A DNA stretch of 64,000 nt. Origin: Sulfuricystis multivorans (GTDB taxonomy: Bacteria; Pseudomonadota; Gammaproteobacteria; Burkholderiales; Rhodocyclaceae). Both the position numbers and the translations under genes were made by a program. The notes under the pieces were generated by a model, which searched no databases, was not told the DNA's origin, and worked only from the letters and a program-made list of their open reading frames with translations. The stretch lies in assembly GCF_003966565.1 (NCBI RefSeq), contig NZ_AP018718.1, forward strand, positions 1 through 64,000, written 5' to 3'. This document shows, one piece after another, positions 1 to 64,000 of the stretch. Every line of letters starts with the position of its first letter. Positions within the stretch are counted from its first letter, which is position 1.

Positions 1-94
1 CGAAATGGGGAGTCGATCAGTCGCCGTGACGACGGCGAAGTTCCCGTCCTCCCTTGGTCATCGATATAAATATTCAAATAATTCAAAAAGTTGA

Positions 95-1483
95 ATGAAA
101 GAATTCTGGGCGGACTGTTTGGCGCGTTTCGAAAGCGAATTGCCGGCGCAGCAATTCAACGCATGGATCAAATCGCTGCGCGTCGAGACGGACGACGCTG
201 AACGCCGGCTGCGTCTGCTCGCCCCGAATGGTTTCATTCTGCGCTGGGTGCGCGAGCGCTACCTCGATCGCGTCGAATCGCTTGCGCGGCAATATTTCCC
301 GGAACCCATCACGATCGACCTCTCACTCGACGAGAAACCCACCGGCCTGCTGCAGGAATCCTCGGGCAAGGTTGCCGAAGGCATTGCCATCCTGCCTGAC
401 AGGAAAGAAATCGACGCAAGCAGAAAAAAATTCGCCGATCCGGTCGATCTGCCCGAATATGGGTTGACGCGGCTGAATCCCGATTTCACGTTCAGCACTC
501 TGGTCACCGGCCGTTCCAACGACATGGCGCGCGCCGCTGCCCAGCAGGTCGCCGTGAATCCAGGCTCCTCATACAACCCGTTGTTCATCTACGGCGGCGT
601 CGGATTGGGCAAGACGCACCTCATTCACGCCCTGGGCAATGAAGTGTTGCGCCACTCTCCGAACAAGGTCATCCGCTATCTCCATGCAGAGGACTACTAT
701 TCCGACGTAATCCGCGCCTATCAACAAAAATCCTTCGACACCTTCAAGCGTACCTACCGTTCGCTCGACGTCCTGCTGATCGACGACATCCAGTTTTTCA
801 ATGGCAAGGCACGCACGCAGGAAGAGTTCTTCTACGTCTTCAATGCACTGGTCGAAGCGAAAAAGCAGATCGTCATCACCTGCGACACCTATCCGAAAGA
901 CATCCAGGGCATCGAGGAGCGGCTGATTTCCCGCTTCGACTGGGGGCTGACCGTCCAGATCGAACCACCCGAGCTGGAAATGCGCGTCGCCATCCTGAAG
1001 AAAAAGGCAGCCAGCGAGTCGATCGAACTCGGCGACGACGTCGCCTTCCTGATCGCCAAGCATCTGCGCTCCAATGTCCGCGAGCTCGAAGGTGCACTGA
1101 AGAAGGTGCTCGCCTTCGCGCGTTTCCACAATCGCGAAATCAATCTCGAGCTCGCCAAGGAAGCGCTGAAGGACATCATCGGTGCTCACAACCGCCAGAT
1201 CACCCTGGAACTGATCCAGAAGACCGTCGCCGACTATTTCAAGATCAAGGTCGCCGACATGTATTCGAAAAAGCGCAACCGCGCCATTGCCCGTCCTCGC
1301 CAAGTGGCGATGTGGCTGGCACGTGACTTGACACCCCACAGCCTGCCGGAAATCGGCGAGGCTTTCGGTGGCCGCGACCATACGACGGTGCTGCACGCCT
1401 GCCGCACGATCGCCGAGTTGCGCAACAAGGATAGTCTCCTCAACAAGGACCTGCTCGTGCTCTCGCAAACCATCAAAGGCTGA
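95..1483 (+). CDS. dnaA: Chromosomal replication initiator protein DnaA
   Basis: Binds DnaA boxes and melts the origin to start chromosome replication. The 462-aa product has the expected length. An N-terminal DnaB/DiaA interaction region is followed by the AAA+ domain with Walker A GGVGLGKT at about residues 167-174 and Walker B LLIDDIQF, then the C-terminal helix-turn-helix with the signature [13 protein letters not shown]. The ATG at 95 fits the family N-terminus (MKEFW). It is followed by dnaN and gyrB in the classic origin-proximal order, separated from dnaN by a DnaA-box-containing gap. Confidence 0.98.
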
Positions 1484-1697
1484 AAAAATTCACAACACCC
1501 GCATGAGCAAGACTTGGAAAAAATGTGAATAACTCGTCCGACTCGCTCACCCAAGGATTCCATCCACTTTCGTCCACAGCTTTCCACAACCCTATCCACG
1601 ACCCGCAACGAATTGTCAATCCATTGTTTCATATGGATTTAAACTCTTCATCCACAGTTTCGCCCTTCCCTCAATATCATCATTAGGGGTTATCAAG
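1484..1697. other. Putative oriC / DnaA-box cluster between dnaA and dnaN
   Basis: The 214-bp gap holds several DnaA-box-like 9-mers: TGTGAATAA at 1524-1532 (reverse complement TTATTCACA, a perfect TTWTNCACA match), TCATCCACA at 1648-1656 (one mismatch), and weaker ones at 1570-1578, 1580-1588 and 1592-1600. An AT-rich stretch lies at 1620-1690. This is the usual oriC place in many proteobacteria, but the dnaA upstream gap (only 94 bp visible, also AT-rich at 61-90) could carry the origin or part of it. Confidence 0.6.
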
Positions 1698-2804
1698 ATG
1701 CTTCTATACAAAGGCCCTCGCGATCAGTTGCTGGTTCCCCTGCAAGCGGTGTGCGGCATCGTCGAAAAACGGCACACCTTGCCGATCCTTTCGAACGTGT
1801 TGATCGAGAAGATGGGCGAACGCCTGATGTTGCTGGCGACCGACATCGAGATGCAGATCCGCACCTCGACGGTATCGAGCGGGCCTGAGGCTGCTGCCAT
1901 CACGGTAGCAGCGCGCAAACTGCAGGACATCCTGCGTTCTCTGCCGGAATCCAGCGAGGTGAGCCTGACTCTCGATGACAAGCGCTTGCAGCTTACGGCC
2001 GGAAAGAGCCGCTTTAGCCTCCAGACCTTGCCAGCGGAAGATTTTCCGCGCATGGCAGAAGCCGGCACCAAGACGCTCACCCTGCGTCTGTCACAAAAAC
2101 AGTTCAAGCGGCAGCTATCGCTGGTGCAGTATGCGATGGCCCAGCAGGATATCCGTTATTACCTGAATGGCCTGCTGATCAATGTGCAGGGCAACGAGCT
2201 GCGCTTGGTAGCCACTGACGGCCACCGTTTGGCATTCGCCAGTGAAACCATCGAACGCAGCGAACAGGAGCGAGTCGAGGTCATCCTGCCGCGCAAGGCG
2301 GTATTGGAGCTGTCACGCCAACTTGCCGACAACGACGAGACTCTGGAGATTTCCCTGACTCCGACACAGGCGCGCTTCACTTTCGGCAACGTCGAATTCG
2401 TCAGCAAGCTGATCGACGGCAAGTTCCCCGACTACGAGCGCGTCATCCCGCAGCACCAAGGCAAGATCGTGCGGCTCGGCCGGGCGGCCTTTCAGCACGC
2501 CCTGCAGCGTGCTGCCATCCTCACCAATGAGAAGTTTCGCGGCGTGCGGCTCGTGCTCTCGGCTGGCAGCCTGAAGATCATTTCCAGTAACTCGGAAAAC
2601 GAAGAAGCTCAGGAAGAGCTGGAAATCGATTACGCTGGCGATGGGCTGGATGTCGGCTTCAACGTCACTTACCTGCTCGACGTGCTCAACAACATTGGCA
2701 GCGACCTGATCGAGATGCGTCTGGCCGACAGCAATTCCAGCGCCCTGATCACCCTGCCCGAGAACGACCGCTTCAAATATGTCGTGATGCCGATGCGCAT
2801 CTGA
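1698..2804 (+). CDS. dnaN: DNA polymerase III subunit beta (sliding clamp)
   Basis: Ring-shaped clamp that tethers DNA polymerase III to DNA. The product is 368 aa, the standard length, with the three repeated clamp folds and the conserved C-terminal end (YVVMPMRI). The N-terminus (MLLYKGPRDQLLVPLQAVCGIVEKRHTLPILSNVL) region is typical of betaproteobacteria. It starts 12 nt after a GGGGTT stretch and lies 13 nt before gyrB, so the two are probably co-transcribed. Confidence 0.98.
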   Translation: MLLYKGPRDQLLVPLQAVCGIVEKRHTLPILSNVLIEKMGERLMLLATDIEMQIRTSTVSSGPEAAAITVAARKLQDILRSLPESSEVSLTLDDKRLQLTAGKSRFSLQTLPAEDFPRMAEAGTKTLTLRLSQKQFKRQLSLVQYAMAQQDIRYYLNGLLINVQGNELRLVATDGHRLAFASETIERSEQERVEVILPRKAVLELSRQLADNDETLEISLTPTQARFTFGNVEFVSKLIDGKFPDYERVIPQHQGKIVRLGRAAFQHALQRAAILTNEKFRGVRLVLSAGSLKIISSNSENEEAQEELEIDYAGDGLDVGFNVTYLLDVLNNIGSDLIEMRLADSNSSALITLPENDRFKYVVMPMRI

Positions 2805-2817
2805 CGGTGAGAGATAG

Positions 2818-5271
<2,454 letters not shown>

Positions 5272-5294
5272 GGGCTTGTGAAATCGCTCCGCTA

Positions 5295-5723
5295 CTAGAA
5301 GTTGGCGCCTGCCTTGTTGGCGAGGTATGCCACCGCGCGGGCGAGCTCTTCATCCGTCGCGTCGGAGCCCCCCTTGGGCGGCATCGCACCCTTGCCGGCC
5401 TTCGCAGAGGCGACGAGCGCATCGTAGCCTTGTGCAATACGCGGCCCCCAGGCAGCCTTGTCGCCCGCCTTGGGGGCGCCAGCGACGCCGGCTTCGTGAC
5501 AGGCGCTGCAAACGGCCTTGTAGAGCTCTTCACCGCTGCGGCTGCCTTTTGCCGCACCTGCAGCAGACAATGGCGCGAGTTTGACCTTGGCGACCGGTTG
5601 GATGCGCAGGTTCGCGGCTTCCTCATCGGCGGCTTTGGGGGTGCTGCCCATCGCTAGGGCGATGGTAGGAATCACAACAAGACCGGCAAGCGCCAGCCGT
5701 CGAGCAAAACAATTTTGCATCAT
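5295..5723 (-). CDS. Class I cytochrome c (c5-like), periplasmic
   Basis: Small soluble electron carrier exported to the periplasm. The 142-aa precursor begins MMQNCFARRLALAGLVVIPT with a signal peptide ending near TIALAMG, then one heme site CSACH and a distal methionine in the GAMPPKGG loop, the pattern of cytochrome c5. The start at 5723 is chosen because GGAAAGGGATAGC precedes it; an upstream ATG at 5771 would add 16 unlikely residues. It faces gyrB tail to tail and lies beside the first molybdoenzyme module, so it could carry electrons for it; that link is only positional. Confidence 0.88.
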   Translation of the reverse strand: MMQNCFARRLALAGLVVIPTIALAMGSTPKAADEEAANLRIQPVAKVKLAPLSAAGAAKGSRSGEELYKAVCSACHEAGVAGAPKAGDKAAWGPRIAQGYDALVASAKAGKGAMPPKGGSDATDEELARAVAYLANKAGANF

Positions 5724-5932
5724 GCTATCCCTTTCCGGAAACGAATCGAGCGTTTTGGCCGCACGGGCCATTTCGAATTATCTGCGAATTCGCCCGGCTT
5801 GTGGGCTGGCCTCGTGGCCAGCCGATTTGGACCCGCGACGAAGCGGGCCAAGTCTGTCAGGCCGCCTTACCTGCCGACCGCTGCCAGGGTCGTTGCATCC
5901 AGCGTGGGAGCCCCAAGGTCGCCGATGCGACG

Positions 5933-7274
<1,342 letters not shown>

Positions 7275-7291
<17 letters not shown>

Positions 7292-8729
7292 AGGGAATTT
7301 CGACGCTGAAAACGGTGTGGCCGGGATGGCTTTCGACGGATAGGCCGCCGTTGAGCTGGCGCACGATTTGATAGACGACCCACAAACCCAGACCATGACC
7401 GGAGCTACGGCCGCTGGTGAAGGGTTCGAACAGATAGGCCATCCGCTCTTCGGGAATGTATTCCCCGTCGTTGCCGACCGTCAAGAGCAGCCTGCCTCGA
7501 TGTGCATGTGCCCCCAGTTGCACCTTCCCTCCTTCGGCAGCTGCGGCGATCGCATTGAGCAGCAAATTGAGCAGGATTTGGCGCACCAGGGTCGCTGGCA
7601 GCGGGAGCACGGCACCGATGTCGATTTCGGCCTCGATCTTGACCGAGCGCGCCTGGGCCTCACCTTCGACGAGGATCAACAGGTCATCGATGTCGGCGGG
7701 CTCGAAGGAACGATCCTGCATTTTGGTCTCGACCAGCAGTGCGGACACCGTGTTGCGGATTTGCGTCAATCCCCGTTCCAGCAGCGAAAGCATCTGTGTT
7801 GCCATCGGGTCATGACTGCCATGCTTTTGCCAGGTCTTGATCGCCGTCAGCATGCCGCCCAAAGGATTGTTAATCTCGTGGGCGATACCAGCCGACATAC
7901 GGCCGACGGCGGCGAGCCGCTCGGAGACCAGCATCTGGTTTTCCAGTTCCTGCTTCTTCTTGAGCTCTCCAACCATGCGGCGGAAGGCGTCGCCCAGCTG
8001 GCCGATCTCGTCGCGGCTTTTCGGCAGCTCGGCGAGTCTGGCTGCTTCGAGCTGGTCGGGTACCTGGCGCATCGCTTCGGCCAGCGCCACCAGGGGTTCT
8101 CCGGTGCGTCGCGCCCAGATCCACGAGATCGGCATGATCAGGGCCAAGGCGAGCATCGTGACGAAGATCGCCTGCCCCACCAGTCCGATGAAACGCGGCA
8201 GGAAGGAAATCTTCGAGTAGCCGAGAATGACATGGCCCAGATTGACGCCATCGGCGACCAGCGGCGACATGACGTAGTAATATGGGGCGTCTGCCGGCTC
8301 GATGATTTTCTGATCTGCTGGATTGCCTTCGAGCATCGCCGCACGCAGTCTGCCATAGGCGCTGCCCTGAGCCGCCGGGCTGCTGCCGATCGGAAACAGG
8401 CGCGGCTGATTGGAGACGAAGACGCGAAATTCATTGTCCGTCACCAGCACGATCTTGGCCTGCAATTCAGGCGCGATGGCGGCGGGATCACGGGCAGATT
8501 GAATGATCTCCCAGGCGCGCCAGATATCGTCGTGCAGAACCGGCACGACCAAGGTGTTGGCCAGCACGCGCGCCAGGCTCTTCCCATGGGATTCGAGGTT
8601 CTGGCGCATCTCATCATACTGGCGCGCCACGAGTGCAGCCGTCACGGCGAGTGCGGTGCCGACCACGGCGAGCATCACGCGCAGGGGAATCTTCCAGCGC
8701 AGTGACAGGTCATCGAAGCGATATTTCAT
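7275..8729 (-). CDS. Sensor histidine kinase (module 1, 'S' of XSR)
   Basis: Membrane-bound kinase of 484 aa expected to phosphorylate the response regulator encoded immediately downstream. The N-terminal membrane segment (residues about 13-35) and a second one near residues 185-205 flank a periplasmic region; a HAMP-like linker precedes the HisKA site GIAHEINNPLGGML and a HATPase domain with N, G1 (GHGLGLWVVYQI) boxes. It overlaps the PhnD-like gene by 4 nt (ATGA) and the regulator gene by 17 nt. Same length and layout as the kinase of module 2, showing that the XSR cassettes are duplicates. Confidence 0.93.
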
Positions 8730-9583
8730 CGTCGCAGCCTTGCCGCCATTCTGGCGATGCCGTCGTAGAGCGACGGGTGGCCAGCGATGAAACCATCGAG
8801 TCGCATCTGACGGAGTAATTCAGCGCCTTCGGCATCCTCGGCCATGCCGAGCAGAAGCATCTGGAAACGGTGCAGCTCATCGGCACCGATACCGGGGCGC
8901 GCCACGAACGGTGTGTGGCCGAATTCCGGCGATTGTTCGATGACCCGGGTGCCTTCGGTCAGATGTGGATAGAGCTCGCGCAAGGTCTCCCAGACATAGC
9001 TGTCGACGGCGCCAGCATCGGCCAAACCCACGCCGACGGCTTCGACGACGCCGCGGTGTGACCAGGTAAAGAAGGTGCGCGCAAAGAAGGTAGCGGGGTT
9101 GTGGCCCTCGGTGATCAGCCGGTATTGGGGATAGAGAAAACCGGAATTCGAATCGGGATCCGAGAAGGCGAATACCTTGCCGCGCAGATCGTTCAGGCTG
9201 GCAGGCGAAGCCGCAGCGGACGCTGCGATCAGATAGGAGCGGTAGTAGGGTCGGCCATGCCAGAGCGGCACGGCGACGAGGTGGAGCTCGTCGCGATAGC
9301 GCACATAGGGATAACCGCAGATCCAGGCGAAATCGACCTTGCCGCCGCGGATCAGATCGATCACTTCGCGATAATTGCCGCGCTGGACGAAGACCACGCT
9401 GCGTTTCAGTTTGCGTTCGAACCAGTCGCGCCAACGCCCAAGAAAACTCACCTGATCGTCGAGGAAAACCGGTGTCAGGCCGATGCGCAACGGCTCATCC
9501 TGCGCACGCACTGCGCGAGGGATTGCCGCGGCAACCAGGAGCGCTTGGCAGATACGGCGACGGGAAAGGTTGGCCACGCTCAT
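8726..9583 (-). CDS. PhnD-like periplasmic substrate-binding protein (module 1, 'X' of XSR)
   Basis: Periplasmic ligand-binding protein of 285 aa, phosphate/phosphonate-binding (PhnD) superfamily. It has a twin-arginine-like/Sec leader (MSVANLSRRRICQALLVAAAIPRAVRA) and the family pattern RIGLTPVF, then WICGYPYVRY. No transporter permease or ATPase is nearby; instead it is fused by overlap to a kinase gene, the layout known for AioX/ArxX (arsenite sensing) and reminiscent of the PhnD-like sensor part of TtrS (tetrathionate). The ligand is unknown: a Cys occurs in WICGYPY, where its module 2 paralogue has Asp in WICDYPY. Confidence 0.87.
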   Translation of the reverse strand: MSVANLSRRRICQALLVAAAIPRAVRAQDEPLRIGLTPVFLDDQVSFLGRWRDWFERKLKRSVVFVQRGNYREVIDLIRGGKVDFAWICGYPYVRYRDELHLVAVPLWHGRPYYRSYLIAASAAASPASLNDLRGKVFAFSDPDSNSGFLYPQYRLITEGHNPATFFARTFFTWSHRGVVEAVGVGLADAGAVDSYVWETLRELYPHLTEGTRVIEQSPEFGHTPFVARPGIGADELHRFQMLLLGMAEDAEGAELLRQMRLDGFIAGHPSLYDGIARMAARLRR

Positions 9584-9636
9584 GCGGTCAATGATAAGCG
9601 CTGCAAGCTGGCTTGGACAGCGGCTCGGCAGCAGCC

Positions 9637-9696
9637 GTTACGCTGGCGTAGCAAGTTGCGGCGCAACATCCGTAATCATCGTTACGCGTGCGTAAC
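9637..9696. promoter_or_regulatory. Paired palindromic upstream activator sites, module 1
   Basis: Two 16-bp dyads, GTTACGCTGGCGTAGC at 9637-9652 and GTTACGCGTGCGTAAC at 9681-9696, 44 bp apart start to start. They lie between the divergent XSR genes and the FeS-NrfD-molybdoenzyme operon and about 80 bp upstream of a -24/-12 promoter, the expected place for a NtrC-type activator. The assignment to the module 1 regulator is inferred from position. Confidence 0.65.
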
Positions 9697-9774
9697 GATG
9701 AGCGAAACGAGAGGCTGCGGCCTTTCGTTGAAAAATCTTTTCGGAAGAAGGACTTTGCCCGGCTTTCCGCTCCC

Positions 9775-9789
9775 TGGCCCGGATGTTGC
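9775..9789 (+). promoter_or_regulatory. Sigma-54 promoter (-24/-12), module 1 operon
   Basis: TGGCCCGGATGTTGC matches the consensus TGGCACG-N4-TTGC with the invariant GG and GC separated by exactly 10 nt. It is almost identical to the promoter at 23487-23501 of module 2, and the adjacent regulators are both sigma-54 activators with GAFTGA loops. Confidence 0.75.
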
Positions 9790-9891
9790 GTAATAGCTGC
9801 CGCCGTTTCTGGTCTGCGGCGGTTTCCTCGTCGCCTGGCCGTCCGGCACACATCGATAACGCATCGCTGCATTCAAGAGGAGATAGAGCAG

Positions 9892-10602
9892 ATGAGCGAG
9901 GAACTGAGGGTCTCGCCGATCGAGACCAGAGGCCTGGCCGGCAAACGGCGTTTCGCGATGGTCGTGGACACACGCCGCTGCATCGGCTGCATGGCTTGCC
10001 AGGTGGCCTGCAAGGCCGAATACGACACACCGCTGGGCGTCAATCGCACTTGGGTACCCTACAAGGTCGCGGGCAAGTATCCGAACGTCAAGAAACATTT
10101 CCTGCCACGCTTGTGCAATCACTGCGACGATCCGCCTTGCGTGCGCAACTGTCCGGTGGAGGCGACTTTCAAGGTCGAGGATGGTGGCTTCGTGCTGCAG
10201 CGCTATGAGCGCTGCATCGGCTGCCGTAGCTGCATGGCGGCCTGCCCCTACAACGCGCGCTTCATGCTGCCGTCGCACCGCACCTACACGCCGATCACCA
10301 ACGTGGTCGACAAGTGCACCTTCTGCTTCCATCGCGTCACCCAAAATCTCGTGCCGGCTTGCGTGCAGACCTGCATCGGCCGCGCGCGCGTGTTCGGCGA
10401 CATCAACGATCCGAACAGCGAGGTGTCCTATCTCGTCGCGAATAACCCGACCCAGGTGCTGCGTCCCGAGGAAGGCACCAAGCCGCATGTCTTCTACATC
10501 GGTGCCGACCGCAACCATACCGAGTTTGGCCGCGACGCCTACCGCAAGATCGAGGTGATGGAGCTCGAACGCGCGGCCTTCAAGAACCACTTCAAGATCT
10601 GA
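9892..10602 (+). CDS. 4Fe-4S electron-transfer subunit (DmsB/PsrB/SrdB type), module 1
   Basis: Electron-transfer subunit of a membrane molybdoenzyme complex, 236 aa. Four cysteine groups for four cubane clusters are visible: CIGCMACQVAC, CNHCDDPPCVRNC, CIGCRSCMAAC and CTFCFH with a later ACVQTCIG. The ATG at 9892 is preceded by AAGAGGAG at 9875-9882; no signal peptide, so export would be by hitch-hiking with the Tat-bearing catalytic subunit. It is first in a B-C-A order operon with the NrfD anchor and the molybdoenzyme, an order also described for the selenate reductase operon srdBCA. Confidence 0.92.
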   Translation: MSEELRVSPIETRGLAGKRRFAMVVDTRRCIGCMACQVACKAEYDTPLGVNRTWVPYKVAGKYPNVKKHFLPRLCNHCDDPPCVRNCPVEATFKVEDGGFVLQRYERCIGCRSCMAACPYNARFMLPSHRTYTPITNVVDKCTFCFHRVTQNLVPACVQTCIGRARVFGDINDPNSEVSYLVANNPTQVLRPEEGTKPHVFYIGADRNHTEFGRDAYRKIEVMELERAAFKNHFKI

Positions 10603-10612
10603 GAGGGACATC

Positions 10613-11470
10613 ATGGGTGAATATGTCTGGTTCCACGACGTTTCGTGGCATGCGACTTACGCGATCTACTTCTTCGTCATCGGCATCCTCGCCGGGCTGT
10701 CCTTCCTCTCCTACGGTTCCTGGCGCACGCCGGCGCTGCGGCCGTTGCGCGAGAAGGCGGCCTATGGCTCCTTCGGTCTGCTGATCATTGGCGGTCTGCT
10801 CTTGATCGCCGATCTCTCGCAGCCGATGCGCTTCCTCAACATCCTCAACCCGGCGTATCTGCACTTCACCTCGCCGCTGGCCTGGGGGGCGGTCAACATC
10901 GTCGCCTTCGGCATCAGCTCGGTCCTCTACATCCTCGCACTGCAGAAGGGGGACGAGGCGAAAGGCAAGCTGCTGGCGCTGGTCACGGCGCTCTTGGCCC
11001 TCGGCCTGCCGGTCTACACCGGCTACGATTTGACCGTGCACCAGTCGCGGCCGCTCTGGAACACGCCCATCATGCCGGTGCTGTTCGTCGCGCTGGCCAT
11101 CGCTTCCGGTTCGGCCGTCGGCTCGCTCATTGCCGGCGCCAATGCCGAAGCGCAGAAGGTGCTGCGCGAATACATGCTCTGGTCGGCAGGCGCCGTCGCG
11201 GTGATCCTCGTCTCGATCATGGGCACCACCAACTATGGCGGCGCGGCTTCCGAGCTCACCTTCATGATCATGACCACCGGCACGATGGGCTTGCTGTTCA
11301 TCGGCGTGGGCTTCCTGGCTGGCAGCGTCGCACCGGCGGTGATGCTCTATGCGCCGATCGGCAAGAGCCAGGGCGTGCTGATGATCTCGGCCCTCTTGAT
11401 CCTGATCGGCAGCGCCGCGCTGCGCTATGTGATCCTGATGGGCCCGCAACAACTGCAAACCCTCTACTGA
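10613..11470 (+). CDS. NrfD/PsrC family membrane quinone-interacting subunit, module 1
   Basis: Integral membrane subunit (285 aa, about eight hydrophobic segments) that exchanges electrons with the quinone pool and passes them to or from the FeS subunit. The first helix begins near YAIYFFVIGILAGLSFL and the rest follows the NrfD family pattern. It starts 10 nt after the FeS gene and lies 22 nt before the molybdoenzyme gene, making a three-gene complex operon. Confidence 0.9.
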   Translation: MGEYVWFHDVSWHATYAIYFFVIGILAGLSFLSYGSWRTPALRPLREKAAYGSFGLLIIGGLLLIADLSQPMRFLNILNPAYLHFTSPLAWGAVNIVAFGISSVLYILALQKGDEAKGKLLALVTALLALGLPVYTGYDLTVHQSRPLWNTPIMPVLFVALAIASGSAVGSLIAGANAEAQKVLREYMLWSAGAVAVILVSIMGTTNYGGAASELTFMIMTTGTMGLLFIGVGFLAGSVAPAVMLYAPIGKSQGVLMISALLILIGSAALRYVILMGPQQLQTLY

Positions 11471-11492
11471 CCGCTTCGAGGAGAGAGAAAAC

Positions 11493-14126
11493 ATGGAAAT
11501 GCCAAAAGTCACGCGTCGCACCTTCCTCAAGGTCAGCGCCGCCACCGGCACGGCGGCCGCCACCGCGCCGCGCCTTCTGCAGGCGATGGAAAACGAACTG
11601 GGCGGCAAGGACTTCGGTCCAGTCACCGGCGCCGAGCGTCAAGCGATTCCCTACACCTGTCACGTCTGCAACATCCAGGACGGCGCGATCGCCTATGTCG
11701 AAAACGGTCGCATCGTCAAGCTCGAAGGCAACCCCGAGCATGTATCCACGCGCGGCCGTCTGTGCGCCAAGGGCAATTCGGGCATGTGGTACACCTACAA
11801 TCCGGATCGCGTGCTCTACCCGTTGAAGCGCGTCGGCGCGCGCGGCGAGGGCAAGTGGAAACGCATCACCTGGGACGAGGCGCTGACCGAGATCGCCCAG
11901 AAGCTCGACGCGGCGCTGAAGGAAGACCCGAATACGATCTTCCTCAAGTGGGGCCGCGACCGCACCGGTGGCGCGCTGACCCGCTTCATGCACACGCTCG
12001 GTTCCGACAGCACGATGAACCACACCTCGGTGTGCGAGTCGTCGAAGAAGGTTGGCCTGGAGCCGTCCTGGGGGCCGGACATCGAGACGCCGGACTTCGC
12101 CAACACCAAGTACGTGCTCAACTTCGGCTCCAACGTGCTGGAAGCCTCCTACTTCCACAATCCGCTCTCGCAGCGCGTCACCGAAGGCCGCATCGACAAC
12201 CACATGAAGATCGTCACCTTCGATGTGCGCCTGTCGAACACCGCCGGCTTCTCGGACGAGTGGATTCCGGTCCATCCGGCCACCGACGGCGCGGTGGCGC
12301 TCGCCATTGGTCATGTGATCCTGCGCGACGATCTGCAGGATTCCGACTTCATCAATACCTGGACCAATGTCACAGTCAAGGAGCTCAAAGAGCACTACAA
12401 GCAATTCACGCCGGAGTGGGCGGAAAAGATCTCCGGCGTGCCGGCCGCGACGATCGAGCGGCTGGCGCACGAGTTCGCCACAGCCAAGCCGGCAACGGTG
12501 TTCACTTACCGGGGCCCGGCCAAGCACCTTTATGGTTCCTACAACGAAAAGGCCTGCATGATGCTGCCGATCCTCACCGGCAACGTCGAGACCAAGGGGG
12601 GGTATTGCCTGCCGCGCGGCATGGGCTGGCCACAACCCGACCCGAAGCCGCCCAAGCCGGCCAAGCATGCCTATTCGAACCACCATCATCATCCGCTCTA
12701 TCCGCTGGCAAGCCACAGCGTGTCGCACCTGACGCCATTCGACATCGTCGAGGGCAAGCGCAAGGTGAATGTCTACTTCACCTACATGGACAACCCGACC
12801 TACACCAACCCTGGCGGGATGGCCGTATGGGGCAAGCTGTTCAAGGACGAGAAGCTGATTCCCTACTATGTCTCGATCAGCACGGTGATCGGCGAGGAGA
12901 CGGCGCTGGCCGACATCATCCTGCCCGACTGCATGTTCCTCGAGCGCTGGGAGCCGGAATCGATGCCCAACTCGCTGTGGCCGTGGCTGGGCATCCGTCA
13001 GCCGGTGATCGCGCCGCTGGGCGAGACGCGCGAGACGCGCGTGATCCTGCGCGACATCATCCACAAGCTCGATCCGGACGGCTCGCGCGGCATGAAGAAG
13101 TACTGGAACTTCAAGGATGGCGAAGACTACATGCGCCAGCACTTCGACAACATCCCCGGCCTCAAGGAAGCCGGCGGTCTCGACTTCCTGAAGAAGAAAG
13201 GCGTCTGGCCGATCTACGGCAAGCTCAATCCGGCCACCGGCAAGATCAGCGACAAGACCGGGCGCGAGATCAAGGCCGAATACGAGCTCTACAAGAAGGA
13301 GCTGTCGGCCGCCGATATGATGGGCGCCACCGTCGGCAAAGATGGCGTGATCATGAAGAACGGCAAGGCGATCGGCGTGCAGCGCAACGGCAAGAACTAC
13401 GTCGGTTTCCCGACCCCCAATCGCCTGATCAATGTGCGTGTCGATGAGTGGGCGAAGTATGGCTTCAACCCGATGCCGACCTTCAAGCGCATTCCCTGGC
13501 ACGAGACGATGAAGGACGACGAGCTGATCATGACCACCTACAAGTTCAACGTCCATGTCCAGTCACGCACGGCGTCGGTCAAATGGCTGGCCGAGATCGC
13601 CCACAACAATCCGATGTGGATCAACACCGAGACGGCGAAGAAGATCGGCGTCAAGACCGGTGATCTGGTACGCGTCGAATCGAAGGTGGGGTATCTCGTC
13701 ACCAAGGCCTATGTCACCGAGGGGATCCATCCGAAGACCGTCGCGATTGCGACCGGCTGCGGCCACTGGGAGTACGGGCGGCTCGCCACGCTCAAGCTCA
13801 AAGAGCAGCCTCAGTTCGGTGGAACCGAAGACCCGGACCTGAAAAACGTCTGGTGGGATGACAAGGGCGTGCATCCGAACGCGATCATCCCAGCCATCGC
13901 CGACCCGATCGGCGGCTCTCAGGCCTGGTACGATACGGTGGTCAAGGTAACCAAGGCCGGCCCGAACGACAAGTATGGCGACGTGCAGGGTGACTGGCAG
14001 AAGCATCTCGAAGCCTTCAAGGAAGGCCTACGCTATGCCTATACGGGTGATCTGCACCGCAAGATGCATCCGGAAATGGCCAGCTGGGCCGGGCCCGAGA
14101 GCGCCGAACACGAGGGCCACGGCTGA
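11493..14126 (+). CDS. Molybdopterin oxidoreductase catalytic subunit, module 1 (DMSO reductase superfamily)
   Basis: Tat-exported bis-MGD catalytic subunit, 877 aa. The leader has the twin-arginine motif TRRTFLKVSAATG. The N-terminal Fe-S motif is unusual: Cys56-x2-Cys59-x3-Asp63-x27-Cys91, with Asp where most relatives have the third Cys. Cys181 in HTSVCESS is the probable Mo ligand. A C-terminal molydop-binding domain is present (residues about 670-800). Encoded after its FeS and NrfD partners and followed by a terminator and a TorD chaperone. Substrate cannot be read from sequence; thiosulfate, tetrathionate, polysulfide or selenate reductases are the nearest described kinds by layout. 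Confidence 0.9.
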   Translation: MEMPKVTRRTFLKVSAATGTAAATAPRLLQAMENELGGKDFGPVTGAERQAIPYTCHVCNIQDGAIAYVENGRIVKLEGNPEHVSTRGRLCAKGNSGMWYTYNPDRVLYPLKRVGARGEGKWKRITWDEALTEIAQKLDAALKEDPNTIFLKWGRDRTGGALTRFMHTLGSDSTMNHTSVCESSKKVGLEPSWGPDIETPDFANTKYVLNFGSNVLEASYFHNPLSQRVTEGRIDNHMKIVTFDVRLSNTAGFSDEWIPVHPATDGAVALAIGHVILRDDLQDSDFINTWTNVTVKELKEHYKQFTPEWAEKISGVPAATIERLAHEFATAKPATVFTYRGPAKHLYGSYNEKACMMLPILTGNVETKGGYCLPRGMGWPQPDPKPPKPAKHAYSNHHHHPLYPLASHSVSHLTPFDIVEGKRKVNVYFTYMDNPTYTNPGGMAVWGKLFKDEKLIPYYVSISTVIGEETALADIILPDCMFLERWEPESMPNSLWPWLGIRQPVIAPLGETRETRVILRDIIHKLDPDGSRGMKKYWNFKDGEDYMRQHFDNIPGLKEAGGLDFLKKKGVWPIYGKLNPATGKISDKTGREIKAEYELYKKELSAADMMGATVGKDGVIMKNGKAIGVQRNGKNYVGFPTPNRLINVRVDEWAKYGFNPMPTFKRIPWHETMKDDELIMTTYKFNVHVQSRTASVKWLAEIAHNNPMWINTETAKKIGVKTGDLVRVESKVGYLVTKAYVTEGIHPKTVAIATGCGHWEYGRLATLKLKEQPQFGGTEDPDLKNVWWDDKGVHPNAIIPAIADPIGGSQAWYDTVVKVTKAGPNDKYGDVQGDWQKHLEAFKEGLRYAYTGDLHRKMHPEMASWAGPESAEHEGHG

Positions 14127-14194
14127 CGCAAGGTCACAATCCTACGAGGAGAGCCGGCCGTCGCGCGTCCTCCCGCAGGCGGCCGGGATTTTCT

Positions 14195-14222
14195 GGCCCG
14201 CATTCCGTCGGGCCTCTTTTTC
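14195..14222 (+). terminator. Rho-independent terminator after module 1 catalytic gene
   Basis: Stem GGCCCG (14195-14200) pairs with CGGGCC (14209-14214) across an 8-nt loop and is followed by TCTTTTT. The rest of the 291-bp gap to the chaperone gene holds a GC-rich imperfect dyad (CCCGCCC about 14309 with GGGCGGG about 14335) and no gene. Confidence 0.7.
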
Positions 14223-14417
14223 GTGAAATACAGAGCACAATGAGTAAGCCGACCACAGTATCCTCGACGGCAGCCAAACTTCGTAGCGCTTGCCGCGCTG
14301 ATAGTCTCCCCGCCCGCGAGGGGGGCTTGAGGGTGGGCGGGTGTTCATTTTTGCGCATGGGGTTTTCATGCCTTCGCGGGTGATAATGTCCGTCATGCGC
14401 GTTAGAGAGGAAGCATC

Positions 14418-15263
14418 ATGCTGATGGAAGCTTTGAGAATCGACGAGGGAGCAGCGCAGGAAATCGGCGTTGGCGAGACGGCAGCCCTCTTCGCCTCGCC
14501 TGCCGAGACCGCCGCCGAATGCCGAGCGCGCGCATCGATCTATCGTCTGCTGGCGGGGGTCTTCGTCGAAGAGGTCTCACCGTCTTTTCTGACGGCGCTC
14601 AGGCAAGAGGAACTCCTTGCGCAGCTGGAAGTTAGCGGCATCCGTTTCGATGACGATTTCCTGCGCACGCCGGCGGACGAGTTGATCGACGCGCTGGCCG
14701 TCGAATACACCGCGCTGTTCGCATCGAGCGGCGGTTTTCCTCCGGTCGAGTCGGCACGGCTGTTCGGGCTGCTCAGGCAAGAACCCGCCTTCCAGGCCGA
14801 GGCGACCTACCGGCGTCTCGGCTTCGCGCTGCAGTCGGGGAAGCACCCGGTCTTCCCGGATCAGCTCGGTGTCGAGCTCACGTTCGTCGCCGAGCTGCTG
14901 GAGCGCTCGGCGGCTGCCCTCGATAGAGGTGACTTGGCGGCGCAGCGCAAGCTCGACAAGGAGATCAAACGTTTCTGGGCGCAACATTTGGGCCGCTGGG
15001 TACGCGGTTACGCACGCCTGATCCAGCGCGCCGCAGCGCATTCCTTCTATCGTGAAATGGCGCGTTTTCTCGAAGGTTTCGCCACCGAGGAAATCCAGAC
15101 GATGGGACTCAAGGTCGAAGATGCCGACCAGGGCCGGCTGGTGGTGCCGAAAGCCGAAGTCAAGGTCGAGTTCAACCCGGACGAGCCGGTGTGCAATGCC
15201 TGCGTCGGCGAGGCCGTGGCGCACAAGCAAGTCAAGGTGCAGCCGCTGCAGGATTTGCGCTGA
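14418..15263 (+). CDS. TorD/DmsD family molybdoenzyme chaperone, module 1
   Basis: Cytoplasmic chaperone that holds a molybdoenzyme precursor until cofactor insertion and Tat export. The 281-aa protein is all-helical with the TorD family pattern (EYTALFASSGGFPPVESARLFG; LGVELTFVAELLERSA). It has an extra C-terminal tail with CNAC. AGAGAGGAAG precedes the ATG at 14418. The gene is cut off from the upstream catalytic gene by a terminator, so it probably has its own promoter in 14223-14417. Confidence 0.85.
   Translation: MLMEALRIDEGAAQEIGVGETAALFASPAETAAECRARASIYRLLAGVFVEEVSPSFLTALRQEELLAQLEVSGIRFDDDFLRTPADELIDALAVEYTALFASSGGFPPVESARLFGLLRQEPAFQAEATYRRLGFALQSGKHPVFPDQLGVELTFVAELLERSAAALDRGDLAAQRKLDKEIKRFWAQHLGRWVRGYARLIQRAAAHSFYREMARFLEGFATEEIQTMGLKVEDADQGRLVVPKAEVKVEFNPDEPVCNACVGEAVAHKQVKVQPLQDLR
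14461..14483 (+). repeat. Dispersed 24-bp repeat, copy 1 (inside torD-like gene)
   Basis: 23 nt match the family core GTCGGCGCTGGCGGGACGG with about three mismatches. Reads through as residues EIGVGETA in the chaperone N-terminal extension. Confidence 0.5.
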
Positions 15264-15277
15264 TAAACTCGAGTGCC

Positions 15278-15721
15278 ATGAAGATTCTCGAACTCGCGCC
15301 GAAAGAACTGCCGCCGCCCGACCGGCAGGTGCTCACCGATATCGACTGGTCGGAAGCCGCGGCGATGTGGAATGGCAACCAACTCGGGCAGCTGCACGAT
15401 TGGCTCAACGAGCGCTGGTCGCGACTGATCCGCAACAGCCCCGCCGGCATGCGCGATCCGGAGGCGGAGTTCCTCCAGGGGCTCGCCTATGCCACACTTG
15501 CGCTGTTCTTCACCCAGAACCGCAACCAGGAAGGCGCGCTGTTGATGATCGACGACGCAACGATGGCGCTGGCGCGTTACCGGCCGCGCTTTCTCGGCGT
15601 GCATGTCGAGCCGATCCTCGGCGCGCTGCAGGAATTGCGCCCGCTCTTGGTCGGGCTTGCGCCCGATGACGACTGTCCGCTGTATCCTTTCGTCTTTCCA
15701 AAGTTCGAATACACCGCTTGA
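15278..15721 (+). CDS. DUF309-like helical protein, module 1 accessory
   Basis: Cytoplasmic protein of 147 aa, no signal or membrane segment. The middle (LHDWLNERWSRL, then EFLQGLAYATLALFFTQNRN and GALLMIDDATMALARYRP) resembles the two-helix pattern of DUF309 proteins, though the usual HE pair of that family is altered. It starts 14 nt after the chaperone and ends 6 nt before the next gene, so it belongs to the torD-rhodanese-polyferredoxin operon. Function unknown; a maturation role is a guess from context. Confidence 0.65.
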   Translation: MKILELAPKELPPPDRQVLTDIDWSEAAAMWNGNQLGQLHDWLNERWSRLIRNSPAGMRDPEAEFLQGLAYATLALFFTQNRNQEGALLMIDDATMALARYRPRFLGVHVEPILGALQELRPLLVGLAPDDDCPLYPFVFPKFEYTA

Positions 15722-15727
15722 GTTTGG

Positions 15728-16444
15728 ATGACTGCAGAAGCCACTGAGAAGTCGGCGCTGGCGCTACGCCGGCTGCTGGTGTTCGACCCTGCGCGGGCAA
15801 GCGAGGTCTGCGCGCAGGATTTCCTGTTCGATGCGCCGGGTGCGGAGGCCGGCGCCGCCGAATGCGCGGGCATCGTCGTAGCGAAAGACGATGCTGCACG
15901 GGCCGACGCCTTGTTGGCCGCCGGCGCCCTCTGCGTCTTCGTCGGCGAGGCGGCATTGCGCGACAGCGAGTCCGTCCGACGGCTTGCGGCAGCTTACCCG
16001 GGCCGCATCGGTATCTACACGCCGGCGCGGCGAATGAGTGTCAGCTGGTCGTTCGAAACCGAATCGAATGCCGATTTCAAGACCGTCGCGCCTTCGCTTG
16101 CCGAACCCGCCTGGGAAGTTCTCACGGCCGACGGTTCGACCACTGGCACTCATGCCGCCTGGTGGCTCAAAGCGATGCGCGAGCTGGGCGCGTCGCAGTT
16201 TATCGTTCTTGCCGATGTGCGCGACGATGCCGATCTCAACATCCTTGCCGGCTTGGTCGAGGATTTCGGTGACAGCCTCTGGATCGCACCGCGGGATGAG
16301 GAACGGCTGCCGCTCGCCGACTGGCTGACTTACGGCCAATGCCGGCAGTTGGCCCTGGTCGAGGACGACTTCGCGCGCCGTGGCGAACTGCTCGGCGCAT
16401 TCTTGCAACCCGCAGCCTTAGAAAGTGAAGAAACCGTTTCATGA
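15728..16444 (+). CDS. Unrecognised 238-aa protein, module 1 accessory
   Basis: No family recognised. The protein is predicted soluble and mixed alpha/beta, with hydrophobic strands alternating with acidic helices (RRLLVFDPARA, GIVVAKDD, CVFVGEAAL, RIGIYTPAR, FIVLADVRDDADLNILAGLVEDFG), which suggests a Rossmann or TIM-like fold. It lies between the DUF309-like gene (6-nt gap) and the rhodanese-like gene (4-nt ATGA overlap), so it is translated with them. The first codons contain a partial copy (15749-15763) of the 24-bp dispersed repeat. Confidence 0.7.
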   Translation: MTAEATEKSALALRRLLVFDPARASEVCAQDFLFDAPGAEAGAAECAGIVVAKDDAARADALLAAGALCVFVGEAALRDSESVRRLAAAYPGRIGIYTPARRMSVSWSFETESNADFKTVAPSLAEPAWEVLTADGSTTGTHAAWWLKAMRELGASQFIVLADVRDDADLNILAGLVEDFGDSLWIAPRDEERLPLADWLTYGQCRQLALVEDDFARRGELLGAFLQPAALESEETVS

Positions 16445-16893
16445 AACTCAAACTCCTCCTCGTCGCTTTCGTTCTTTCCAGCACCGCCTATGCAGACGTC
16501 ACGCCGATGAACAAAACACAGCTCGTCCATGCGCTCAAAGACGGGGCGCCGTGCTGCGTCATCGACGGCCGGGTGGAAGCGAATCGCAAGAAGCGTCCGC
16601 TTGGCGATGCCCTGCCTTACAAGGAAGGCTTGCAGATCAATCCGACCGCGGCGGTCGTCGTCGTCGCCGACAGCGACGAGCAGGCGCTGAAAATCGCCAG
16701 CGCGCTCGACACAGCTTATCCCGGCAAGCGCATCCTCTCCGTCAAAGGCGGGATCGACGCTTGGGAGGCGGCTCAAGTCGATCTGAGTCGCGAGGCAGCG
16801 AGCGGCCCGCCTGCCGGCTTGGGTTTCATGATTCCGAGAAATACCTGCGAATCGGGTTCGAGTATCCAGAATCTGAAGAGCAAATTCAAATGA
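16441..16893 (+). CDS. Periplasmic rhodanese-like protein lacking the usual catalytic Cys
   Basis: Exported 150-aa protein with a signal peptide (MKLKLLLVAFVLSSTAYA). The second half follows the rhodanese fold (VVVVADSDEQALKIASAL and RILSVKGGIDAWEAAQ), but the active-site loop that normally has a Cys reads VVVVADSD. Two adjacent Cys sit instead at the earlier GAPCCVIDGR segment. Starts in ATGA overlap with the upstream gene. A sulfur-handling or binding role would fit the context, but classical sulfurtransferase chemistry looks unlikely. Confidence 0.75.
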   Translation: MKLKLLLVAFVLSSTAYADVTPMNKTQLVHALKDGAPCCVIDGRVEANRKKRPLGDALPYKEGLQINPTAAVVVVADSDEQALKIASALDTAYPGKRILSVKGGIDAWEAAQVDLSREAASGPPAGLGFMIPRNTCESGSSIQNLKSKFK

Positions 16894-16905
16894 TCTGCTA
16901 GCCGC

Positions 16906-18006
16906 GTGGCGATCGCCTATCCAGAATTCCGCAATACGCGCTGTACGCGCTTCCGCTTTCGTTACAGCGAATGCCGGCGCTGCCTCGATGCCTGCCCGCA
17001 CGAGGCGATCGTGCTTGCCGACGATGGCGCGCGTCTCGACGAGGCGCGCTGCCGTAATTGCGGCTTATGTATTCCTGCCTGCCACACCGGCGCCTGGGCC
17101 TCGGCAAGCTTCAAGCCGATCGATCTGTTGCGTCAGGCCATCAAGCAGCCGAGCTTTTCGGTCGCCTGCGCGCCCTCGGGCCTGGCCGCCGATGCGATCA
17201 TCCCCTGCTTGGGCGCCCTGAGCGCGGCTTTCGTCGCCTATCTGGGCAAGCGGCGCATACCGCTCACCCTCCTGGGCAGCGGGCATTGCAGTCAATGCGA
17301 GCATGGCGCCAAGGGCGCAAGCCAGCTCGCCGCCTGTCTCGATGCCGCGGCACGGTTGCGCGAAGCAGCGCAGGAACCCGACAAGGAATGGCTCGAGCCG
17401 CAACTTTCCGATGCCGCTCCACGGGTCGGCCAGACAGCCGCAAGGCCAACACCGACGGCACGGCGGCAACTCTTTCGCCGCCTGCTCGGCCGCGGCGTCG
17501 AGGCGATCGCCGCGCCGCAAAGCGCCGCACCGCCGCCGGCTCCCGACAAGGCGATCCGCGCTGGCGCCTATGCCGGCACCGAGGAACGCGAGCTGCTGCA
17601 GATCGTCTGCGAGCGCAAGGACGGGCAGCCGACGCTGATCGAATGGCATGAGGCGTTGCCGCTGATGCAGCTGACGCTCAAGCCCGGCTGTACGAATTGC
17701 GAAGCCTGTTTCCGTGCCTGCCCGACCGGCGCGTTGCAAATCGTCGAGAACCCCGGCGAATGGTCACTGGCCGTTCAAGTGGATCGGTGCGTCGCCTGTG
17801 AGGTCTGCCTCGAAGTCTGTCAGCCGCGCGTGCTCGATGCCGAAGCGCGTTTCGACGCACGCCCCGAGCAACCCCCGCGCGTCTTGCACAGTCTGGTCAA
17901 GCAACGCTGCGCACGCTGCGAGCGCTTTTTCGTCTCTGCAACTCCGCAAGAGCATTGCCCGATCTGCGCAGACGACGAAGACGCTTTCGCGCAAATCTTT
18001 GGCTGA
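16906..18006 (+). CDS. Polyferredoxin-type 4Fe-4S protein, module 1
   Basis: Probable cytoplasmic multi-cluster electron carrier of 366 aa. Cluster motifs: CRRCLDACPHEA, CRNCGLCIPAC, CTNCEACFRACPTGA and CVACEVCLEVCQPR, plus a C-terminal zinc-ribbon-like CARCERFF...CPIC. A central segment has IPCLG and HCSQCEHG. The start is GTG at 16906, the only possible start in this frame after the stop at 16891; no clear ribosome site is seen. It is paralogous to the protein at 22375-23511, including the central PCLG and C-terminal Cys motifs, so each XSR-controlled module has one. Confidence 0.85.
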   Translation: MAIAYPEFRNTRCTRFRFRYSECRRCLDACPHEAIVLADDGARLDEARCRNCGLCIPACHTGAWASASFKPIDLLRQAIKQPSFSVACAPSGLAADAIIPCLGALSAAFVAYLGKRRIPLTLLGSGHCSQCEHGAKGASQLAACLDAAARLREAAQEPDKEWLEPQLSDAAPRVGQTAARPTPTARRQLFRRLLGRGVEAIAAPQSAAPPPAPDKAIRAGAYAGTEERELLQIVCERKDGQPTLIEWHEALPLMQLTLKPGCTNCEACFRACPTGALQIVENPGEWSLAVQVDRCVACEVCLEVCQPRVLDAEARFDARPEQPPRVLHSLVKQRCARCERFFVSATPQEHCPICADDEDAFAQIFG

Positions 18007-18022
18007 AACGGAGAAGCATGCA

Positions 18023-18427
18023 ATGGAATGGGAATTCACCCCGGAAGACGTGGTCAAGGGCCGCTCGGGCTATGGATTGGCGGAATTCCGCCGCGACCTC
18101 GCCGAGGAAGTGTTGCAGAACATCGGCGGCGAAGATGTCGGGCGCTTCCAACGCGTCTATCACCTGCTCTACGACCTCTGCTATGCGCTGGCGACGAGCA
18201 AGGATTTCGAGGCGCATCTGGCCGCCTACGCCTATGATCCGCCGACCGTGCAGTTTTTGCGCGAAATGCAGCCCTTGATGGAAAACAACGTCGCGATGCT
18301 CGGCGCGATCCTGCAGCGTCAGATCATGGATCGCGTCGAGGCCGGCATGCCGCTGGAAGCCGCGGTGAACGACGTGGCCGAATGGCACCGGCAGACGGTG
18401 GCCGCCACCGATCCGGTGGTCAATTGA
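18023..18427 (+). CDS. Unrecognised 134-aa helical protein, end of module 1 operon
   Basis: Small soluble protein, mostly helical (FRRDLAEEVLQNIGGEDVGRFQ; EMQPLMENNVAMLGAI), no Cys and no signal peptide. CGGAGAAG precedes the ATG at 18023, 16 nt after the polyferredoxin stop. The tail overlaps the end of the oppositely oriented response regulator gene by 8 nt. Not recognised; its place at the end of the module 1 operon suggests a linked accessory role. Confidence 0.75.
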   Translation: MEWEFTPEDVVKGRSGYGLAEFRRDLAEEVLQNIGGEDVGRFQRVYHLLYDLCYALATSKDFEAHLAAYAYDPPTVQFLREMQPLMENNVAMLGAILQRQIMDRVEAGMPLEAAVNDVAEWHRQTVAATDPVVN

Positions 18428-19748
18428 TGGAATCGGCGCCCGCTTCGCGGATGCCGTGCTTCTTCATCTTCTCCCACAGGTTCTTGCGGCTGATGCCCAG
18501 TTGGGCGGCCGTTTCGGCGATGCGTCCGTGATTGGCGGCCAGCACCGAGAGGATGTGGCGGCGCTCGGCTTCGGCCACATGCGCGGCGAGCGTGGGTGCC
18601 GCCTCACCAGCGCCGACTTTTTCTTCCGCATCGGTGAAGGCCGAGGCAGTAAGCAGCGGGCCATCGGAGAGGATGCAGGCGCGCTCGAGCGCATGCCTTA
18701 GCTCGCGAACATTGCCCGGCCAATCGGCATGGATCAGCCATTGCTCGGCATCCGCATCGAGCCGGCGCACCCCGCCGCCTTGCGCAAATTCCGCCAGAAA
18801 GCGGTCGGCCAGCCACAAGATGTCCTCGCGCCGCTCGCGCAGGGGAGGGATGTCGATCTGCACGACATGAACGCGGTAGTAGAGGTCTTCGCGGAAACGG
18901 CCCTCCTCGACCATCTTCTTGAGGTCGCGGTGCGTGGCGAGAATCAGGCGGAAATCGATCTGGATCGTCTTCTCCCCGCCGACGCGCACGATGCTGCGTT
19001 CCTGTAGCGCGCGCAGCAGCTTCACCTGCATCGATAGAGGCATGTCGCCGATCTCATCGAGGAACAGCGTGCCGCCGCGCGCGAGCTCGAAGGCGCCGCG
19101 CCGCTCTTTCACCGCGCCGGTGAAAGCACCGCGCTCATGGCCGAACAGCTCGCTTTCCATCAGACTCTCGGCGATGGCGCCGCAATTGACGGCGATGAAG
19201 GGCTCCTTCTGCCCCGCAGCGGCCAGCTCATGCAAGGTGCGCGCGACGACCTCCTTGCCGACACCGGACTCGCCCGTGATCAGCACGGTGCGCGCCTGTT
19301 TCGCCAGCCGCGGCAGCATCGCTTCGATGCGGCGCATCGCGTTGGAGATGCCCAGGCGCGGCTCGCCTTCTCCGCCGGCTGGATGGCGGCCGGCCAGCTC
19401 GCGCACCTTCGCGATCAGTGCCGGAATGTCGAGCGGCTTGGTCAGATAGTCGGCCGCGCCGAGTTTCAATAGGCGCACCGCTTGATCGATCGCGCCATGC
19501 CCGGTGATGAAGAGAAAAGGTGGCAAGGCCGGCGTTTCCCGTTGCAGTTCGACGAACAGATCTTCGCCGGAAAGATCGGGTAGGCGGATGTCGCTGATCG
19601 CCAGCGCATAGCGTTTGTGCTGCAAGGGCAAGAGCGCGTCGCGGCCGCGCTGGAACCAGTCGCAGCCGTAGCCTTCCATTTCCAGGCGCTCGACGAGCGC
19701 CTCGCCCATGATCGGATCGTCCTCGATCAGACAGATGACGGGTTTCAT
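18420..19748 (-). CDS. Sigma-54-dependent response regulator (module 2, 'R' of XSR)
   Basis: NtrC-family activator, 442 aa, paralogue of the module 1 regulator. Receiver domain (VICLIEDDPIMG, phospho-Asp in AISDIRLPD, LTKPLD), AAA+ domain with GESGVGKE, GAFTGA and [12 protein letters not shown], then Fis-type helix-turn-helix AAQLGISRKNLWEKMKK. The start at 19748 overlaps the kinase stop by 4 nt. Differences in the recognition helix from module 1 (SRKN versus TRKT) fit the different operator halves seen here (GTTACC instead of GTTACGC). A linker before the helix-turn-helix contains a copy of the 24-bp repeat. Confidence 0.93.
   Translation of the reverse strand: MKPVICLIEDDPIMGEALVERLEMEGYGCDWFQRGRDALLPLQHKRYALAISDIRLPDLSGEDLFVELQRETPALPPFLFITGHGAIDQAVRLLKLGAADYLTKPLDIPALIAKVRELAGRHPAGGEGEPRLGISNAMRRIEAMLPRLAKQARTVLITGESGVGKEVVARTLHELAAAGQKEPFIAVNCGAIAESLMESELFGHERGAFTGAVKERRGAFELARGGTLFLDEIGDMPLSMQVKLLRALQERSIVRVGGEKTIQIDFRLILATHRDLKKMVEEGRFREDLYYRVHVVQIDIPPLRERREDILWLADRFLAEFAQGGGVRRLDADAEQWLIHADWPGNVRELRHALERACILSDGPLLTASAFTDAEEKVGAGEAAPTLAAHVAEAERRHILSVLAANHGRIAETAAQLGISRKNLWEKMKKHGIREAGADSIN
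18597..18620 (-). repeat. Dispersed 24-bp repeat, copy 2 (inside regulator 2)
   Basis: Three mismatches to the consensus. Reads as EKVGAGEAA in the linker between the AAA+ and DNA-binding domains. Confidence 0.55.
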
Positions 19749-21199
19749 GCGGATGCGGCTTCCAGTGGCAAAGTGACCGTGAAGCGCATCTCGCCATCTT
19801 GCCAGCCGGCCTCGATCTGGCCGGCAAGCTGCGTCACGGTCTGATAGGTGACCCATAGTCCCAAGCCGTGCCCGTCCTCGCGCCCGGAGACGAAAGGCTC
19901 GAACAGGTGGCTGCGCACGGCTTCGGGCAGCGGCTTCCCGCTGTTGGCGATCTCGATGCGCACAGCAGCCTCATCCGCCCGCGCGGTCAGCCGCACATGG
20001 CCGCCGGCATCTGTCGCCTGCACGGCGTTGAGCAGCAAGTTGATCAGGATCTGGCGCACCACGCTGGCCGGCAGCGCCAGTCGCTCGGGTAGATTGACGT
20101 GCCAGTCGAGCATCAGTTGTTTTTTGACCAGCTGCGGCTCGATCAGCGTGCGCACATCCTCGAAGTCGTGCCGGTCGAGCGGCCGGCTCGCCACGCGCGC
20201 TTCGACGAGCAGCGCGCCGACGATCTCGGCCACTTGCTGGAGCCCGCGCTCGAGCAGCGCGACGGTTTTCGCCGTCGCGGCATCGAGCGGGCCGCGTTGC
20301 TTCAGGGTGTCGAGGGCCATCAGCATGCCGCCCAGCGGGTTGTTGATTTCGTGGGCGATGCCAGCGGCCAGCCGGCCGACGGCGGCGAGCCGCTCGGCGT
20401 GCAACATCTCTTTTTCCAGCATGGCCTTTTCATTGAGGGCGACGGCCGCTTCGCGGTAGGCCGCGAACAGCCGACCGAGCTCGTCGCGATAACTGTAGCG
20501 TTCGGCCGCCGGCATGGGCAGCGGACGGCCGTGAACGAGCGCATCCATGCCCTTCGACAATTCGACCAGCGGCTCGGCCATGCGCCGTCCCCAATACCAG
20601 TTGATCGGCAGCAGCGCGGCGAGGGCCAGCAGGCCGATCAGAGCGCCTCGTACCGCGAGCGCCAGAAAGCGCGCCCAGACGACATCGCGGTCGTGGGCGA
20701 CGACGAGGGTGCCGAGCCGGCGTCCTGAGGATTCGATCGGCATCGCAGTGAAAAAATGATGCGCGCCGGCAAGATCGAGGGTCTGCGTATCCGTCAGTGT
20801 CCTGGCGCGCAAGGGCTTGGCCAGAACCGAAAACGCGTTGGCCAAATCGTCCAGGCGCGAAAGCGTCGGCAGGCGAGCCGGGTCGGAAGCGACCAGGATG
20901 TGCATGTCCCCGTCGAGCACGAAGATCGCATCCGGCTGCAGCGGATTCCGGCCGGCGCCTTCATGAAACGGCGCGCGCACGATCTCGAAGGCGCGCCATA
21001 GATCATCGTGCAGCAAGGGCGGAAACAGCGTCTGGGCCAGCGTTTGCCCGAGACTCGCCGCGCTGGTGAACACGTCCTGCTTGAGATCATCGTAGGCGCG
21101 CACCATGTAGGCCGCGCCGATCGCGATAGCGGCGGCAAGGATCAGCGCGCTGCCCCATAGTGGCACCTTGTGGCGCAGGCTGAGATCGAACAGACGCAT
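19745..21199 (-). CDS. Sensor histidine kinase (module 2, 'S' of XSR)
   Basis: Membrane kinase of 484 aa, same length as the module 1 kinase. Start chosen at 21199 (MRLFDLSLRHKVPLWGSALILAAAIA), matching the paralogue's MKYRFDDLSLRWKIPLRVML. Two membrane segments flank a periplasmic region; HAMP, HisKA (GIAHEINNPLGGML) and HATPase (GHGLGLWVTYQT) follow. The upstream 208 bp are not coding but a MITE-like repeat that separates it from the PhnD-like gene, and the repeat end supplies the bases just before the ATG. Expected to phosphorylate the regulator at 18420-19748. Confidence 0.92.
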   Translation of the reverse strand: MRLFDLSLRHKVPLWGSALILAAAIAIGAAYMVRAYDDLKQDVFTSAASLGQTLAQTLFPPLLHDDLWRAFEIVRAPFHEGAGRNPLQPDAIFVLDGDMHILVASDPARLPTLSRLDDLANAFSVLAKPLRARTLTDTQTLDLAGAHHFFTAMPIESSGRRLGTLVVAHDRDVVWARFLALAVRGALIGLLALAALLPINWYWGRRMAEPLVELSKGMDALVHGRPLPMPAAERYSYRDELGRLFAAYREAAVALNEKAMLEKEMLHAERLAAVGRLAAGIAHEINNPLGGMLMALDTLKQRGPLDAATAKTVALLERGLQQVAEIVGALLVEARVASRPLDRHDFEDVRTLIEPQLVKKQLMLDWHVNLPERLALPASVVRQILINLLLNAVQATDAGGHVRLTARADEAAVRIEIANSGKPLPEAVRSHLFEPFVSGREDGHGLGLWVTYQTVTQLAGQIEAGWQDGEMRFTVTLPLEAASA

Positions 21200-21410
21200 T
21201 AGCCCAGATCGTCCATTGGAACGCGAGCGGGTATCAAAAGCGAGGGCGAGCAGGTTTGCGTCAGCGCGACGAACCAATAGCGGTGCCTGGCGATACGCGA
21301 GGGCGCAAAGATACCGCCCGCAGCGTGAAAACCGCCGCGTAGGGCGATGAAATGATCGTATCGAATGCTCATGGCGAATCAGCCCGATCTCAATGGACGA
21401 TCTGGGATTA
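21200..21410 (+). mobile_element. MITE-like element, copy A (between PhnD-like and kinase genes of module 2)
   Basis: About 210 bp bounded by inverted ends TAGCCCAGATCGTCCATT (from 21200) and AATGGACGATCTGGGATTA (to 21410). The interior is closely similar to copy B at 28324-28530 over its full length. One end abuts the kinase ATG and the other overlaps the TAA stop of the PhnD-like gene. No transposase inside. Confidence 0.8.
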
Positions 21411-22289
21411 GTATTCGCCGAACGCACGCATCATCTTCGCGACATCCTCGTACAGGCGCCGATCGCCCGCGACGAAGCCGTCGATGTTGAGGCGATCGAG
21501 CAGCATCTTGCCGGTCAGATCGTCCTTCATGCCGATCAGCACGCGCTGCATCGCTTCGAAATCGGCCCGGGTAACGTTGCGGTGCGCGACGAAGGGCGGA
21601 AAGCCGTAGTCGGGCGAACGGGCGATGATGCGGGTCTTGGCGGTCAATGCCGGCTGGGTACGCGCCAAGGTGTCCCAGACGAAACTGTCGATCGCTGCGC
21701 CCTGCGCGAAACCGGTCGCGACCGCCTCGACCGCCTTGCGGTGCGACCAGGTGAAAAAGGTCTTCTTGAAGAAAGTCGCCGGGTCCTCGCCAAGTTCTTT
21801 GACCATGTAGCGCGGCCTCAGATAGCCGGTATTCGAATAAGGATCGGCATAGGCGAACACGGCGCCCTTGAGATCGCGCATCGAATGGCGCGTCGTGTCG
21901 TCTGCGGCGACGATCAGATAGGAACGGTAGGTGGGTTTGCCCTGGTTGAGCGGCACGGCCAGCAAGCGCACCAGGTCTTTCAGATACAGGTACGGGTAAT
22001 CGCAGATCCAGGCGAAGTCGAGCTTGTCCAGACGCAACAGATCCATCGTCTCGCGGTAGCTGTCGCGCTGCACGAACTCGATCGGACGCCCCAGCTTGGC
22101 CTGCAGGTAGCTGCGCCATTCTTCCATCAGGCTGTATTCATCGTGGACGAAGGCCGGTGTCAGGCCCACCCGGATCGGTCTGGCCGCCCAGGCACAAAGC
22201 GGCAGGCTGGCGCCAGCCGCCAGAGCACCCAGGGCATGCAAGACTCGACGTCTGCCCAAGTTACCGGATCGTAACTGTATGCGCTTCAT
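21408..22289 (-). CDS. PhnD-like periplasmic substrate-binding protein (module 2, 'X' of XSR)
   Basis: Periplasmic binding protein of 293 aa with a leader ending near LPLCAWA. PhnD superfamily pattern IRVGLTPAF and WICDYPYLY. Paralogue of the module 1 protein with the same order X-S-R, so it most likely presents its ligand to the kinase rather than to a transporter. Two GTTAC...GTAAC dyads overlap its first codons and leader (22260-22317), pointing to control by the cognate regulator. Ligand unknown; AioX/ArxX-like arsenite sensing and TtrS-like sulfur oxyanion sensing are both possible. Confidence 0.87.
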   Translation of the reverse strand: MKRIQLRSGNLGRRRVLHALGALAAGASLPLCAWAARPIRVGLTPAFVHDEYSLMEEWRSYLQAKLGRPIEFVQRDSYRETMDLLRLDKLDFAWICDYPYLYLKDLVRLLAVPLNQGKPTYRSYLIVAADDTTRHSMRDLKGAVFAYADPYSNTGYLRPRYMVKELGEDPATFFKKTFFTWSHRKAVEAVATGFAQGAAIDSFVWDTLARTQPALTAKTRIIARSPDYGFPPFVAHRNVTRADFEAMQRVLIGMKDDLTGKMLLDRLNIDGFVAGDRRLYEDVAKMMRAFGEY

Positions 22290-22317
22290 GGTTAGCCCTC
22301 GGTTACCAATCGGTAAC
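22260..22317. promoter_or_regulatory. Paired palindromic activator sites, module 2
   Basis: GTTACCGGATCGTAAC at 22260-22275 and GTTACCAATCGGTAAC at 22302-22317, 42 bp apart start to start, between and into the divergent PhnD-like and polyferredoxin genes. The second is a perfect 6-4-6 dyad. Same half-site and same spacing as the pair in front of module 3. Confidence 0.65.
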
Positions 22318-22374
22318 TAATTCTAGCCCTTCTGTGTGGATGTGTCCGGGCATGGTTTTTTCGTCATCGCCGCC

Positions 22375-23511
22375 ATGACTATTGAAACCCATCGGCCTTT
22401 GCCTGCCGATCGCCATCTCGCGTTTTGGCCGGCCGCCTGCCTTGCGGTGCGCGGCGGTGTGGCGGCCTGCGATCGCTGTGCGAATGCCTGCCCGGTCGGG
22501 GTGCTGAAAGTCGGCGCTGACGGGACGGCACTGGTCGGCGATTGCCTCCATTGTGGTCGCTGCGCGGCGGCCTGCCCGAGCGGGGCGCTCGTCGCCAAGG
22601 GCTTTGACGAGGCGCGGTTACCGTCCGGTAACCTGCCTGTAGCGATCGAGTGCTGGAAGGTGCCCCGTGAAATCGCTGGCGAACAGGCGGTGCGCGTGCC
22701 CTGCCTCGGCGGGCTTGCGCTTACCCGCCTGATCGAATGGCTCGTCGAGGCCGGCAGCCGACCGCTACGGCTCGTCGACCGCGGCTGGTGCGCGAACTGT
22801 GCAGCCGGCACGGATGGCTTCGCCGGCGCGGCCATACTCGCTGCACTCTCGCCTTGGCTGTCGGCCAGCGGCCTGCCGCCGGCGCACTGGCCGAAGCAAA
22901 GCGAAAAGCCCTTACCCAAGGCGCTGATGCCCAGGGAGATTCCATCGGCCGAGCGCCAGATCGCGATGGGCCGGCGCGCGTTTTTCGGGCGTCTGGCCAA
23001 GGAAATCGCGCGCAGCGAGCGACCGGTCGAAGCGCCCGCCGGCCCGCGCGCCGCCTTGCGCCGCACTCGCTGCCCGTTGCCGGCGCACGAGCGTTTCTTG
23101 GCCGCGCTCACCCAACTCGCCGCGACGCAGGGGCGGCCGCTGCCGCCGCGAGCCTTGCCGCGTCTCGAAGTATCGCCCGCCTGCCGCGATCACGGCTTGT
23201 GCGCATCCTCGTGTCCCACTGACGCGCTGGTGATCCGCGACGGAGAGAAAGGTCGCCAGTGGCGTTTTTCCAGCGCTCGCTGCACGGGTTGCGGGCGTTG
23301 CGTGGCGGTCTGCCCTGAGCAGGCGCTGCGGCTCGGGGAGGGCGGGCAGTTCGAGGAGGTCGTCCTGCGCACGGTATCGCTTACCTCCTGCCTCGAATGC
23401 GGCCGCGATTTCGTGCCGCAGGCCGCGGAGCACATCTGCCCCCAGTGCCTTGCGCAACGCGCGCTGGCGCAGAGCATGTTCGCTCCTGGCCCGAATGTTG
23501 CAGGGCAATAG
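22375..23511 (+). CDS. Polyferredoxin-type 4Fe-4S protein, module 2
   Basis: Multi-cluster electron carrier, 378 aa from the ATG at 22375 (an ATG at 22336 would add 13 residues; neither has a clear ribosome site). Motifs: CDRCANACPVGV, CLHCGRCAAACPSGA, CRDHGLCASSCPTDA, CTGCGRCVAVCPEQA and a C-terminal CLECGRDF...CPQC. The central VPCLGG and WCANCAAG also occur in the module 1 paralogue. It lies directly upstream of the molybdoenzyme gene, the position that the extra FeS gene has in arx operons, and its last codons contain the sigma-54 promoter of the next gene. Confidence 0.84.
   Translation: MTIETHRPLPADRHLAFWPAACLAVRGGVAACDRCANACPVGVLKVGADGTALVGDCLHCGRCAAACPSGALVAKGFDEARLPSGNLPVAIECWKVPREIAGEQAVRVPCLGGLALTRLIEWLVEAGSRPLRLVDRGWCANCAAGTDGFAGAAILAALSPWLSASGLPPAHWPKQSEKPLPKALMPREIPSAERQIAMGRRAFFGRLAKEIARSERPVEAPAGPRAALRRTRCPLPAHERFLAALTQLAATQGRPLPPRALPRLEVSPACRDHGLCASSCPTDALVIRDGEKGRQWRFSSARCTGCGRCVAVCPEQALRLGEGGQFEEVVLRTVSLTSCLECGRDFVPQAAEHICPQCLAQRALAQSMFAPGPNVAGQ
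22507..22530 (+). repeat. Dispersed 24-bp repeat, copy 3 (inside polyferredoxin 2)
   Basis: One mismatch to the consensus. Reads as KVGADGTA between the first two cluster motifs. Confidence 0.65.
22617..22632. promoter_or_regulatory. Intragenic activator-site-like palindrome, module 2
   Basis: GTTACCGTCCGGTAAC is a perfect 6-4-6 dyad of the same type as the sites at 22302 and 29808. It lies inside the polyferredoxin gene, 855 bp upstream of the sigma-54 promoter at 23487, so it may be a distant activator site for the catalytic operon. Confidence 0.5.
23487..23501 (+). promoter_or_regulatory. Sigma-54 promoter (-24/-12), module 2 catalytic operon
   Basis: TGGCCCGAATGTTGC with 10 nt between GG and GC, nearly identical to the module 1 promoter including flanking bases. 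It sits inside the 3' end of the polyferredoxin gene, 42 bp upstream of the molybdoenzyme ATG. Confidence 0.75.
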
Positions 23512-23542
23512 CCGCTCGTTTTCATCAACCGGAGGAAGTGAA

Positions 23543-26335
23543 ATGAACGAATCGATCCTCAATCCCAAACTGACCCGTCGGCGTTTTCTGCAAGCGACCG
23601 GCGCGGCAGGCGCCCTGGGTGCCGTCGGCGTCGGCGGCCAGCTCACCACCATCGAGAAGGTGCATGCTCAGCCAGAAGCCGCGGCTGCGGGACAGACCGT
23701 GATCACCAAGAGCTTCTGTCACCAGTGCCCGGCACGCTGCGGCATCGACGTCTATACGACCAACGGCCGTATCCATGCGATCTACGGTACGCTCGACAAC
23801 CCGCTCTCCAACGGCAAGCTGTGCCCGAAGGGCCATTACGGCGTCTATCTGACCTATGATGCCGATCGCATCAAGGGGCCGATGAAGCGCACCAACCCGA
23901 AGAAGGGCAGGAACGAGGATCCGAAGTTCGTGCCGATCTCCTGGGACGAGGCGCTCGATATCGTCGCCGGCCGCCTGAATGCATTGCGTGAGAAAGGCGA
24001 GTCGCATCGCTTCGCGGTGCTCACCGGCCGTGGCTGGGGCTACACCGATGTGGGTCTTTTGAAGGAGTTCGGCCAACTGTACGGCACGCCGAACTACAAC
24101 CTCGGCCACTCCTCGATGTGTTCCGACGCATCGGAAACCGTCAAGCACATCATGGACGGGCATCACGCCTATAGCGCTTACGACTACTCGAACAGCAACT
24201 ATGTGCTGGTCTTCGGCGCCGGGCTGCTTGAAGCCTTTCGTCCCTACAACGCCAACATGCAGAACTGGGGCAAGATGCGCACCAAATCGCCGAAGACCAA
24301 GGTCACCGTGGTCGATGTGCATCTGAACACCACCGGCTCTGCGGCCGACCGGCTGCTGCTGGTCAAGCCCGGACGCGATGGCGCTTTGGCGCTGGCGATG
24401 GCCCACGTGATCCTCACCGAAGGCTTGTGGGACAAGAACTTCGTCGGCGATTTCGTCGATGGCGTTAATCGCTTCAAGACCGGTGCGTCGATTCCGCTGA
24501 CGGTGAGCCAGGAAGACGTCGATGCCTGGAGGCAGGCAAGGGCCGAAGCGGCGGCGAAAAAGGAAGCGGCGGCGAAGAAGGCTGCCGAGGCACGCGAGAA
24601 AGCGCTCGCCGAGCTCGACAAACTGAAGAAAGCGCTCAAGGGCGCGAAGGGCGACGAGAAGGCGGCGCTCGAAAAGAAACTCGCCGAAGCGCAGAAGAAG
24701 TTCGACGAGGGCGAAGCGAAAGCCAAGAAGATTGCCGAACAACGCGCTTTGCTTGAAAAGGACAAGAAGACGGAAATGGCGCCGGTGGTCGGTCAGCCCT
24801 TGTTCAACGAGAAATGGACGGTCGGCCTGATCGAATGGTGGAACGTCGAATTGAAAGATCGGACGCCCGAATGGGCCGCGGAAGTCTCCGGCGTTGCGGC
24901 CAAGGACATCATCACCGTCGCACGCGAGTTCGCCACCACCAAACCAGCCGTCGCATTGTTCGAGCGCGGCGCATCGGCGCATACCAACGGCGTCTATAAC
25001 GGCATGGCGATCCATGCGCTCAATGCCCTGACCGGCAACATGTTCGCGAAGGGGGGGTTACGCGGCTATCAGATGAAGACTGCCTGGGCCAAGCTGCCGA
25101 TCAAGGTCGAGGACTATCAGGACGACTATGCGAAGAACGGGCCGTGGAAGAAGTTTCCGCGCATCGACATGGCCAAGACCAAGAAGTGGCCGTTGGTGAA
25201 AAACATGATGCAGGAGATCGCCATCAACCACCTGAAAGGCGAGCCCTACAAGCTCGACACGGCGATCATCTATATGACGGGCGCGATCTTCTCCGGCCCG
25301 GACTGCACGAAATGGGAAGAGGCCTGGCGCGAGGTCTTCGTCATCGACACCTCCCCCTATCCGGGCGAGACCAACAAATTCGCCGATTTGATCCTGCCCG
25401 ATCACACCTATCTCGAACGCCTGCAGATCGCCGACACCTACCCGTACGAGGGCTATCCGATTTCGATGATCCGCACTCCGGCGATCAAGCCGCTCTTTGA
25501 TACCAAGGTGTTCGGCGACATGATCATCGAGCTGGGCAAGCGCATCAAGGGCCCGACGGCCGACTACTACAACAAGGTCGGCAACACCGAGAACATCATC
25601 AAATGGATGTGCGAAGGTTTCAAGGACAAGCCGGGCGACAACGGCGTGGTCGACTTCGAAACCTTCAAGCAGAAGGGCGTCTGGTATCGCAAGCCCTATG
25701 CCTATCTGCAAAAGGATGGCGTGTTCTACGAGTGGGACGGCAAGGGCTACAACAAGGTGCTCACCGAGGCCGAGGTCAAGGAAAAGGTGATGCCCACACC
25801 GACCGGCAAGTTCGAGCTCAAGGTCACCGAGCTCGAGCATCACGCCGATTACGTGCAGGAGAAGCTCGGTATTCCGCCCGAGCGCGCGCCTTTCCCGCAG
25901 TGGATCGAGCCGAAACACGGCGGCGATGGCGATCTGCATTTCGTCAGCCCCAAGCTTGCTGGTCAGGCCGAGGGACGCAGTTCCAACCTGCCGCATGTCG
26001 CGGCGATGATCCAACCGGTGCAGGGCGGCAAGCGCGAGGTGTTCCTCGAAATCCATCCGGAGGCGGCCGCCAAGCGCGGCATCAAGGACGGCGACATCGT
26101 GCGCATGAAAAACAAGATCGGCGAGATTCGCGTGCGCGCCCGGGTGACGCACACCACGCGTCCCGATACCGTCGTGCTGCCGATGATTCACGGTCACTGG
26201 GCGCAGGGTCGCTGGGCGGAAGCCAAGGATCGCCTACCCTCCGGTAGTACCAACGAAATCACCGAAAACCTATCCGAACCGCTATCGGGTCTGGCTTGTT
26301 ATCACAGCGGCCTGGTCAGCGTGGAACGCGCTTAA
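23543..26335 (+). CDS. Molybdopterin oxidoreductase catalytic subunit, module 2, with coiled-coil insertion
   Basis: Tat-exported bis-MGD enzyme, 930 aa. Start at 23543 behind GGAGGAAG; leader LTRRRFLQATGAAG with cleavage near VHAQP. Fe-S motif CHQCPARCGID...LCPKG is complete; Cys193 in HSSMCSDA is the likely Mo ligand. Stretches such as RTNPKKGRNEDPKFVPISW are of the ArrA/ArxA/TtrA/PsrA kind. Residues about 325-410 are an Ala/Lys/Glu-rich heptad-like insertion predicted as coiled coil, unlike its two neighbours' enzymes. Followed by FeS (10 nt), NrfD and TorD genes, an A-B-C-D order like arxABCD. Substrate unresolved. Confidence 0.9.
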   Translation: MNESILNPKLTRRRFLQATGAAGALGAVGVGGQLTTIEKVHAQPEAAAAGQTVITKSFCHQCPARCGIDVYTTNGRIHAIYGTLDNPLSNGKLCPKGHYGVYLTYDADRIKGPMKRTNPKKGRNEDPKFVPISWDEALDIVAGRLNALREKGESHRFAVLTGRGWGYTDVGLLKEFGQLYGTPNYNLGHSSMCSDASETVKHIMDGHHAYSAYDYSNSNYVLVFGAGLLEAFRPYNANMQNWGKMRTKSPKTKVTVVDVHLNTTGSAADRLLLVKPGRDGALALAMAHVILTEGLWDKNFVGDFVDGVNRFKTGASIPLTVSQEDVDAWRQARAEAAAKKEAAAKKAAEAREKALAELDKLKKALKGAKGDEKAALEKKLAEAQKKFDEGEAKAKKIAEQRALLEKDKKTEMAPVVGQPLFNEKWTVGLIEWWNVELKDRTPEWAAEVSGVAAKDIITVAREFATTKPAVALFERGASAHTNGVYNGMAIHALNALTGNMFAKGGLRGYQMKTAWAKLPIKVEDYQDDYAKNGPWKKFPRIDMAKTKKWPLVKNMMQEIAINHLKGEPYKLDTAIIYMTGAIFSGPDCTKWEEAWREVFVIDTSPYPGETNKFADLILPDHTYLERLQIADTYPYEGYPISMIRTPAIKPLFDTKVFGDMIIELGKRIKGPTADYYNKVGNTENIIKWMCEGFKDKPGDNGVVDFETFKQKGVWYRKPYAYLQKDGVFYEWDGKGYNKVLTEAEVKEKVMPTPTGKFELKVTELEHHADYVQEKLGIPPERAPFPQWIEPKHGGDGDLHFVSPKLAGQAEGRSSNLPHVAAMIQPVQGGKREVFLEIHPEAAAKRGIKDGDIVRMKNKIGEIRVRARVTHTTRPDTVVLPMIHGHWAQGRWAEAKDRLPSGSTNEITENLSEPLSGLACYHSGLVSVERA

Positions 26336-26345
26336 GGAGTACATC

Positions 26346-27098
26346 ATGGCAAAGTGGGGAATGGTCATCGACCTCGAAAAATGCGTGGGCTGCCAAGCCT
26401 GCACGATCGCCTGCGGCATGGAAAACACACGCTTGCCTGGCGAGCACTGGCAGGACGTCATCTTCTTCCAGGAAGGCGAGTATCCGAACACCGAAATCAA
26501 GTGGTTCCCGCGTCCTTGCATGCATTGCGAGAACCCGTCCTGCGTCGCGGTCTGCCCGGTACGTGCCACCTACAAGTCGGAGGACGGCCAGGTGCTGATC
26601 GACTGGGAACGCTGCATCGGCTGCAAGTACTGCATGATCGCCTGCCCGTATGGTGTGCGCTTCTACACCGAGGAGAAGGCGCGCTACGGTGGCCCGAACA
26701 TGAAGGACGTGTTCCCGAGCAACGACGCGCATTCCTGGAATCCACCCTGGAGGATGCCGCAGGAAGACTGGAAGCACGGTGTCGGCGTGCAGCCGCACGA
26801 TGTGGTGTCGAAATGCACCTTCTGCTATCACCGCGTGTCCAAGGCGCCCAAGGGCACGGTAGACCTCGATCCACAAAACCCGGCTACACGCGAATTCACG
26901 CCGGCCTGCGTCGTCACATGCCCGACCGGCGCGCGCTTCTTCGGTGACCTGGCGAACCCGGATTCCGAGGTCAACAAACAGATCGCCTACAAGAATGGCG
27001 TGCGCCTGCTGGATCACCTTGGCAACAAGCCGCAGGTCTACTACCTCACTGGCGAGGGGGGCTCGGTCCCGGCCACGCGTTCGATCAAAAAGATTTAA
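26346..27098 (+). CDS. 4Fe-4S electron-transfer subunit, module 2
   Basis: Partner of the module 2 molybdoenzyme, 250 aa, with four cluster motifs: CVGCQACTIACGME, CMHCENPSCVAVCP, CIGCKYCMIACPYG and CTFCYH with later CVVTCPTGA. No signal peptide; it would travel with the Tat substrate. AAGGAGTACATC precedes the ATG; it starts 10 nt after the catalytic gene and ends 12 nt before the NrfD gene. An insertion between the third and fourth motifs (ARYGGPNMKDVFPSND) is longer than in module 1. Confidence 0.92.
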   Translation: MAKWGMVIDLEKCVGCQACTIACGMENTRLPGEHWQDVIFFQEGEYPNTEIKWFPRPCMHCENPSCVAVCPVRATYKSEDGQVLIDWERCIGCKYCMIACPYGVRFYTEEKARYGGPNMKDVFPSNDAHSWNPPWRMPQEDWKHGVGVQPHDVVSKCTFCYHRVSKAPKGTVDLDPQNPATREFTPACVVTCPTGARFFGDLANPDSEVNKQIAYKNGVRLLDHLGNKPQVYYLTGEGGSVPATRSIKKI

Positions 27099-27110
27099 GG
27101 AGAAAACGTC

Positions 27111-28316
27111 ATGATCGCAAACAATCGCAACAATGACATCAGCAGCCATGTCCGTTCGGAGGCCAATGCCTGGCTGGTGGCATGCATCATCGTCGGTGGT
27201 CTGTCCGGCGCCTATATGCTGTATCAGCTGATGACGGTCGGCCATGCTTCGTTCAACACTTCGAGCGACGGCATCAACTGGGGTTTGCCGATCGCCGCCT
27301 ATGTGTTTTTCGCACTGACCTCGTCGGGTCTGACGATGATCGCCTCGCTTGCCACGGTGTTCGGCTTCGAGCAGTTCTATCCGATCGTCAAGCGCTGCAT
27401 CTGGGTGGCGATCGTCACCCTGGTCGCTGGCTTCTCGGTGCTGGCGTTCGAGCTCGGTCATCCTTTCCGCATGCTCTGGGCCATGCCCACCGGCATGCAG
27501 GTGATGAGCCCGATGTTCTGGATGGGCGTGTTCTATCTGATCGACCTCGTGCTGTTGATCATCAAGTTCTATTTGATCGTGCAAGAGGACTGGCATAGCA
27601 GCTTCTCCAGGCTGATCGGCATTGCCGGCTTCGTCGCCGTCATCCTGGCCTCAGGCATGCTGGGACTGCTGTTCGGTTCCGTTGCAATGCGGCCGATGTG
27701 GTTCGGCTCCTTCACATCGATCTACTACATGCTTACCGCTGCGCTATCAGGTGCCGCCGCCATCGTGGTGACGACGTACATGGCCTTCGATTTCGACAGC
27801 CGCAACATGCCTGCCAATCTGCGTGCCTTTGCCGAAGGCGATCAAATGCCGAAGGTCTTCGCCACGCTGATCGGCATCACCCTGGTGATGATCCTCACCC
27901 GCATGTGGACGGGCTTGTGGAGCAACCTCGATGGTCTGGAGGGCTTCCATGTGCTGGTCAAGTCGCCGCTCTTTTGGGTCGAACTATTGTTCGGTCTCGT
28001 CCTTCCCTTCTGGATGATGCTGCAGCCGGGCATGCAGACGCGCGTCGTTCCGCAGATGACCGCCGCCTTCCTGGTGCTCGGCGGCATGGCCATCAACCGT
28101 TACGAGTTCATCGTCAGCGGTCAGGTCGTGCCGATGTTCAAGGGCACCTGGGTGAATAGCCTCGAGCCCTACTTCCCCTCGATGACCGAATGGGCGATGG
28201 CGGTGTTCGGGCTGGCGGTCGCACTGGGCGGCTACGCGATCGGCGAAAAGATGTTCCGGTTGTCGGCGGCGCCCGCGCACGAGGAGAGCGGCAAACTCGC
28301 CGGCGCAAGCGCATAA
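27111..28316 (+). CDS. NrfD/PsrC family membrane subunit, module 2
   Basis: Membrane quinone-interacting subunit, 401 aa, with about ten hydrophobic segments, longer than the 285-aa module 1 version. The ribosome site AAGGAGAAAACGTC precedes the ATG. The first helix is WLVACIIVGGLSGAYMLYQL. It completes an A-B-C complex with the two genes upstream and is followed after 7 nt by a MITE-like element that splits it from the chaperone gene. Confidence 0.9.
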   Translation: MIANNRNNDISSHVRSEANAWLVACIIVGGLSGAYMLYQLMTVGHASFNTSSDGINWGLPIAAYVFFALTSSGLTMIASLATVFGFEQFYPIVKRCIWVAIVTLVAGFSVLAFELGHPFRMLWAMPTGMQVMSPMFWMGVFYLIDLVLLIIKFYLIVQEDWHSSFSRLIGIAGFVAVILASGMLGLLFGSVAMRPMWFGSFTSIYYMLTAALSGAAAIVVTTYMAFDFDSRNMPANLRAFAEGDQMPKVFATLIGITLVMILTRMWTGLWSNLDGLEGFHVLVKSPLFWVELLFGLVLPFWMMLQPGMQTRVVPQMTAAFLVLGGMAINRYEFIVSGQVVPMFKGTWVNSLEPYFPSMTEWAMAVFGLAVALGGYAIGEKMFRLSAAPAHEESGKLAGASA

Positions 28317-28323
28317 TTAATCA

Positions 28324-28530
28324 AACCCAGATTGTCCATTGGAACACGAGCGGGTATCAAAAGCGAGGGCGAGCAGGTTTGCGTCACCGCGACGAGCCAA
28401 TAACAGTGTCTGGCGATACGCGGGGGCGCAAAGATGCCGCCCGCAGCGTGAAAACCGCCGCGTAGGGCGATGAAATGATCGTATCGGATGCTCATGGCGC
28501 ATCAGCCCGGTCTAATGGATAATCTGGGTT
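28324..28530 (+). mobile_element. MITE-like element, copy B (after NrfD gene of module 2)
   Basis: 207 bp with inverted ends AACCCAGATTGTCCATT (28324-28340) and AATGGATAATCTGGGTT (28514-28530). The interior matches copy A in the same orientation nearly throughout; copy C is the reverse orientation and more diverged. Begins 7 nt after the NrfD stop codon. Confidence 0.85.
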
Positions 28531-28540
28531 AAACTCACAG

Positions 28541-28581
28541 GCCGGCGCGTTTCCTCACCTCTGGCGCGCCGGCTTTTTTTT
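28541..28581 (+). terminator. Rho-independent terminator in front of torD-like gene, module 2
   Basis: Perfect 9-bp stem GCCGGCGCG (28541-28549) with CGCGCCGGC (28565-28573), 15-nt loop, then eight T. The chaperone ATG lies only 4 nt behind the T-run, so the end of the stem takes the place of a normal ribosome site. Confidence 0.85.
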
Positions 28582-28584
28582 GCC

Positions 28585-29394
28585 ATGAACGATCAAGACA
28601 CCCAACTCGATTGGCAAGCCTTTTGGCTCACGCTGGCCAATGCCTTCATGCCACCCAAACGGCCGGAAGTCGCCGCGGCGTTTCGCGACGTGCTGGCTGA
28701 CGATCTCGAAGCGCTCGGCACGGCGCTGGATCTCGATCTTTCCGTCGAGCTTGCCGACTTGCGTCAGGCCATCGCAGCGCTGTCCGACGACGAGGCGCTG
28801 CTCGTCGCTTACAGCCACCTTTTTCTGCAACCGCCCCTGCCGGCCAGTTTGAACCTCGGCCTCTACGTCGATGGCGCGCTCAATGGCCCCTGCCTCGACG
28901 TGCTCGAAAACGCCTATCGCAAGATCGGCATCGCCAAGCGCGAGGACCTGCACGATCTACCCGATCATGCCGCGATGCAGATGGAAGTCCTCGCCGTACT
29001 GTTCGGTGAGCGTGAGCCGGCGATGACGCCCAGCGATTTCGCCAATCTCTGCCTGGTCGGCGCCCTGCCGCGGCTGGCGAACGCAGTGGTTGCCGACTCG
29101 CCTGCTTCGCCTTGGGCCGCGCTGTCGCGCATCGCCGCTCGTGCGATCCAGACTTTTGCCCTGGCGCCGGACAAGGAAACCCTGCATCGCAGTCGCCGTG
29201 CGCAAGGCCGCGCCGACACCGGCATCGGCGTCTGGCGCCACTGCGCACGCTGTGGCAAACCCTTCGCGCGCGAAAAGGAAATCCAGATCATGGCCAAGGC
29301 TCTGGAGCAGGCGAACCTGCCGAGCGATTTCCTCGTGAATTGCCCAGACTGCCGCGATGCCGCGCAAGGTTTTTTCCGTCGGCCGATCAAGTAG
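28585..29394 (+). CDS. TorD/DmsD family molybdoenzyme chaperone, module 2
   Basis: Cytoplasmic chaperone, 269 aa, with the TorD helical pattern (LLVAYSHLFLQPPLPASLNLGLYVDGALNGP; HAAMQMEVLAVLFGERE). A C-terminal four-Cys knuckle CARCGKPF...CPDC is an extra, possibly zinc-binding, tail. The ATG at 28585 follows directly on a terminator T-run and no Shine-Dalgarno is visible, so the true start or the expression mode is uncertain. Its end overlaps the next gene by 38 nt. Confidence 0.83.
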   Translation: MNDQDTQLDWQAFWLTLANAFMPPKRPEVAAAFRDVLADDLEALGTALDLDLSVELADLRQAIAALSDDEALLVAYSHLFLQPPLPASLNLGLYVDGALNGPCLDVLENAYRKIGIAKREDLHDLPDHAAMQMEVLAVLFGEREPAMTPSDFANLCLVGALPRLANAVVADSPASPWAALSRIAARAIQTFALAPDKETLHRSRRAQGRADTGIGVWRHCARCGKPFAREKEIQIMAKALEQANLPSDFLVNCPDCRDAAQGFFRRPIK

Positions 29395-29764
29395 CAGGAA
29401 AACCAGTCGCTGGGCAATCTTTGCGCCCTGGCTTGCCGCACTCGTGCTGATGACGGCGCCCCCGGCGCACGCCGAGGCCGCACCGGACGATCTGCTCGCA
29501 CGCAAATGCACGAGCTGTCATAACGCGGTGCGTTGGCAGAGCGCACGCCATACCTCGATCGGCTGGTGGGCCGTCACGTCGCGGATGCGCTGGATCCACG
29601 GTGCATCCTTGAGCTGGAGCGAGCAGGCGGAGGTGGTCGATCTCTTGGTCGCACGTTTTCCCGCGACGAATGATGATGCACGCGACGAATGGCTTCTCGC
29701 CCTCGTCGTTATGTCCCTGCCGCTCGTCGGTTGGTGGGTGGGGCGGAGGAAACGATTCTGGTGA
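29357..29764 (+). CDS. Tail-anchored periplasmic cytochrome c, module 2
   Basis: Monoheme cytochrome c of 135 aa. A signal segment (WAIFAPWLAALVLMTAPPAHA) is followed by the heme site CTSCH and, at the C-terminus, a membrane anchor WLLALVVMSLPLVGWWVG. The N-terminus before the signal is basic (residues 1-18). It overlaps the chaperone gene by 38 nt in another frame. It could link the module 2 complex to soluble cytochromes. The distal heme ligand is not obvious; Met in SRMRWIHG is a candidate. Confidence 0.78.
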   Translation: MPRKVFSVGRSSSRKTSRWAIFAPWLAALVLMTAPPAHAEAAPDDLLARKCTSCHNAVRWQSARHTSIGWWAVTSRMRWIHGASLSWSEQAEVVDLLVARFPATNDDARDEWLLALVVMSLPLVGWWVGRRKRFW

Positions 29765-29807
29765 GTGTTCCCGCGCTCCGTTCATTTGTGACTCACCCCA
29801 ATATTCG

Positions 29808-29865
29808 GTTACCAAGCGGTAACAAATCGTAGAGGAATATTTTCCCGAAGTTACCGGCCAGTAAC
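29808..29865. promoter_or_regulatory. Paired palindromic activator sites, module 3
   Basis: GTTACCAAGCGGTAAC at 29808-29823 and GTTACCGGCCAGTAAC at 29850-29865, 42 bp apart start to start. Sequence and spacing match the pair at 22260-22317, so regulator 2 is the best candidate to bind here. Module 3 has no regulator gene of its own. Confidence 0.65.
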
Positions 29866-29891
29866 ATTGGTCTAATAAGAATATCATTATA

Positions 29892-29904
29892 TATCAATAC
29901 GTTG
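29892..29904. promoter_or_regulatory. Candidate IHF site, module 3 promoter
   Basis: TATCAATACGTTG fits the IHF consensus WATCAANNNNTTR at every position and lies in an AT-rich stretch between the activator sites and the sigma-54 promoter, where DNA bending would bring the activator to the polymerase. Confidence 0.55.
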
Positions 29905-30005
29905 TGTGATCCTATGGTGAAGCGACCATTCATAAATCAATAGCTTGTGCTTTTCTTATCCAACTTCCTGATCGGGGAATAAAACCATTCTTTCAATAGG
30001 GCTAA

Positions 30006-30020
30006 TGGCATGCCTTCTGC
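30006..30020 (+). promoter_or_regulatory. Sigma-54 promoter (-24/-12), module 3 operon
   Basis: TGGCATGCCTTCTGC has the GG-N10-GC spacing with two deviations from TGGCACG-N4-TTGC. It lies 65 bp upstream of the catalytic ATG and 141 bp after the activator sites. Confidence 0.65.
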
Positions 30021-30085
30021 TTGAAAGAAAGGGGCAAATTGCATCCGAAGATGCTGAGCAATGGGAACCGAGGGAGGAAGCAAGC

Positions 30086-32665
30086 ATGGGTGTCAGTCGC
30101 AGGGGATTCCTGAAGACGAGTGGCGCACTGAGCGCCTTGGCTACGGCAGGGGCACCTCTGCCAGTCATTGCCGAAGCAGCAAAAAAGTTCGCCGTACCGT
30201 ATTCGCCCGGTACCGAGAAATACGTCAAGAGCCAGTGTTGTCATTGCGTCAATTTCTGTGGCATCGAGGTCAAGCTGCAGAATGACGTGATCCGCGCGAT
30301 CTATCCGGACAAGGCTCGCGCCGACTATTACAACTGGGGCATCTGCCCGAAGGGCGCCTCGGGTGTGTTCAACACCTACAATCCATATCGGTTGAAAAAG
30401 CCGATGAAGCGCACCAATCCAGACAAGGGCATCGGTGTCGATCCAAAATGGGTCGAAATCAGCTGGGAGGAGGCTTTCTCGACCATCACCGACAAGCTCG
30501 CCAAGATCAGGGCCGATAATCCGTCCAAGCTGATCTGGCATCATGGTCACGGCAAGTACCTGATCGGCGACCAATTCCCGAAAGCCTTCGCCGCAGCGTT
30601 CGGCACGCCCAACGTCATTCATCGCACTACCACCTGCGAAGCTGCTCGCCACGTCGCCGACGAGCTGACTTGGGGTTATCACGGCATCCTGCCCGATCTC
30701 GAATACACCAACCTCTACCTCAACTTCGGCGCCAATGCTTTCGAGAGCGAACAGTGGGCGCGTTGGCTCGACCATGCGACGATCGATGCCAAGGCACGCG
30801 GGATGAAGCTCATCGCCATCGAGCCGCGCTTGTCGAATACCGGCGCCAAAGCCGACGAGTGGCTCCCGATCCGTCCGGCCAAGGATGTGCTGCTACTGCT
30901 CGGCATGGCCAAGGTGCTGCTCGACGATGGCACCATCGACAAAGAATTTCTCGTCAATTACACCAACGCGCCGCAGCTGGTCGGCGCCGATGGCAGATTT
31001 CTGCGCGACAAGGATGGCAAGGCGCTGGTTTGGGACAGCGTCAGTGATTCCGCCAGACCCTTCACCGAAGGTGTGAAGCCGGCGCTACTCGGCCACTACG
31101 AGGTAAATGGCAAGCCCTGCGCGACCAGCTTGCAGCTGCTCGCCGACGAGGTCGCCAAGGTGACGCCAGAACACGTCGAACAGGTCGCTGGCGTGCCGGC
31201 TGCGCGCGTCGTTTCGCTGGCGCGCGAGTTCGCGCGCGAGGCGAAGATCGGCGCAACGATCGAGATCGATGGCAAGCGTTTGCGTTACCGACCTGTAGCG
31301 ATCTATAGCTTCCGTGGTCTTGCCGCCAAGGAATTCGGCGTGCAGAACTGGCGCGCCGCGCTGATCTTGCAGATGCTGGTCGGTAGCATCGATGCGGTGG
31401 GCGGCCTGCACCTGCATGGTGTCTATCGCAACCCGGCGTATTTCGAGCCAGCGAAGTGCGAATACCCACCCCAGCGCGCCGATTTGGCGAAGAGCGTCTA
31501 TTTTCCGCACAGTCACCACGACGTCTGCCAGCAGGTGGCCCTGACGTTGCTCGATCCAAAGGCTTATGGCCTGCCCTACGAACCCGAGATGCAGATCTTC
31601 TACGCCACCAACCGGCCGATGTCCACCTCAGATGCGAAGAAGCAGTTCGAGGGTTACAAAAAGACCTTCAACGTGGTGATCGACATCGTCGAGACCGAGC
31701 TGGCGCAGCTGGCCGACATCGTGCTGCCCGATCTGACCTATCTCGAATCCTGGCACTACTTTCCAGGCCGCTGGACGCCGAGCACCAAGCACGAGGCGAT
31801 CCGCCAGCCTGTCGTCAATGTCTATGGCATTCCACATGATGGCTATTCGATCATCTGGGAATTGGCCAAACGCCTTGGCCTGCGTGATGCCTACATCGAG
31901 CAGTTGAACAAGATCTGGGGACTCAAGGAGCACAAGTTCCTAGCTGGCCGCGATTACACGGCAAAGGAGGCCGTCGCTCTGCTGTGGGAGGAGAAGGCAC
32001 ACAAACCTTTCGATTACGCGCTCGAACACGGCTTCCTGGGCAAGAAGGTCGGCGTCGAAGATCGCTATCTGAAAGGCGTCGAAGACAAGTTCAAGGGGCC
32101 AAGCAAACCGAAGATGAACCTCTATGCCGAACAGCTGGTGGCCGGCTACGAGAAAGTGAAGGAGACGGTCGCCAAGCACGGTATCGAGAACATCGATCTC
32201 GACCAGTATCGTATCGCGATGTCGCCGTTGCCGCGCGCGGTGCATGCCGAGCCGACGCCGCATCGTCAGGCGCATGATCTTCCCTTCTATCTCGTCACAC
32301 ATAAGCGCATGTATCGCAACCAGTGTGGCAACACGGCGCAAAACCCGATTCTCGATGCCCTGGGCGGTAGCGACACGAATGCGATCGTGATCCATCCCGA
32401 GGCGGCGCAACGGCTGGGCATCCGGGACGGTGATTGGGTGATCGTCGAAACACGCGTCGGCCGCGCGCGCGGCCGGACGAAATTCAGCCAGGGCGTGCGT
32501 CCCGACGTGGTCACCGTCTCTTATCACTACGGCCATTTCAGCCCCGGTTTCCCCGCTTATGCGAAGAAAGGCACCTGGATCAACCAGGCATTGGAGCTGC
32601 ACCCGGACAAGCTGTCGGGCATGAACTCTTTCAATGACACCAAGTGCAAGTTGATCAAAGCCTGA
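30086..32665 (+). CDS. Molybdopterin oxidoreductase catalytic subunit, module 3
   Basis: Tat-exported bis-MGD enzyme, 859 aa. The start at 30086 follows GAGGGAGGAAGC and gives a proper Tat leader (VSRRGFLKTSGALSALATAG); an in-frame ATG at 30008 would place the promoter inside the gene. Fe-S motif CCHCVNFCGIEV...ICPKG is complete; Cys184 in RTTTCEAA is the likely Mo ligand. Followed after 13 nt by an FeS subunit, but no NrfD gene exists in the operon. Instead, c-type cytochromes and a flavocytochrome sulfide dehydrogenase follow, suggesting electron exchange with periplasmic cytochromes. Substrate unknown, sulfur compounds favoured by context. Confidence 0.88.
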   Translation: MGVSRRGFLKTSGALSALATAGAPLPVIAEAAKKFAVPYSPGTEKYVKSQCCHCVNFCGIEVKLQNDVIRAIYPDKARADYYNWGICPKGASGVFNTYNPYRLKKPMKRTNPDKGIGVDPKWVEISWEEAFSTITDKLAKIRADNPSKLIWHHGHGKYLIGDQFPKAFAAAFGTPNVIHRTTTCEAARHVADELTWGYHGILPDLEYTNLYLNFGANAFESEQWARWLDHATIDAKARGMKLIAIEPRLSNTGAKADEWLPIRPAKDVLLLLGMAKVLLDDGTIDKEFLVNYTNAPQLVGADGRFLRDKDGKALVWDSVSDSARPFTEGVKPALLGHYEVNGKPCATSLQLLADEVAKVTPEHVEQVAGVPAARVVSLAREFAREAKIGATIEIDGKRLRYRPVAIYSFRGLAAKEFGVQNWRAALILQMLVGSIDAVGGLHLHGVYRNPAYFEPAKCEYPPQRADLAKSVYFPHSHHDVCQQVALTLLDPKAYGLPYEPEMQIFYATNRPMSTSDAKKQFEGYKKTFNVVIDIVETELAQLADIVLPDLTYLESWHYFPGRWTPSTKHEAIRQPVVNVYGIPHDGYSIIWELAKRLGLRDAYIEQLNKIWGLKEHKFLAGRDYTAKEAVALLWEEKAHKPFDYALEHGFLGKKVGVEDRYLKGVEDKFKGPSKPKMNLYAEQLVAGYEKVKETVAKHGIENIDLDQYRIAMSPLPRAVHAEPTPHRQAHDLPFYLVTHKRMYRNQCGNTAQNPILDALGGSDTNAIVIHPEAAQRLGIRDGDWVIVETRVGRARGRTKFSQGVRPDVVTVSYHYGHFSPGFPAYAKKGTWINQALELHPDKLSGMNSFNDTKCKLIKA

Positions 32666-32678
32666 GCCGGAGACGATC

Positions 32679-33371
32679 ATGACCAAGTTCGTTCGCGTCA
32701 TCGATACCAAGCGTTGCATGGGCTGCCGCGCCTGCATAGCGGCCTGCGCGGTGGAAAACAACTTCACGCCCGACGCACCGTGGAACGTGATGATCGAATA
32801 CGAGACCGGCGTCTATCCCAACGTCGGCCGTGTGTTCGTGACCATGAATTGCATGCATTGCGAGAAGCCGCCATGTAAGGCCGCCTGCGACGCCGCCGGC
32901 TTCAAGGCCATCAGCAAGAACGAGTTCGGCATCGTGCTGATCGATTATGACAAGTGCAGCGGCTGTCGCTATTGCGTCGCTACCTGCCCTTACGGCGTGC
33001 CTCAATTCAACGAGCGGCGCTCGAATCTCTTTCCAGGCTCGAAGGAAATCACACCCTACGAAGCGATCGCCGAGGAAAACCGCCATCCGACGCATCGCAA
33101 GATCGCTGGCGTCGTCGAGAAATGCACTTTCTGTTGGCACAAATTGGAACCGGCGATCCAGGCAGGCAACAGCAAGGCCATCGGCAAGGATCCGCGCCAT
33201 ACACCCACATGCGATCTGGTCTGTCCGGTCGGCGCGCGCCTGTTCGGCGACCTCGACGATCCCGACAGTGAAGTCTCGCAAGTGGTCGGCAGAAAAAAGG
33301 CGGCACGGCTGAAGGCCGAGTTCGGCACCCGACCGCAGGTGTATTACGTGCTCGAGGGAGGAGACAACTGA
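32679..33371 (+). CDS. 4Fe-4S electron-transfer subunit, module 3
   Basis: Partner of the module 3 molybdoenzyme, 230 aa. Cluster motifs: CMGCRACIAACAVEN, CMHCEKPPCKAACD, CSGCRYCVATCPYG, CTFCWH with later CDLVCPVGA. No leader peptide. The GGAGACGATC before the ATG is a fair ribosome site; the stop overlaps the next start by 1 nt (TGATG). Without an NrfD partner, its electron acceptor or donor is probably one of the cytochromes encoded next. Confidence 0.9.
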   Translation: MTKFVRVIDTKRCMGCRACIAACAVENNFTPDAPWNVMIEYETGVYPNVGRVFVTMNCMHCEKPPCKAACDAAGFKAISKNEFGIVLIDYDKCSGCRYCVATCPYGVPQFNERRSNLFPGSKEITPYEAIAEENRHPTHRKIAGVVEKCTFCWHKLEPAIQAGNSKAIGKDPRHTPTCDLVCPVGARLFGDLDDPDSEVSQVVGRKKAARLKAEFGTRPQVYYVLEGGDN

Positions 33372-33733
33372 TGGAACGCTTGATCGCAAGCCTGGCGCTC
33401 GCCTTGGTCACGGCATCGTTTCCAGTCCAGGCCGGGCCGTGGGCCGAGGCGCTAGACGGCACCGCCGAGAAGATCCGCAGCGGAGAGATCGACGTCGGCA
33501 AGCAGTACACCATGGACTTTTCGGGGCGTTTTCATACCATCCATTCGAAGGTGCTGGGCATTGGCTGTGTCTCTTGTCACGCCACCCGTGCTTATGCGCC
33601 CGATCACCTATTTCTGCGTGCGGCGGAATTCCCGCAGCGGGGCCATCCTGGTGCCGTGCCGCGTGCGGACTGCATCGGCTGTCACCAGGTCAATGGATCG
33701 GCAACCCCCTGGTACGGTGTGATCAAAAAATGA
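33371..33733 (+). CDS. Periplasmic diheme c-type protein, module 3
   Basis: Exported 120-aa protein with a signal peptide ending near FPVQAGP and two heme sites, CVSCH and CIGCH, with several other His residues (FHTIHSK, DHLF) that could serve as distal ligands. It resembles small diheme electron-transfer subunits of the NapB or sulfur-oxidation kind only in general layout. Overlaps the FeS gene by 1 nt and the chaperone gene by 4 nt, so it is translationally coupled to both, and is a good candidate for the complex's periplasmic electron outlet. Confidence 0.82.
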   Translation: MERLIASLALALVTASFPVQAGPWAEALDGTAEKIRSGEIDVGKQYTMDFSGRFHTIHSKVLGIGCVSCHATRAYAPDHLFLRAAEFPQRGHPGAVPRADCIGCHQVNGSATPWYGVIKK

Positions 33734-34425
33734 ATGACCTGGTCGACTTGGGCGATTGGGCCGAAAAGCGCAGCCAAATTTACTGGCTGTTCGCGCGCTT
33801 TTTCTTGGTGCCACCCGATGCCGAATTCATCGCGGCCCTGTCAGGGGTTTCTCTGGCGGTCGGCGACGATGACATGGATCCGATCGACGGCGCAGCAGCG
33901 CAATTACAGCGTTGCCTGGGTACGGCTTCTTTGCAGGATTTGCAGGTCGAGCATCTGCGCCTTTTCGGCGGCGTGCGCGAGGGCTACGGACCGCCGCCAC
34001 CCTACGAGTCGATCCATCGTGAAGGCCGCCTGTTGGGAGAGAGTACCGAATCGGTGCTGCGGCATTACTGCAAACATGGATTCTTCCTCGAAGGTGAGCA
34101 TGGCGGGCGGGGAGATCATTTGGGCCTCGAACTCAAATTTCTCGCCCTGCTTTGTCATGAAGAAAGTCGGCGCTGGCGGGACGGCAATATCTCGTTGGGT
34201 CTTGCGGCCTTGGCGGCGCAATGGGCGTTCATCGTCGAGCATCTGCATGCCTGGGCGCCCAATTATTGCCGTCGAATACAAGGCGAAACGGTGCAAGCAT
34301 TTTTCCAGGCCGCGATGGCATTGACTGCGGCAATGATCGAGCAGGATGCTCTCCGGTTGCCAGCCTTGCTGAACGAGCTGAGCACAACGAACGAGGTCGA
34401 AGTAATGGAAGGAGAATTGCAATGA
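33730..34425 (+). CDS. TorD/DmsD family molybdoenzyme chaperone, module 3
   Basis: Cytoplasmic chaperone, 231 aa, with the family pattern LQVEHLRLFGGVREGYGPPPPYESIHREG and HLGLELKFLALLCHEE. Starts in ATGA overlap with the diheme gene and ends in ATGA overlap with the next cytochrome gene. A perfect copy of the 24-bp dispersed repeat lies inside (34163-34186), reading as ESRRWRDGN, just after the conserved helix. Confidence 0.85.
   Translation: MNDLVDLGDWAEKRSQIYWLFARFFLVPPDAEFIAALSGVSLAVGDDDMDPIDGAAAQLQRCLGTASLQDLQVEHLRLFGGVREGYGPPPPYESIHREGRLLGESTESVLRHYCKHGFFLEGEHGGRGDHLGLELKFLALLCHEESRRWRDGNISLGLAALAAQWAFIVEHLHAWAPNYCRRIQGETVQAFFQAAMALTAAMIEQDALRLPALLNELSTTNEVEVMEGELQ
34163..34186 (+). 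repeat. Dispersed 24-bp repeat, copy 4 (inside module 3 chaperone)
   Basis: Exact match to the consensus, inside coding sequence. Confidence 0.7.
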
Positions 34426-35000
34426 CGCAAGCGAAAGGCAAATTGCTTTTGCTGGTGGTGGGCCTGGTGCTCGCTTTGAGTGCGCGCGCCGATCTGGGCT
34501 CGATGCTGGGCAATACCTGTGCCGGTTGTCATGGCCTGAATGGCGCGAGCGCCGGCGAGACGATGCCGATCATTGCCGGCCTGCCGCGCGACTTCATTTT
34601 GATGGCAATGAAGGAATACCGTGAAGGGATACGTGGTTCGACCATCATGGGGCGCATTGCCAAGGGTTACAACGATCAACAACTGATGGCGATCTCAGAA
34701 TTCTTTGCCAAGCAAACATGGTTGCCGGCTGCGCAGAGATTCGATCAGAGCGTGCTCGAACGCGGCGAGAAGCTGCACCGCAAGCGCTGCGAGGCATGTC
34801 ACCGCGACAATGGCACCAGCATGGCGCTCGACATGCAGCCGCTGGCCGGCCAATGGGCGGGTTATTTGAGAATCTACATGAGCACATGCCGTGATGCGAA
34901 ATGGAAAAGCCGGCATCCGGATGCAATGACCTCGATCTGCAACGACCTCAGCGATGGTGACGTTGCGGCGCTCGTGCAATTCTATGCCAGTCAGAAATAA
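34422..35000 (+). CDS. Diheme cytochrome c, FccA/c4-like (flavocytochrome c partner)
   Basis: Periplasmic cytochrome of 192 aa: signal peptide (LLLLVVGLVLALSARA), heme sites CAGCH and CEACH in two class I domains with GLPRDFILMAMKEYREG and PLAGQWAGYLRIYM, the latter typical of cytochrome c4 and of the FccA subunit of flavocytochrome c sulfide dehydrogenase. It lies 10 nt before the FAD subunit gene, which strongly supports the FccA role: taking electrons from the flavoprotein during sulfide or polysulfide oxidation. ATGA-coupled to the chaperone upstream. Confidence 0.85.
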   Translation: MTQAKGKLLLLVVGLVLALSARADLGSMLGNTCAGCHGLNGASAGETMPIIAGLPRDFILMAMKEYREGIRGSTIMGRIAKGYNDQQLMAISEFFAKQTWLPAAQRFDQSVLERGEKLHRKRCEACHRDNGTSMALDMQPLAGQWAGYLRIYMSTCRDAKWKSRHPDAMTSICNDLSDGDVAALVQFYASQK

Positions 35001-35010
35001 GGGGGTGGTC

Positions 35011-36288
35011 ATGATGACATTCACGAATCGGCGAGATTTCCTGAAAGCGCTGAGTGCGGCATCTCTGGTCGCGTGGGGGATCGCCCCGAGATTTGCCAAT
35101 GCGGCGGCCAAGGCGCGCGTCGTGGTCATCGGCGGGGGCTACGGTGGAGCGATCGCGGCCAAATATCTCAAACTGGCCGAACCCGGAATGGAAGTGATTC
35201 TGATCGAGAAGAACAAGCAGTATGTTTCCTGCCCGTTCAGCAATGAAGTCATCGGTGGTCATGCGGGCATGGATTTGCTGACTTTTGGGTACGACAACCT
35301 TGCCAGGCGCGGCATCAAACTGGTTTTCGATACGGTCGAGGCCATCGACCCTGAGGCGCGTATCGTGCGCATCAAGAGTGGCACCAAGTTCAATTACGAT
35401 TATTGCATCGTCTCGCCTGGTGTCGATTTCATGTGGAACGAAATCGAAGGTTACGAAGAAGCGGCCAGCCAGATCATGCCCCACGCGTGGAAAGCCGGCC
35501 CGCAGACCGAACTCCTCGCCAAGCAGATTAGGGACATCCGGGATGGTGGCGTGGTCGTCATCAGCGCTCCCGCCGACCCTTTTCGCTGTCCGCCCGGGCC
35601 CTATGAACGAGCATGCGAGATTGCCGGCTATTTCAAGAAATACAAGCCCAGGTCAAAGGTGATCATCCTCGACGCAAAAGAGACTTTCTCGAAGAAGGCG
35701 TTGTTCGAACAAGGTTGGAAGCAACATTACGAAGGCTATATCACTTGGGTGAGCGGCCAAAAAGGTGGCGAGGTCACGCGTGTCGATCCAAAGACCATGA
35801 CCGTCTACACAGACTCCGGAAAGATCCAGGCCGATGTGGTCAACGTCATCCCTAGCCAGGGTGCCGGGCAAATTGCGGTTCAAGCCGGATTGGCGAAAAA
35901 AGGTGACTGGTGTCCGGTCAACTTCGCCACTTTCGAGTCGAAAATTCACAAAAACATCCATGTCCTCGGGGACGCAGTCGATAGCCCGATGCCCAAGTCG
36001 GGTTACTCGGCAAATTCGCATGCCAAGGTGGCGGTGGCGGCGATCCTCGCTGCACTCCGCAATGAACCGTTGGTTCCGCCAGCGCTGACCAATACCTGCT
36101 ACAGCCTGATTGCCCCCGATCATGGCATTTCGGTTGCGCACATTTTCGAGCTGGTGAATGGCAGGCTGGTAACGGTCAAAGGGGCAGGTGGCACTTCACC
36201 TCTGGACGCCACGCCGGAATTCCGCCGGCTCGAAGCGGTTTATGCCCATAGTTGGTACAGGAACATCACCACGGAAATGTTTGGATGA
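35011..36288 (+). CDS. fccB: Flavocytochrome c sulfide dehydrogenase FAD subunit (FccB/SoxF-like)
   Basis: FAD-dependent oxidoreductase of 425 aa expected to oxidise sulfide to sulfur in the periplasm, passing electrons to the cytochrome encoded upstream. The leader has a Tat motif (NRRDFLKALSAASLV), then the FAD-binding VVVIGGGYGGAIAAKYL, and family Cys sites in VSCPFSNEVIGG and the second redox Cys region; CPPGPYERACEIA and the conserved GDAVDSPMPKSGYSANSHAKV segment are typical of FCSD. Start 35011 follows GGGGGTGG; the adjacent ATG at 35014 is possible. Unusual in sharing an operon with a molybdoenzyme. Confidence 0.88.
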   Translation: MMTFTNRRDFLKALSAASLVAWGIAPRFANAAAKARVVVIGGGYGGAIAAKYLKLAEPGMEVILIEKNKQYVSCPFSNEVIGGHAGMDLLTFGYDNLARRGIKLVFDTVEAIDPEARIVRIKSGTKFNYDYCIVSPGVDFMWNEIEGYEEAASQIMPHAWKAGPQTELLAKQIRDIRDGGVVVISAPADPFRCPPGPYERACEIAGYFKKYKPRSKVIILDAKETFSKKALFEQGWKQHYEGYITWVSGQKGGEVTRVDPKTMTVYTDSGKIQADVVNVIPSQGAGQIAVQAGLAKKGDWCPVNFATFESKIHKNIHVLGDAVDSPMPKSGYSANSHAKVAVAAILAALRNEPLVPPALTNTCYSLIAPDHGISVAHIFELVNGRLVTVKGAGGTSPLDATPEFRRLEAVYAHSWYRNITTEMFG

Positions 36289-36332
36289 CATCGATGCCAA
36301 AGGGCGTCCGTCATTCCAACTGGAGAAGAGCC

Positions 36333-36497
36333 ATGAACAAGTTAACCATGACCGATTGTTCGTTACCATCCGATACCGAGTCGGGGACGAAAAAGACCGG
36401 CAAGATCATTTGCGGCTGGTGCATCTTGCTTGCGATGGCAATCCCCGTGGTGTTGGTCATCATCGCACTTGCAGCGAAGCTGCATGGCTATTTCTAG
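36333..36497 (+). CDS. Small single-span membrane protein, end of module 3
   Basis: 54-aa protein with GGAGAAG ahead of the ATG at 36333. The C-terminal half is one membrane helix (GWCILLAMAIPVVLVIIALAA). The short N-terminal half is polar. It lies 44 nt after the flavoprotein gene and is probably in its operon. It might anchor the flavocytochrome or molybdoenzyme to the membrane in place of NrfD; that is a guess. Confidence 0.65.
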   Translation: MNKLTMTDCSLPSDTESGTKKTGKIICGWCILLAMAIPVVLVIIALAAKLHGYF

Positions 36498-36530
36498 CAC
36501 CCAGAGAGAGGGTTGGTCCCTCTCGGTGCC
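36498..36530. terminator. Strong hairpin between convergent genes
   Basis: GAGAGGG (36506-36512) pairs with CCCTCTC (36518-36524) over a 5-nt loop, extended by outer CACC/GGTG pairs. No T-run on either strand, so it may be a bidirectional mRNA end structure rather than a full intrinsic terminator. Confidence 0.45.
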
Positions 36531-36561
36531 AGGTTCGGTTGCCGAGGGGGGCCAGCCCTGC

Positions 36562-37041
36562 TCACCGCTTGCGCAGATAGAACTCGTAGGCCCCGCGCGG
36601 CGCCGGGAAGCTGGCGACGAGCTCGATTTGCGGTGAGGCATTACTCCAGGCGCGGATGTCGTCGAAGGCCGCAGTACAGTCACTGACCAACAGCAGTGTT
36701 TCGCCCGAGTGCATGCCTTCGATGAGACGGCGCGCCTCGACGATCGGGCCCGGGCAGGTGATCCCGCGCATGTCGAGCGAGGCCTGCGCCGTCGGCCGAT
36801 GCTCGCCTGCAGCCATCTTGCGGATGCGGTAGGCGGTCTTTCCGCCTGCCTGTTGCGATTCCTCGACGAGCTCGTGACCGGTGACACGGCACCAGGCGGT
36901 GAGATCATCCCGGGTACCAGCGCAATCGGAGACGAGAATCAAGTCCTGGCCGGGTGCCAGATCGTCGATTAGCTTTTTCGCGCCGACCAGCGGCGCCGGG
37001 CAGGGCAGCCCGGAAAGATCCAGTGTGATCGTGGTTTCCAT
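36562..37041 (-). CDS. Tandem TusA-TusA sulfurtransferase-like protein
   Basis: 159-aa cytoplasmic protein made of two TusA/SirA domains in one chain. Domain 1 (residues about 1-78) has LSGLPCPAPLVGAKKLID; domain 2 (about 85-158) has MRGITCPGPIVEARRLIEG. Each keeps the CPxP motif whose Cys carries persulfide sulfur in TusA. GGAGGAAGAA precedes the ATG at 37041. Single-domain TusA is about 80 aa. Lies tail to tail with the flavocytochrome-molybdoenzyme operon and head to head with arsR; a role in moving sulfane sulfur from sulfide or thiosulfate metabolism is likely. Confidence 0.9.
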   Translation of the reverse strand: METTITLDLSGLPCPAPLVGAKKLIDDLAPGQDLILVSDCAGTRDDLTAWCRVTGHELVEESQQAGGKTAYRIRKMAAGEHRPTAQASLDMRGITCPGPIVEARRLIEGMHSGETLLLVSDCTAAFDDIRAWSNASPQIELVASFPAPRGAYEFYLRKR

Positions 37042-37114
37042 TTCTTCCTCCTTCCACCAATTGGTTTTCAAAGTATCGTTCAAAGGAAGAAACAAGCCAA
37101 GTATTTTCGCTACA

Positions 37115-37140
37115 ATTCGATCATTCTGGAAATATCGAAT
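37115..37140. promoter_or_regulatory. Candidate ArsR operator
   Basis: Inverted repeat ATTCGAT (37115-37121) and ATCGAAT (37134-37140) overlapping the arsR start codon. Its place fits autorepression by ArsR of the ars operon. Confidence 0.5.
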
Positions 37141-37489
37141 GGATGCTGCTGCGATCATCGACAAGCTCGCCGCTTTGGCGCAGGAGAATCGGCTGGCGAT
37201 TTTTCGCCTGCTGGTCGCGACCGGACCGGAAGGCCTTGCGGCCGGTGCCATCGCCGATGCCCTCGGTCTTGCCGCACCGACGCTGTCTTTCCACCTCGCG
37301 CACCTTGCACGTGCTGGTCTGGTATCGGCACGGCAAGAGGGCCGTTTCATCTACTATTCGGCCAACTTCGCGGCGATGGACGCGCTGATCGCTGTTCTCA
37401 CCGAAAACTGCTGCCAGGGCGGTGGGCAATGCCTGCCGAAGACCGCAGCAGCCGCGATTTCAACCCGTTCCCGCCGCAGGGCGGCATGA
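37139..37489 (+). CDS. arsR: ArsR family As(III)-responsive repressor
   Basis: Winged-helix repressor of 116 aa. The DNA-binding part runs LAQENRLAIFRLLVATGPEGLAAGAIADALGLAAPTLSFHL; the C-terminus has CCQGGGQC, the Cys-Cys-x5-Cys spacing known for the arsenite site of Acidithiobacillus ferrooxidans ArsR, and different from the CVCDLC type of plasmid R773. It heads arsC-acr3. Expected to release its operator when As(III) or Sb(III) binds. The neighbouring tusA-like gene is divergent and might share control. Confidence 0.9.
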   Translation: MDAAAIIDKLAALAQENRLAIFRLLVATGPEGLAAGAIADALGLAAPTLSFHLAHLARAGLVSARQEGRFIYYSANFAAMDALIAVLTENCCQGGGQCLPKTAAAAISTRSRRRAA

Positions 37490-37498
37490 GGAGACCAC

Positions 37499-37984
37499 AT
37501 GCCCTTCAACGTCCTCGTTCTGTGCACCGGCAACTCGGCTCGCTCGATCCTCGGCGAGATGCTCTTCAATCATCTCGGCCAGGGCCGCATCAAGGCGTAT
37601 TCGGCGGGCAGCAAGCCGGCCGGCCAGGTCAATCCGGTGGCGATCGAAACCCTGCGCAAGCATGGGGTGCCAGCGGATGGCGCGCGCAGCAAGTCCTGGG
37701 ACGAGTTTGCCGTCCCGTCAGCGCCGACTTTCGACTTCATTTTCACTGTTTGTGACAACGCCGCCAACGAGCCCTGCCCGGTCTGGCCCGGCCATCCGAC
37801 CACCGCGCATTGGGGGATTCCCGATCCGGCGCACGTCGAGCCGCTGGCGGCGCGCCGCGCAGCCTTCGAAGAAGCCTACCAGGCGCTGAAAAAACGCATC
37901 GAAGCCTTCCTTGCCTTGCCGCTGGAGACGATGGGCAAAGACGAAATCCTCGCCGCCGCGCGGCGCATCCACGAAGGAGACTGA
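37499..37984 (+). CDS. arsC: Arsenate reductase, low-molecular-weight phosphatase type
   Basis: Cytoplasmic enzyme of 161 aa that reduces arsenate to arsenite. The N-terminal loop VLCTGNSARS is the Cx5R motif of the LMW phosphatase fold; DNAANEPCPVWPGHP and AHWGIPDPA follow as in ArsC/PTPase-type reductases. It starts 9 nt after arsR and ends 2 nt before the acr3 start. A copy of the 24-bp dispersed repeat is embedded at 37707-37730 (read as VPSAPTF). Confidence 0.93.
   Translation: MPFNVLVLCTGNSARSILGEMLFNHLGQGRIKAYSAGSKPAGQVNPVAIETLRKHGVPADGARSKSWDEFAVPSAPTFDFIFTVCDNAANEPCPVWPGHPTTAHWGIPDPAHVEPLAARRAAFEEAYQALKKRIEAFLALPLETMGKDEILAAARRIHEGD
37707..37730 (-). repeat. Dispersed 24-bp repeat, copy 5 (inside arsC)
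   Basis: One mismatch; antisense orientation relative to arsC. Confidence 0.65.
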
Positions 37985-37986
37985 TC

Positions 37987-39063
<1,077 letters not shown>

Positions 39064-39097
39064 GCGCCGCCGCCCCCTGCATCCGTCCATCATCGCG

Positions 39098-39160
39098 ATG
39101 ATTTCGCTGGCCGCCCATATCGCGGCCAATCACCCGAAAAACGGCAACGCCTGCTGCTGA
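39098..39160 (+). other. Possible 20-aa micro-ORF ending in Cys-Cys
   Basis: A short frame MISLAAHIAANHPKNGNACC ends 3 nt before the sigma factor ATG. It has no convincing ribosome site. It may be a translated leader, the remnant of a lost ars gene, or chance. Confidence 0.2.
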
Positions 39161-39163
39161 GCC

Positions 39164-39697
39164 ATGAACTGCATCATCGACGCCTGGCAGAAACACGAAG
39201 CCGAGCTGCGCCGCTTCCTGCGATATCGCGCGCACGACGACGCTGCGGCCGACGATCTCTTGCAGGAAGTCTTCCTGCGCGCGTTGCGGCAGAAGAATGG
39301 CCTGTGCGGCATCGACAATCCGCGCGCCTGGCTGTTCCAGACCGCGCGCAACCTGCTGATCGATCGCCTGCGGCTGACGAAAGAGCAGGTGGAACTGCCG
39401 CCCGACCTGGCCGCCGAAACCCACGAACCCGCGCCGCCGGTCGATGGTCTGGTGCAATGCCTGCCGCGCGTGCTTGCCGAGCTCTCGCCGCAGGATCGCG
39501 AAGCGATCCAGCTGTGCGACATCGAGGGCATGACACAGCAAGAATACGCGCGTCGTCTCGGCCTGACTTTGCCGGCCGCCAAGTCGCGCGTGCAGCGCGC
39601 CCGCGCCCGGCTCAAAGCGCGCATCAGCGAAGCCTGTCAGGTCAGATACGACGAGACCGGCCGGGTCGAGACATTCACTCCGCGCCAGCCGGTGTAG
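39164..39697 (+). CDS. ECF sigma factor (SigZ-like)
   Basis: RNA polymerase sigma-70 family, extracytoplasmic function type, 177 aa. Region 2 reads AADDLLQEVFLRALRQ...PRAWLFQTARNLLIDRLR and region 4 reads LSPQDREAIQLCDIEGMTQQEYARRLGLTLPAAKSRVQRARARL. Similar to SigZ proteins that occur alone. No anti-sigma gene is adjacent. It follows the ars operon by 100 nt and ends just before a 24-bp repeat and a mobile element patch. Target genes are unknown. Confidence 0.88.
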   Translation: MNCIIDAWQKHEAELRRFLRYRAHDDAAADDLLQEVFLRALRQKNGLCGIDNPRAWLFQTARNLLIDRLRLTKEQVELPPDLAAETHEPAPPVDGLVQCLPRVLAELSPQDREAIQLCDIEGMTQQEYARRLGLTLPAAKSRVQRARARLKARISEACQVRYDETGRVETFTPRQPV

Positions 39698-39698
39698 C

Positions 39699-39722
39699 TG
39701 CCGTTCCGCCAGCGCCGAATTT
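39699..39722 (-). repeat. Dispersed 24-bp repeat, copy 6 (after sigma factor stop)
   Basis: Two mismatches; begins 2 nt after the TAG stop of the sigma factor gene. Confidence 0.6.
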
Positions 39723-39759
39723 TCCGACTGCATTCTTTTCGCCCGAAGCCCGTCCGTCG

Positions 39760-39778
39760 AACCCAGATTGTCCATTAG
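39760..39778 (+). repeat. Solo end of the MITE-like family (copy D)
   Basis: AACCCAGATTGTCCATTAG equals the left end of copy C at 51121-51139. No matching partner end is seen; it runs straight into the inverted repeat of the IS1380 remnant. Confidence 0.7.
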
Positions 39779-40134
39779 CCCGGATATTTCACCGGCCCTC
39801 TGATCGAACGGTCGATTTGACCTTGGCTGGGCGCCTGTGAGACGAACAGAATCGGGATGCGCAGCCAATTGGCCAGGCGCTTCTGGCTGCTGGCGTGGGT
39901 GCCGAAGAGATCGAGCTGGGTCTCCTTGATCCGGTTCAGGGCCTCGCCCCGCTGGCAAAACAGGCCAGCGTAGAGCTCGTCCGCCGGAAGACTCAGGTGG
40001 GTCACGATGAAGCGGGGGTTGGCGCCCTGAGCGCCGAACTCCAGGCGGGTGACGAGGCGACGCTCGATGTTCCAGGCGTCCGTCGCATAACGGAACTCGC
40101 AAACCGCCCGCTGCTTCGTGCCGTCGCGACTCAA
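39775..40134 (-). pseudogene. IS1380-family transposase fragment
   Basis: The frame of about 119 codons includes NPRFIVTHLSLPADELYAG, then RGEALNRIKETQLDLFGTHASS and RLANWLRI, the C-terminal part of IS1380 transposases (ENRIKEQQLDLF region). The N-terminal catalytic half is missing, and the C-terminal part loses the family sequence after the last segment. Not expected to be functional. Confidence 0.75.
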
Positions 40135-40284
40135 AATTGGCTTCGATCACGCGGCGCCCAAGACCCCCCGATAAGCGCTACACCTTTGGCATCGGCACAG
40201 CTCCCCTCAAGAACCTTCTTCGCACGTCGTTTTTTGCGGGCTTACACGCTGTGCCGATACCTTCCCTATGAAATATCCGGGCTA
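39776..40284 (-). mobile_element. Internally deleted IS1380-family element
   Basis: Perfect 16-bp inverted repeats TAGCCCGGATATTTCA (39776-39791) and TGAAATATCCGGGCTA (40269-40284) bound 509 bp. IS1380 elements are normally about 1.5-1.7 kb, so most of the transposase gene is missing. A fragment of it is readable on the minus strand. Confidence 0.75.
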
Positions 40285-40437
40285 GCACCAGCTGCTCGGC
40301 AGCGTCGTCCAAGGTTTCGAGTCACTTGTCGATCTCGTCGCCATCAAAGGCCTGGCTGGAGGACAACCATTACCTGAACATGATGCTCCTGACGGAGCAG
40401 AAAAAGGGGGCATTGAGACTGGCCGCCTGAAGCGACC

Positions 40438-40486
40438 GCGCAGTTGGCGCCCCTACGGGCTACGCCCTTCGTACCGCCAACTGCGC
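40438..40486. repeat. 12-bp perfect inverted repeat with nested dyad
   Basis: GCGCAGTTGGCG (40438-40449) and CGCCAACTGCGC (40475-40486) with a 25-nt loop that itself has TACGGGC/GCCC pairing. The gap 40285-40503 otherwise shows only a short unidentified frame remnant (from about 40340, ending KKGALRLAA at 40429). Confidence 0.55.
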
Positions 40487-40503
40487 AAACAGATTCAACC
40501 AAT

Positions 40504-40512
40504 TCCCTGAAC
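40504..40512 (+). repeat. Target-site duplication, left
   Basis: TCCCTGAAC directly before the left IS end, repeated at 41835-41843. Confidence 0.75.
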
Positions 40513-41834
40513 CACTGCTGTCCGGTTAAATGAGAGGGTGAACCGCTGTAAGCCATGACTGATGCAGGTTTCCGAGCGACGAGGGGTGTCTCCGATTTGA
40601 AATCGGAAACGGGGTTCCCGCAGAATTCCGAGCTTTGGCCCGGAGACTGCCATGAACACCGGCAAGACGCTGTTCGCCCAGATCATGGACTTTCTGCCGT
40701 GGAAGACATTCCATCGGATCGTGGCACGACACGGCGGCGACAAGGGGGTGCGGGCGCTGACCTGTGCCGAGCAATTCCGGGCCATGGCCTTTGCGCAACT
40801 GACCTACCGGGAGAGCCTGCGGGACATCGAGGCCTGCCTGCTGGCCCAATCGGCGAAGCTCTACCACATGGGGTTTCGCGCTCCGGTGGCCAGATCGACA
40901 TTGGCCGACGCCAACGAGTCGCGAGATTGGCGCATCTGGGAAGCTTTTGCCAGTCGCTTGATCATGCAAGCCCGCAAACTGTATATGAGCGAGGACTTGG
41001 GACTCGATCTGTCGAACACCGTCTATGCGCTGGACTCGACCACCATCGACCTGTGCCTGTCGGTGTTTCCGTGGGCGCACTTTCGCACCACCAAGGCGGC
41101 GGTGAAGATGCATACGCTGCTCGACCTGAAGGGCAGCATTCCCAGCTTTATCCATGTCTCCGACGGCAAACTGCACGACGTGCATGCCCTCGATCTGCTC
41201 GAACTGGAACCCGGGGCCATCTACACCATGGATCGGGGCTACGTCGATTTCGCCCGCTTGCATGCGCTGCACCTGGCCGGGGCGTTCTTCGTCACACGCG
41301 CCAAGTCGAACATGCGCTGGCATCGTGTCTATTCGGTGCCAACCGACCGAACCACGGGCGTCATCTGCGATCAGCGCATTGCGCTCGATGGTTTCTACAC
41401 CCGGCAGGAGTATCCCGCCCAGCTGCGCCGGGTGCGCTTCAACGATCCGGAGACAGGCAAGACGCTCATCTTCCTTACCAACCAGATGACCTTGCCGGCC
41501 ACGACGATCTGCGCGCTCTACAAGAATCGCTGGCAAGTCGAGTTGTTCTTCAAGTGGATCAAGCAGCATTTGCGGATCAAACGGTTTTTCGGAACATCGG
41601 AGAATGCGGTCAAGACGCAAATCTGGATCGCCGTGTCGGTCTATGTGCTCGTTGCCATCATCAAGAAGAAACTGCAACTGGACGCCTCGCTCTACACTTT
41701 GCTACAGATTTTGTCGGTCACCCTGTTCGAGAAGATGCCCTTGCAGCAAGCCTTTCCAGCCAGCGAGTGCATTCTTCCACAGGGTGTGCCGCGCAACCAA
41801 CTGAATCTATTCACGATTTAACCGGACGGTAGTG
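40513..41834 (+). mobile_element. Complete IS4-family insertion sequence (1322 bp)
   Basis: Inverted ends CACTGCTGTCCGGTTAAAT (40513-40531) and ATTTAACCGGACGGTAGTG (41816-41834) match at 17 of 19 positions and are flanked by the 9-bp direct repeat TCCCTGAAC. It contains one intact transposase gene whose TAA stop lies in the right end. The intact duplication suggests fairly recent insertion. Confidence 0.88.
40652..41821 (+). CDS. IS4-family transposase
   Basis: DDE transposase, 389 aa, uninterrupted. An N-terminal domain (FRAMAFAQLTYRESLRDIEACL) precedes the catalytic core with Asp in YALDSTTIDLCL, Asp in IYTMDRGYVDFARLH, and the YREK-like CALYKNRWQVELFFKWIKQHLRIKRFFG with the catalytic Glu. 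Member of the ISPepr1-like branch by general features. Sole gene of the element at 40513-41834. Confidence 0.92.
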   Translation: MNTGKTLFAQIMDFLPWKTFHRIVARHGGDKGVRALTCAEQFRAMAFAQLTYRESLRDIEACLLAQSAKLYHMGFRAPVARSTLADANESRDWRIWEAFASRLIMQARKLYMSEDLGLDLSNTVYALDSTTIDLCLSVFPWAHFRTTKAAVKMHTLLDLKGSIPSFIHVSDGKLHDVHALDLLELEPGAIYTMDRGYVDFARLHALHLAGAFFVTRAKSNMRWHRVYSVPTDRTTGVICDQRIALDGFYTRQEYPAQLRRVRFNDPETGKTLIFLTNQMTLPATTICALYKNRWQVELFFKWIKQHLRIKRFFGTSENAVKTQIWIAVSVYVLVAIIKKKLQLDASLYTLLQILSVTLFEKMPLQQAFPASECILPQGVPRNQLNLFTI

Positions 41835-41843
41835 TCCCTGAAC
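41835..41843 (+). repeat. Target-site duplication, right
   Basis: TCCCTGAAC directly after the right IS end, matching 40504-40512. Confidence 0.75.
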
Positions 41844-42003
41844 AGAATATTTGCACAACTCGACACACACGACTTTCGAAAAGGAATGGGGGACAGGTCG
41901 CGTTTTTCCGTGCCGGATCAGGCGCATAATCCTGACCCGCCCCTCTTTTCTCTTCGTTCCGCGTTTTGCCAATCCTTGGAGAAGTCATTGGTGGAGAGGG
42001 AAT

Positions 42004-42080
42004 TGGCGCGCCTGAGACGATTCGAACGTCCGACCCCAGCCTTCGGAGGGCTGTACTCTATCCAACTGAGCTACAGGCGC
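42004..42080 (-). tRNA. tRNA-Arg (anticodon CCG)
   Basis: 77-nt cloverleaf with encoded CCA. Acceptor GCGCCTG pairs with CAGGCGC, D-arm GCTCAGTTGGATAGAG, anticodon stem CAGCC/GGCTG with loop CTCCGAA giving CCG, and T-loop GTTCGAATC. Reads CGG codons. It lies between the IS4 element and ampG; tRNA genes are common integration sites, but no att-like repeat is seen beside it. Confidence 0.95.
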
Positions 42081-42289
42081 GCGGCAAGAGGGATTATAAC
42101 CCCTTGTCCAGGCCGGTCGCAGTCGGGTATGTCCCGCTGAGCCTGCGCGGGCTGCGTTTCTGGTCGGGTTGCCGTCGCTGGCCGGCGGGGGCGACTGCCA
42201 TCGACCTAGCTGGAACAAGGGAACAGACCGCGGTTCTCGATCCGTCATTTAGGATCGACCGCCGAGCGCGACTGCTAGCATCATCACCC

Positions 42290-43540
42290 ATGCCCACCTG
42301 GCTTGCCACCCTCCTTTCACGCCGCATGCTGATTTGTGTGTTCACGGGCTTCGCTTCGGGCATGCCGCTGTATCTGCTACTCAATCTGCTCCCGGCCTGG
42401 TTGCGCAGCGAGGGCGTCAGCCTCAAGACGATTGGTCTGTTCGCGCTGATTCAGTTTCCCTATACCTGGAAATTCCTCTGGGCGCCGCTTTTGGACCGCT
42501 TCGTCTTGCCGCTGGGCCGGCGGCGCGGTTGGATCTTCCTCACGCAAACGTTGCTGCTCTTGATCATCGCGCTGCTCGGCCGTTTCTCCCCGGCCGGGGC
42601 GCTCACTGCGATCGTCTGGCTCACCGCTTTGCTCGCCTTCGTTTCCGCCACTGCCGATGTCGCGCTCGATGCCTATCGGCGCGAGCTTTTGGCCGAAAAC
42701 GAGCTGGGGTTGGGCAATGCGGTGCATGTCAATGCCTATCGGATCGCCGGGCTCGTGCCGGGTTCGCTCTCGCTGATTCTCGCCGATCATTTCCCCTGGG
42801 AGACGGTGTTCTCGATCACGGCCCTTTTCATGCTGCCAGGGATGATCATGGCCTTGCTGGTCGAAGAGCCGGCCATGGCCCGTGGCGCCCCGCATACCTT
42901 GCGCGAGGCGGTCGTCGAGCCGTTTCGCGAGTTCATCACGCGCGCCGGCGCCAAAGACGCCCTGTTGATCCTCGCCTTCATTTTCTTCTACAAGCTCGGC
43001 GATTCAATGGCCACCGCGCTGGCCACCCCTTTTTATCTCGATCTCGGCTATGCGAAATCGGACATCGGCCTGATTGCCAAGCATGCGGGCTTATGGCCGG
43101 CGGTGCTCGGTGGGCTGCTGGGCGGCTTGTGGATGGTGAATCTGGGCATCAACCGCGCGCTGTGGCTGTTCGGCGTCGTGCAGGTCGTCTCGATCTTTGG
43201 CTTTGCCTGGCTGGCCGCGCTGGGCCCGCAAAGCAGCATCGACGCGGCGGCCTTGGCACGTCTGGCGGCCGTGATCGGCTTCGAGGCGCTCGGCGTGGGC
43301 TTGGGCACGGCGGCCTTCGTCGCCTTCATCGCCCGCGCCACCCATCCGGCCTACACGGCCACGCAGTTCGCACTGTTTACCAGCCTTGCGGCCGTGCCGC
43401 GCACCTTCATCAATGCCAGCACCGGCTGGCTGGTCGAAACGTTCGGCTGGACGCCGTTTTTCCTGCTGTGCGCTTTGCTTGCCCTGCCGGGCATGGCACT
43501 GCTCTTGAAGGTCGCACCGTGGCACAGATGCAACACGTAA
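42290..43540 (+). CDS. ampG: AmpG family muropeptide/MFS permease
   Basis: Inner-membrane MFS permease, 416 aa with about 12 hydrophobic segments, importing anhydro-muropeptides for cell wall recycling. The N-terminus MPTWLATLLSRRMLICVFTGFASGMPLYLLLNLLPAWLRSEG and the FLWAPLLDRF segment are typical of AmpG. Start at 42290; longer frames upstream would run through the tRNA gene. Not linked to a beta-lactamase here. Confidence 0.9.
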   Translation: MPTWLATLLSRRMLICVFTGFASGMPLYLLLNLLPAWLRSEGVSLKTIGLFALIQFPYTWKFLWAPLLDRFVLPLGRRRGWIFLTQTLLLLIIALLGRFSPAGALTAIVWLTALLAFVSATADVALDAYRRELLAENELGLGNAVHVNAYRIAGLVPGSLSLILADHFPWETVFSITALFMLPGMIMALLVEEPAMARGAPHTLREAVVEPFREFITRAGAKDALLILAFIFFYKLGDSMATALATPFYLDLGYAKSDIGLIAKHAGLWPAVLGGLLGGLWMVNLGINRALWLFGVVQVVSIFGFAWLAALGPQSSIDAAALARLAAVIGFEALGVGLGTAAFVAFIARATHPAYTATQFALFTSLAAVPRTFINASTGWLVETFGWTPFFLLCALLALPGMALLLKVAPWHRCNT

Positions 43541-43637
43541 CGTCGGCTTGCGGAACGAATCGCGAGGTGGTTCAACTTTTTTCCAGCAACGTCGTTATGT
43601 TTGTCATGTCGCTTCGAATGGACGGGGGGACGCAACA

Positions 43638-43853
43638 ATGGTGATCGTGATGGACATGGCAACAGGAAAAAAAGCGGGTTGCGTGGAAGCCGAGATCGAG
43701 GAATTCGGCGCATACGTCGATGAAGTGCTCAATGCCGGCTGGCTGCCGCAGCCGGAAGCGCGGCTCGAGACGCTTGCTGCGGGCGGCAAGGCGCCCGCCA
43801 AGGGTATCGAGCCCGAAGAATTTCTGCGCAATCTCTACCGCAATCAGGAGTAG
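43638..43853 (+). CDS. Small conserved-looking protein of unknown function
   Basis: 71-aa soluble acidic protein (start at 43638, MVIVMDMATGKKAGC). No motif recognised. The C-terminal half (GIEPEEFLRNLYRNQE) is helical. Good codon usage and placement between ampG and a convergent gene support it being real. A copy of the 24-bp repeat begins 8 nt after its stop. Confidence 0.55.
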   Translation: MVIVMDMATGKKAGCVEAEIEEFGAYVDEVLNAGWLPQPEARLETLAAGGKAPAKGIEPEEFLRNLYRNQE

Positions 43854-43861
43854 CCTCGGCG

Positions 43862-43885
43862 TGCCGTCCTGCCAGCGCCGAGCTT
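43862..43885 (-). repeat. Dispersed 24-bp repeat, copy 7 (between convergent genes)
   Basis: About three mismatches; fills the gap between the small unknown gene and the MidA stop. Confidence 0.5.
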
Positions 43886-45045
43886 CACAGCGCATGGCGA
43901 CGGTCGCCATGCGCGAAACCCATGAGCGGCGTCTCGATCCCTTTTCCGAGGGCGATGACCTTGACGAGCTCGCCCATCTCGTATGGCGAGAGCAGCATCT
44001 GCACCGCGCCGCTCGCTGAGTAGGCGCGGGTGCTGCCGCTCGACTGGCGTTGCGCGAGCAGCTCGCCGATCCCGCAGTTGATCAGGAACGTCGCCTGGTT
44101 CGTGTAGCCGAGCACCTCGAGTCCGGCCTCGAAACCCGCCTCGGCGATGGCGGTGAAATCGACGTGCGCGGTGATGTCCGACAGACCCGGCCACCAGAAT
44201 GGGTCTTCATGCAGATGTTGCTGGTAATGGCAGCGCAGCGTGCCCTGGTTGCGTAGCGGGTGATACAGCTCGCGCTGCGGCAGGCCGTAATCGAGCAAAA
44301 GCAGTGCGCCGCATTCCAGCCGTGGCCCCCATTCCGCCACCCAGGCGCGTGCCGCCAGCCCGATTTCACCCTGATAGGGCGCCTCGACCGGCAAGGCCGC
44401 CATCGCTTGAGCGAGCATGCCCTGCGCCTGGCGTTCCTCCGCCCAGCCGAAGCCCTCGCCGCGCATCGTCACGCCCCGTTCCATCAATCCGGTGTCACGC
44501 CAGGCCACCGCATGCACTGGCAGCGCATCGAGTAATTCGTTGGCGATCACGCAGCCGGTGAATTTTTCCGGCAGCTCATCCCGCCAGACCACGCGCGCGG
44601 CCAGATGCGGCGCTTCGGCTTCGATGGCGGCCTGCTGGCGCGCGCGCAACTCGCCGGAAAGCTCGAGAATCTCGTAGCGTGCTGGCAGCGCATCCAAGGC
44701 CTCGAGCGCGAGCAGCAAATCGGCCGCGAGCCGGCCGCTGCCGGCGCCGACCTCGAGCAAAGTCGGCGGCTGTGGGACGGCACGGAGAATCTCTCCCACC
44801 TGCCGCGCCAGCGCTTGGCCAAACAGCGGCGAAAGCTCCGGCGCAGTGACGAAATCACCGCCCGCACCGAACTTGTGCGCCCCGCCGGCGTAATAGCCCA
44901 GCGCCGGCTGGTAAAGCGCCATGTCCATGAATTCCGCGAAGGGAATCCAACCGCCCGCCGCCTCGATACGCGCAGCGATGCGTGCGCAAAGCTGCCGACT
45001 GGCGGCTTGGGCATCGGCGGAAGGAGTGGGCAGTTCTGGACGCAT
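43885..45045 (-). CDS. SAM-dependent methyltransferase, MidA/NDUFAF7 family
   Basis: Class I methyltransferase of 386 aa (COG1565). The N-terminal GWIPFAEFMDMALYQPALGYYAGG and GAGGDFVTAPELSPLFGQ are family hallmarks, followed by the SAM loop LEVGAGSGRLAADLL and VIANELLDALPVH. The mitochondrial homologue methylates a complex I subunit arginine; in bacteria the target is not established. Divergent from tcdA. Confidence 0.9.
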   Translation of the reverse strand: MRPELPTPSADAQAASRQLCARIAARIEAAGGWIPFAEFMDMALYQPALGYYAGGAHKFGAGGDFVTAPELSPLFGQALARQVGEILRAVPQPPTLLEVGAGSGRLAADLLLALEALDALPARYEILELSGELRARQQAAIEAEAPHLAARVVWRDELPEKFTGCVIANELLDALPVHAVAWRDTGLMERGVTMRGEGFGWAEERQAQGMLAQAMAALPVEAPYQGEIGLAARAWVAEWGPRLECGALLLLDYGLPQRELYHPLRNQGTLRCHYQQHLHEDPFWWPGLSDITAHVDFTAIAEAGFEAGLEVLGYTNQATFLINCGIGELLAQRQSSGSTRAYSASGAVQMLLSPYEMGELVKVIALGKGIETPLMGFAHGDRRHAL

Positions 45046-45232
45046 CGGGCCGCCATTCTAATGGTTGCAGGGTGCTGCACCGTCGGCCCGGAACACCGGG
45101 GATGGAATGACCAGCGACTTTCCCACCGCGCTGCTCCCCCCCGGCCATACAAGGGCCGGCGGCGGCACCGTGACCGCCGCATCGGCGGAAGGAGTCGGTA
45201 ATGCGGGCATGCGCCATCCTACAATGCAGCAC

Positions 45233-45988
45233 ATGGACGCAAACGATCGCGCGCGCCGCTTCGGCGGCATCGAACGCCTCTACGGCGAGGGCAGCATCAA
45301 TCGGCTGGCGGCAGCGCACGTCTGCGTGATCGGCATCGGTGGGGTCGGCTCCTGGGCGGCGGAAGCCCTGGCGCGCTCAGGGATAGGGCGGCTGACGCTG
45401 ATCGATCTCGATCATGTGGCCGTAAGCAATCTCAACCGCCAGGTGCATGCGTTGGAAGTAACCCTCGGTGAAGCGAAAGTGCAGGCGATGGCCGCGCGCA
45501 TCGCGGCGATCGATCCGGCGTGCGCTGTCACGTGCATCGAAGAATTCGTGACGGAAGAGAATGTCGCGGCACTGATCCCGCCTTGTGATCTCGTGCTCGA
45601 CTGCATCGACCAGGTGAGACCCAAGGCGGCACTGGTCGCACACTGCCGAAGGCTTGGAATTGCCGTGGTGACGACCGGCGGTGCGGGCGGGCGAGTCGAT
45701 CCGACGCGGATTCGCATCGAGGATCTTTCCCGCACCACGCAGGATGCGCTGGCTTCCAAGCTGCGCGCGAGGCTGCGCCGCGACTACGGCTTTCCCCGTG
45801 AGGCAAAGAAGAAGTTCGGCGTACCCTGCGTGTTTTCGGACGAGCCGATCCGCCGGCCGCAGGCATGCGACACCGACGAGGCTGGTGTGCATGGGCTTTC
45901 CTGCGCTGGCTATGGTTCGTCGATGGCGGTGACCGCCGCCTTTGGGCTAGCGGCAGCGGCGCACGGCCTGGGTATACTGCTCGGATGA
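45233..45988 (+). CDS. tcdA: tRNA threonylcarbamoyladenosine dehydratase
   Basis: E1-like ATP-dependent enzyme that cyclises t6A to ct6A at tRNA position 37. The 251-aa product has RRFGGIERLYGEGSINRLAAAHVCVIGIGGVGSWAAEALARSGIG (nucleotide-binding), LIDLDHVAVSNLNRQ and the conserved DEAGVHGLSCAGYGSSMAVTAAFG end. Start at 45233 is family-typical; ATGs at 45224 and 45209 are alternatives. Its stop overlaps the next ATG by 4 nt. Confidence 0.92.
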   Translation: MDANDRARRFGGIERLYGEGSINRLAAAHVCVIGIGGVGSWAAEALARSGIGRLTLIDLDHVAVSNLNRQVHALEVTLGEAKVQAMAARIAAIDPACAVTCIEEFVTEENVAALIPPCDLVLDCIDQVRPKAALVAHCRRLGIAVVTTGGAGGRVDPTRIRIEDLSRTTQDALASKLRARLRRDYGFPREAKKKFGVPCVFSDEPIRRPQACDTDEAGVHGLSCAGYGSSMAVTAAFGLAAAAHGLGILLG

Positions 45989-46731
45989 GCAAGCCCCACC
46001 CCGTCGTCCTGATTACCGGCGCAGCCAGGCGCGTCGGCGCCGAGATCGCGCGCACCTTGCATGAGGCGGGCGCAAATGTGGTGCTGCACTATCGCGCCTC
46101 GGCTGAACATGCCGAGCGGCTCGCAGCCGATTTGAATGCGCGGCGCGAGAACTCGGCGCGGGCAGACCGGCACGATCTGCGCGACAGTGCCGGCGCGGCG
46201 CGGCTGGTGAAGGCGACGGTGGCCCATTTCGGCCGTCTCGATGCGCTGGTGAATAATGCCTCGAGCTTCTTCAAGACGCCGATCGGCAGCATCGACGAGG
46301 CCGCCTGGGACGATCTGGTCGGCAGCAATCTGAAGGGCCCGCTGTTCCTGTCGCAGGCGGCCGCGCCATATCTGGCCGAGGCTCACGGTTCGATCGTCAA
46401 TATCACCGACATCCATGCCGAGCGGCCGCTGAAAGGCTATCCACTCTATTGCACCGCGAAGGCGGGGCTGCTCGGCCTCACCCGCGCGCTGGCGCTCGAG
46501 CTGGGGCCGCGCGTGCGCGTGAATGCGGTCGCGCCGGGCGCGATCGAATGGCCGGAAAACGCGACGGATTTTCCGCCCGAGGAACAGACAATGATCATCG
46601 AGCATACGCTCCTCAAACGCATCGGCTCGCCGCGCGATATCGCGCGCACGGTGAAATTCCTGATCTTCGATGCGCCATACATCACCGGGCAAGTGATCAA
46701 TGTCGATGGCGGCCGCACCGCGCATCTGTAA
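45985..46731 (+). CDS. folM: Pteridine reductase-like short-chain dehydrogenase (FolM/PTR1)
   Basis: NAD(P)H-dependent SDR of 248 aa probably reducing dihydromonapterin or dihydrofolate. The cofactor loop [12 protein letters not shown] has the TGxxRRxG variant seen in pteridine reductases instead of TGxxxGxG. Active site residues are Asp in [21 protein letters not shown] with Tyr-x3-Lys; VNNAS is present. Coupled to tcdA by ATGA overlap and followed by ttcA after 4 nt. Confidence 0.85.
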
Positions 46732-46735
46732 CGCC

Positions 46736-47632
46736 ATGACGACCCACAAGCAGGCACACAAGGCCGAGTTCGAAGCCAACAAGCTCGCCAAGTTCCTCTA
46801 TCGGATGGTCGGCAAGGCGATCGCCGACTACAACATGATCGAGGATGGCGACCGGGTGATGGTGGCGCTCTCCGGCGGCAAGGATTCGCATTCCCTGCTC
46901 GACATCCTCTTGACGCTGAAAGAGCGTGCGCCGATCCGCTTCGAGGTGATCGCCGTCAATCTCGACCAGAAGCAGCCGGGCTTTCCCGCCGAGGTGCTGC
47001 CGGCCTATCTGGAGAAACTCGGCGTGCCGTATCGGATCGTCGAGGAGGATACCTATTCGATCGTCAGGCGCGTGGTGCCGGAGGGCAAGACCACCTGTTC
47101 GTTATGCTCGCGGCTGCGCCGCGGCGTGCTCTACCGGGTGGCGACCGAGTTGGGCGCGACCAAGATCGCGCTGGGACATCATCGCGACGACATCCTCGCC
47201 ACGCTGTTCCTGAACCTGTTCTTCGGCGGCAAGCTGAAGGCGATGCCGCCGAAACTGGTCACCGACGATGGCCGGCACATCGTGATCCGCCCGCTCGCTT
47301 ATTGTCCGGAGAAGGATCTGGCCGAGTGGGCGAGGATTCGCCAGTTTCCGATCATCCCCTGCAACCTGTGCGGGAGCCAGAATCTCCAGCGCGCGCAGAT
47401 CAACGAGATGTTGCGCGATTGGGACAGGCGACATCCCGGCCGCATCGAGACGATGTTCAGAGCGCTTGCCGACATCGTCCCTTCGCACCTGATGGATGCG
47501 AAGCTCTACGACTTCGCCGGATTGAAAGCCACCGGGCGGTATGAGCCCGATGGCGACATCGCTTTCGATGCCGACGAAGCGCTTGCGTCGCCGGCCGCCG
47601 TCAAGCTTGCTTCGACAGACATTCCTTCATGA
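46736..47632 (+). CDS. ttcA: tRNA 2-thiocytidine(32) synthetase
   Basis: Iron-sulfur enzyme of 298 aa that thiolates C32 of some tRNAs. PP-loop [16 protein letters not shown] (residues about 49-64), the cluster Cys pair [13 protein letters not shown], the [19 protein letters not shown] segment and the third Cys region [14 protein letters not shown] are all present. Third gene of a tcdA-folM-ttcA operon, two of which modify tRNA anticodon loops. Its 3' end overlaps the convergent PsiF gene by 32 nt. Confidence 0.94.
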
Positions 47633-47915
47633 ACGCCTTGCGGGCATCGCCCTTGAGCCCCTTCGTTTTCGCTTCGGCGTTGCAGGTTTTCATTTTCTCT
47701 TGCTGAGCGGTGCGTGCGCTCTTGGCTTCTTGCTGCTTGCCGGACAAGCAGTCTTTCATGAATGCCTTGCGTGCGTCGCCGGCCAGATTTTTCGCCTTGG
47801 CCTCGGCGTTGCAGGTCTTCATGCGCTCTTGCTGCTGCGTTCCGGCGAACGCTGCGGGTGACAGGGTGAATTGGCTGGCGAGGATGAGGGCTGCGGCGGA
47901 AATCAGTTTCTTCAT
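47601..47915 (-). CDS. psiF: PsiF family exported protein
   Basis: 104-aa periplasmic protein: signal peptide [24 protein letters not shown] and two copies of the PsiF repeat, [20 protein letters not shown] and [20 protein letters not shown], each followed by MK(D/E)CLS. The family is named from phosphate-starvation induction in E. coli; the function is unknown. Start at 47915 is behind GGGGAATGATC. Here the gene has no visible phosphate context. Confidence 0.88.
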
Positions 47916-47995
47916 GATCATTCCCCTTTTCACTGGGTGGGTGGGACGGCCTCGAGAATACGTCATAGGTGTTGCGACGTTGACTTGCCGCACGA

Positions 47996-49438
47996 TCATT
48001 CCAGCACGGCGGCATGCCGGCTTCGATGGGGCGTCAGCCAGGAGCCGAGCAACATGCCGATGCAGGCCATCAGGAAGCCCGCGAACTGCGGCGGGATGTC
48101 GCCCTCGGGCAGGAAAAGCTCGAGCGGAATCCAGGTGATGAGTCCCAGCGCGATCGCCCAGTAGGCCCCGCGTGTCGAAGCGCGCGGCCAATAGAGGCCG
48201 GCGGTCAGTGGCACGAAGGCCAGCACCAAGGTCACCTTGTAGGCGTTTTCGACCATCTTGTGGATGCCGGTGTCCTTTTCGAGCGCCCACAGCGCATAGG
48301 CGGTGACCAACACGGTGAATACCGCGACGACCCAGCGCGTGATGACCAGCAGCTGGTGGTCGGGCAAATGACGGCGACGAGTGATGAAGTCCTTGATGAC
48401 GTTTTCCGAAATCGTCACCGATGGCGCGAGCAGCGTGCCCGAGGCGGTGGACATGATCACCGCCAAGAGGGCGCCGTAGAAGATCACCTGGGCGAATAGC
48501 GGCAAGTGGCCCTTGATGAGCTCCGGCAACAGTTTCTGGCTGTCAGCGGCGAGCCACTTGGCCGCGAGATCCGGGTCGATCAGGTTCGCCGAATAGGCCA
48601 TGAACAGCGGGACGGCGGCGAACAGGAAGTAGGCCAGTCCGCCGGCGACCGTGCCCCAGACGGCGACGGTCTCGTTTTTCGACGAGTTGGCGCGCTGGAA
48701 GACGTCCTGCTGCGGGATCGAGCCAAAGCCCATCGTCAGCAGGCCGGAGATGAAGGCGATCAGTGCGACCGCATTCATCTCCGGCCAGAAATGGAACTTC
48801 GCGTTGTCTGCGGCATGCGCGATGACGGGCGCAACACCGCCGGTCATGCCGGCGAGCAGCCAGGCGATGTAGATGAGGCCGATGACGATGACGATCATCT
48901 GGAAGAAGGTGGTCAGCGCCACCGACCACATGCCGCCGTAGAGCGTATAGAGCAGCACCACCGCCGCACCGATCAAAATGCCTTGCTGTTGCGTGATGAC
49001 GCCATCGGAGAGCACGTTGAAGACCAGCCCGAGCGCGGTGACCTGTGCGGACACCCAGCCCAGGTAGGAGAGCGCGATGGCGATGCCGGTGACGACCTCG
49101 ACGGTGCGATCATAACGTTGCCGGTAGAAATCGCCGATGGTGAGCAGGTTCCTCCGATACAGCTTGCGGGCGAAGAACAGGCCGAACAGCACCAGGCACA
49201 GCGAGGCGCCGAACGGATCGGAGATCAGTCCGGCGAGGTCCTCCTTGAGGAAGGTCGCCGGGATGCCCAGCACGGTTTCGGCGCCGAACCAGGTGGCGAA
49301 CACCATCGCCGTGACGATGTAGAACGGTAGCGAACGTCCGGCGGCGATGTAATCCTTGGCGTTGTGCACCTTGGTGGCGGCATAGATGCCAATGCCGATC
49401 GAGGCGATCAGATAGAGGATGACGAAGCCGAGCAGCAT
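47996..49438 (-). CDS. Sodium:solute symporter family protein
   Basis: SSSF transporter, 480 aa with about 13 membrane segments. Family features: KDYIAAGRSLPFYIVTAMVFATWFGAETVLG, TYGGMWSVALTTFFQM-like region at LLYTLYGGMWSVALTT, and GLLTMGFGSIPQQDVFQRANSSKNE. Substrate cannot be assigned; proline, pantothenate or acetate carriers are relatives. It stands alone between psiF and ubiB. Confidence 0.88.
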   Translation of the reverse strand: MLLGFVILYLIASIGIGIYAATKVHNAKDYIAAGRSLPFYIVTAMVFATWFGAETVLGIPATFLKEDLAGLISDPFGASLCLVLFGLFFARKLYRRNLLTIGDFYRQRYDRTVEVVTGIAIALSYLGWVSAQVTALGLVFNVLSDGVITQQQGILIGAAVVLLYTLYGGMWSVALTTFFQMIVIVIGLIYIAWLLAGMTGGVAPVIAHAADNAKFHFWPEMNAVALIAFISGLLTMGFGSIPQQDVFQRANSSKNETVAVWGTVAGGLAYFLFAAVPLFMAYSANLIDPDLAAKWLAADSQKLLPELIKGHLPLFAQVIFYGALLAVIMSTASGTLLAPSVTISENVIKDFITRRRHLPDHQLLVITRWVVAVFTVLVTAYALWALEKDTGIHKMVENAYKVTLVLAFVPLTAGLYWPRASTRGAYWAIALGLITWIPLELFLPEGDIPPQFAGFLMACIGMLLGSWLTPHRSRHAAVLE

Positions 49439-49459
49439 GGACGGTCTCCGAAGAAGAGG

Positions 49460-51016
49460 TTAAACAATCTGGAGGGTGGCAAGCAGCAAAGCGGCCAGCG
49501 CAACGAGCATGGCCAATGCGGCAAGGCGGCGGCTGTTCGCCGCCTCTTCGCGCAGGCGCGCAAGTTCTGCGGCGGCTTCGGCATTGCGCTCGGTGGCCTG
49601 GCTGAGCGCCTGATGCGCCAGGCGCGGCAATGCGGGCAGCATCGTGGCCCACTGCGGGCCTTCCTTCCTGATGTGATTGATGAAGCCGCGCCAGCCGACC
49701 TGCTCGCGCATCCAGCGCTCCAAAAAAGGCTTGGCCGTCTGCCACAGGTCGAGGTCGGGGTCGAGCTGGCGGCCCAGACCCTCGATGTTGAGCAGGGTCT
49801 TTTGCAGCAACACGAGCTGCGGCTGGATTTCGACGTTGAAGCGCCGCGAGGTCTGAAACAGGCGCAGCAGCACCTTGCCGAAGGAAATCTCCTTCAATGG
49901 CCGGTCGAAGATCGGCTCGCAGACGGCACGCACCGCGGCTTCCAGCTCATCGACGCGGGTCTTGCTCGGCGCCCAGCCGGATTCGATGTGGGCCTCGGCT
50001 ACCCGCTTGTAGTCGCGGCGGAAGAAGGCAAGGAAATTGATGGCGAGATAGTTCTTGTCGGTCTCGGTGAGCGTGCCGACGATGCCGAAATCGAGCGCGA
50101 TATAGCGATTGAAGCTCGCTGGAGCGGCCGAGACGAGAATGTTACCCGGGTGCATGTCGGCATGAAAGAAACCATCGCGGAACACCTGGGTGAAGAAAAT
50201 CTCGACGCCGGCGCGGGAGAGTGCTTTCAGATCGATGCCAGCTTCGCGCAGCCGGTCGATCTGGCCGATCGGGATGCCGTGCATGCGCTCCATCGTCATC
50301 ACTTCGTGCGTGCAGTAATCCCAATACACCTCCGGGACGAGCAGCAGTTGCGCATCGGCGAAGTTGCGTCTGAGCTGCGAGCAGTTGGCGGCCTCGCGCA
50401 TCAGGTCCAGCTCGTCTTCGAGATGCTTGGCGAATTCGCGCACCACCTCGCGTGGTTTCAAGCGTTTGCCGTCGGACCAAAAGCGCTCGAGGAGAAGAGC
50501 GAAGCTGTCGAGCAGCGCGATATCGTGGGCGATCACCGGCGCGATGCCGGGACGCAGCACCTTGACGGCGACCTCGGTGCCATCGTACAGCGTCGCGAAA
50601 TGCACCTGCGCGACCGAGGCCGAAGCGACCGGCTCGCGTTCGAAGGTCGCAAAAATCTCGTGCAAGGGCCGTTTGAAGCTTAGCTCGATCACCGCGATCG
50701 CCTCGTCAGAGGGAAATGGCGGTACCTGATCCTGCAGTTTCGCCAGCTCGTCGGCAAGGTCGTCGGGCAACAAGTCGCGGCGCGTGGAGAGCACCTGGCC
50801 GAACTTGACGAAGATCGGCCCGAGTGTCTCGAGCGCCTCGCGCAGTCGCACGCCGCGCGGCGCGGCCAGCCGGTTGCGGTCGCGCCAGAAATACAGACCA
50901 TTCAGCAGCTTGAGCGGCCAGGCCAGCCGACCACTCGGGTCATGCTCGAGGATCAGCCGGTCGAGGCCGCACTTGAGGCCGACGCGGGCGATTTTGACGA
51001 GACGGAACAGGCGCAC
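49460..51016 (-). CDS. ubiB: Ubiquinone biosynthesis accessory kinase-like protein UbiB
   Basis: Membrane-associated ABC1/ADCK-type ATPase, 518 aa, needed for ubiquinone biosynthesis. The family KxGQ motif is [33 protein letters not shown]; the Ala-rich loop is [21 protein letters not shown] and ALDFGIVG are the kinase-like motifs. A C-terminal membrane anchor ([19 protein letters not shown]) is present. Start at 51016. Confidence 0.93.
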
Positions 51017-51081
51017 AGGGAAAGACCGCAGGAATCAAAGGGCGAAACTTTAGCACCTGGCTGCCATTTTGGCCGCGCGTA

Positions 51082-51105
51082 TGCCGTTCCGCCAGCGCCG
51101 ACTCC
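51082..51105 (-). repeat. Dispersed 24-bp repeat, copy 8 (intergenic, upstream of ubiB)
   Basis: Three mismatches, 66 bp upstream of the ubiB start and next to MITE copy C. Confidence 0.55.
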
Positions 51106-51120
51106 GGGCTGTTGCGCTTC

Positions 51121-51329
51121 AACCCAGATTGTCCATTAGACCGTCCTGTCACCGGATGAGCGTGAGCAAGCCTTGCCATCCTGGACTGCGCGGGCGTTTC
51201 CGGTCTGCGGGCGGGCCCTTCGCGCCCGCGCTCCTCGCCAATAGTCACGGCTATTGACTCGTCACGCGGACGCAAATCGCCTCGCCCTCGCCTCGGAATC
51301 GCCTCGCGCCCTAATGGACGATCTGGGTT
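51121..51329 (-). mobile_element. MITE-like element, copy C (between ubiB and msrAB)
   Basis: 209 bp with inverted ends AACCCAGATTGTCCATTAG (51121-51139) and CTAATGGACGATCTGGGTT (51311-51329). Its reverse complement aligns with copies A and B (shared GCGAGGGCGAG, TTTGCGTC, GACGAG, CCGCCCGCAG) but is diverged. Its last base is the first base of the msrAB stop codon. Confidence 0.8.
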
Positions 51330-52579
51330 CAATCCGGCACGAACTTCAGCACGTTGCCGTTGATGCAGTAACGCTTGCCGGTCGGCGGTGGGCCGTCGTC
51401 GAAGACGTGGCCGAGATGAATGCCGGAGCTGGCGCTTCTGACTTCGATACGCCGCATGCCATGCGAAAGATCGACGTGTTCGGTGAGCGCGCCGGGAAGA
51501 GGCTGAAAGAAGCTCGGCCAGCCGGTGCCGCTATTGAACTTCGCGTCGCTTCTGAACAGCGGCGCGCCGGTGATCGGATCGACGAAGGTGCCGGGGCGTT
51601 TTTCGTCGAGATGCGAGCCGGTGCCGGGGCGTTCGGTGCCCTGCTCGAAGGCGATTTTCTGCTGTTCGGGCGTCAAGAGATGAAAGCCGAGCCACTTCCA
51701 GAAGCGCACCTTGTCGCCGTTCCAGCCGGTGTAACGCGAGACCTCCTTGCCGTTTTCGAACAGCACGATGGTCGGTGTCGCAAACAGCGTTTTTTCCAGC
51801 GTCCAGCCGGCAGGCGGCTTTGCGCTCAAGCTGCGCGCGACGGGCACGTCAGACTTCCACTGGTCGAGCACCTCGGCCTTGAATCGCTTGCAATACGGGC
51901 AGTCCTCGGCCTCGAAGACGATCAATTGACGCTCGAAGTGTAAAGTCTTCGGGTCGAGCGGCTCGTGGGCTGCAGTCGCTTGGGCCGGTGCGCGTGCAGT
52001 GGGAAAGCTCACGCCCGTGCCGCCCAGCCCGCAGTAGCCGTGAGGGTTCTTCTTCAGATAGTCCTGGTGATATTCCTCGGCGCGAAAGTAGTTCGTCAGC
52101 GGCGCGATCTCGGTGGTGATCGGGCCGAAACCGGCTTTCGTGAGCGCGGCCTGATAAACGTCGCGGCTACGTTGAGCGACTTCGAGCTGCGCATCGTTCG
52201 TCGTGTAGATCGCGCTGCGATAGTTGCTGCCGATGTCGTTGCCCTGGCGATCGCCTTGCGTCGGATCGTGATTTTCCCAAAAGTGGGCGAGCACGGTCTC
52301 GAGACTGATCTTCGCCGGATCGAAGGTGACCTTGACCACCTCGGCGTGGTTGCGCTTTTTCGTCATGCCGAAACGCAGCGCGCGTTCGTGGGCGAGGATC
52401 GCTTCATAACGGCCCTCGATCTCGCCGTTGGCGTAGCCGCTCTCGACGTCGATGACGCCGGAAAGCTCGCTCATGCGCTTTTCGGCGCCCCAGAAGCAGC
52501 CCATTCCCAACACGATGGTTTCGGCATTGGCAAATGTCGTCATGATGAGTAACCCCAAGAACAGAAATGGTTTGAGCAT
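51329..52579 (-). CDS. msrAB: Periplasmic MsrA-thioredoxin-MsrB fusion methionine sulfoxide reductase
   Basis: Secreted repair enzyme of 416 aa reducing both Met-S- and Met-R-sulfoxides. Signal peptide MLKPFLFLGLLIMTTFANA; MsrA domain about 20-190 (GMGCFWGAEKRM, NYRSAIY, EEYHQDYL); short thioredoxin-like domain about 208-295 with CPYC and ATPTIVLF; MsrB domain about 300-416 (GTGWPSFFQPL, catalytic Cys in RYCINGN). The MsrB part lacks the CxxC zinc sites and has Thr in place of the usual resolving Cys. The domain order differs from Neisseria PilB (thioredoxin first). Confidence 0.9.
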   Translation of the reverse strand: MLKPFLFLGLLIMTTFANAETIVLGMGCFWGAEKRMSELSGVIDVESGYANGEIEGRYEAILAHERALRFGMTKKRNHAEVVKVTFDPAKISLETVLAHFWENHDPTQGDRQGNDIGSNYRSAIYTTNDAQLEVAQRSRDVYQAALTKAGFGPITTEIAPLTNYFRAEEYHQDYLKKNPHGYCGLGGTGVSFPTARAPAQATAAHEPLDPKTLHFERQLIVFEAEDCPYCKRFKAEVLDQWKSDVPVARSLSAKPPAGWTLEKTLFATPTIVLFENGKEVSRYTGWNGDKVRFWKWLGFHLLTPEQQKIAFEQGTERPGTGSHLDEKRPGTFVDPITGAPLFRSDAKFNSGTGWPSFFQPLPGALTEHVDLSHGMRRIEVRSASSGIHLGHVFDDGPPPTGKRYCINGNVLKFVPD

Positions 52580-52665
52580 GGTGCATGTCTCACATGATAG
52601 GAAACCGAACGGGCAAAATACCTGTCATGCTTGTATTTGCCTCTTTCAGTCCAATTTAGACCATC

Positions 52666-53829
52666 ATGCGCGCGAAGGTTCGTTTTTCCGCCATCCTGCT
52701 GGCGCTGGCCGCGAGCGCGGCGAGTCTTTCCGCCTGCGCCCGCGGTGAGAAACCTGAGCCCTGTGGGGCGGCGGGCGAGTGGCGCGTGCCGGGCGAGTCG
52801 GCCGCGCAGCCGATCGCTGCGCCCGTCCTGCTCGAACGCCTGGCGCAGCAGCAGGTAGTGCTGCTCGGTGAGGCGCACGACAGCGCCGAGGATCATCGCT
52901 GGCAGCTTTATACGCTCGCGCAGCTCTACGGTCGCCAGCCCAACCTGGCGATCGGCTTCGAGATGTTCCCGCGCCGGCTGCAGCCGGTGCTCGACGAGTG
53001 GGTGGCCGGGCGACTCGCCGAAGACGAGTTCCTGCGCAAGGTCGAGTGGGAGAAGGTCTGGGGTTTCGATCCGCGCGACTATTCTCCGCTGTTCCACTTC
53101 GCGCGCATGAACCGCATCCCGATGCTGGCGGTGAATGTCGAGCGCAACCTGATCGACGCCGTCGGCAAGCAGGGCTGGGACAATGTCCCGGAAGCGCAGA
53201 AGGAGGGCATCGGCAAACCCGCGCCGGCGACGGCAAGCTACCGCCAGGCGCTGCGCCGCGTATTCGATCATCATCCAGCGAAGGCGCGCGGCGAACAAGC
53301 ATTTCCGCGCTTCGTCGAGGGCCAGACGGTCTGGGACCGCGCGATGGCGCAAGGCATGGCCGAGTATCTGGTCAAGCATCCCGATGCGCTGGTGGTCGGC
53401 ATCATCGGTGCCGGGCACGTGAAGAACGGTCATGGCGTCGTCCATCAGCTCAAGGCGCTGGGGGTGACGAAGAGCAGCATCCTGCTGACCTGGCACCGCG
53501 ACAATGCCTGTGTGGCGCTGGGTAAGGACTTTGCCGATGCGCTCTATCTGGTCGAGGCGCCGAAAGAGAATGCGCCCCGCCTCGGGGTGGCGACCGAGCA
53601 AGCCGGCGAGGTGCTGCGCATCACCGAAGTGATGACGGGCAGCGTCGCCGAGGCGGCGGGATTGAAGCGCGGCGATTTGATCGTCTCGATCGCCGGCCGG
53701 CCGGCGAAAAACTTCCTCACCCTGCGCACCCTGGTGCAGCGCCAGACCCCCGGCACCTGGCTGCCGCTGAAGATCCGCCGCGGCGACGAGGAAATGGAAG
53801 TCGTCGCGCGCTTTCCGCTTGGCTCCTGA
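52666..53829 (+). CDS. ChaN-type heme-binding lipoprotein with C-terminal PDZ domain
   Basis: 387-aa envelope protein. Signal with lipobox-like LSACA near residue 24; ChaN/DUF399 domain (VVLLGEAHDSAEDH, IGFEMFPRRLQPVLDEWVAG, GAGHVKNGHGV) about 55-290; PDZ domain about 300-385 (VMTGSVAEAAGLKRGDLIVSIAGRPAKN). ChaN binds heme and affects iron uptake. The downstream peptidase gene is separated by a repeat element. Confidence 0.88.
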   Translation: MRAKVRFSAILLALAASAASLSACARGEKPEPCGAAGEWRVPGESAAQPIAAPVLLERLAQQQVVLLGEAHDSAEDHRWQLYTLAQLYGRQPNLAIGFEMFPRRLQPVLDEWVAGRLAEDEFLRKVEWEKVWGFDPRDYSPLFHFARMNRIPMLAVNVERNLIDAVGKQGWDNVPEAQKEGIGKPAPATASYRQALRRVFDHHPAKARGEQAFPRFVEGQTVWDRAMAQGMAEYLVKHPDALVVGIIGAGHVKNGHGVVHQLKALGVTKSSILLTWHRDNACVALGKDFADALYLVEAPKENAPRLGVATEQAGEVLRITEVMTGSVAEAAGLKRGDLIVSIAGRPAKNFLTLRTLVQRQTPGTWLPLKIRRGDEEMEVVARFPLGS

Positions 53830-53938
53830 GATGGTCGGCGTCCAGGCCACTTGGCTCATCATGGTTCGCGGTCGGGGGCGCCGTAAGGATTGGGCAGCTT
53901 TTCCGTGTCCTTCGCCAACGGCCGCCCGACTTCCGCTC

Positions 53939-54084
53939 AGAGCTTGTGAAAAAATTCGTTGCGAGCGGGCTGATGGCAAGGCGCACGGAGCGCAGCGACC
54001 GAGACATAACAATGAGTTAGGCGAGGGAGCGAGCACCGCGCAACGCAGCCAGCGGGCCGCGCAGCAGTATTTTTCACAAGCTCT
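53939..54084. repeat. Inverted-repeat element (~146 bp) upstream of peptidase gene
   Basis: Ends AGAGCTTGTGAAAAA (53939-53953) and TTTTTCACAAGCTCT (54070-54084) are perfect inverted copies of 15 nt. The interior (GCGAGCGGGCTGATGGCAAG..., GGAGCGCAGCGACCGAGAC) has further partial dyads. No gene inside; looks like a non-autonomous repeat. Confidence 0.7.
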
Positions 54085-54097
54085 CACAAATCGCCTC

Positions 54098-55816
54098 GTG
54101 GCCTGGACAGTGATCTTCGTGCTGCTCGCCCTCCCTCTTTTCGCCTGGGCCTTGCCGCATCTCGAACTCGAGGTGTGGCTCGATCCGGCCGCGCGTGCGT
54201 TCAACGCCCAGGCGACGCTGACCGATCCGCAGGGCCTGACCGGCATGCATCTTGGCCAGGGTTTCGAAATCACCGAACTCAAGCTCGACGGTCGACCGGT
54301 CGAAAGCCGGCGGCTTTGGGATGGCACGCGCAAGGTCGAACTCCGCTATCGGGGTATGCTTGCGCCGATGCCGGCACTCGATCACCGCCAGGTGCTGACC
54401 CTGCGCGAGGGTTACAGCGGGCCGGAAGGCAGCTTCCTGCCAGCGTCTTCCGGCTGGTATCCCGATCCGGGCACGCTCTTTTCTCATCGCGTCACGCTCC
54501 ATCTGCCCGCCGGGCAGAAAGGTCTGGTGCCCGGCACGCTCGTCGAGGAAAGCGACACGGCCGCCGGCTATCGCGCCGTGTTCGAGTTTGCGCATCCGGC
54601 CGACGCGCTCGAGCTGATGGCCGGGCCCTATCGGGTCAGCGAGCGCACGCTCAAGCTCGCAGACCGCACGGTGCTCATCCGCACCTGGTTCCACCCGGAG
54701 CTCACGGATTTCGCGCCGGGCTACCTCGACGACTCGGCGCGCTACCTCGAGCGTTACAGCAGGCAGATCGGCCCCTATCCGTTCGGCATGTTCAGCATCG
54801 TCTCGAGCCCCCTGCCGACCGGCTATGGCATGCCGACGCTCACCTATCTCGGTCGCGAGGTGATCAAGCTGCCCTTCATCCGCGCCACCTCGCTCGGTCA
54901 TGAAGTGCTGCACAACTGGTGGGGCAACGGCGTCTATCCCGACTGGCAAAGCGGCAACTGGTCGGAGGGGCTGACCACCTTCCTGGCTGATTACGCCTTC
55001 AAGGAAGACGAGGGTGAAGCCGCAGCGCGCGAGATGCGCATCGGCTGGCTGCGCGACTATGCCGCCGTGCCGCCGGAGGAGGATTTCGCGCTCAAGGATT
55101 TCGCCGCGCGTCATCACGGCATCGCCTCGATCATCGGCTACGCCAAGGCGGCGATGGTGTTCCTGATGCTGCGCGACCGGATCGGGCGCGAGGCCTTCGA
55201 GCGCGGGCTGCGCCTCTTTTGGCAGCGCCATCAGTTCAAAACCGCGGGTTGGCGCGATCTCGAAGCCGCGTTCAGTGAGACCTCGGGACAGCCCTTGCGG
55301 GATTTCTTCCATACTTGGGTGGAGACGGCCGGCGCACCGCCGTTCGCCGGCCGCGATCCGGATTTCCGCATCTGGCGGCGCGTCGATCCCAGGGTGTTCC
55401 CGCCGATCCTGCGCGAGGTGTTCGTCGCGCCCAAGGCCGGCGTCGTCATCACCGATCCGGCTCTGCGCGAACCGGCGCTGGCACTGGCGCAACGCGTCCT
55501 CGATGCGCAATCGCTCTCGGTCGGCACGACGCCGACGACGCAGGGTCCGTTCCTGGTCGTCGGGCCTGCCGCGGACATCGATGGCTGGCTTACGCATCAC
55601 GGGTTGCCGGCCCGTCCCTTCCCGCCGCGCGGCTCGGCGCAGGTCTGGGCCGGGCGGGATGCGAAGCAGCGCCCCTATGTCGTCATCGCGGCGCGGGATG
55701 ACGACGCCCTGCTGGCGTTGCAGCGCGCGCTGCCGCATTACGGCAAGCAAAGCTGGCTCGTCTTCGAGGGCGCGAAGGTTGCCGACAAGGGTGTGTGGCC
55801 GCCGCAGCGGGATTGA
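54098..55816 (+). CDS. M1-family-like zinc metallopeptidase, exported
   Basis: 572-aa protein. A GTG at 54098 gives a clean signal peptide (AWTVIFVLLALPLFAWA); longer frames would read through the repeat at 53939-54084. The zinc motif is LGHEVLHNWWGNGVYPDWQSGNWSEGL: HExxH with the second Glu 18 residues on and the NWWGN pattern of M1 aminopeptidases. The usual exopeptidase GAMEN motif is replaced by GYGMPTL, so it may not be a classical aminopeptidase. No partner gene is evident. Confidence 0.82.
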   Translation: MAWTVIFVLLALPLFAWALPHLELEVWLDPAARAFNAQATLTDPQGLTGMHLGQGFEITELKLDGRPVESRRLWDGTRKVELRYRGMLAPMPALDHRQVLTLREGYSGPEGSFLPASSGWYPDPGTLFSHRVTLHLPAGQKGLVPGTLVEESDTAAGYRAVFEFAHPADALELMAGPYRVSERTLKLADRTVLIRTWFHPELTDFAPGYLDDSARYLERYSRQIGPYPFGMFSIVSSPLPTGYGMPTLTYLGREVIKLPFIRATSLGHEVLHNWWGNGVYPDWQSGNWSEGLTTFLADYAFKEDEGEAAAREMRIGWLRDYAAVPPEEDFALKDFAARHHGIASIIGYAKAAMVFLMLRDRIGREAFERGLRLFWQRHQFKTAGWRDLEAAFSETSGQPLRDFFHTWVETAGAPPFAGRDPDFRIWRRVDPRVFPPILREVFVAPKAGVVITDPALREPALALAQRVLDAQSLSVGTTPTTQGPFLVVGPAADIDGWLTHHGLPARPFPPRGSAQVWAGRDAKQRPYVVIAARDDDALLALQRALPHYGKQSWLVFEGAKVADKGVWPPQRD

Positions 55817-55818
55817 CG

Positions 55819-56031
55819 ATGGCGAAGAAATTTCCCCTGCACCCGAAACATCCCGAGCGCATCTGCTGGGGTTGCGACAAGTATTGCCCGGTCGAGGATC
55901 TCGCCTGCGGCAACGGCTCCGAGCGCACGCCGCATCCGGCCGAGCTGCTCGGCGAAAACTGGTTCGAGACCGGCGACTGGGGCGAAATCGATGAGATGAG
56001 CGGCGCGATCAAGCCCGCCGCGAAGAAGTGA
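55819..56031 (+). CDS. DUF3079 family protein
   Basis: 70-aa cytoplasmic protein starting MAKKFPLHPKHPERICWGCDKYCPVEDLACGNGS (only the first part shown as motif): four Cys in CWGCDKYCPVEDLAC could bind metal. The length and sequence agree with DUF3079 proteins of betaproteobacteria. It starts 2 nt after the peptidase stop and its end overlaps the convergent DUF423 gene by 23 nt. Function unknown. Confidence 0.85.
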   Translation: MAKKFPLHPKHPERICWGCDKYCPVEDLACGNGSERTPHPAELLGENWFETGDWGEIDEMSGAIKPAAKK

Positions 56032-56395
56032 CGATGCCAATGATCAGCGCGATCCAGCCGGCGAGATAGCACCAGCCGCCGTAAGGCGTGAGCCAATGGA
56101 CTGCCTGGATGCCGGCCATGCTGCGCAGATAGAGCGTGCCGGAGAACAGCACGGTGGCGACGATCAGCAGCGTGCCGGCCAAGGCGAACCAGCGCGAGGG
56201 CCAGTGGGCGGCGATGAGGCCGATGGCCAGCAAGGCGAGCGCATGGAATTGGTGATACTGCATTGCCGTGTCGAACCATTGCTTGGCGGCGATGAGCTGC
56301 TCGCTCGGTGCGTGCGCGGCGATGGTGCCGAGGATGATCGAGGAGAGCGCCAGGAAGGCGGCGATGACGAGGAAGGTCTTGGCGGTAGCGTTCAT
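56009..56395 (-). CDS. DUF423 family membrane protein
   Basis: 128-aa integral membrane protein with four hydrophobic segments and the family traits FLALSSIILGTIAAH, TAMQYHQFHALALLAIG and FSGTLYLRSMAG...TPYGGWCYLAGW. Function unknown. Start at 56395; 6 nt upstream of the start lies a perfect 24-bp dispersed repeat. Confidence 0.88.
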   Translation of the reverse strand: MNATAKTFLVIAAFLALSSIILGTIAAHAPSEQLIAAKQWFDTAMQYHQFHALALLAIGLIAAHWPSRWFALAGTLLIVATVLFSGTLYLRSMAGIQAVHWLTPYGGWCYLAGWIALIIGIVTSSRRA

Positions 56396-56401
56396 GAGAC
56401 A

Positions 56402-56425
56402 AAAGTCGGCGCTGGCGGGACGGCA
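56402..56425 (+). repeat. Dispersed 24-bp repeat, copy 9 (just upstream of DUF423 gene)
   Basis: Exact match, placed between the DUF423 start and katG. Confidence 0.7.
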
Positions 56426-56466
56426 TGGAATGATACCCAAATGCCCCGCCGGCGCCTTATTACGGG

Positions 56467-58650
<2,184 letters not shown>

Positions 58651-58722
58651 TCAGGTGGATGAGAGTCACTCTCCACGATGAGAGACTACGGCCGGGCCTT
58701 CCTCATAACAATTGAATTGTCA

Positions 58723-58737
58723 CTATCGGGTCGATAG
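58723..58737. promoter_or_regulatory. Candidate OxyR-like half-motif upstream of katG
   Basis: CTATCGGGTCGATAG is CTAT-N7-ATAG, the centre of the OxyR motif, about 90 bp upstream of katG. The outer ATAG and CTAT blocks do not match, so this is tentative. Confidence 0.35.
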
Positions 58738-58749
58738 CTATGCTGCGCC

Positions 58750-58773
58750 AAAGTCGGCGCTGGTGGGACGGCA
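58750..58773 (+). repeat. Dispersed 24-bp repeat, copy 10 (between katG and MBL gene)
   Basis: One mismatch to the consensus. Confidence 0.65.
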
Positions 58774-58785
58774 CCTGTAGGGTAT

Positions 58786-59475
58786 TCAGGCTCGGATCAA
58801 CCGTCCGCAATGACGGTTCGCTTCCAGCGCGATGGGCAAGATGTCCGGCAGGCCATTGACGATCGGCGTGCTGGCAAAGCCGTCACGGCTGACGTTCAGG
58901 AACAGTGGATTGCTTTCGCGCTCCTCGCCGATGCTGGAAACGCGCCGGCCGTTGATGCAATGCGCGGGATAGACCAGGGTCTCGTCCGGGAAGGCGAACA
59001 GCCGCCGGACGACGCTGTCATACAGGGTGGCGGCGTCGCTGCCCGGTTCGTCGGTGCGGCCGCAGCTGCCGATCAGCAGGCAGTCGCCGGTAAACAGCCG
59101 GCCGCACCAGTGGAAGCTGATGCAGCCGGGTGTGTGACCCGGCGTGGCCAAGACTTCGAGCTCGATCGAGCCGCAGCGTAGGTGGTCGCCGTCGTGAAGC
59201 AGGCGATCCGCATCGGCGATGCCGGTATGGGCGCCGACGGCCACCTGCGCCCCGGTCCAGGCGCGCAGCGAATCCGCCGCGCTGATGTGATCGGCGTGCA
59301 GATGCGTTTCCAGCACCCATTCCAGCCGCAACCCCAGCTCGCCGAGTAGGCTGAGATACAGCGGTGTCTGGTTGACCACCGGATCGATCACCAGCGCGCG
59401 TCCCGTCTCACCGCAGCCGATGAGATAGGAATAAGCCCCGGTGGGCTCGTCGCGCAGCTGGCGAAAGTGGTCCAT
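58786..59475 (-). CDS. MBL-fold hydrolase, persulfide dioxygenase (ETHE1)-like
   Basis: Cytoplasmic metallo-beta-lactamase-fold protein of 229 aa. Metal motif THLHADHISAADSL, ATPGHTPGCISF, and GRTDEPGSD corresponding to the ETHE1 GRTDFQ-type loop; NPLFLNVSRD near the end. ETHE1 enzymes oxidise glutathione persulfide to sulfite, which would fit the sulfide-related genes of this window. The usual HDYxG motif reads AHCINGR here, so glyoxalase II-like or other activity is possible. Ends 2 nt before... the next minus-strand gene's stop at 59478, so the two may be co-transcribed. Confidence 0.78.
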   Translation of the reverse strand: MDHFRQLRDEPTGAYSYLIGCGETGRALVIDPVVNQTPLYLSLLGELGLRLEWVLETHLHADHISAADSLRAWTGAQVAVGAHTGIADADRLLHDGDHLRCGSIELEVLATPGHTPGCISFHWCGRLFTGDCLLIGSCGRTDEPGSDAATLYDSVVRRLFAFPDETLVYPAHCINGRRVSSIGEERESNPLFLNVSRDGFASTPIVNGLPDILPIALEANRHCGRLIRA

Positions 59476-59477
59476 CT

Positions 59478-59870
59478 TCAGCCGAGGTCCTTGAGCGCCT
59501 TGGCCCAGGCTTCCATCGCCTCGTTGGCCAGTTTCATCGGCGCTTCCATGAAGTTGACGATGAACTTGTCACCGCAATCGACGATGCCGATCGATCGTGG
59601 CCGCACCGCCAGCACGTTCGGGTTGGGCAGCGCGAGGCCGAAACAGAACACCAGATTCTTGGCGGCCTTGATCTCGGGCGCGATCTCGCCGCCGAGCTTT
59701 CGCGTATGGGCATAGTGGTCGAACTCGGCGATCCAGGCCACGCGGCTGTCGGCGGCGATCTTCTCTTTCAGCTTCGCGGCAATGTCATCGACCGAGCGGC
59801 AACTCGTCTCGGTCTTGCCGAGTTCGAGGACGAAGATGGGGTATTTTTCCTGCAGCAGCATTTGTTTCAT
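59478..59870 (-). CDS. Small conserved protein of unknown function (DUF6858-like)
   Basis: 130-aa soluble protein. Conserved-looking segments: VAWIAEFDHYAHTRKLGGEIAPEIKAAKNLVFCFG and LPNPNVLAVRPRSIGIVDCGDKFIVNFMEAP. I recall similar hypothetical proteins in betaproteobacteria; the DUF number is from memory. It lies directly upstream of the MBL-fold gene in the same direction with a 2-nt gap and probably forms an operon with it. Confidence 0.72.
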   Translation of the reverse strand: MKQMLLQEKYPIFVLELGKTETSCRSVDDIAAKLKEKIAADSRVAWIAEFDHYAHTRKLGGEIAPEIKAAKNLVFCFGLALPNPNVLAVRPRSIGIVDCGDKFIVNFMEAPMKLANEAMEAWAKALKDLG

Positions 59871-60191
59871 CGGTTTCTCCTTCTGATCGGCGAGAATGCT
59901 TGACGGAAGTTGTAGTTTGCTTTTCCTTCATCATCAGGTAGTTCAAAAATCATGCCAAGGCTAGAAGCATGAAATTCTGAATATAAGTATTTGGTTATAC
60001 AGAAGAAGCCCTGAGAGTTGGATCGATGACCGCCAATTTTGGCGGCATCCGCTGACAGTCGACCGTCTGCTATGGCTTTCTGGATAACTGCGCGACGGAA
60101 GCCCAAAAGGTGAAATCCCTGCTTTATCGGTTTTTTCGCAGGCGCGGCTGGGTGTAGGATTTCGTGCATCTATTGCTTGGGAGGAGTCGCC
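59871..60191. other. AT-richer gap, no confident gene
   Basis: The 321-bp gap is less GC-rich than its surroundings (for example 59930-60000). A minus-strand frame of 100 codons crosses it (59867-60169), with GFRRAVIQKAIADGRLSADAA in it, but it lacks recognisable relatives and a ribosome site. It probably holds the divergent promoters of the two flanking transcription units. Confidence 0.4.
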
Positions 60192-60719
60192 GTGAAGCCG
60201 CAAATCGTTCCCACCCAGCGTGAGGTGAGTTTCGCCCCGGACGAATTCATCGTCAGCAAGACCGATCTGAAAGGCCGCATCACCTACGCCAATCGCGTGT
60301 TCATGCGTGTCGCCGATTATGCGGAAGACCAGCTGCTCGGCGTGCAGCACAACATCGTGCGCCATCCGGACATGCCGCGCGGCGCCTTCAAACATCTATG
60401 GGACACGATCCAGAACGGCCGCGAATGGTTCGGCTTCGTCAAGAACATGACCTCACGCGGCGATTTCTACTGGGTATTCGCCAATGTCACGGCCGACTAC
60501 CTGGACGGACAGATGATCGGCTACTACTCGGTGCGCCGCCAGGCGCCGAGGAAGGCGATCGAGGTGATGGCGCCGATCTATGCCGAGATGTTGCGCATCG
60601 AGCGCGAAGCGGGGCCGGCGCAGGCCTGTGAAGCCTCGCTTGCCTGGCTGACCGCCCAGCTAGCCGCGAAGAAAGTGAGTTACGAGCGGCTGGTGCTCGA
60701 TCTGTTCCATCATGCCTGA
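60192..60719 (+). CDS. PAS-domain sensor protein (Aer-like PAS only)
   Basis: 175-aa cytoplasmic PAS protein; the start is GTG at 60192 behind GGAGGAG. The PAS core ([50 protein letters not shown]) is like the FAD-binding PAS of aerotaxis receptors, including [10 protein letters not shown]. The C-terminal 60 residues are helical. It ends 13 nt before the chemoreceptor gene, so PAS sensor and receptor are likely partners in energy taxis, split over two proteins. Confidence 0.86.
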
Positions 60720-60732
60720 GGGAGAGCGCACC

Positions 60733-62229
60733 ATGGCCATATACAACCCGACCAGCGAGGCAAGCCGGGGCGTTCCCTTCGTCCGGCATCGCATTTTCTA
60801 CGGCTTGACTCTCATCGTCATCGTCGACTCGCTGCTGGCGCTGTGGCTCTACTGGCTGCAGGCCTTCCTGCCCTTGCTGGCGTTGCCGGCGATCACGGCG
60901 CTGATGGCCTTTGGCGTTTTCCACTGGACGACTGGGCCGCTCGATACGCTCGCGCGGATCTCGGATGCGCTCGAAGCGGCCAAACGCGGCAACACGTCGG
61001 TGCGCATCACCGGCACCAAGGGCTTGGGCGAATTTGGCAAGGTGGCCTGGCAGTTCAACGATTTCCTCGACATCGTCGAGGCCTTTTTCAAGGACGTGAC
61101 GATCTGCTTTGCGCGGGCCGCCCAAGGCGATTTCGAACGCCAGGCCTTCAAGGCGGGCATGCCCGGGATGTTGGCCGACTCGATGGAGGGCATCAACCAG
61201 GCGCTGGCGGCGATGAAGGCGGCAGCCGAATTTTCCAACCGCAACCGGCTGATGAGCGAGCTGCACCATCTCAACAGCGGCAGCCTGCTCAAAAACCTGA
61301 TCGGCAATCAGGCCGATCTGGTCGAAGTCGGCAAGGCGATGGAGGGAGTCGTCGCGCAGGCCCAGAACAACGAACGCAACGCCGATGAGAGCCGCAGCGC
61401 GGTGCGCGAGATGACTTCGGGATTCGCGGCGATGCGCGCGCAGATGACCGAAACCGGCCAGACCGCGCAGGCGTTGGGCGAGGCGACCGGAACGATCCAG
61501 CAGACCGTGCGGCTCATCTCCGAGATCGCCGAACAGACCAATCTGTTGGCGCTGAATGCGGCGATCGAGGCGGCGCGCGCCGGGGAGGCCGGCCGTGGTT
61601 TCGCGGTCGTCGCCGATGAGGTGAGGAAGCTCGCGGAGCGCACGCGTGTGGCGACCCAGGAGATCGGCAAGATCATCGCCACGCTCTCGGAACGCGTCGA
61701 GGCGATGGTCACCCAGACCAACGCGCTCGGCGAGCAGGTGCAGACGATCGGCGGCCGGGTGGGCGGTTTCGCCAGCCAGTTCGAAGCGGTCGCGACTTCC
61801 GCCCAGCAGACCATCGAGGCCCTCAATCGCGCGAAGGATCTGGCTTTTTCGTCGCTGGTCAAGCTCGATCACGTGATCTACATGCAGCGCGGCTACGTGG
61901 CCGTCGAGAGGTGCGGCGAGGGCGAAGAGGCGCAGGCGGTTGCCGTCGATCACCACAACTGCCGGCTCGGCAAGTGGTACGAGGAAGGACATGGCAAGCA
62001 GGCCTTTGCCCAGCTGCCGGCCTATGCGGCGCTGGAAGCGCCGCACCGTCAGGTGCATGCGGGCGTGCAAGGCGCGGTCGCAGCCGCGCGCCAGGACTGG
62101 ATGCACGACCCGGCGGTGCTGGCGGGCATCGTCGAGCGCATGCGTGAGGCCGAGGCCGGCAGCCGCGAGGTGATCCGCCTGATCGGCGAGATGATTGCGC
62201 AGAAGTATCCGCCGGCTCTCAAGTCTTGA
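60733..62229 (+). CDS. Methyl-accepting chemotaxis protein with CZB domain
   Basis: 498-aa chemoreceptor. Two membrane segments lie close together near the N-terminus (residues about 20-60) with almost no periplasmic domain, then HAMP-like regions, the signalling hairpin tip [40 protein letters not shown], and a C-terminal CZB zinc-binding domain ([36 protein letters not shown]). CZB domains sense zinc or oxidants such as HOCl. Start at 60733 chosen for GGAGAGCGCACC upstream. Encoded with the PAS protein upstream; its end overlaps ribE by 11 nt. Confidence 0.9.
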
Positions 62230-62806
62230 GCATGCGCTCGACGTAGCGCGCGATCAGATCGACTTCGAGATTCACCTTCGCGCCGGGATGGAGGCGCTTC
62301 AATGTCGTCACCGCGACGGTGTGCGGGATCAAGTTGATCGAGAATATGCGCCCCTTGACCCGGTTGGTGGTGAGCGACACGCCATCGACGGCGATCGAGC
62401 CCTTCCTGGCGATGTACTTCGCCAGCCCCTTCGGCGCCTTGATTTCGAGCAGATGCGATTCGCCGACCGGCTCGAATCGCGTCACCTCGCCAACACCATC
62501 GACATGGCCGGAGACGAGATGGCCGCCGATGAAGTCATTGAGCCGCAGCGCTTTTTCCAGATTGACCTCGCCGCCGAGCGTATCGAGGCCGACGGTGCAG
62601 GACAGCGTCTCCTGCGAGACATCGACCTGATAGCCATTTTTCTTCTTGGCAATCACGGTCAGGCAGACACCCGAATGGGCGATCGAATCGCCGACTGCGA
62701 CATCCTTGAGGTTCAGGGCGGGGGCTTCGATGGTCAGGCGCAAGCCCGTTTCGAGGGGTTCGATGTGAGTGATCTTGCCGGTGGCGGCGACGATGCCGGT
62801 GAACAT
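62219..62806 (-). CDS. ribE: Riboflavin synthase alpha subunit
   Basis: Converts two 6,7-dimethyl-8-ribityllumazine molecules to riboflavin. The 195-aa product has the duplicated lumazine-binding barrels: N-terminal [18 protein letters not shown] with the catalytic Cys region and [10 protein letters not shown]-like DVSQETL, and the second barrel [15 protein letters not shown] with GVSLTTN. It lies 14 nt downstream of dsbD in the same direction, so no room remains for an FMN riboswitch in front of it. Confidence 0.95.
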
Positions 62807-62820
62807 GGGGTTCCCCTTTT

Positions 62821-64000
62821 TCAGTGGCGCAGGGCCTGGTCGAGCGTTTGCAGAAATGCTTCGGCCGGTTGGTAGCCGACGACGCGGAGATTGCTGATTT
62901 CCTTGCCGTTCCTGAAGAAAATCGTGCCCGGCGGACCGAACAGTCCGAAGCGTTTCAATAGCGCTTGGTCGTCTTCATCGTTGGCGGTGACGTCGGCCTT
63001 GAGCAGCACGAATTCCCTCATCTTCGCGGCGACCCGCGGATCGGCGAAGGTGAATTTCTCCATCTCCTTGCAGGAGACGCACCAGTCGGCGTAGAAGTCG
63101 AGCAGCACGGGTTTGGTCGCGGCGGCCACACGCGCGTTGAGCTCGGCGAGGCTTTTCACGACCTCGAAAGTCGGCGCTGGCGAGACGGCAGCCGTGGCCT
63201 GGGCGGAGACCCGCAGGAAGCCGAGTGGCTGCAGGGGGTCACGGCTGCCGCCCAGCAGGCCGAGCAACGACGCCGCGCCATAGAGCAGCATCGTGACACC
63301 GATGCCTTTCCAGAACCGGTGCCAGCCGCCGGCATGGGGCGGCAACGGATCGAGCGCAGAAAGATAGATCGCCGGCACGATCGCGAGCAGCGCCCAGCCG
63401 AGCATCACCGCCCAGGCGGGCAACACCGGCGAGACGAGCCACAGCGCGGTGGCCAACAGCACGACGCCGAAGAATCTGCGCACGCCTTCCATCCAGCCGC
63501 CGGGTTTGGGCAGCAACGAGCGAGAAAACACGCCGACGGCGATGAGCGGTGTGCCCATGCCGAGCGCCATCGCGAACAACGCCGCGCCGCCGAGCACCGC
63601 ATCCTTCGTCTGCGCGATGTAGAGCAGCGCGCCGGCCAAGGGTGCTGCGACACAGGGGCCGACGACCAGTGCCGAGAGCGCGCCCATCAGCGCGATGGCC
63701 GGCAGCGAGCCGCCCTGACGGTTGGCCTCGTCCGACAGTTTCGATTGCAACGCGGCGGGTAGCTGCAGTTCATAGAAGCCGAACATCGACAGCGCCAATG
63801 CGACGAAGACCAGCGCGAACGCGGACAGCACCCAGGCGTTCTGCAGCGCATTCGAGAGCAGCGTGCCGGAGAAACCGGCAGCGACGCCAACCGCCGCGTA
63901 GGTCACCGCCATGCCGAGCACGTAGGCAGCCGAGAGCACGAAGGCGCGCGCATGGGTGACGGCATGGCCGTGATTGACGATGATGCCGGAAAGGATCGGG
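62821..64000 (-). CDS. dsbD: Thiol:disulfide interchange protein DsbD, partial (N-terminus beyond window)
   Basis: Inner-membrane protein bringing reducing power from cytoplasmic thioredoxin to periplasmic thiol proteins. At least 393 aa are visible: membrane segments of the central domain, starting PILSGIIVNHGHAVTHARAF at the window edge and including GPCVAAPL with a redox Cys, and the C-terminal thioredoxin domain with CVSC in YADWCVSCKEMEKF. The frame stays open to the window end, so the 5' part is missing. It could feed electrons to MsrAB, cytochrome maturation and other exported thiol proteins in this window. Confidence 0.93.
   Translation of the reverse strand, partial: PILSGIIVNHGHAVTHARAFVLSAAYVLGMAVTYAAVGVAAGFSGTLLSNALQNAWVLSAFALVFVALALSMFGFYELQLPAALQSKLSDEANRQGGSLPAIALMGALSALVVGPCVAAPLAGALLYIAQTKDAVLGGAALFAMALGMGTPLIAVGVFSRSLLPKPGGWMEGVRRFFGVVLLATALWLVSPVLPAWAVMLGWALLAIVPAIYLSALDPLPPHAGGWHRFWKGIGVTMLLYGAASLLGLLGGSRDPLQPLGFLRVSAQATAAVSPAPTFEVVKSLAELNARVAAATKPVLLDFYADWCVSCKEMEKFTFADPRVAAKMREFVLLKADVTANDEDDQALLKRFGLFGPPGTIFFRNGKEISNLRVVGYQPAEAFLQTLDQALRH
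63167..63190 (+). repeat. Dispersed 24-bp repeat, copy 11 (inside dsbD)
   Basis: One mismatch; lies in the linker between the membrane domain and the thioredoxin domain. Confidence 0.65.

Follow-up and report, generated by a model that had tools for sequence, protein, structure and literature searches.

Which regulator, if any, governs an operon that has none of its own? The question is raised by the 64-kb stretch of Sulfuricystis multivorans DNA analysed here as a whole (the window), in which an arx-like operon, module 2, adjoins regulator cassette 2 and is followed by an orphan operon, module 3. The two are neighbouring sets of metal-dependent respiratory genes with the same rare paired site. 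An initial annotation of this DNA had proposed that regulator 2 governs both. We addressed the question with computed sites, two site classes and their link with the recognition helix, a promoter-like element, gene co-occurrence and phylogeny.

Regulator cassettes and operons of the window

Both regulators are AioXSR-like, carry the Pfam domains Response_reg, Sigma54_activat (AAA+) and HTH_8 (Fis-type helix-turn-helix), and are 55% identical to each other; the genome also contains an RpoN gene. Of nine activators inspected in the genome, regulator 2 alone is of the N type, and another NtrC-type activator was rejected as a reader of the dyads, the seven next-best candidates having unrelated helices (L015, 32% identity, left out). 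For both sensors the best solved relative is AioX (6esv), with E 7.3e-57 for sensor 2 and 8.4e-60 for sensor 1. The arsenite pocket of AioX, described in the part of PMC5908839 covered as Tyr88, Cys106, Tyr131, Ser161, Ser163, His192, and Asp210, is retained at all seven positions in sensor 1 and at six of seven in sensor 2, where Thr replaces Ser163.

Judged by its gene order, arxB2-A-B-C-D divergent from arxXSR, module 2 is laid out as an arx arsenite-oxidase cluster (compared with the clusters in the part of PMC6549141 covered). The nearest NCBIfam model of its arxA-like subunit is ArrA (431.7 bits, below the cut-off of 1600). The module lacks the usual promoter beside its pair, and its promoter layout is less standard than that of module 3. 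Module 3 is, from its predicted genes, an uncharacterised molybdoenzyme/cytochrome/flavoprotein operon, here assigned to no named family; its catalytic subunit stays below the curated cut-offs of ArrA (160.1 bits vs 1600) and PhsA (259.9 vs 694). The corresponding ORF was listed from 30005, and its start is most likely at 30086. A reading frame at 33734-34324 was discarded as a module 3 gene, being probably in the wrong frame, as the chaperone match sits in the ORF at 33439-34425.

Table 1. Coordinates of genes, dyads, and promoter-like elements in the window
Feature	Position	Strand	Sequence	Remarks
Regulator cassette 1	5933..9583	-		activator (helix TRKT, T-type), kinase, AioX-like sensor
Module 1 pair	9637..9696	+	9637 GTTACGCTGGCGTAGC, 9681 GTTACGCGTGCGTAAC	GTTACG type, 44 bp apart
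Module 1 sigma-54-like element	9775..9791	+	TGGCCCGGATGTTGCGT	10/11
Regulator 2	18420..19856	-	SRKNLWEKMKKHG (helix)	ArxR-like NtrC-family activator; SRKN, N-type
Histidine kinase 2	19745..21427	-		ArxS-like
Periplasmic sensor 2	21408..22289	-		ArxX/AioX-like
Module 2 pair	22260..22317	+		42 bp start to start; between cassette 2 and module 2
Dyad	22260-22275		GTTACCGGATCGTAAC	1 mismatch to GTTACC-N4-GGTAAC; codons 5-10 of sensor 2 gene
Dyad	22302-22317		GTTACCAATCGGTAAC	0 mismatches
arxB2-like polyferredoxin	22375..23511	+
Dyad, single	22617-22632	+	GTTACCGTCCGGTAAC	0 mismatches; codons 81-86 of arxB2-like gene
Sigma-54-like element before arxA	23487..23503	+	TGGCCCGAATGTTGCAG	10/11
arxA-like molybdenum catalytic subunit	23543..26335	+
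arxB-like Fe-S subunit	26346..27098	+
arxC-like membrane subunit	27111..28316	+
arxD-like chaperone	28585..29394	+
Module 3 pair	29808..29865	+		42 bp start to start; proposed upstream activation site, regulator 2
Dyad	29808-29823		GTTACCAAGCGGTAAC	0 mismatches
Dyad	29850-29865		GTTACCGGCCAGTAAC	1 mismatch
IHF-consensus match, exact	29892-29904	+		one of only two in the window
IHF-consensus match, exact	29935-29947	+		the other
Module 3 sigma-54 -24/-12-like element	30006..30022	+	TGGCATGCCTTCTGCTT	9/11 consensus positions
Module 3 catalytic subunit	30086..32665	+		molybdopterin oxidoreductase, TAT signal
Fe-S subunit	32679..33371	+
Small protein	33371..33733	+		two CxxCH motifs
ORF with TorD/nitrate reductase delta-type chaperone	33439..34425	+		match at residues 146-277; start approximate
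Cytochrome c	34221..35000	+		two CxxCH motifs; start uncertain
Flavocytochrome c sulfide dehydrogenase-type flavoprotein	34954..36288	+		start uncertain

Paired dyads and their two classes

The initial annotation had reported five 16-bp GTTACC dyads, four of them in pairs 42 bp apart, and a different pair at module 1. All are present, with the GTTACC coordinates and the 42-bp spacing exact and the module 1 pair of the GTTACG type at 44 bp, although two of the five dyads (22260 and 29850) are imperfect by one mismatch each. All five fit the pattern GTTN10AAC. At up to two mismatches the window holds nine matches vs 0.43 expected, and none of 100 shuffles reaches nine or more. A genome-wide search finds that the motif is not frequent at random places: in the 2,811,460 bases of the whole genome, matches with zero or one mismatch occur at five places, exactly the five window dyads. 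Allowing two mismatches yields 32 places vs 78 for a backwards control pattern, so that such matches are background, and those outside the modules were rejected as additional targets. A model of the regulator-2 type (R2), built from 19 pairs of other genomes with the window sequence left out, reported in the genome only the module 2 pair (E 2.6e-6) and the module 3 pair (E 0.12), with 150 of 193 candidates scored; the module 3 pair is weak under R2, and in another search it appeared only as single-dyad pieces (E 0.22-2.5).

The single dyad at 22617 encodes LPSGN in the arxB2-like ferredoxin and uses a TTA codon, which is rare in arxB2: of the 613 Leu codons in 12 such genes, 4 are TTA, and two of these four lie in dyads. 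An exact dyad is found in five of the 12 genes, at two different places, and the other seven lack one. On these grounds coding constraint was rejected as the origin of the dyad.

In cassettes of other genomes, the class of the site follows the recognition helix. At least three of four half-sites are GTTACG in 16 of 17 T-type (regulator-1 type) cassettes vs none of 29 N-type (regulator-2 type) cassettes, and the 44-bp spacing is seen in 14/17 vs 0/29; this comparison supports the earlier suggestion that regulator 1 would read GTTACG and regulator 2 GTTACC. Three T-type cassettes adjoin arx modules yet retain the GTTACG/44-bp pair, indicating that the site follows the regulator. Could regulator 1, or both regulators without preference, nevertheless read module 3, the sixth base being no specificity code? 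The 55% identity of the two regulators and a G at the sixth base in 25 of 120 N-type half-sites (window included) would allow it. Against it stand the half-site counts, a leave-one-out assignment of site class correct in 45 of 46 cases, and the log2 ratio of the module 3 pair, -18.5 towards the N class (module 2, -21.5; module 1, +18.3). Moreover, the model of the regulator-1 type (R1) did not report module 3 in the window search or in the genome search (150 of 2406 candidates scored); its weak hit elsewhere in the genome (E 0.016, at 2055251) was rejected as lying inside a 403-aa ORF. We judge either reading, by regulator 1 or by both alike, very improbable.

That the dyads are unrelated palindromes and no regulator sites at all is extremely unlikely: no ArxR footprint was found in the literature, but in 41 of 45 cassettes a pair lies near the start of the sensor gene, the pairs covary with the recognition helix, and they are shaped like the site footprinted for AioR. 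Of 150 family genomes, 11 contain a relaxed pair, GTTACN6GTAAC-N20-34-GTTACN6GTAAC, with 13 pairs in all (two being the window's own), and the control pattern gives none (0/150).

The regulatory region of module 3 had been described as a full sigma-54 layout. The dyad pair, a -24/-12-like element and two IHF matches are indeed there, the IHF matches with P 0.00045 in 20,000 simulated stretches; they are not conserved, as none was found before module 3 in four relatives (G019, G031, G132, and G150). The -24/-12-like element lies 140 bp after the end of the dyad pair and 80 bp upstream of the ATG at 30086, and its score of 9/11 is not a rare one, being reached by 10 matches on the plus strand and 9 on the minus strand of the window.

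Module 3 in relatives

Among relatives of module 3, the pair is found at 11 of the 12 loci where a divergent sensor gene adjoins the module vs 2 of the 17 where none does (p 2.4e-5). Since an own cassette is directly adjacent in 12 of 41 module 3 loci, and two genomes of the family sample, G031 and G132, have a module 3 with its own sensor-kinase-regulator cassette, the window module may have lost such a cassette; its pair would then be a decaying remnant, and regulator 2 would exert little control. G019, of the same genus, has an orphan module 3 with a 42-bp pair whose second dyad is badly degenerate, as a relic would be. We nonetheless consider this quite unlikely: in the window, the module 3 dyads have zero and one mismatch, keep the 42-bp spacing of module 2 and are accompanied by the -24/-12-like element, and orphan modules with sites recur in G019 and in G150 (with an arx cassette on the same contig), both having an N-type regulator near arx genes. 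In the tree, the sister of regulator 2 (98/90) is the regulator adjoining module 3 in L133; together with the N-class score, the unrelated helices of the next-best activators and the locus counts, this supports the proposal that regulator 2 governs the orphan module 3. An AioR-like regulator is present elsewhere in three of 15 genomes having module 3 without dyads; the regulon therefore does not include module 3 in every case.

Proposed circuit and known systems

We consider it likely that cassette 2 is a system of the AioXSR/ArxXSR type whose regulator binds the GTTACC pairs and activates modules 2 and 3, regulator 1 reading the pair of module 1. The predicted signal path would run from the periplasmic AioX-like oxyanion sensor 2 through histidine kinase 2 to regulator 2, a sigma-54 activator; the inferred signal is an oxyanion, arsenite or one like it. 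Through its SRKN helix, regulator 2 would bind the GTTACC-N4-GGTAAC pairs and activate sigma-54 promoters of the adjacent module 2 and the orphan module 3. Two dimers would probably occupy the same face of the DNA, since a spacing of 42 bp corresponds to about four turns. Regulator 1, with its TRKT helix, would read the GTTACG/44-bp pair. One arsenite-type sensor-regulator thus probably turns on an arx-like operon and a second, regulator-less operon. Together with the spacing classes and the T/N residue of the helix, the dyad pairs make a concrete, testable candidate operator and a means to seek targets of this regulator family. Through the pair that it has in common with module 2, the uncharacterised operon with its molybdoenzyme and flavoprotein would be connected with a sensor of the arsenite type, making the operon's inducer and substrate directly testable. 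That module 3 encodes a hitherto unrecognised periplasmic arsenic-sulfur (thioarsenate) oxidoreductase, combining the molybdoenzyme with cytochromes c and the flavocytochrome c sulfide dehydrogenase-type flavoprotein and induced along with arsenite oxidase through a single arsenite sensor, is an unlikely reading; if true, free and sulfur-bound arsenite would be handled by one regulon.

In domain order, Fis-type helix-turn-helix, upstream site pair, and -24/-12-like element, the system resembles NtrC-type activators, which act from distant enhancer sites with IHF; it differs in its AioX-like sensor input and in IHF matches that are present in the window only and absent in relatives. Module 2 matches the arxXSR-arxB2ABCD clusters of Alkalilimnicola ehrlichii MLHE-1 and strain M52 in gene content and divergent order (PMC6549141, in the parts covered, as for the statements on it that follow). 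G019 resembles strain M52 in having arxB2 downstream of arxABCD, whereas arxB2 stands in front in the window. According to that source, control of arx genes by arxXSR was not demonstrated, and it describes no second operon; nor, in a literature search, did any title or abstract opening describe an ArxR regulon that takes in another molybdoenzyme operon. The published ArxR site is a single 14-bp proposal (PMC5908839, part covered), unlike the dyad pairs of the window.

The closest parallel is AioXSR, whose regulator has a footprinted 16-bp dyad, GTTN10AAC, in Agrobacterium tumefaciens GW4 and Rhizobium NT-26, and in GW4 a further target, mcp, that is separate from the oxidase and was established by gel shift and footprint (PMC5335332 and PMC6011840, parts covered). 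The window differs in that its sites are fixed-spacing pairs of two classes and that the proposed second target would be another molybdoenzyme operon; it shares with AioXSR the AioX-like sensor, the kinase, the sigma-54 activator and the 16-bp dyad, and would likewise have a target remote from the oxidase.

Paired dyads in the genome and in the family

All the dyad coordinates of the initial annotation were correct on re-examination. With at most one mismatch, GTTACC-N4-GGTAAC occurs at five places in the 2,811,460-base genome, exactly those reported (Table), and it is thus not frequent at random places; at up to two mismatches, the backwards control is found at 78 places against 32 for the motif, so that two-mismatch matches represent noise. 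A relaxed pair pattern yielded 13 pairs, two of them from the window, in 11 of the 150 genomes of the family sample, while its control pattern yielded none. Of these pairs, eleven are located at an AioX-like sensor gene or a short distance upstream of one; the others are that of window module 3 and one in genome G149. The G149 pair (locus L053, 7809-7863) is an orphan with dyads 39 bp apart; together with a -24/-12-like element (10/11), it stands before genes for a multiheme cytochrome and an MtrB/PioB-type porin. The 17 kb examined showed no sensor cassette, and the pair perhaps marks a second-operon target of another AioR-like regulator.

Two models were built from pairs of other genomes, R1 from 15 pairs with 44-bp spacing and R2 from 19 pairs with 41-43-bp spacing. 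At E<=10, with 150 of 193 candidates scored, R2 detected two places, the pairs of modules 2 and 3. The module 3 score alone is weak, and its weight comes from no further place being reported among these scored candidates. Besides the module 1 pair, R1 (150 of 2406 candidates scored) gave weak, scattered matches, the best of which (E 0.016) falls within an ORF. Applied to 18 sources, R2 matched the orphan module 3 pairs of genomes G150 (E 0.0011) and G019 (E 0.042) and none of 15 other module 3 loci, and found single-dyad pieces only (E 0.22-2.5) at window module 3.

Table. Window features with model matches and log2 likelihood ratios (T-type minus N-type site)
Feature	Position	Model match	Log2 ratio
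dnaA, dnaN, gyrB	95-5271		
Module 1 pair (GTTACG)	9637-9696	R1, 49.1 bits, E 1.4e-12	+18.3
Module 2 pair (dyads 22260, 22302)	22260-22317	R2, 29.1 bits, E 2.6e-6	-21.5
Single dyad	22617		-10.9
Good -24/-12-like element ahead of arxA	23487		
Lysine/alanine-rich stretch, arxA-like subunit	about 24530-24780		
Module 3 pair (dyads 29808, 29850)	29808-29865	R2, 14.3 bits, E 0.12; opposite strand 13.1 bits	-18.5
ORF with two TusA sulfurtransferase matches	36562-37350 (-)		

Site class and recognition helix

We defined a pair as two GTTACN6GTAAC dyads, 30-56 bp apart, with at most two mismatches in sum. Of the 45 cassettes with an identified sensor, 41, the two of the window included, have such a pair close to the start of the sensor gene. 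Two of the four others, from G019 and G126 of the same genus, keep GGTAAC half-sites 42 bp apart, and for a third (G025, L077) a pair appears in a wider stretch. Cassettes of other genomes with both a readable helix and a pair comprise 17 of T-type (TRKT or SRKT, as in regulator 1) and 29 of N-type (SRKN or TRKN, as in regulator 2). At least three of the four half-sites read GTTACG in 16 of the 17 T-type cassettes and in 0 of the 29 N-type ones; the 44-bp spacing is found in 14/17 and 0/29, respectively. Leave-one-out classification of the pairs was correct for 45 of 46. Owing to the relatedness of the cassettes, the Fisher p-values for this association (1.7e-11 and 2.8e-9) imply more independent events than there were. 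The site tracks the regulator and not the enzyme: T-type cassettes with a scored pair that adjoin arx modules (L076, L084, L086) retain the GTTACG/44-bp pair, and L074, a T-type within an otherwise N-type clade, has G in three of four half-sites. The finding is real, and the proposal that regulator 2 governs both module 2 and the orphan module 3 is its best-supported reading, probably correct, with binding being predicted.

Within the 44-bp GTTACG pairs (module 1 and alignment A2), the spacer carries a conserved TTGC...GCAGCA stretch that GTTACC pairs lack, perhaps a site for another factor.

The arx catalytic subunit and regulator 1 of G019 are 92% and 89% identical to those of the window and regulator 2 only 57%, indicating that the module 2 cassettes come from different lineages. 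A regulator tree of 36 rows places window regulator 2 as the sister (98/90) of the L133 regulator, which precedes a module 3 operon; the regulators next to arx in G019 and G126 cluster with the module 3 regulator of G132 (100/99). The arx-adjacent regulator of the genus therefore belongs to lineages serving module 3 elsewhere.

Module 3 and its promoter region

A non-exhaustive scan with two peptide patterns, covering 84,980 genomes, each from a different species, recovered 41 module 3 loci. In 12, the sensor gene lies immediately upstream in divergent orientation, and all of these but L106 (Rhodoplanes) have a pair within 600 bp. No AioX-like cassette lies in the examined stretch of 17 loci, and two of these (L093, L105) have a pair (11/12 vs 2/17, Fisher p 2.4e-5), the background there being 2 of 463 blocks of 600 bp; since the upstream DNA examined spans only 0.7-2.6 kb in L098, L100, L105, L109 and L131, a more distant cassette could escape notice. 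The remaining 12 comprise five incomplete loci (L099, L117, L128, L129, L132) and seven with differently arranged sensor, kinase or regulator genes (L110, L112, L114, L115, L125, L130, L133). The pair of L130 and of L133 sits at the sensor gene, and intervening genes, cytochrome-like at least in part, precede module 3.

The L093 genome (G150) carries, 15-22 kb off on the same contig, an arx cassette whose pair has 42-bp spacing; a second N-type cassette lies close to that one. L105, with a 31-bp pair and a T-type AioR-like regulator in its genome, is weak evidence. Among 15 module 3 genomes devoid of dyads, three encode, at another place, an AioR-like regulator with 55% identity or more, five have only matches of 41-48%, and seven none at E<=1e-90. 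Of the family-sample genomes with module 3, G031 and G132 combine it with a cassette of its own, a pair and a -24/-12-like element. Module 3 of G019 is an orphan that has a -24/-12-like element and a 42-bp pair in degenerate form, and that of G041 has neither pair nor element.

At window module 3, the pair ends 140 bp ahead of a -24/-12-like element, with two exact IHF-consensus matches in between, the sole two in the window (P 0.00045); in G019, G031, G132 and G150, no such matches were seen. Of 10 other arx loci in which arxB2 comes first, 9 have the pair separated from arxB2 by a -24/-12-like element (at least 9/11). In window module 2, the pair lies only 57 bp from the arxB2 ATG with a poor candidate element (5/11), and the operon may be driven across 0.9-1.2 kb, or by an unrecognised promoter. 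The single dyad is a member of a recurring third site. Its position within arxB2 varies among lineages, with the LP-x-GN peptide found repeatedly, and this pattern points towards selection at the DNA level.

The molybdoenzyme encoded by module 3 is predicted to be TAT-exported; it is accompanied by an Fe-S subunit, a TorD-like chaperone, a cytochrome c, a small protein carrying two CxxCH motifs and a flavoprotein of the flavocytochrome c sulfide dehydrogenase type. The best solved matches of the molybdoenzyme are ArrA, a formate dehydrogenase and thiosulfate reductase, and no catalytic-family cut-off was reached among the NCBIfam matches listed. The TusA-type ORF, convergent and directly after module 3, is a hint of nearby sulfur chemistry. 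That module 3 is a periplasmic thioarsenate oxidoreductase, co-induced with arsenite oxidase, seems unlikely; the idea arises because the accessible part of PMC6620896 calls the thioarsenate-oxidising pathway of Thioalkalivibrio as yet unknown, and otherwise draws solely on the gene content and the sensor.

Comparison with AioXSR and ArxXSR systems

Both window cassettes combine genes for an AioX-like periplasmic protein with those for a histidine kinase and a sigma-54 activator of the NtrC type. The closest solved structure for both sensors is AioX (6esv; E 8.4e-60 for sensor 1, 7.3e-57 for sensor 2), and the arsenite-pocket residues, as listed in the available portion of PMC5908839, are conserved at 7/7 and 6/7 positions, respectively. 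AioX-like sensors of L049, L050, L059 and L071, with Ser replacing the arsenite-binding Cys106 and no module 1-3 enzyme adjoining in the examined stretches, may respond to another ligand.

The gene order of module 2 is that of published arx clusters, with arxXSR divergent from arxB2-A-B-C-D (PMC6549141, in part); its catalytic subunit is a candidate ArxA. Alignments of this subunit with the arx genes from G019 and G126 run through its lysine/alanine-rich stretch of ~80-100 residues, which several other loci skip and which is to be compared with the long ArxA insertion of strain M52 described in the same partial source. G019 resembles M52 in having arxB2 downstream of arxABCD. The presence of dnaA, dnaN and gyrB at the window start places the modules near a probable replication origin.

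No account of a shared regulon of this kind was found in the accessible portions of the arxXSR and ArxR-binding-site literature, few subscription journals being covered (related: PMC6011840, PMC6683785, PMC7533571). According to the excerpts available, the AioR site is GTTN10AAC, a footprinted 16-bp dyad, and mcp is also under AioR control in GW4 (PMC5335332); for ArxR, a single 14-bp stretch was proposed (PMC5908839). The known regulator family is extended here by one AioXSR/ArxXSR-type system with putative paired operators and a readable specificity class, which probably serves two molybdoenzyme operons.
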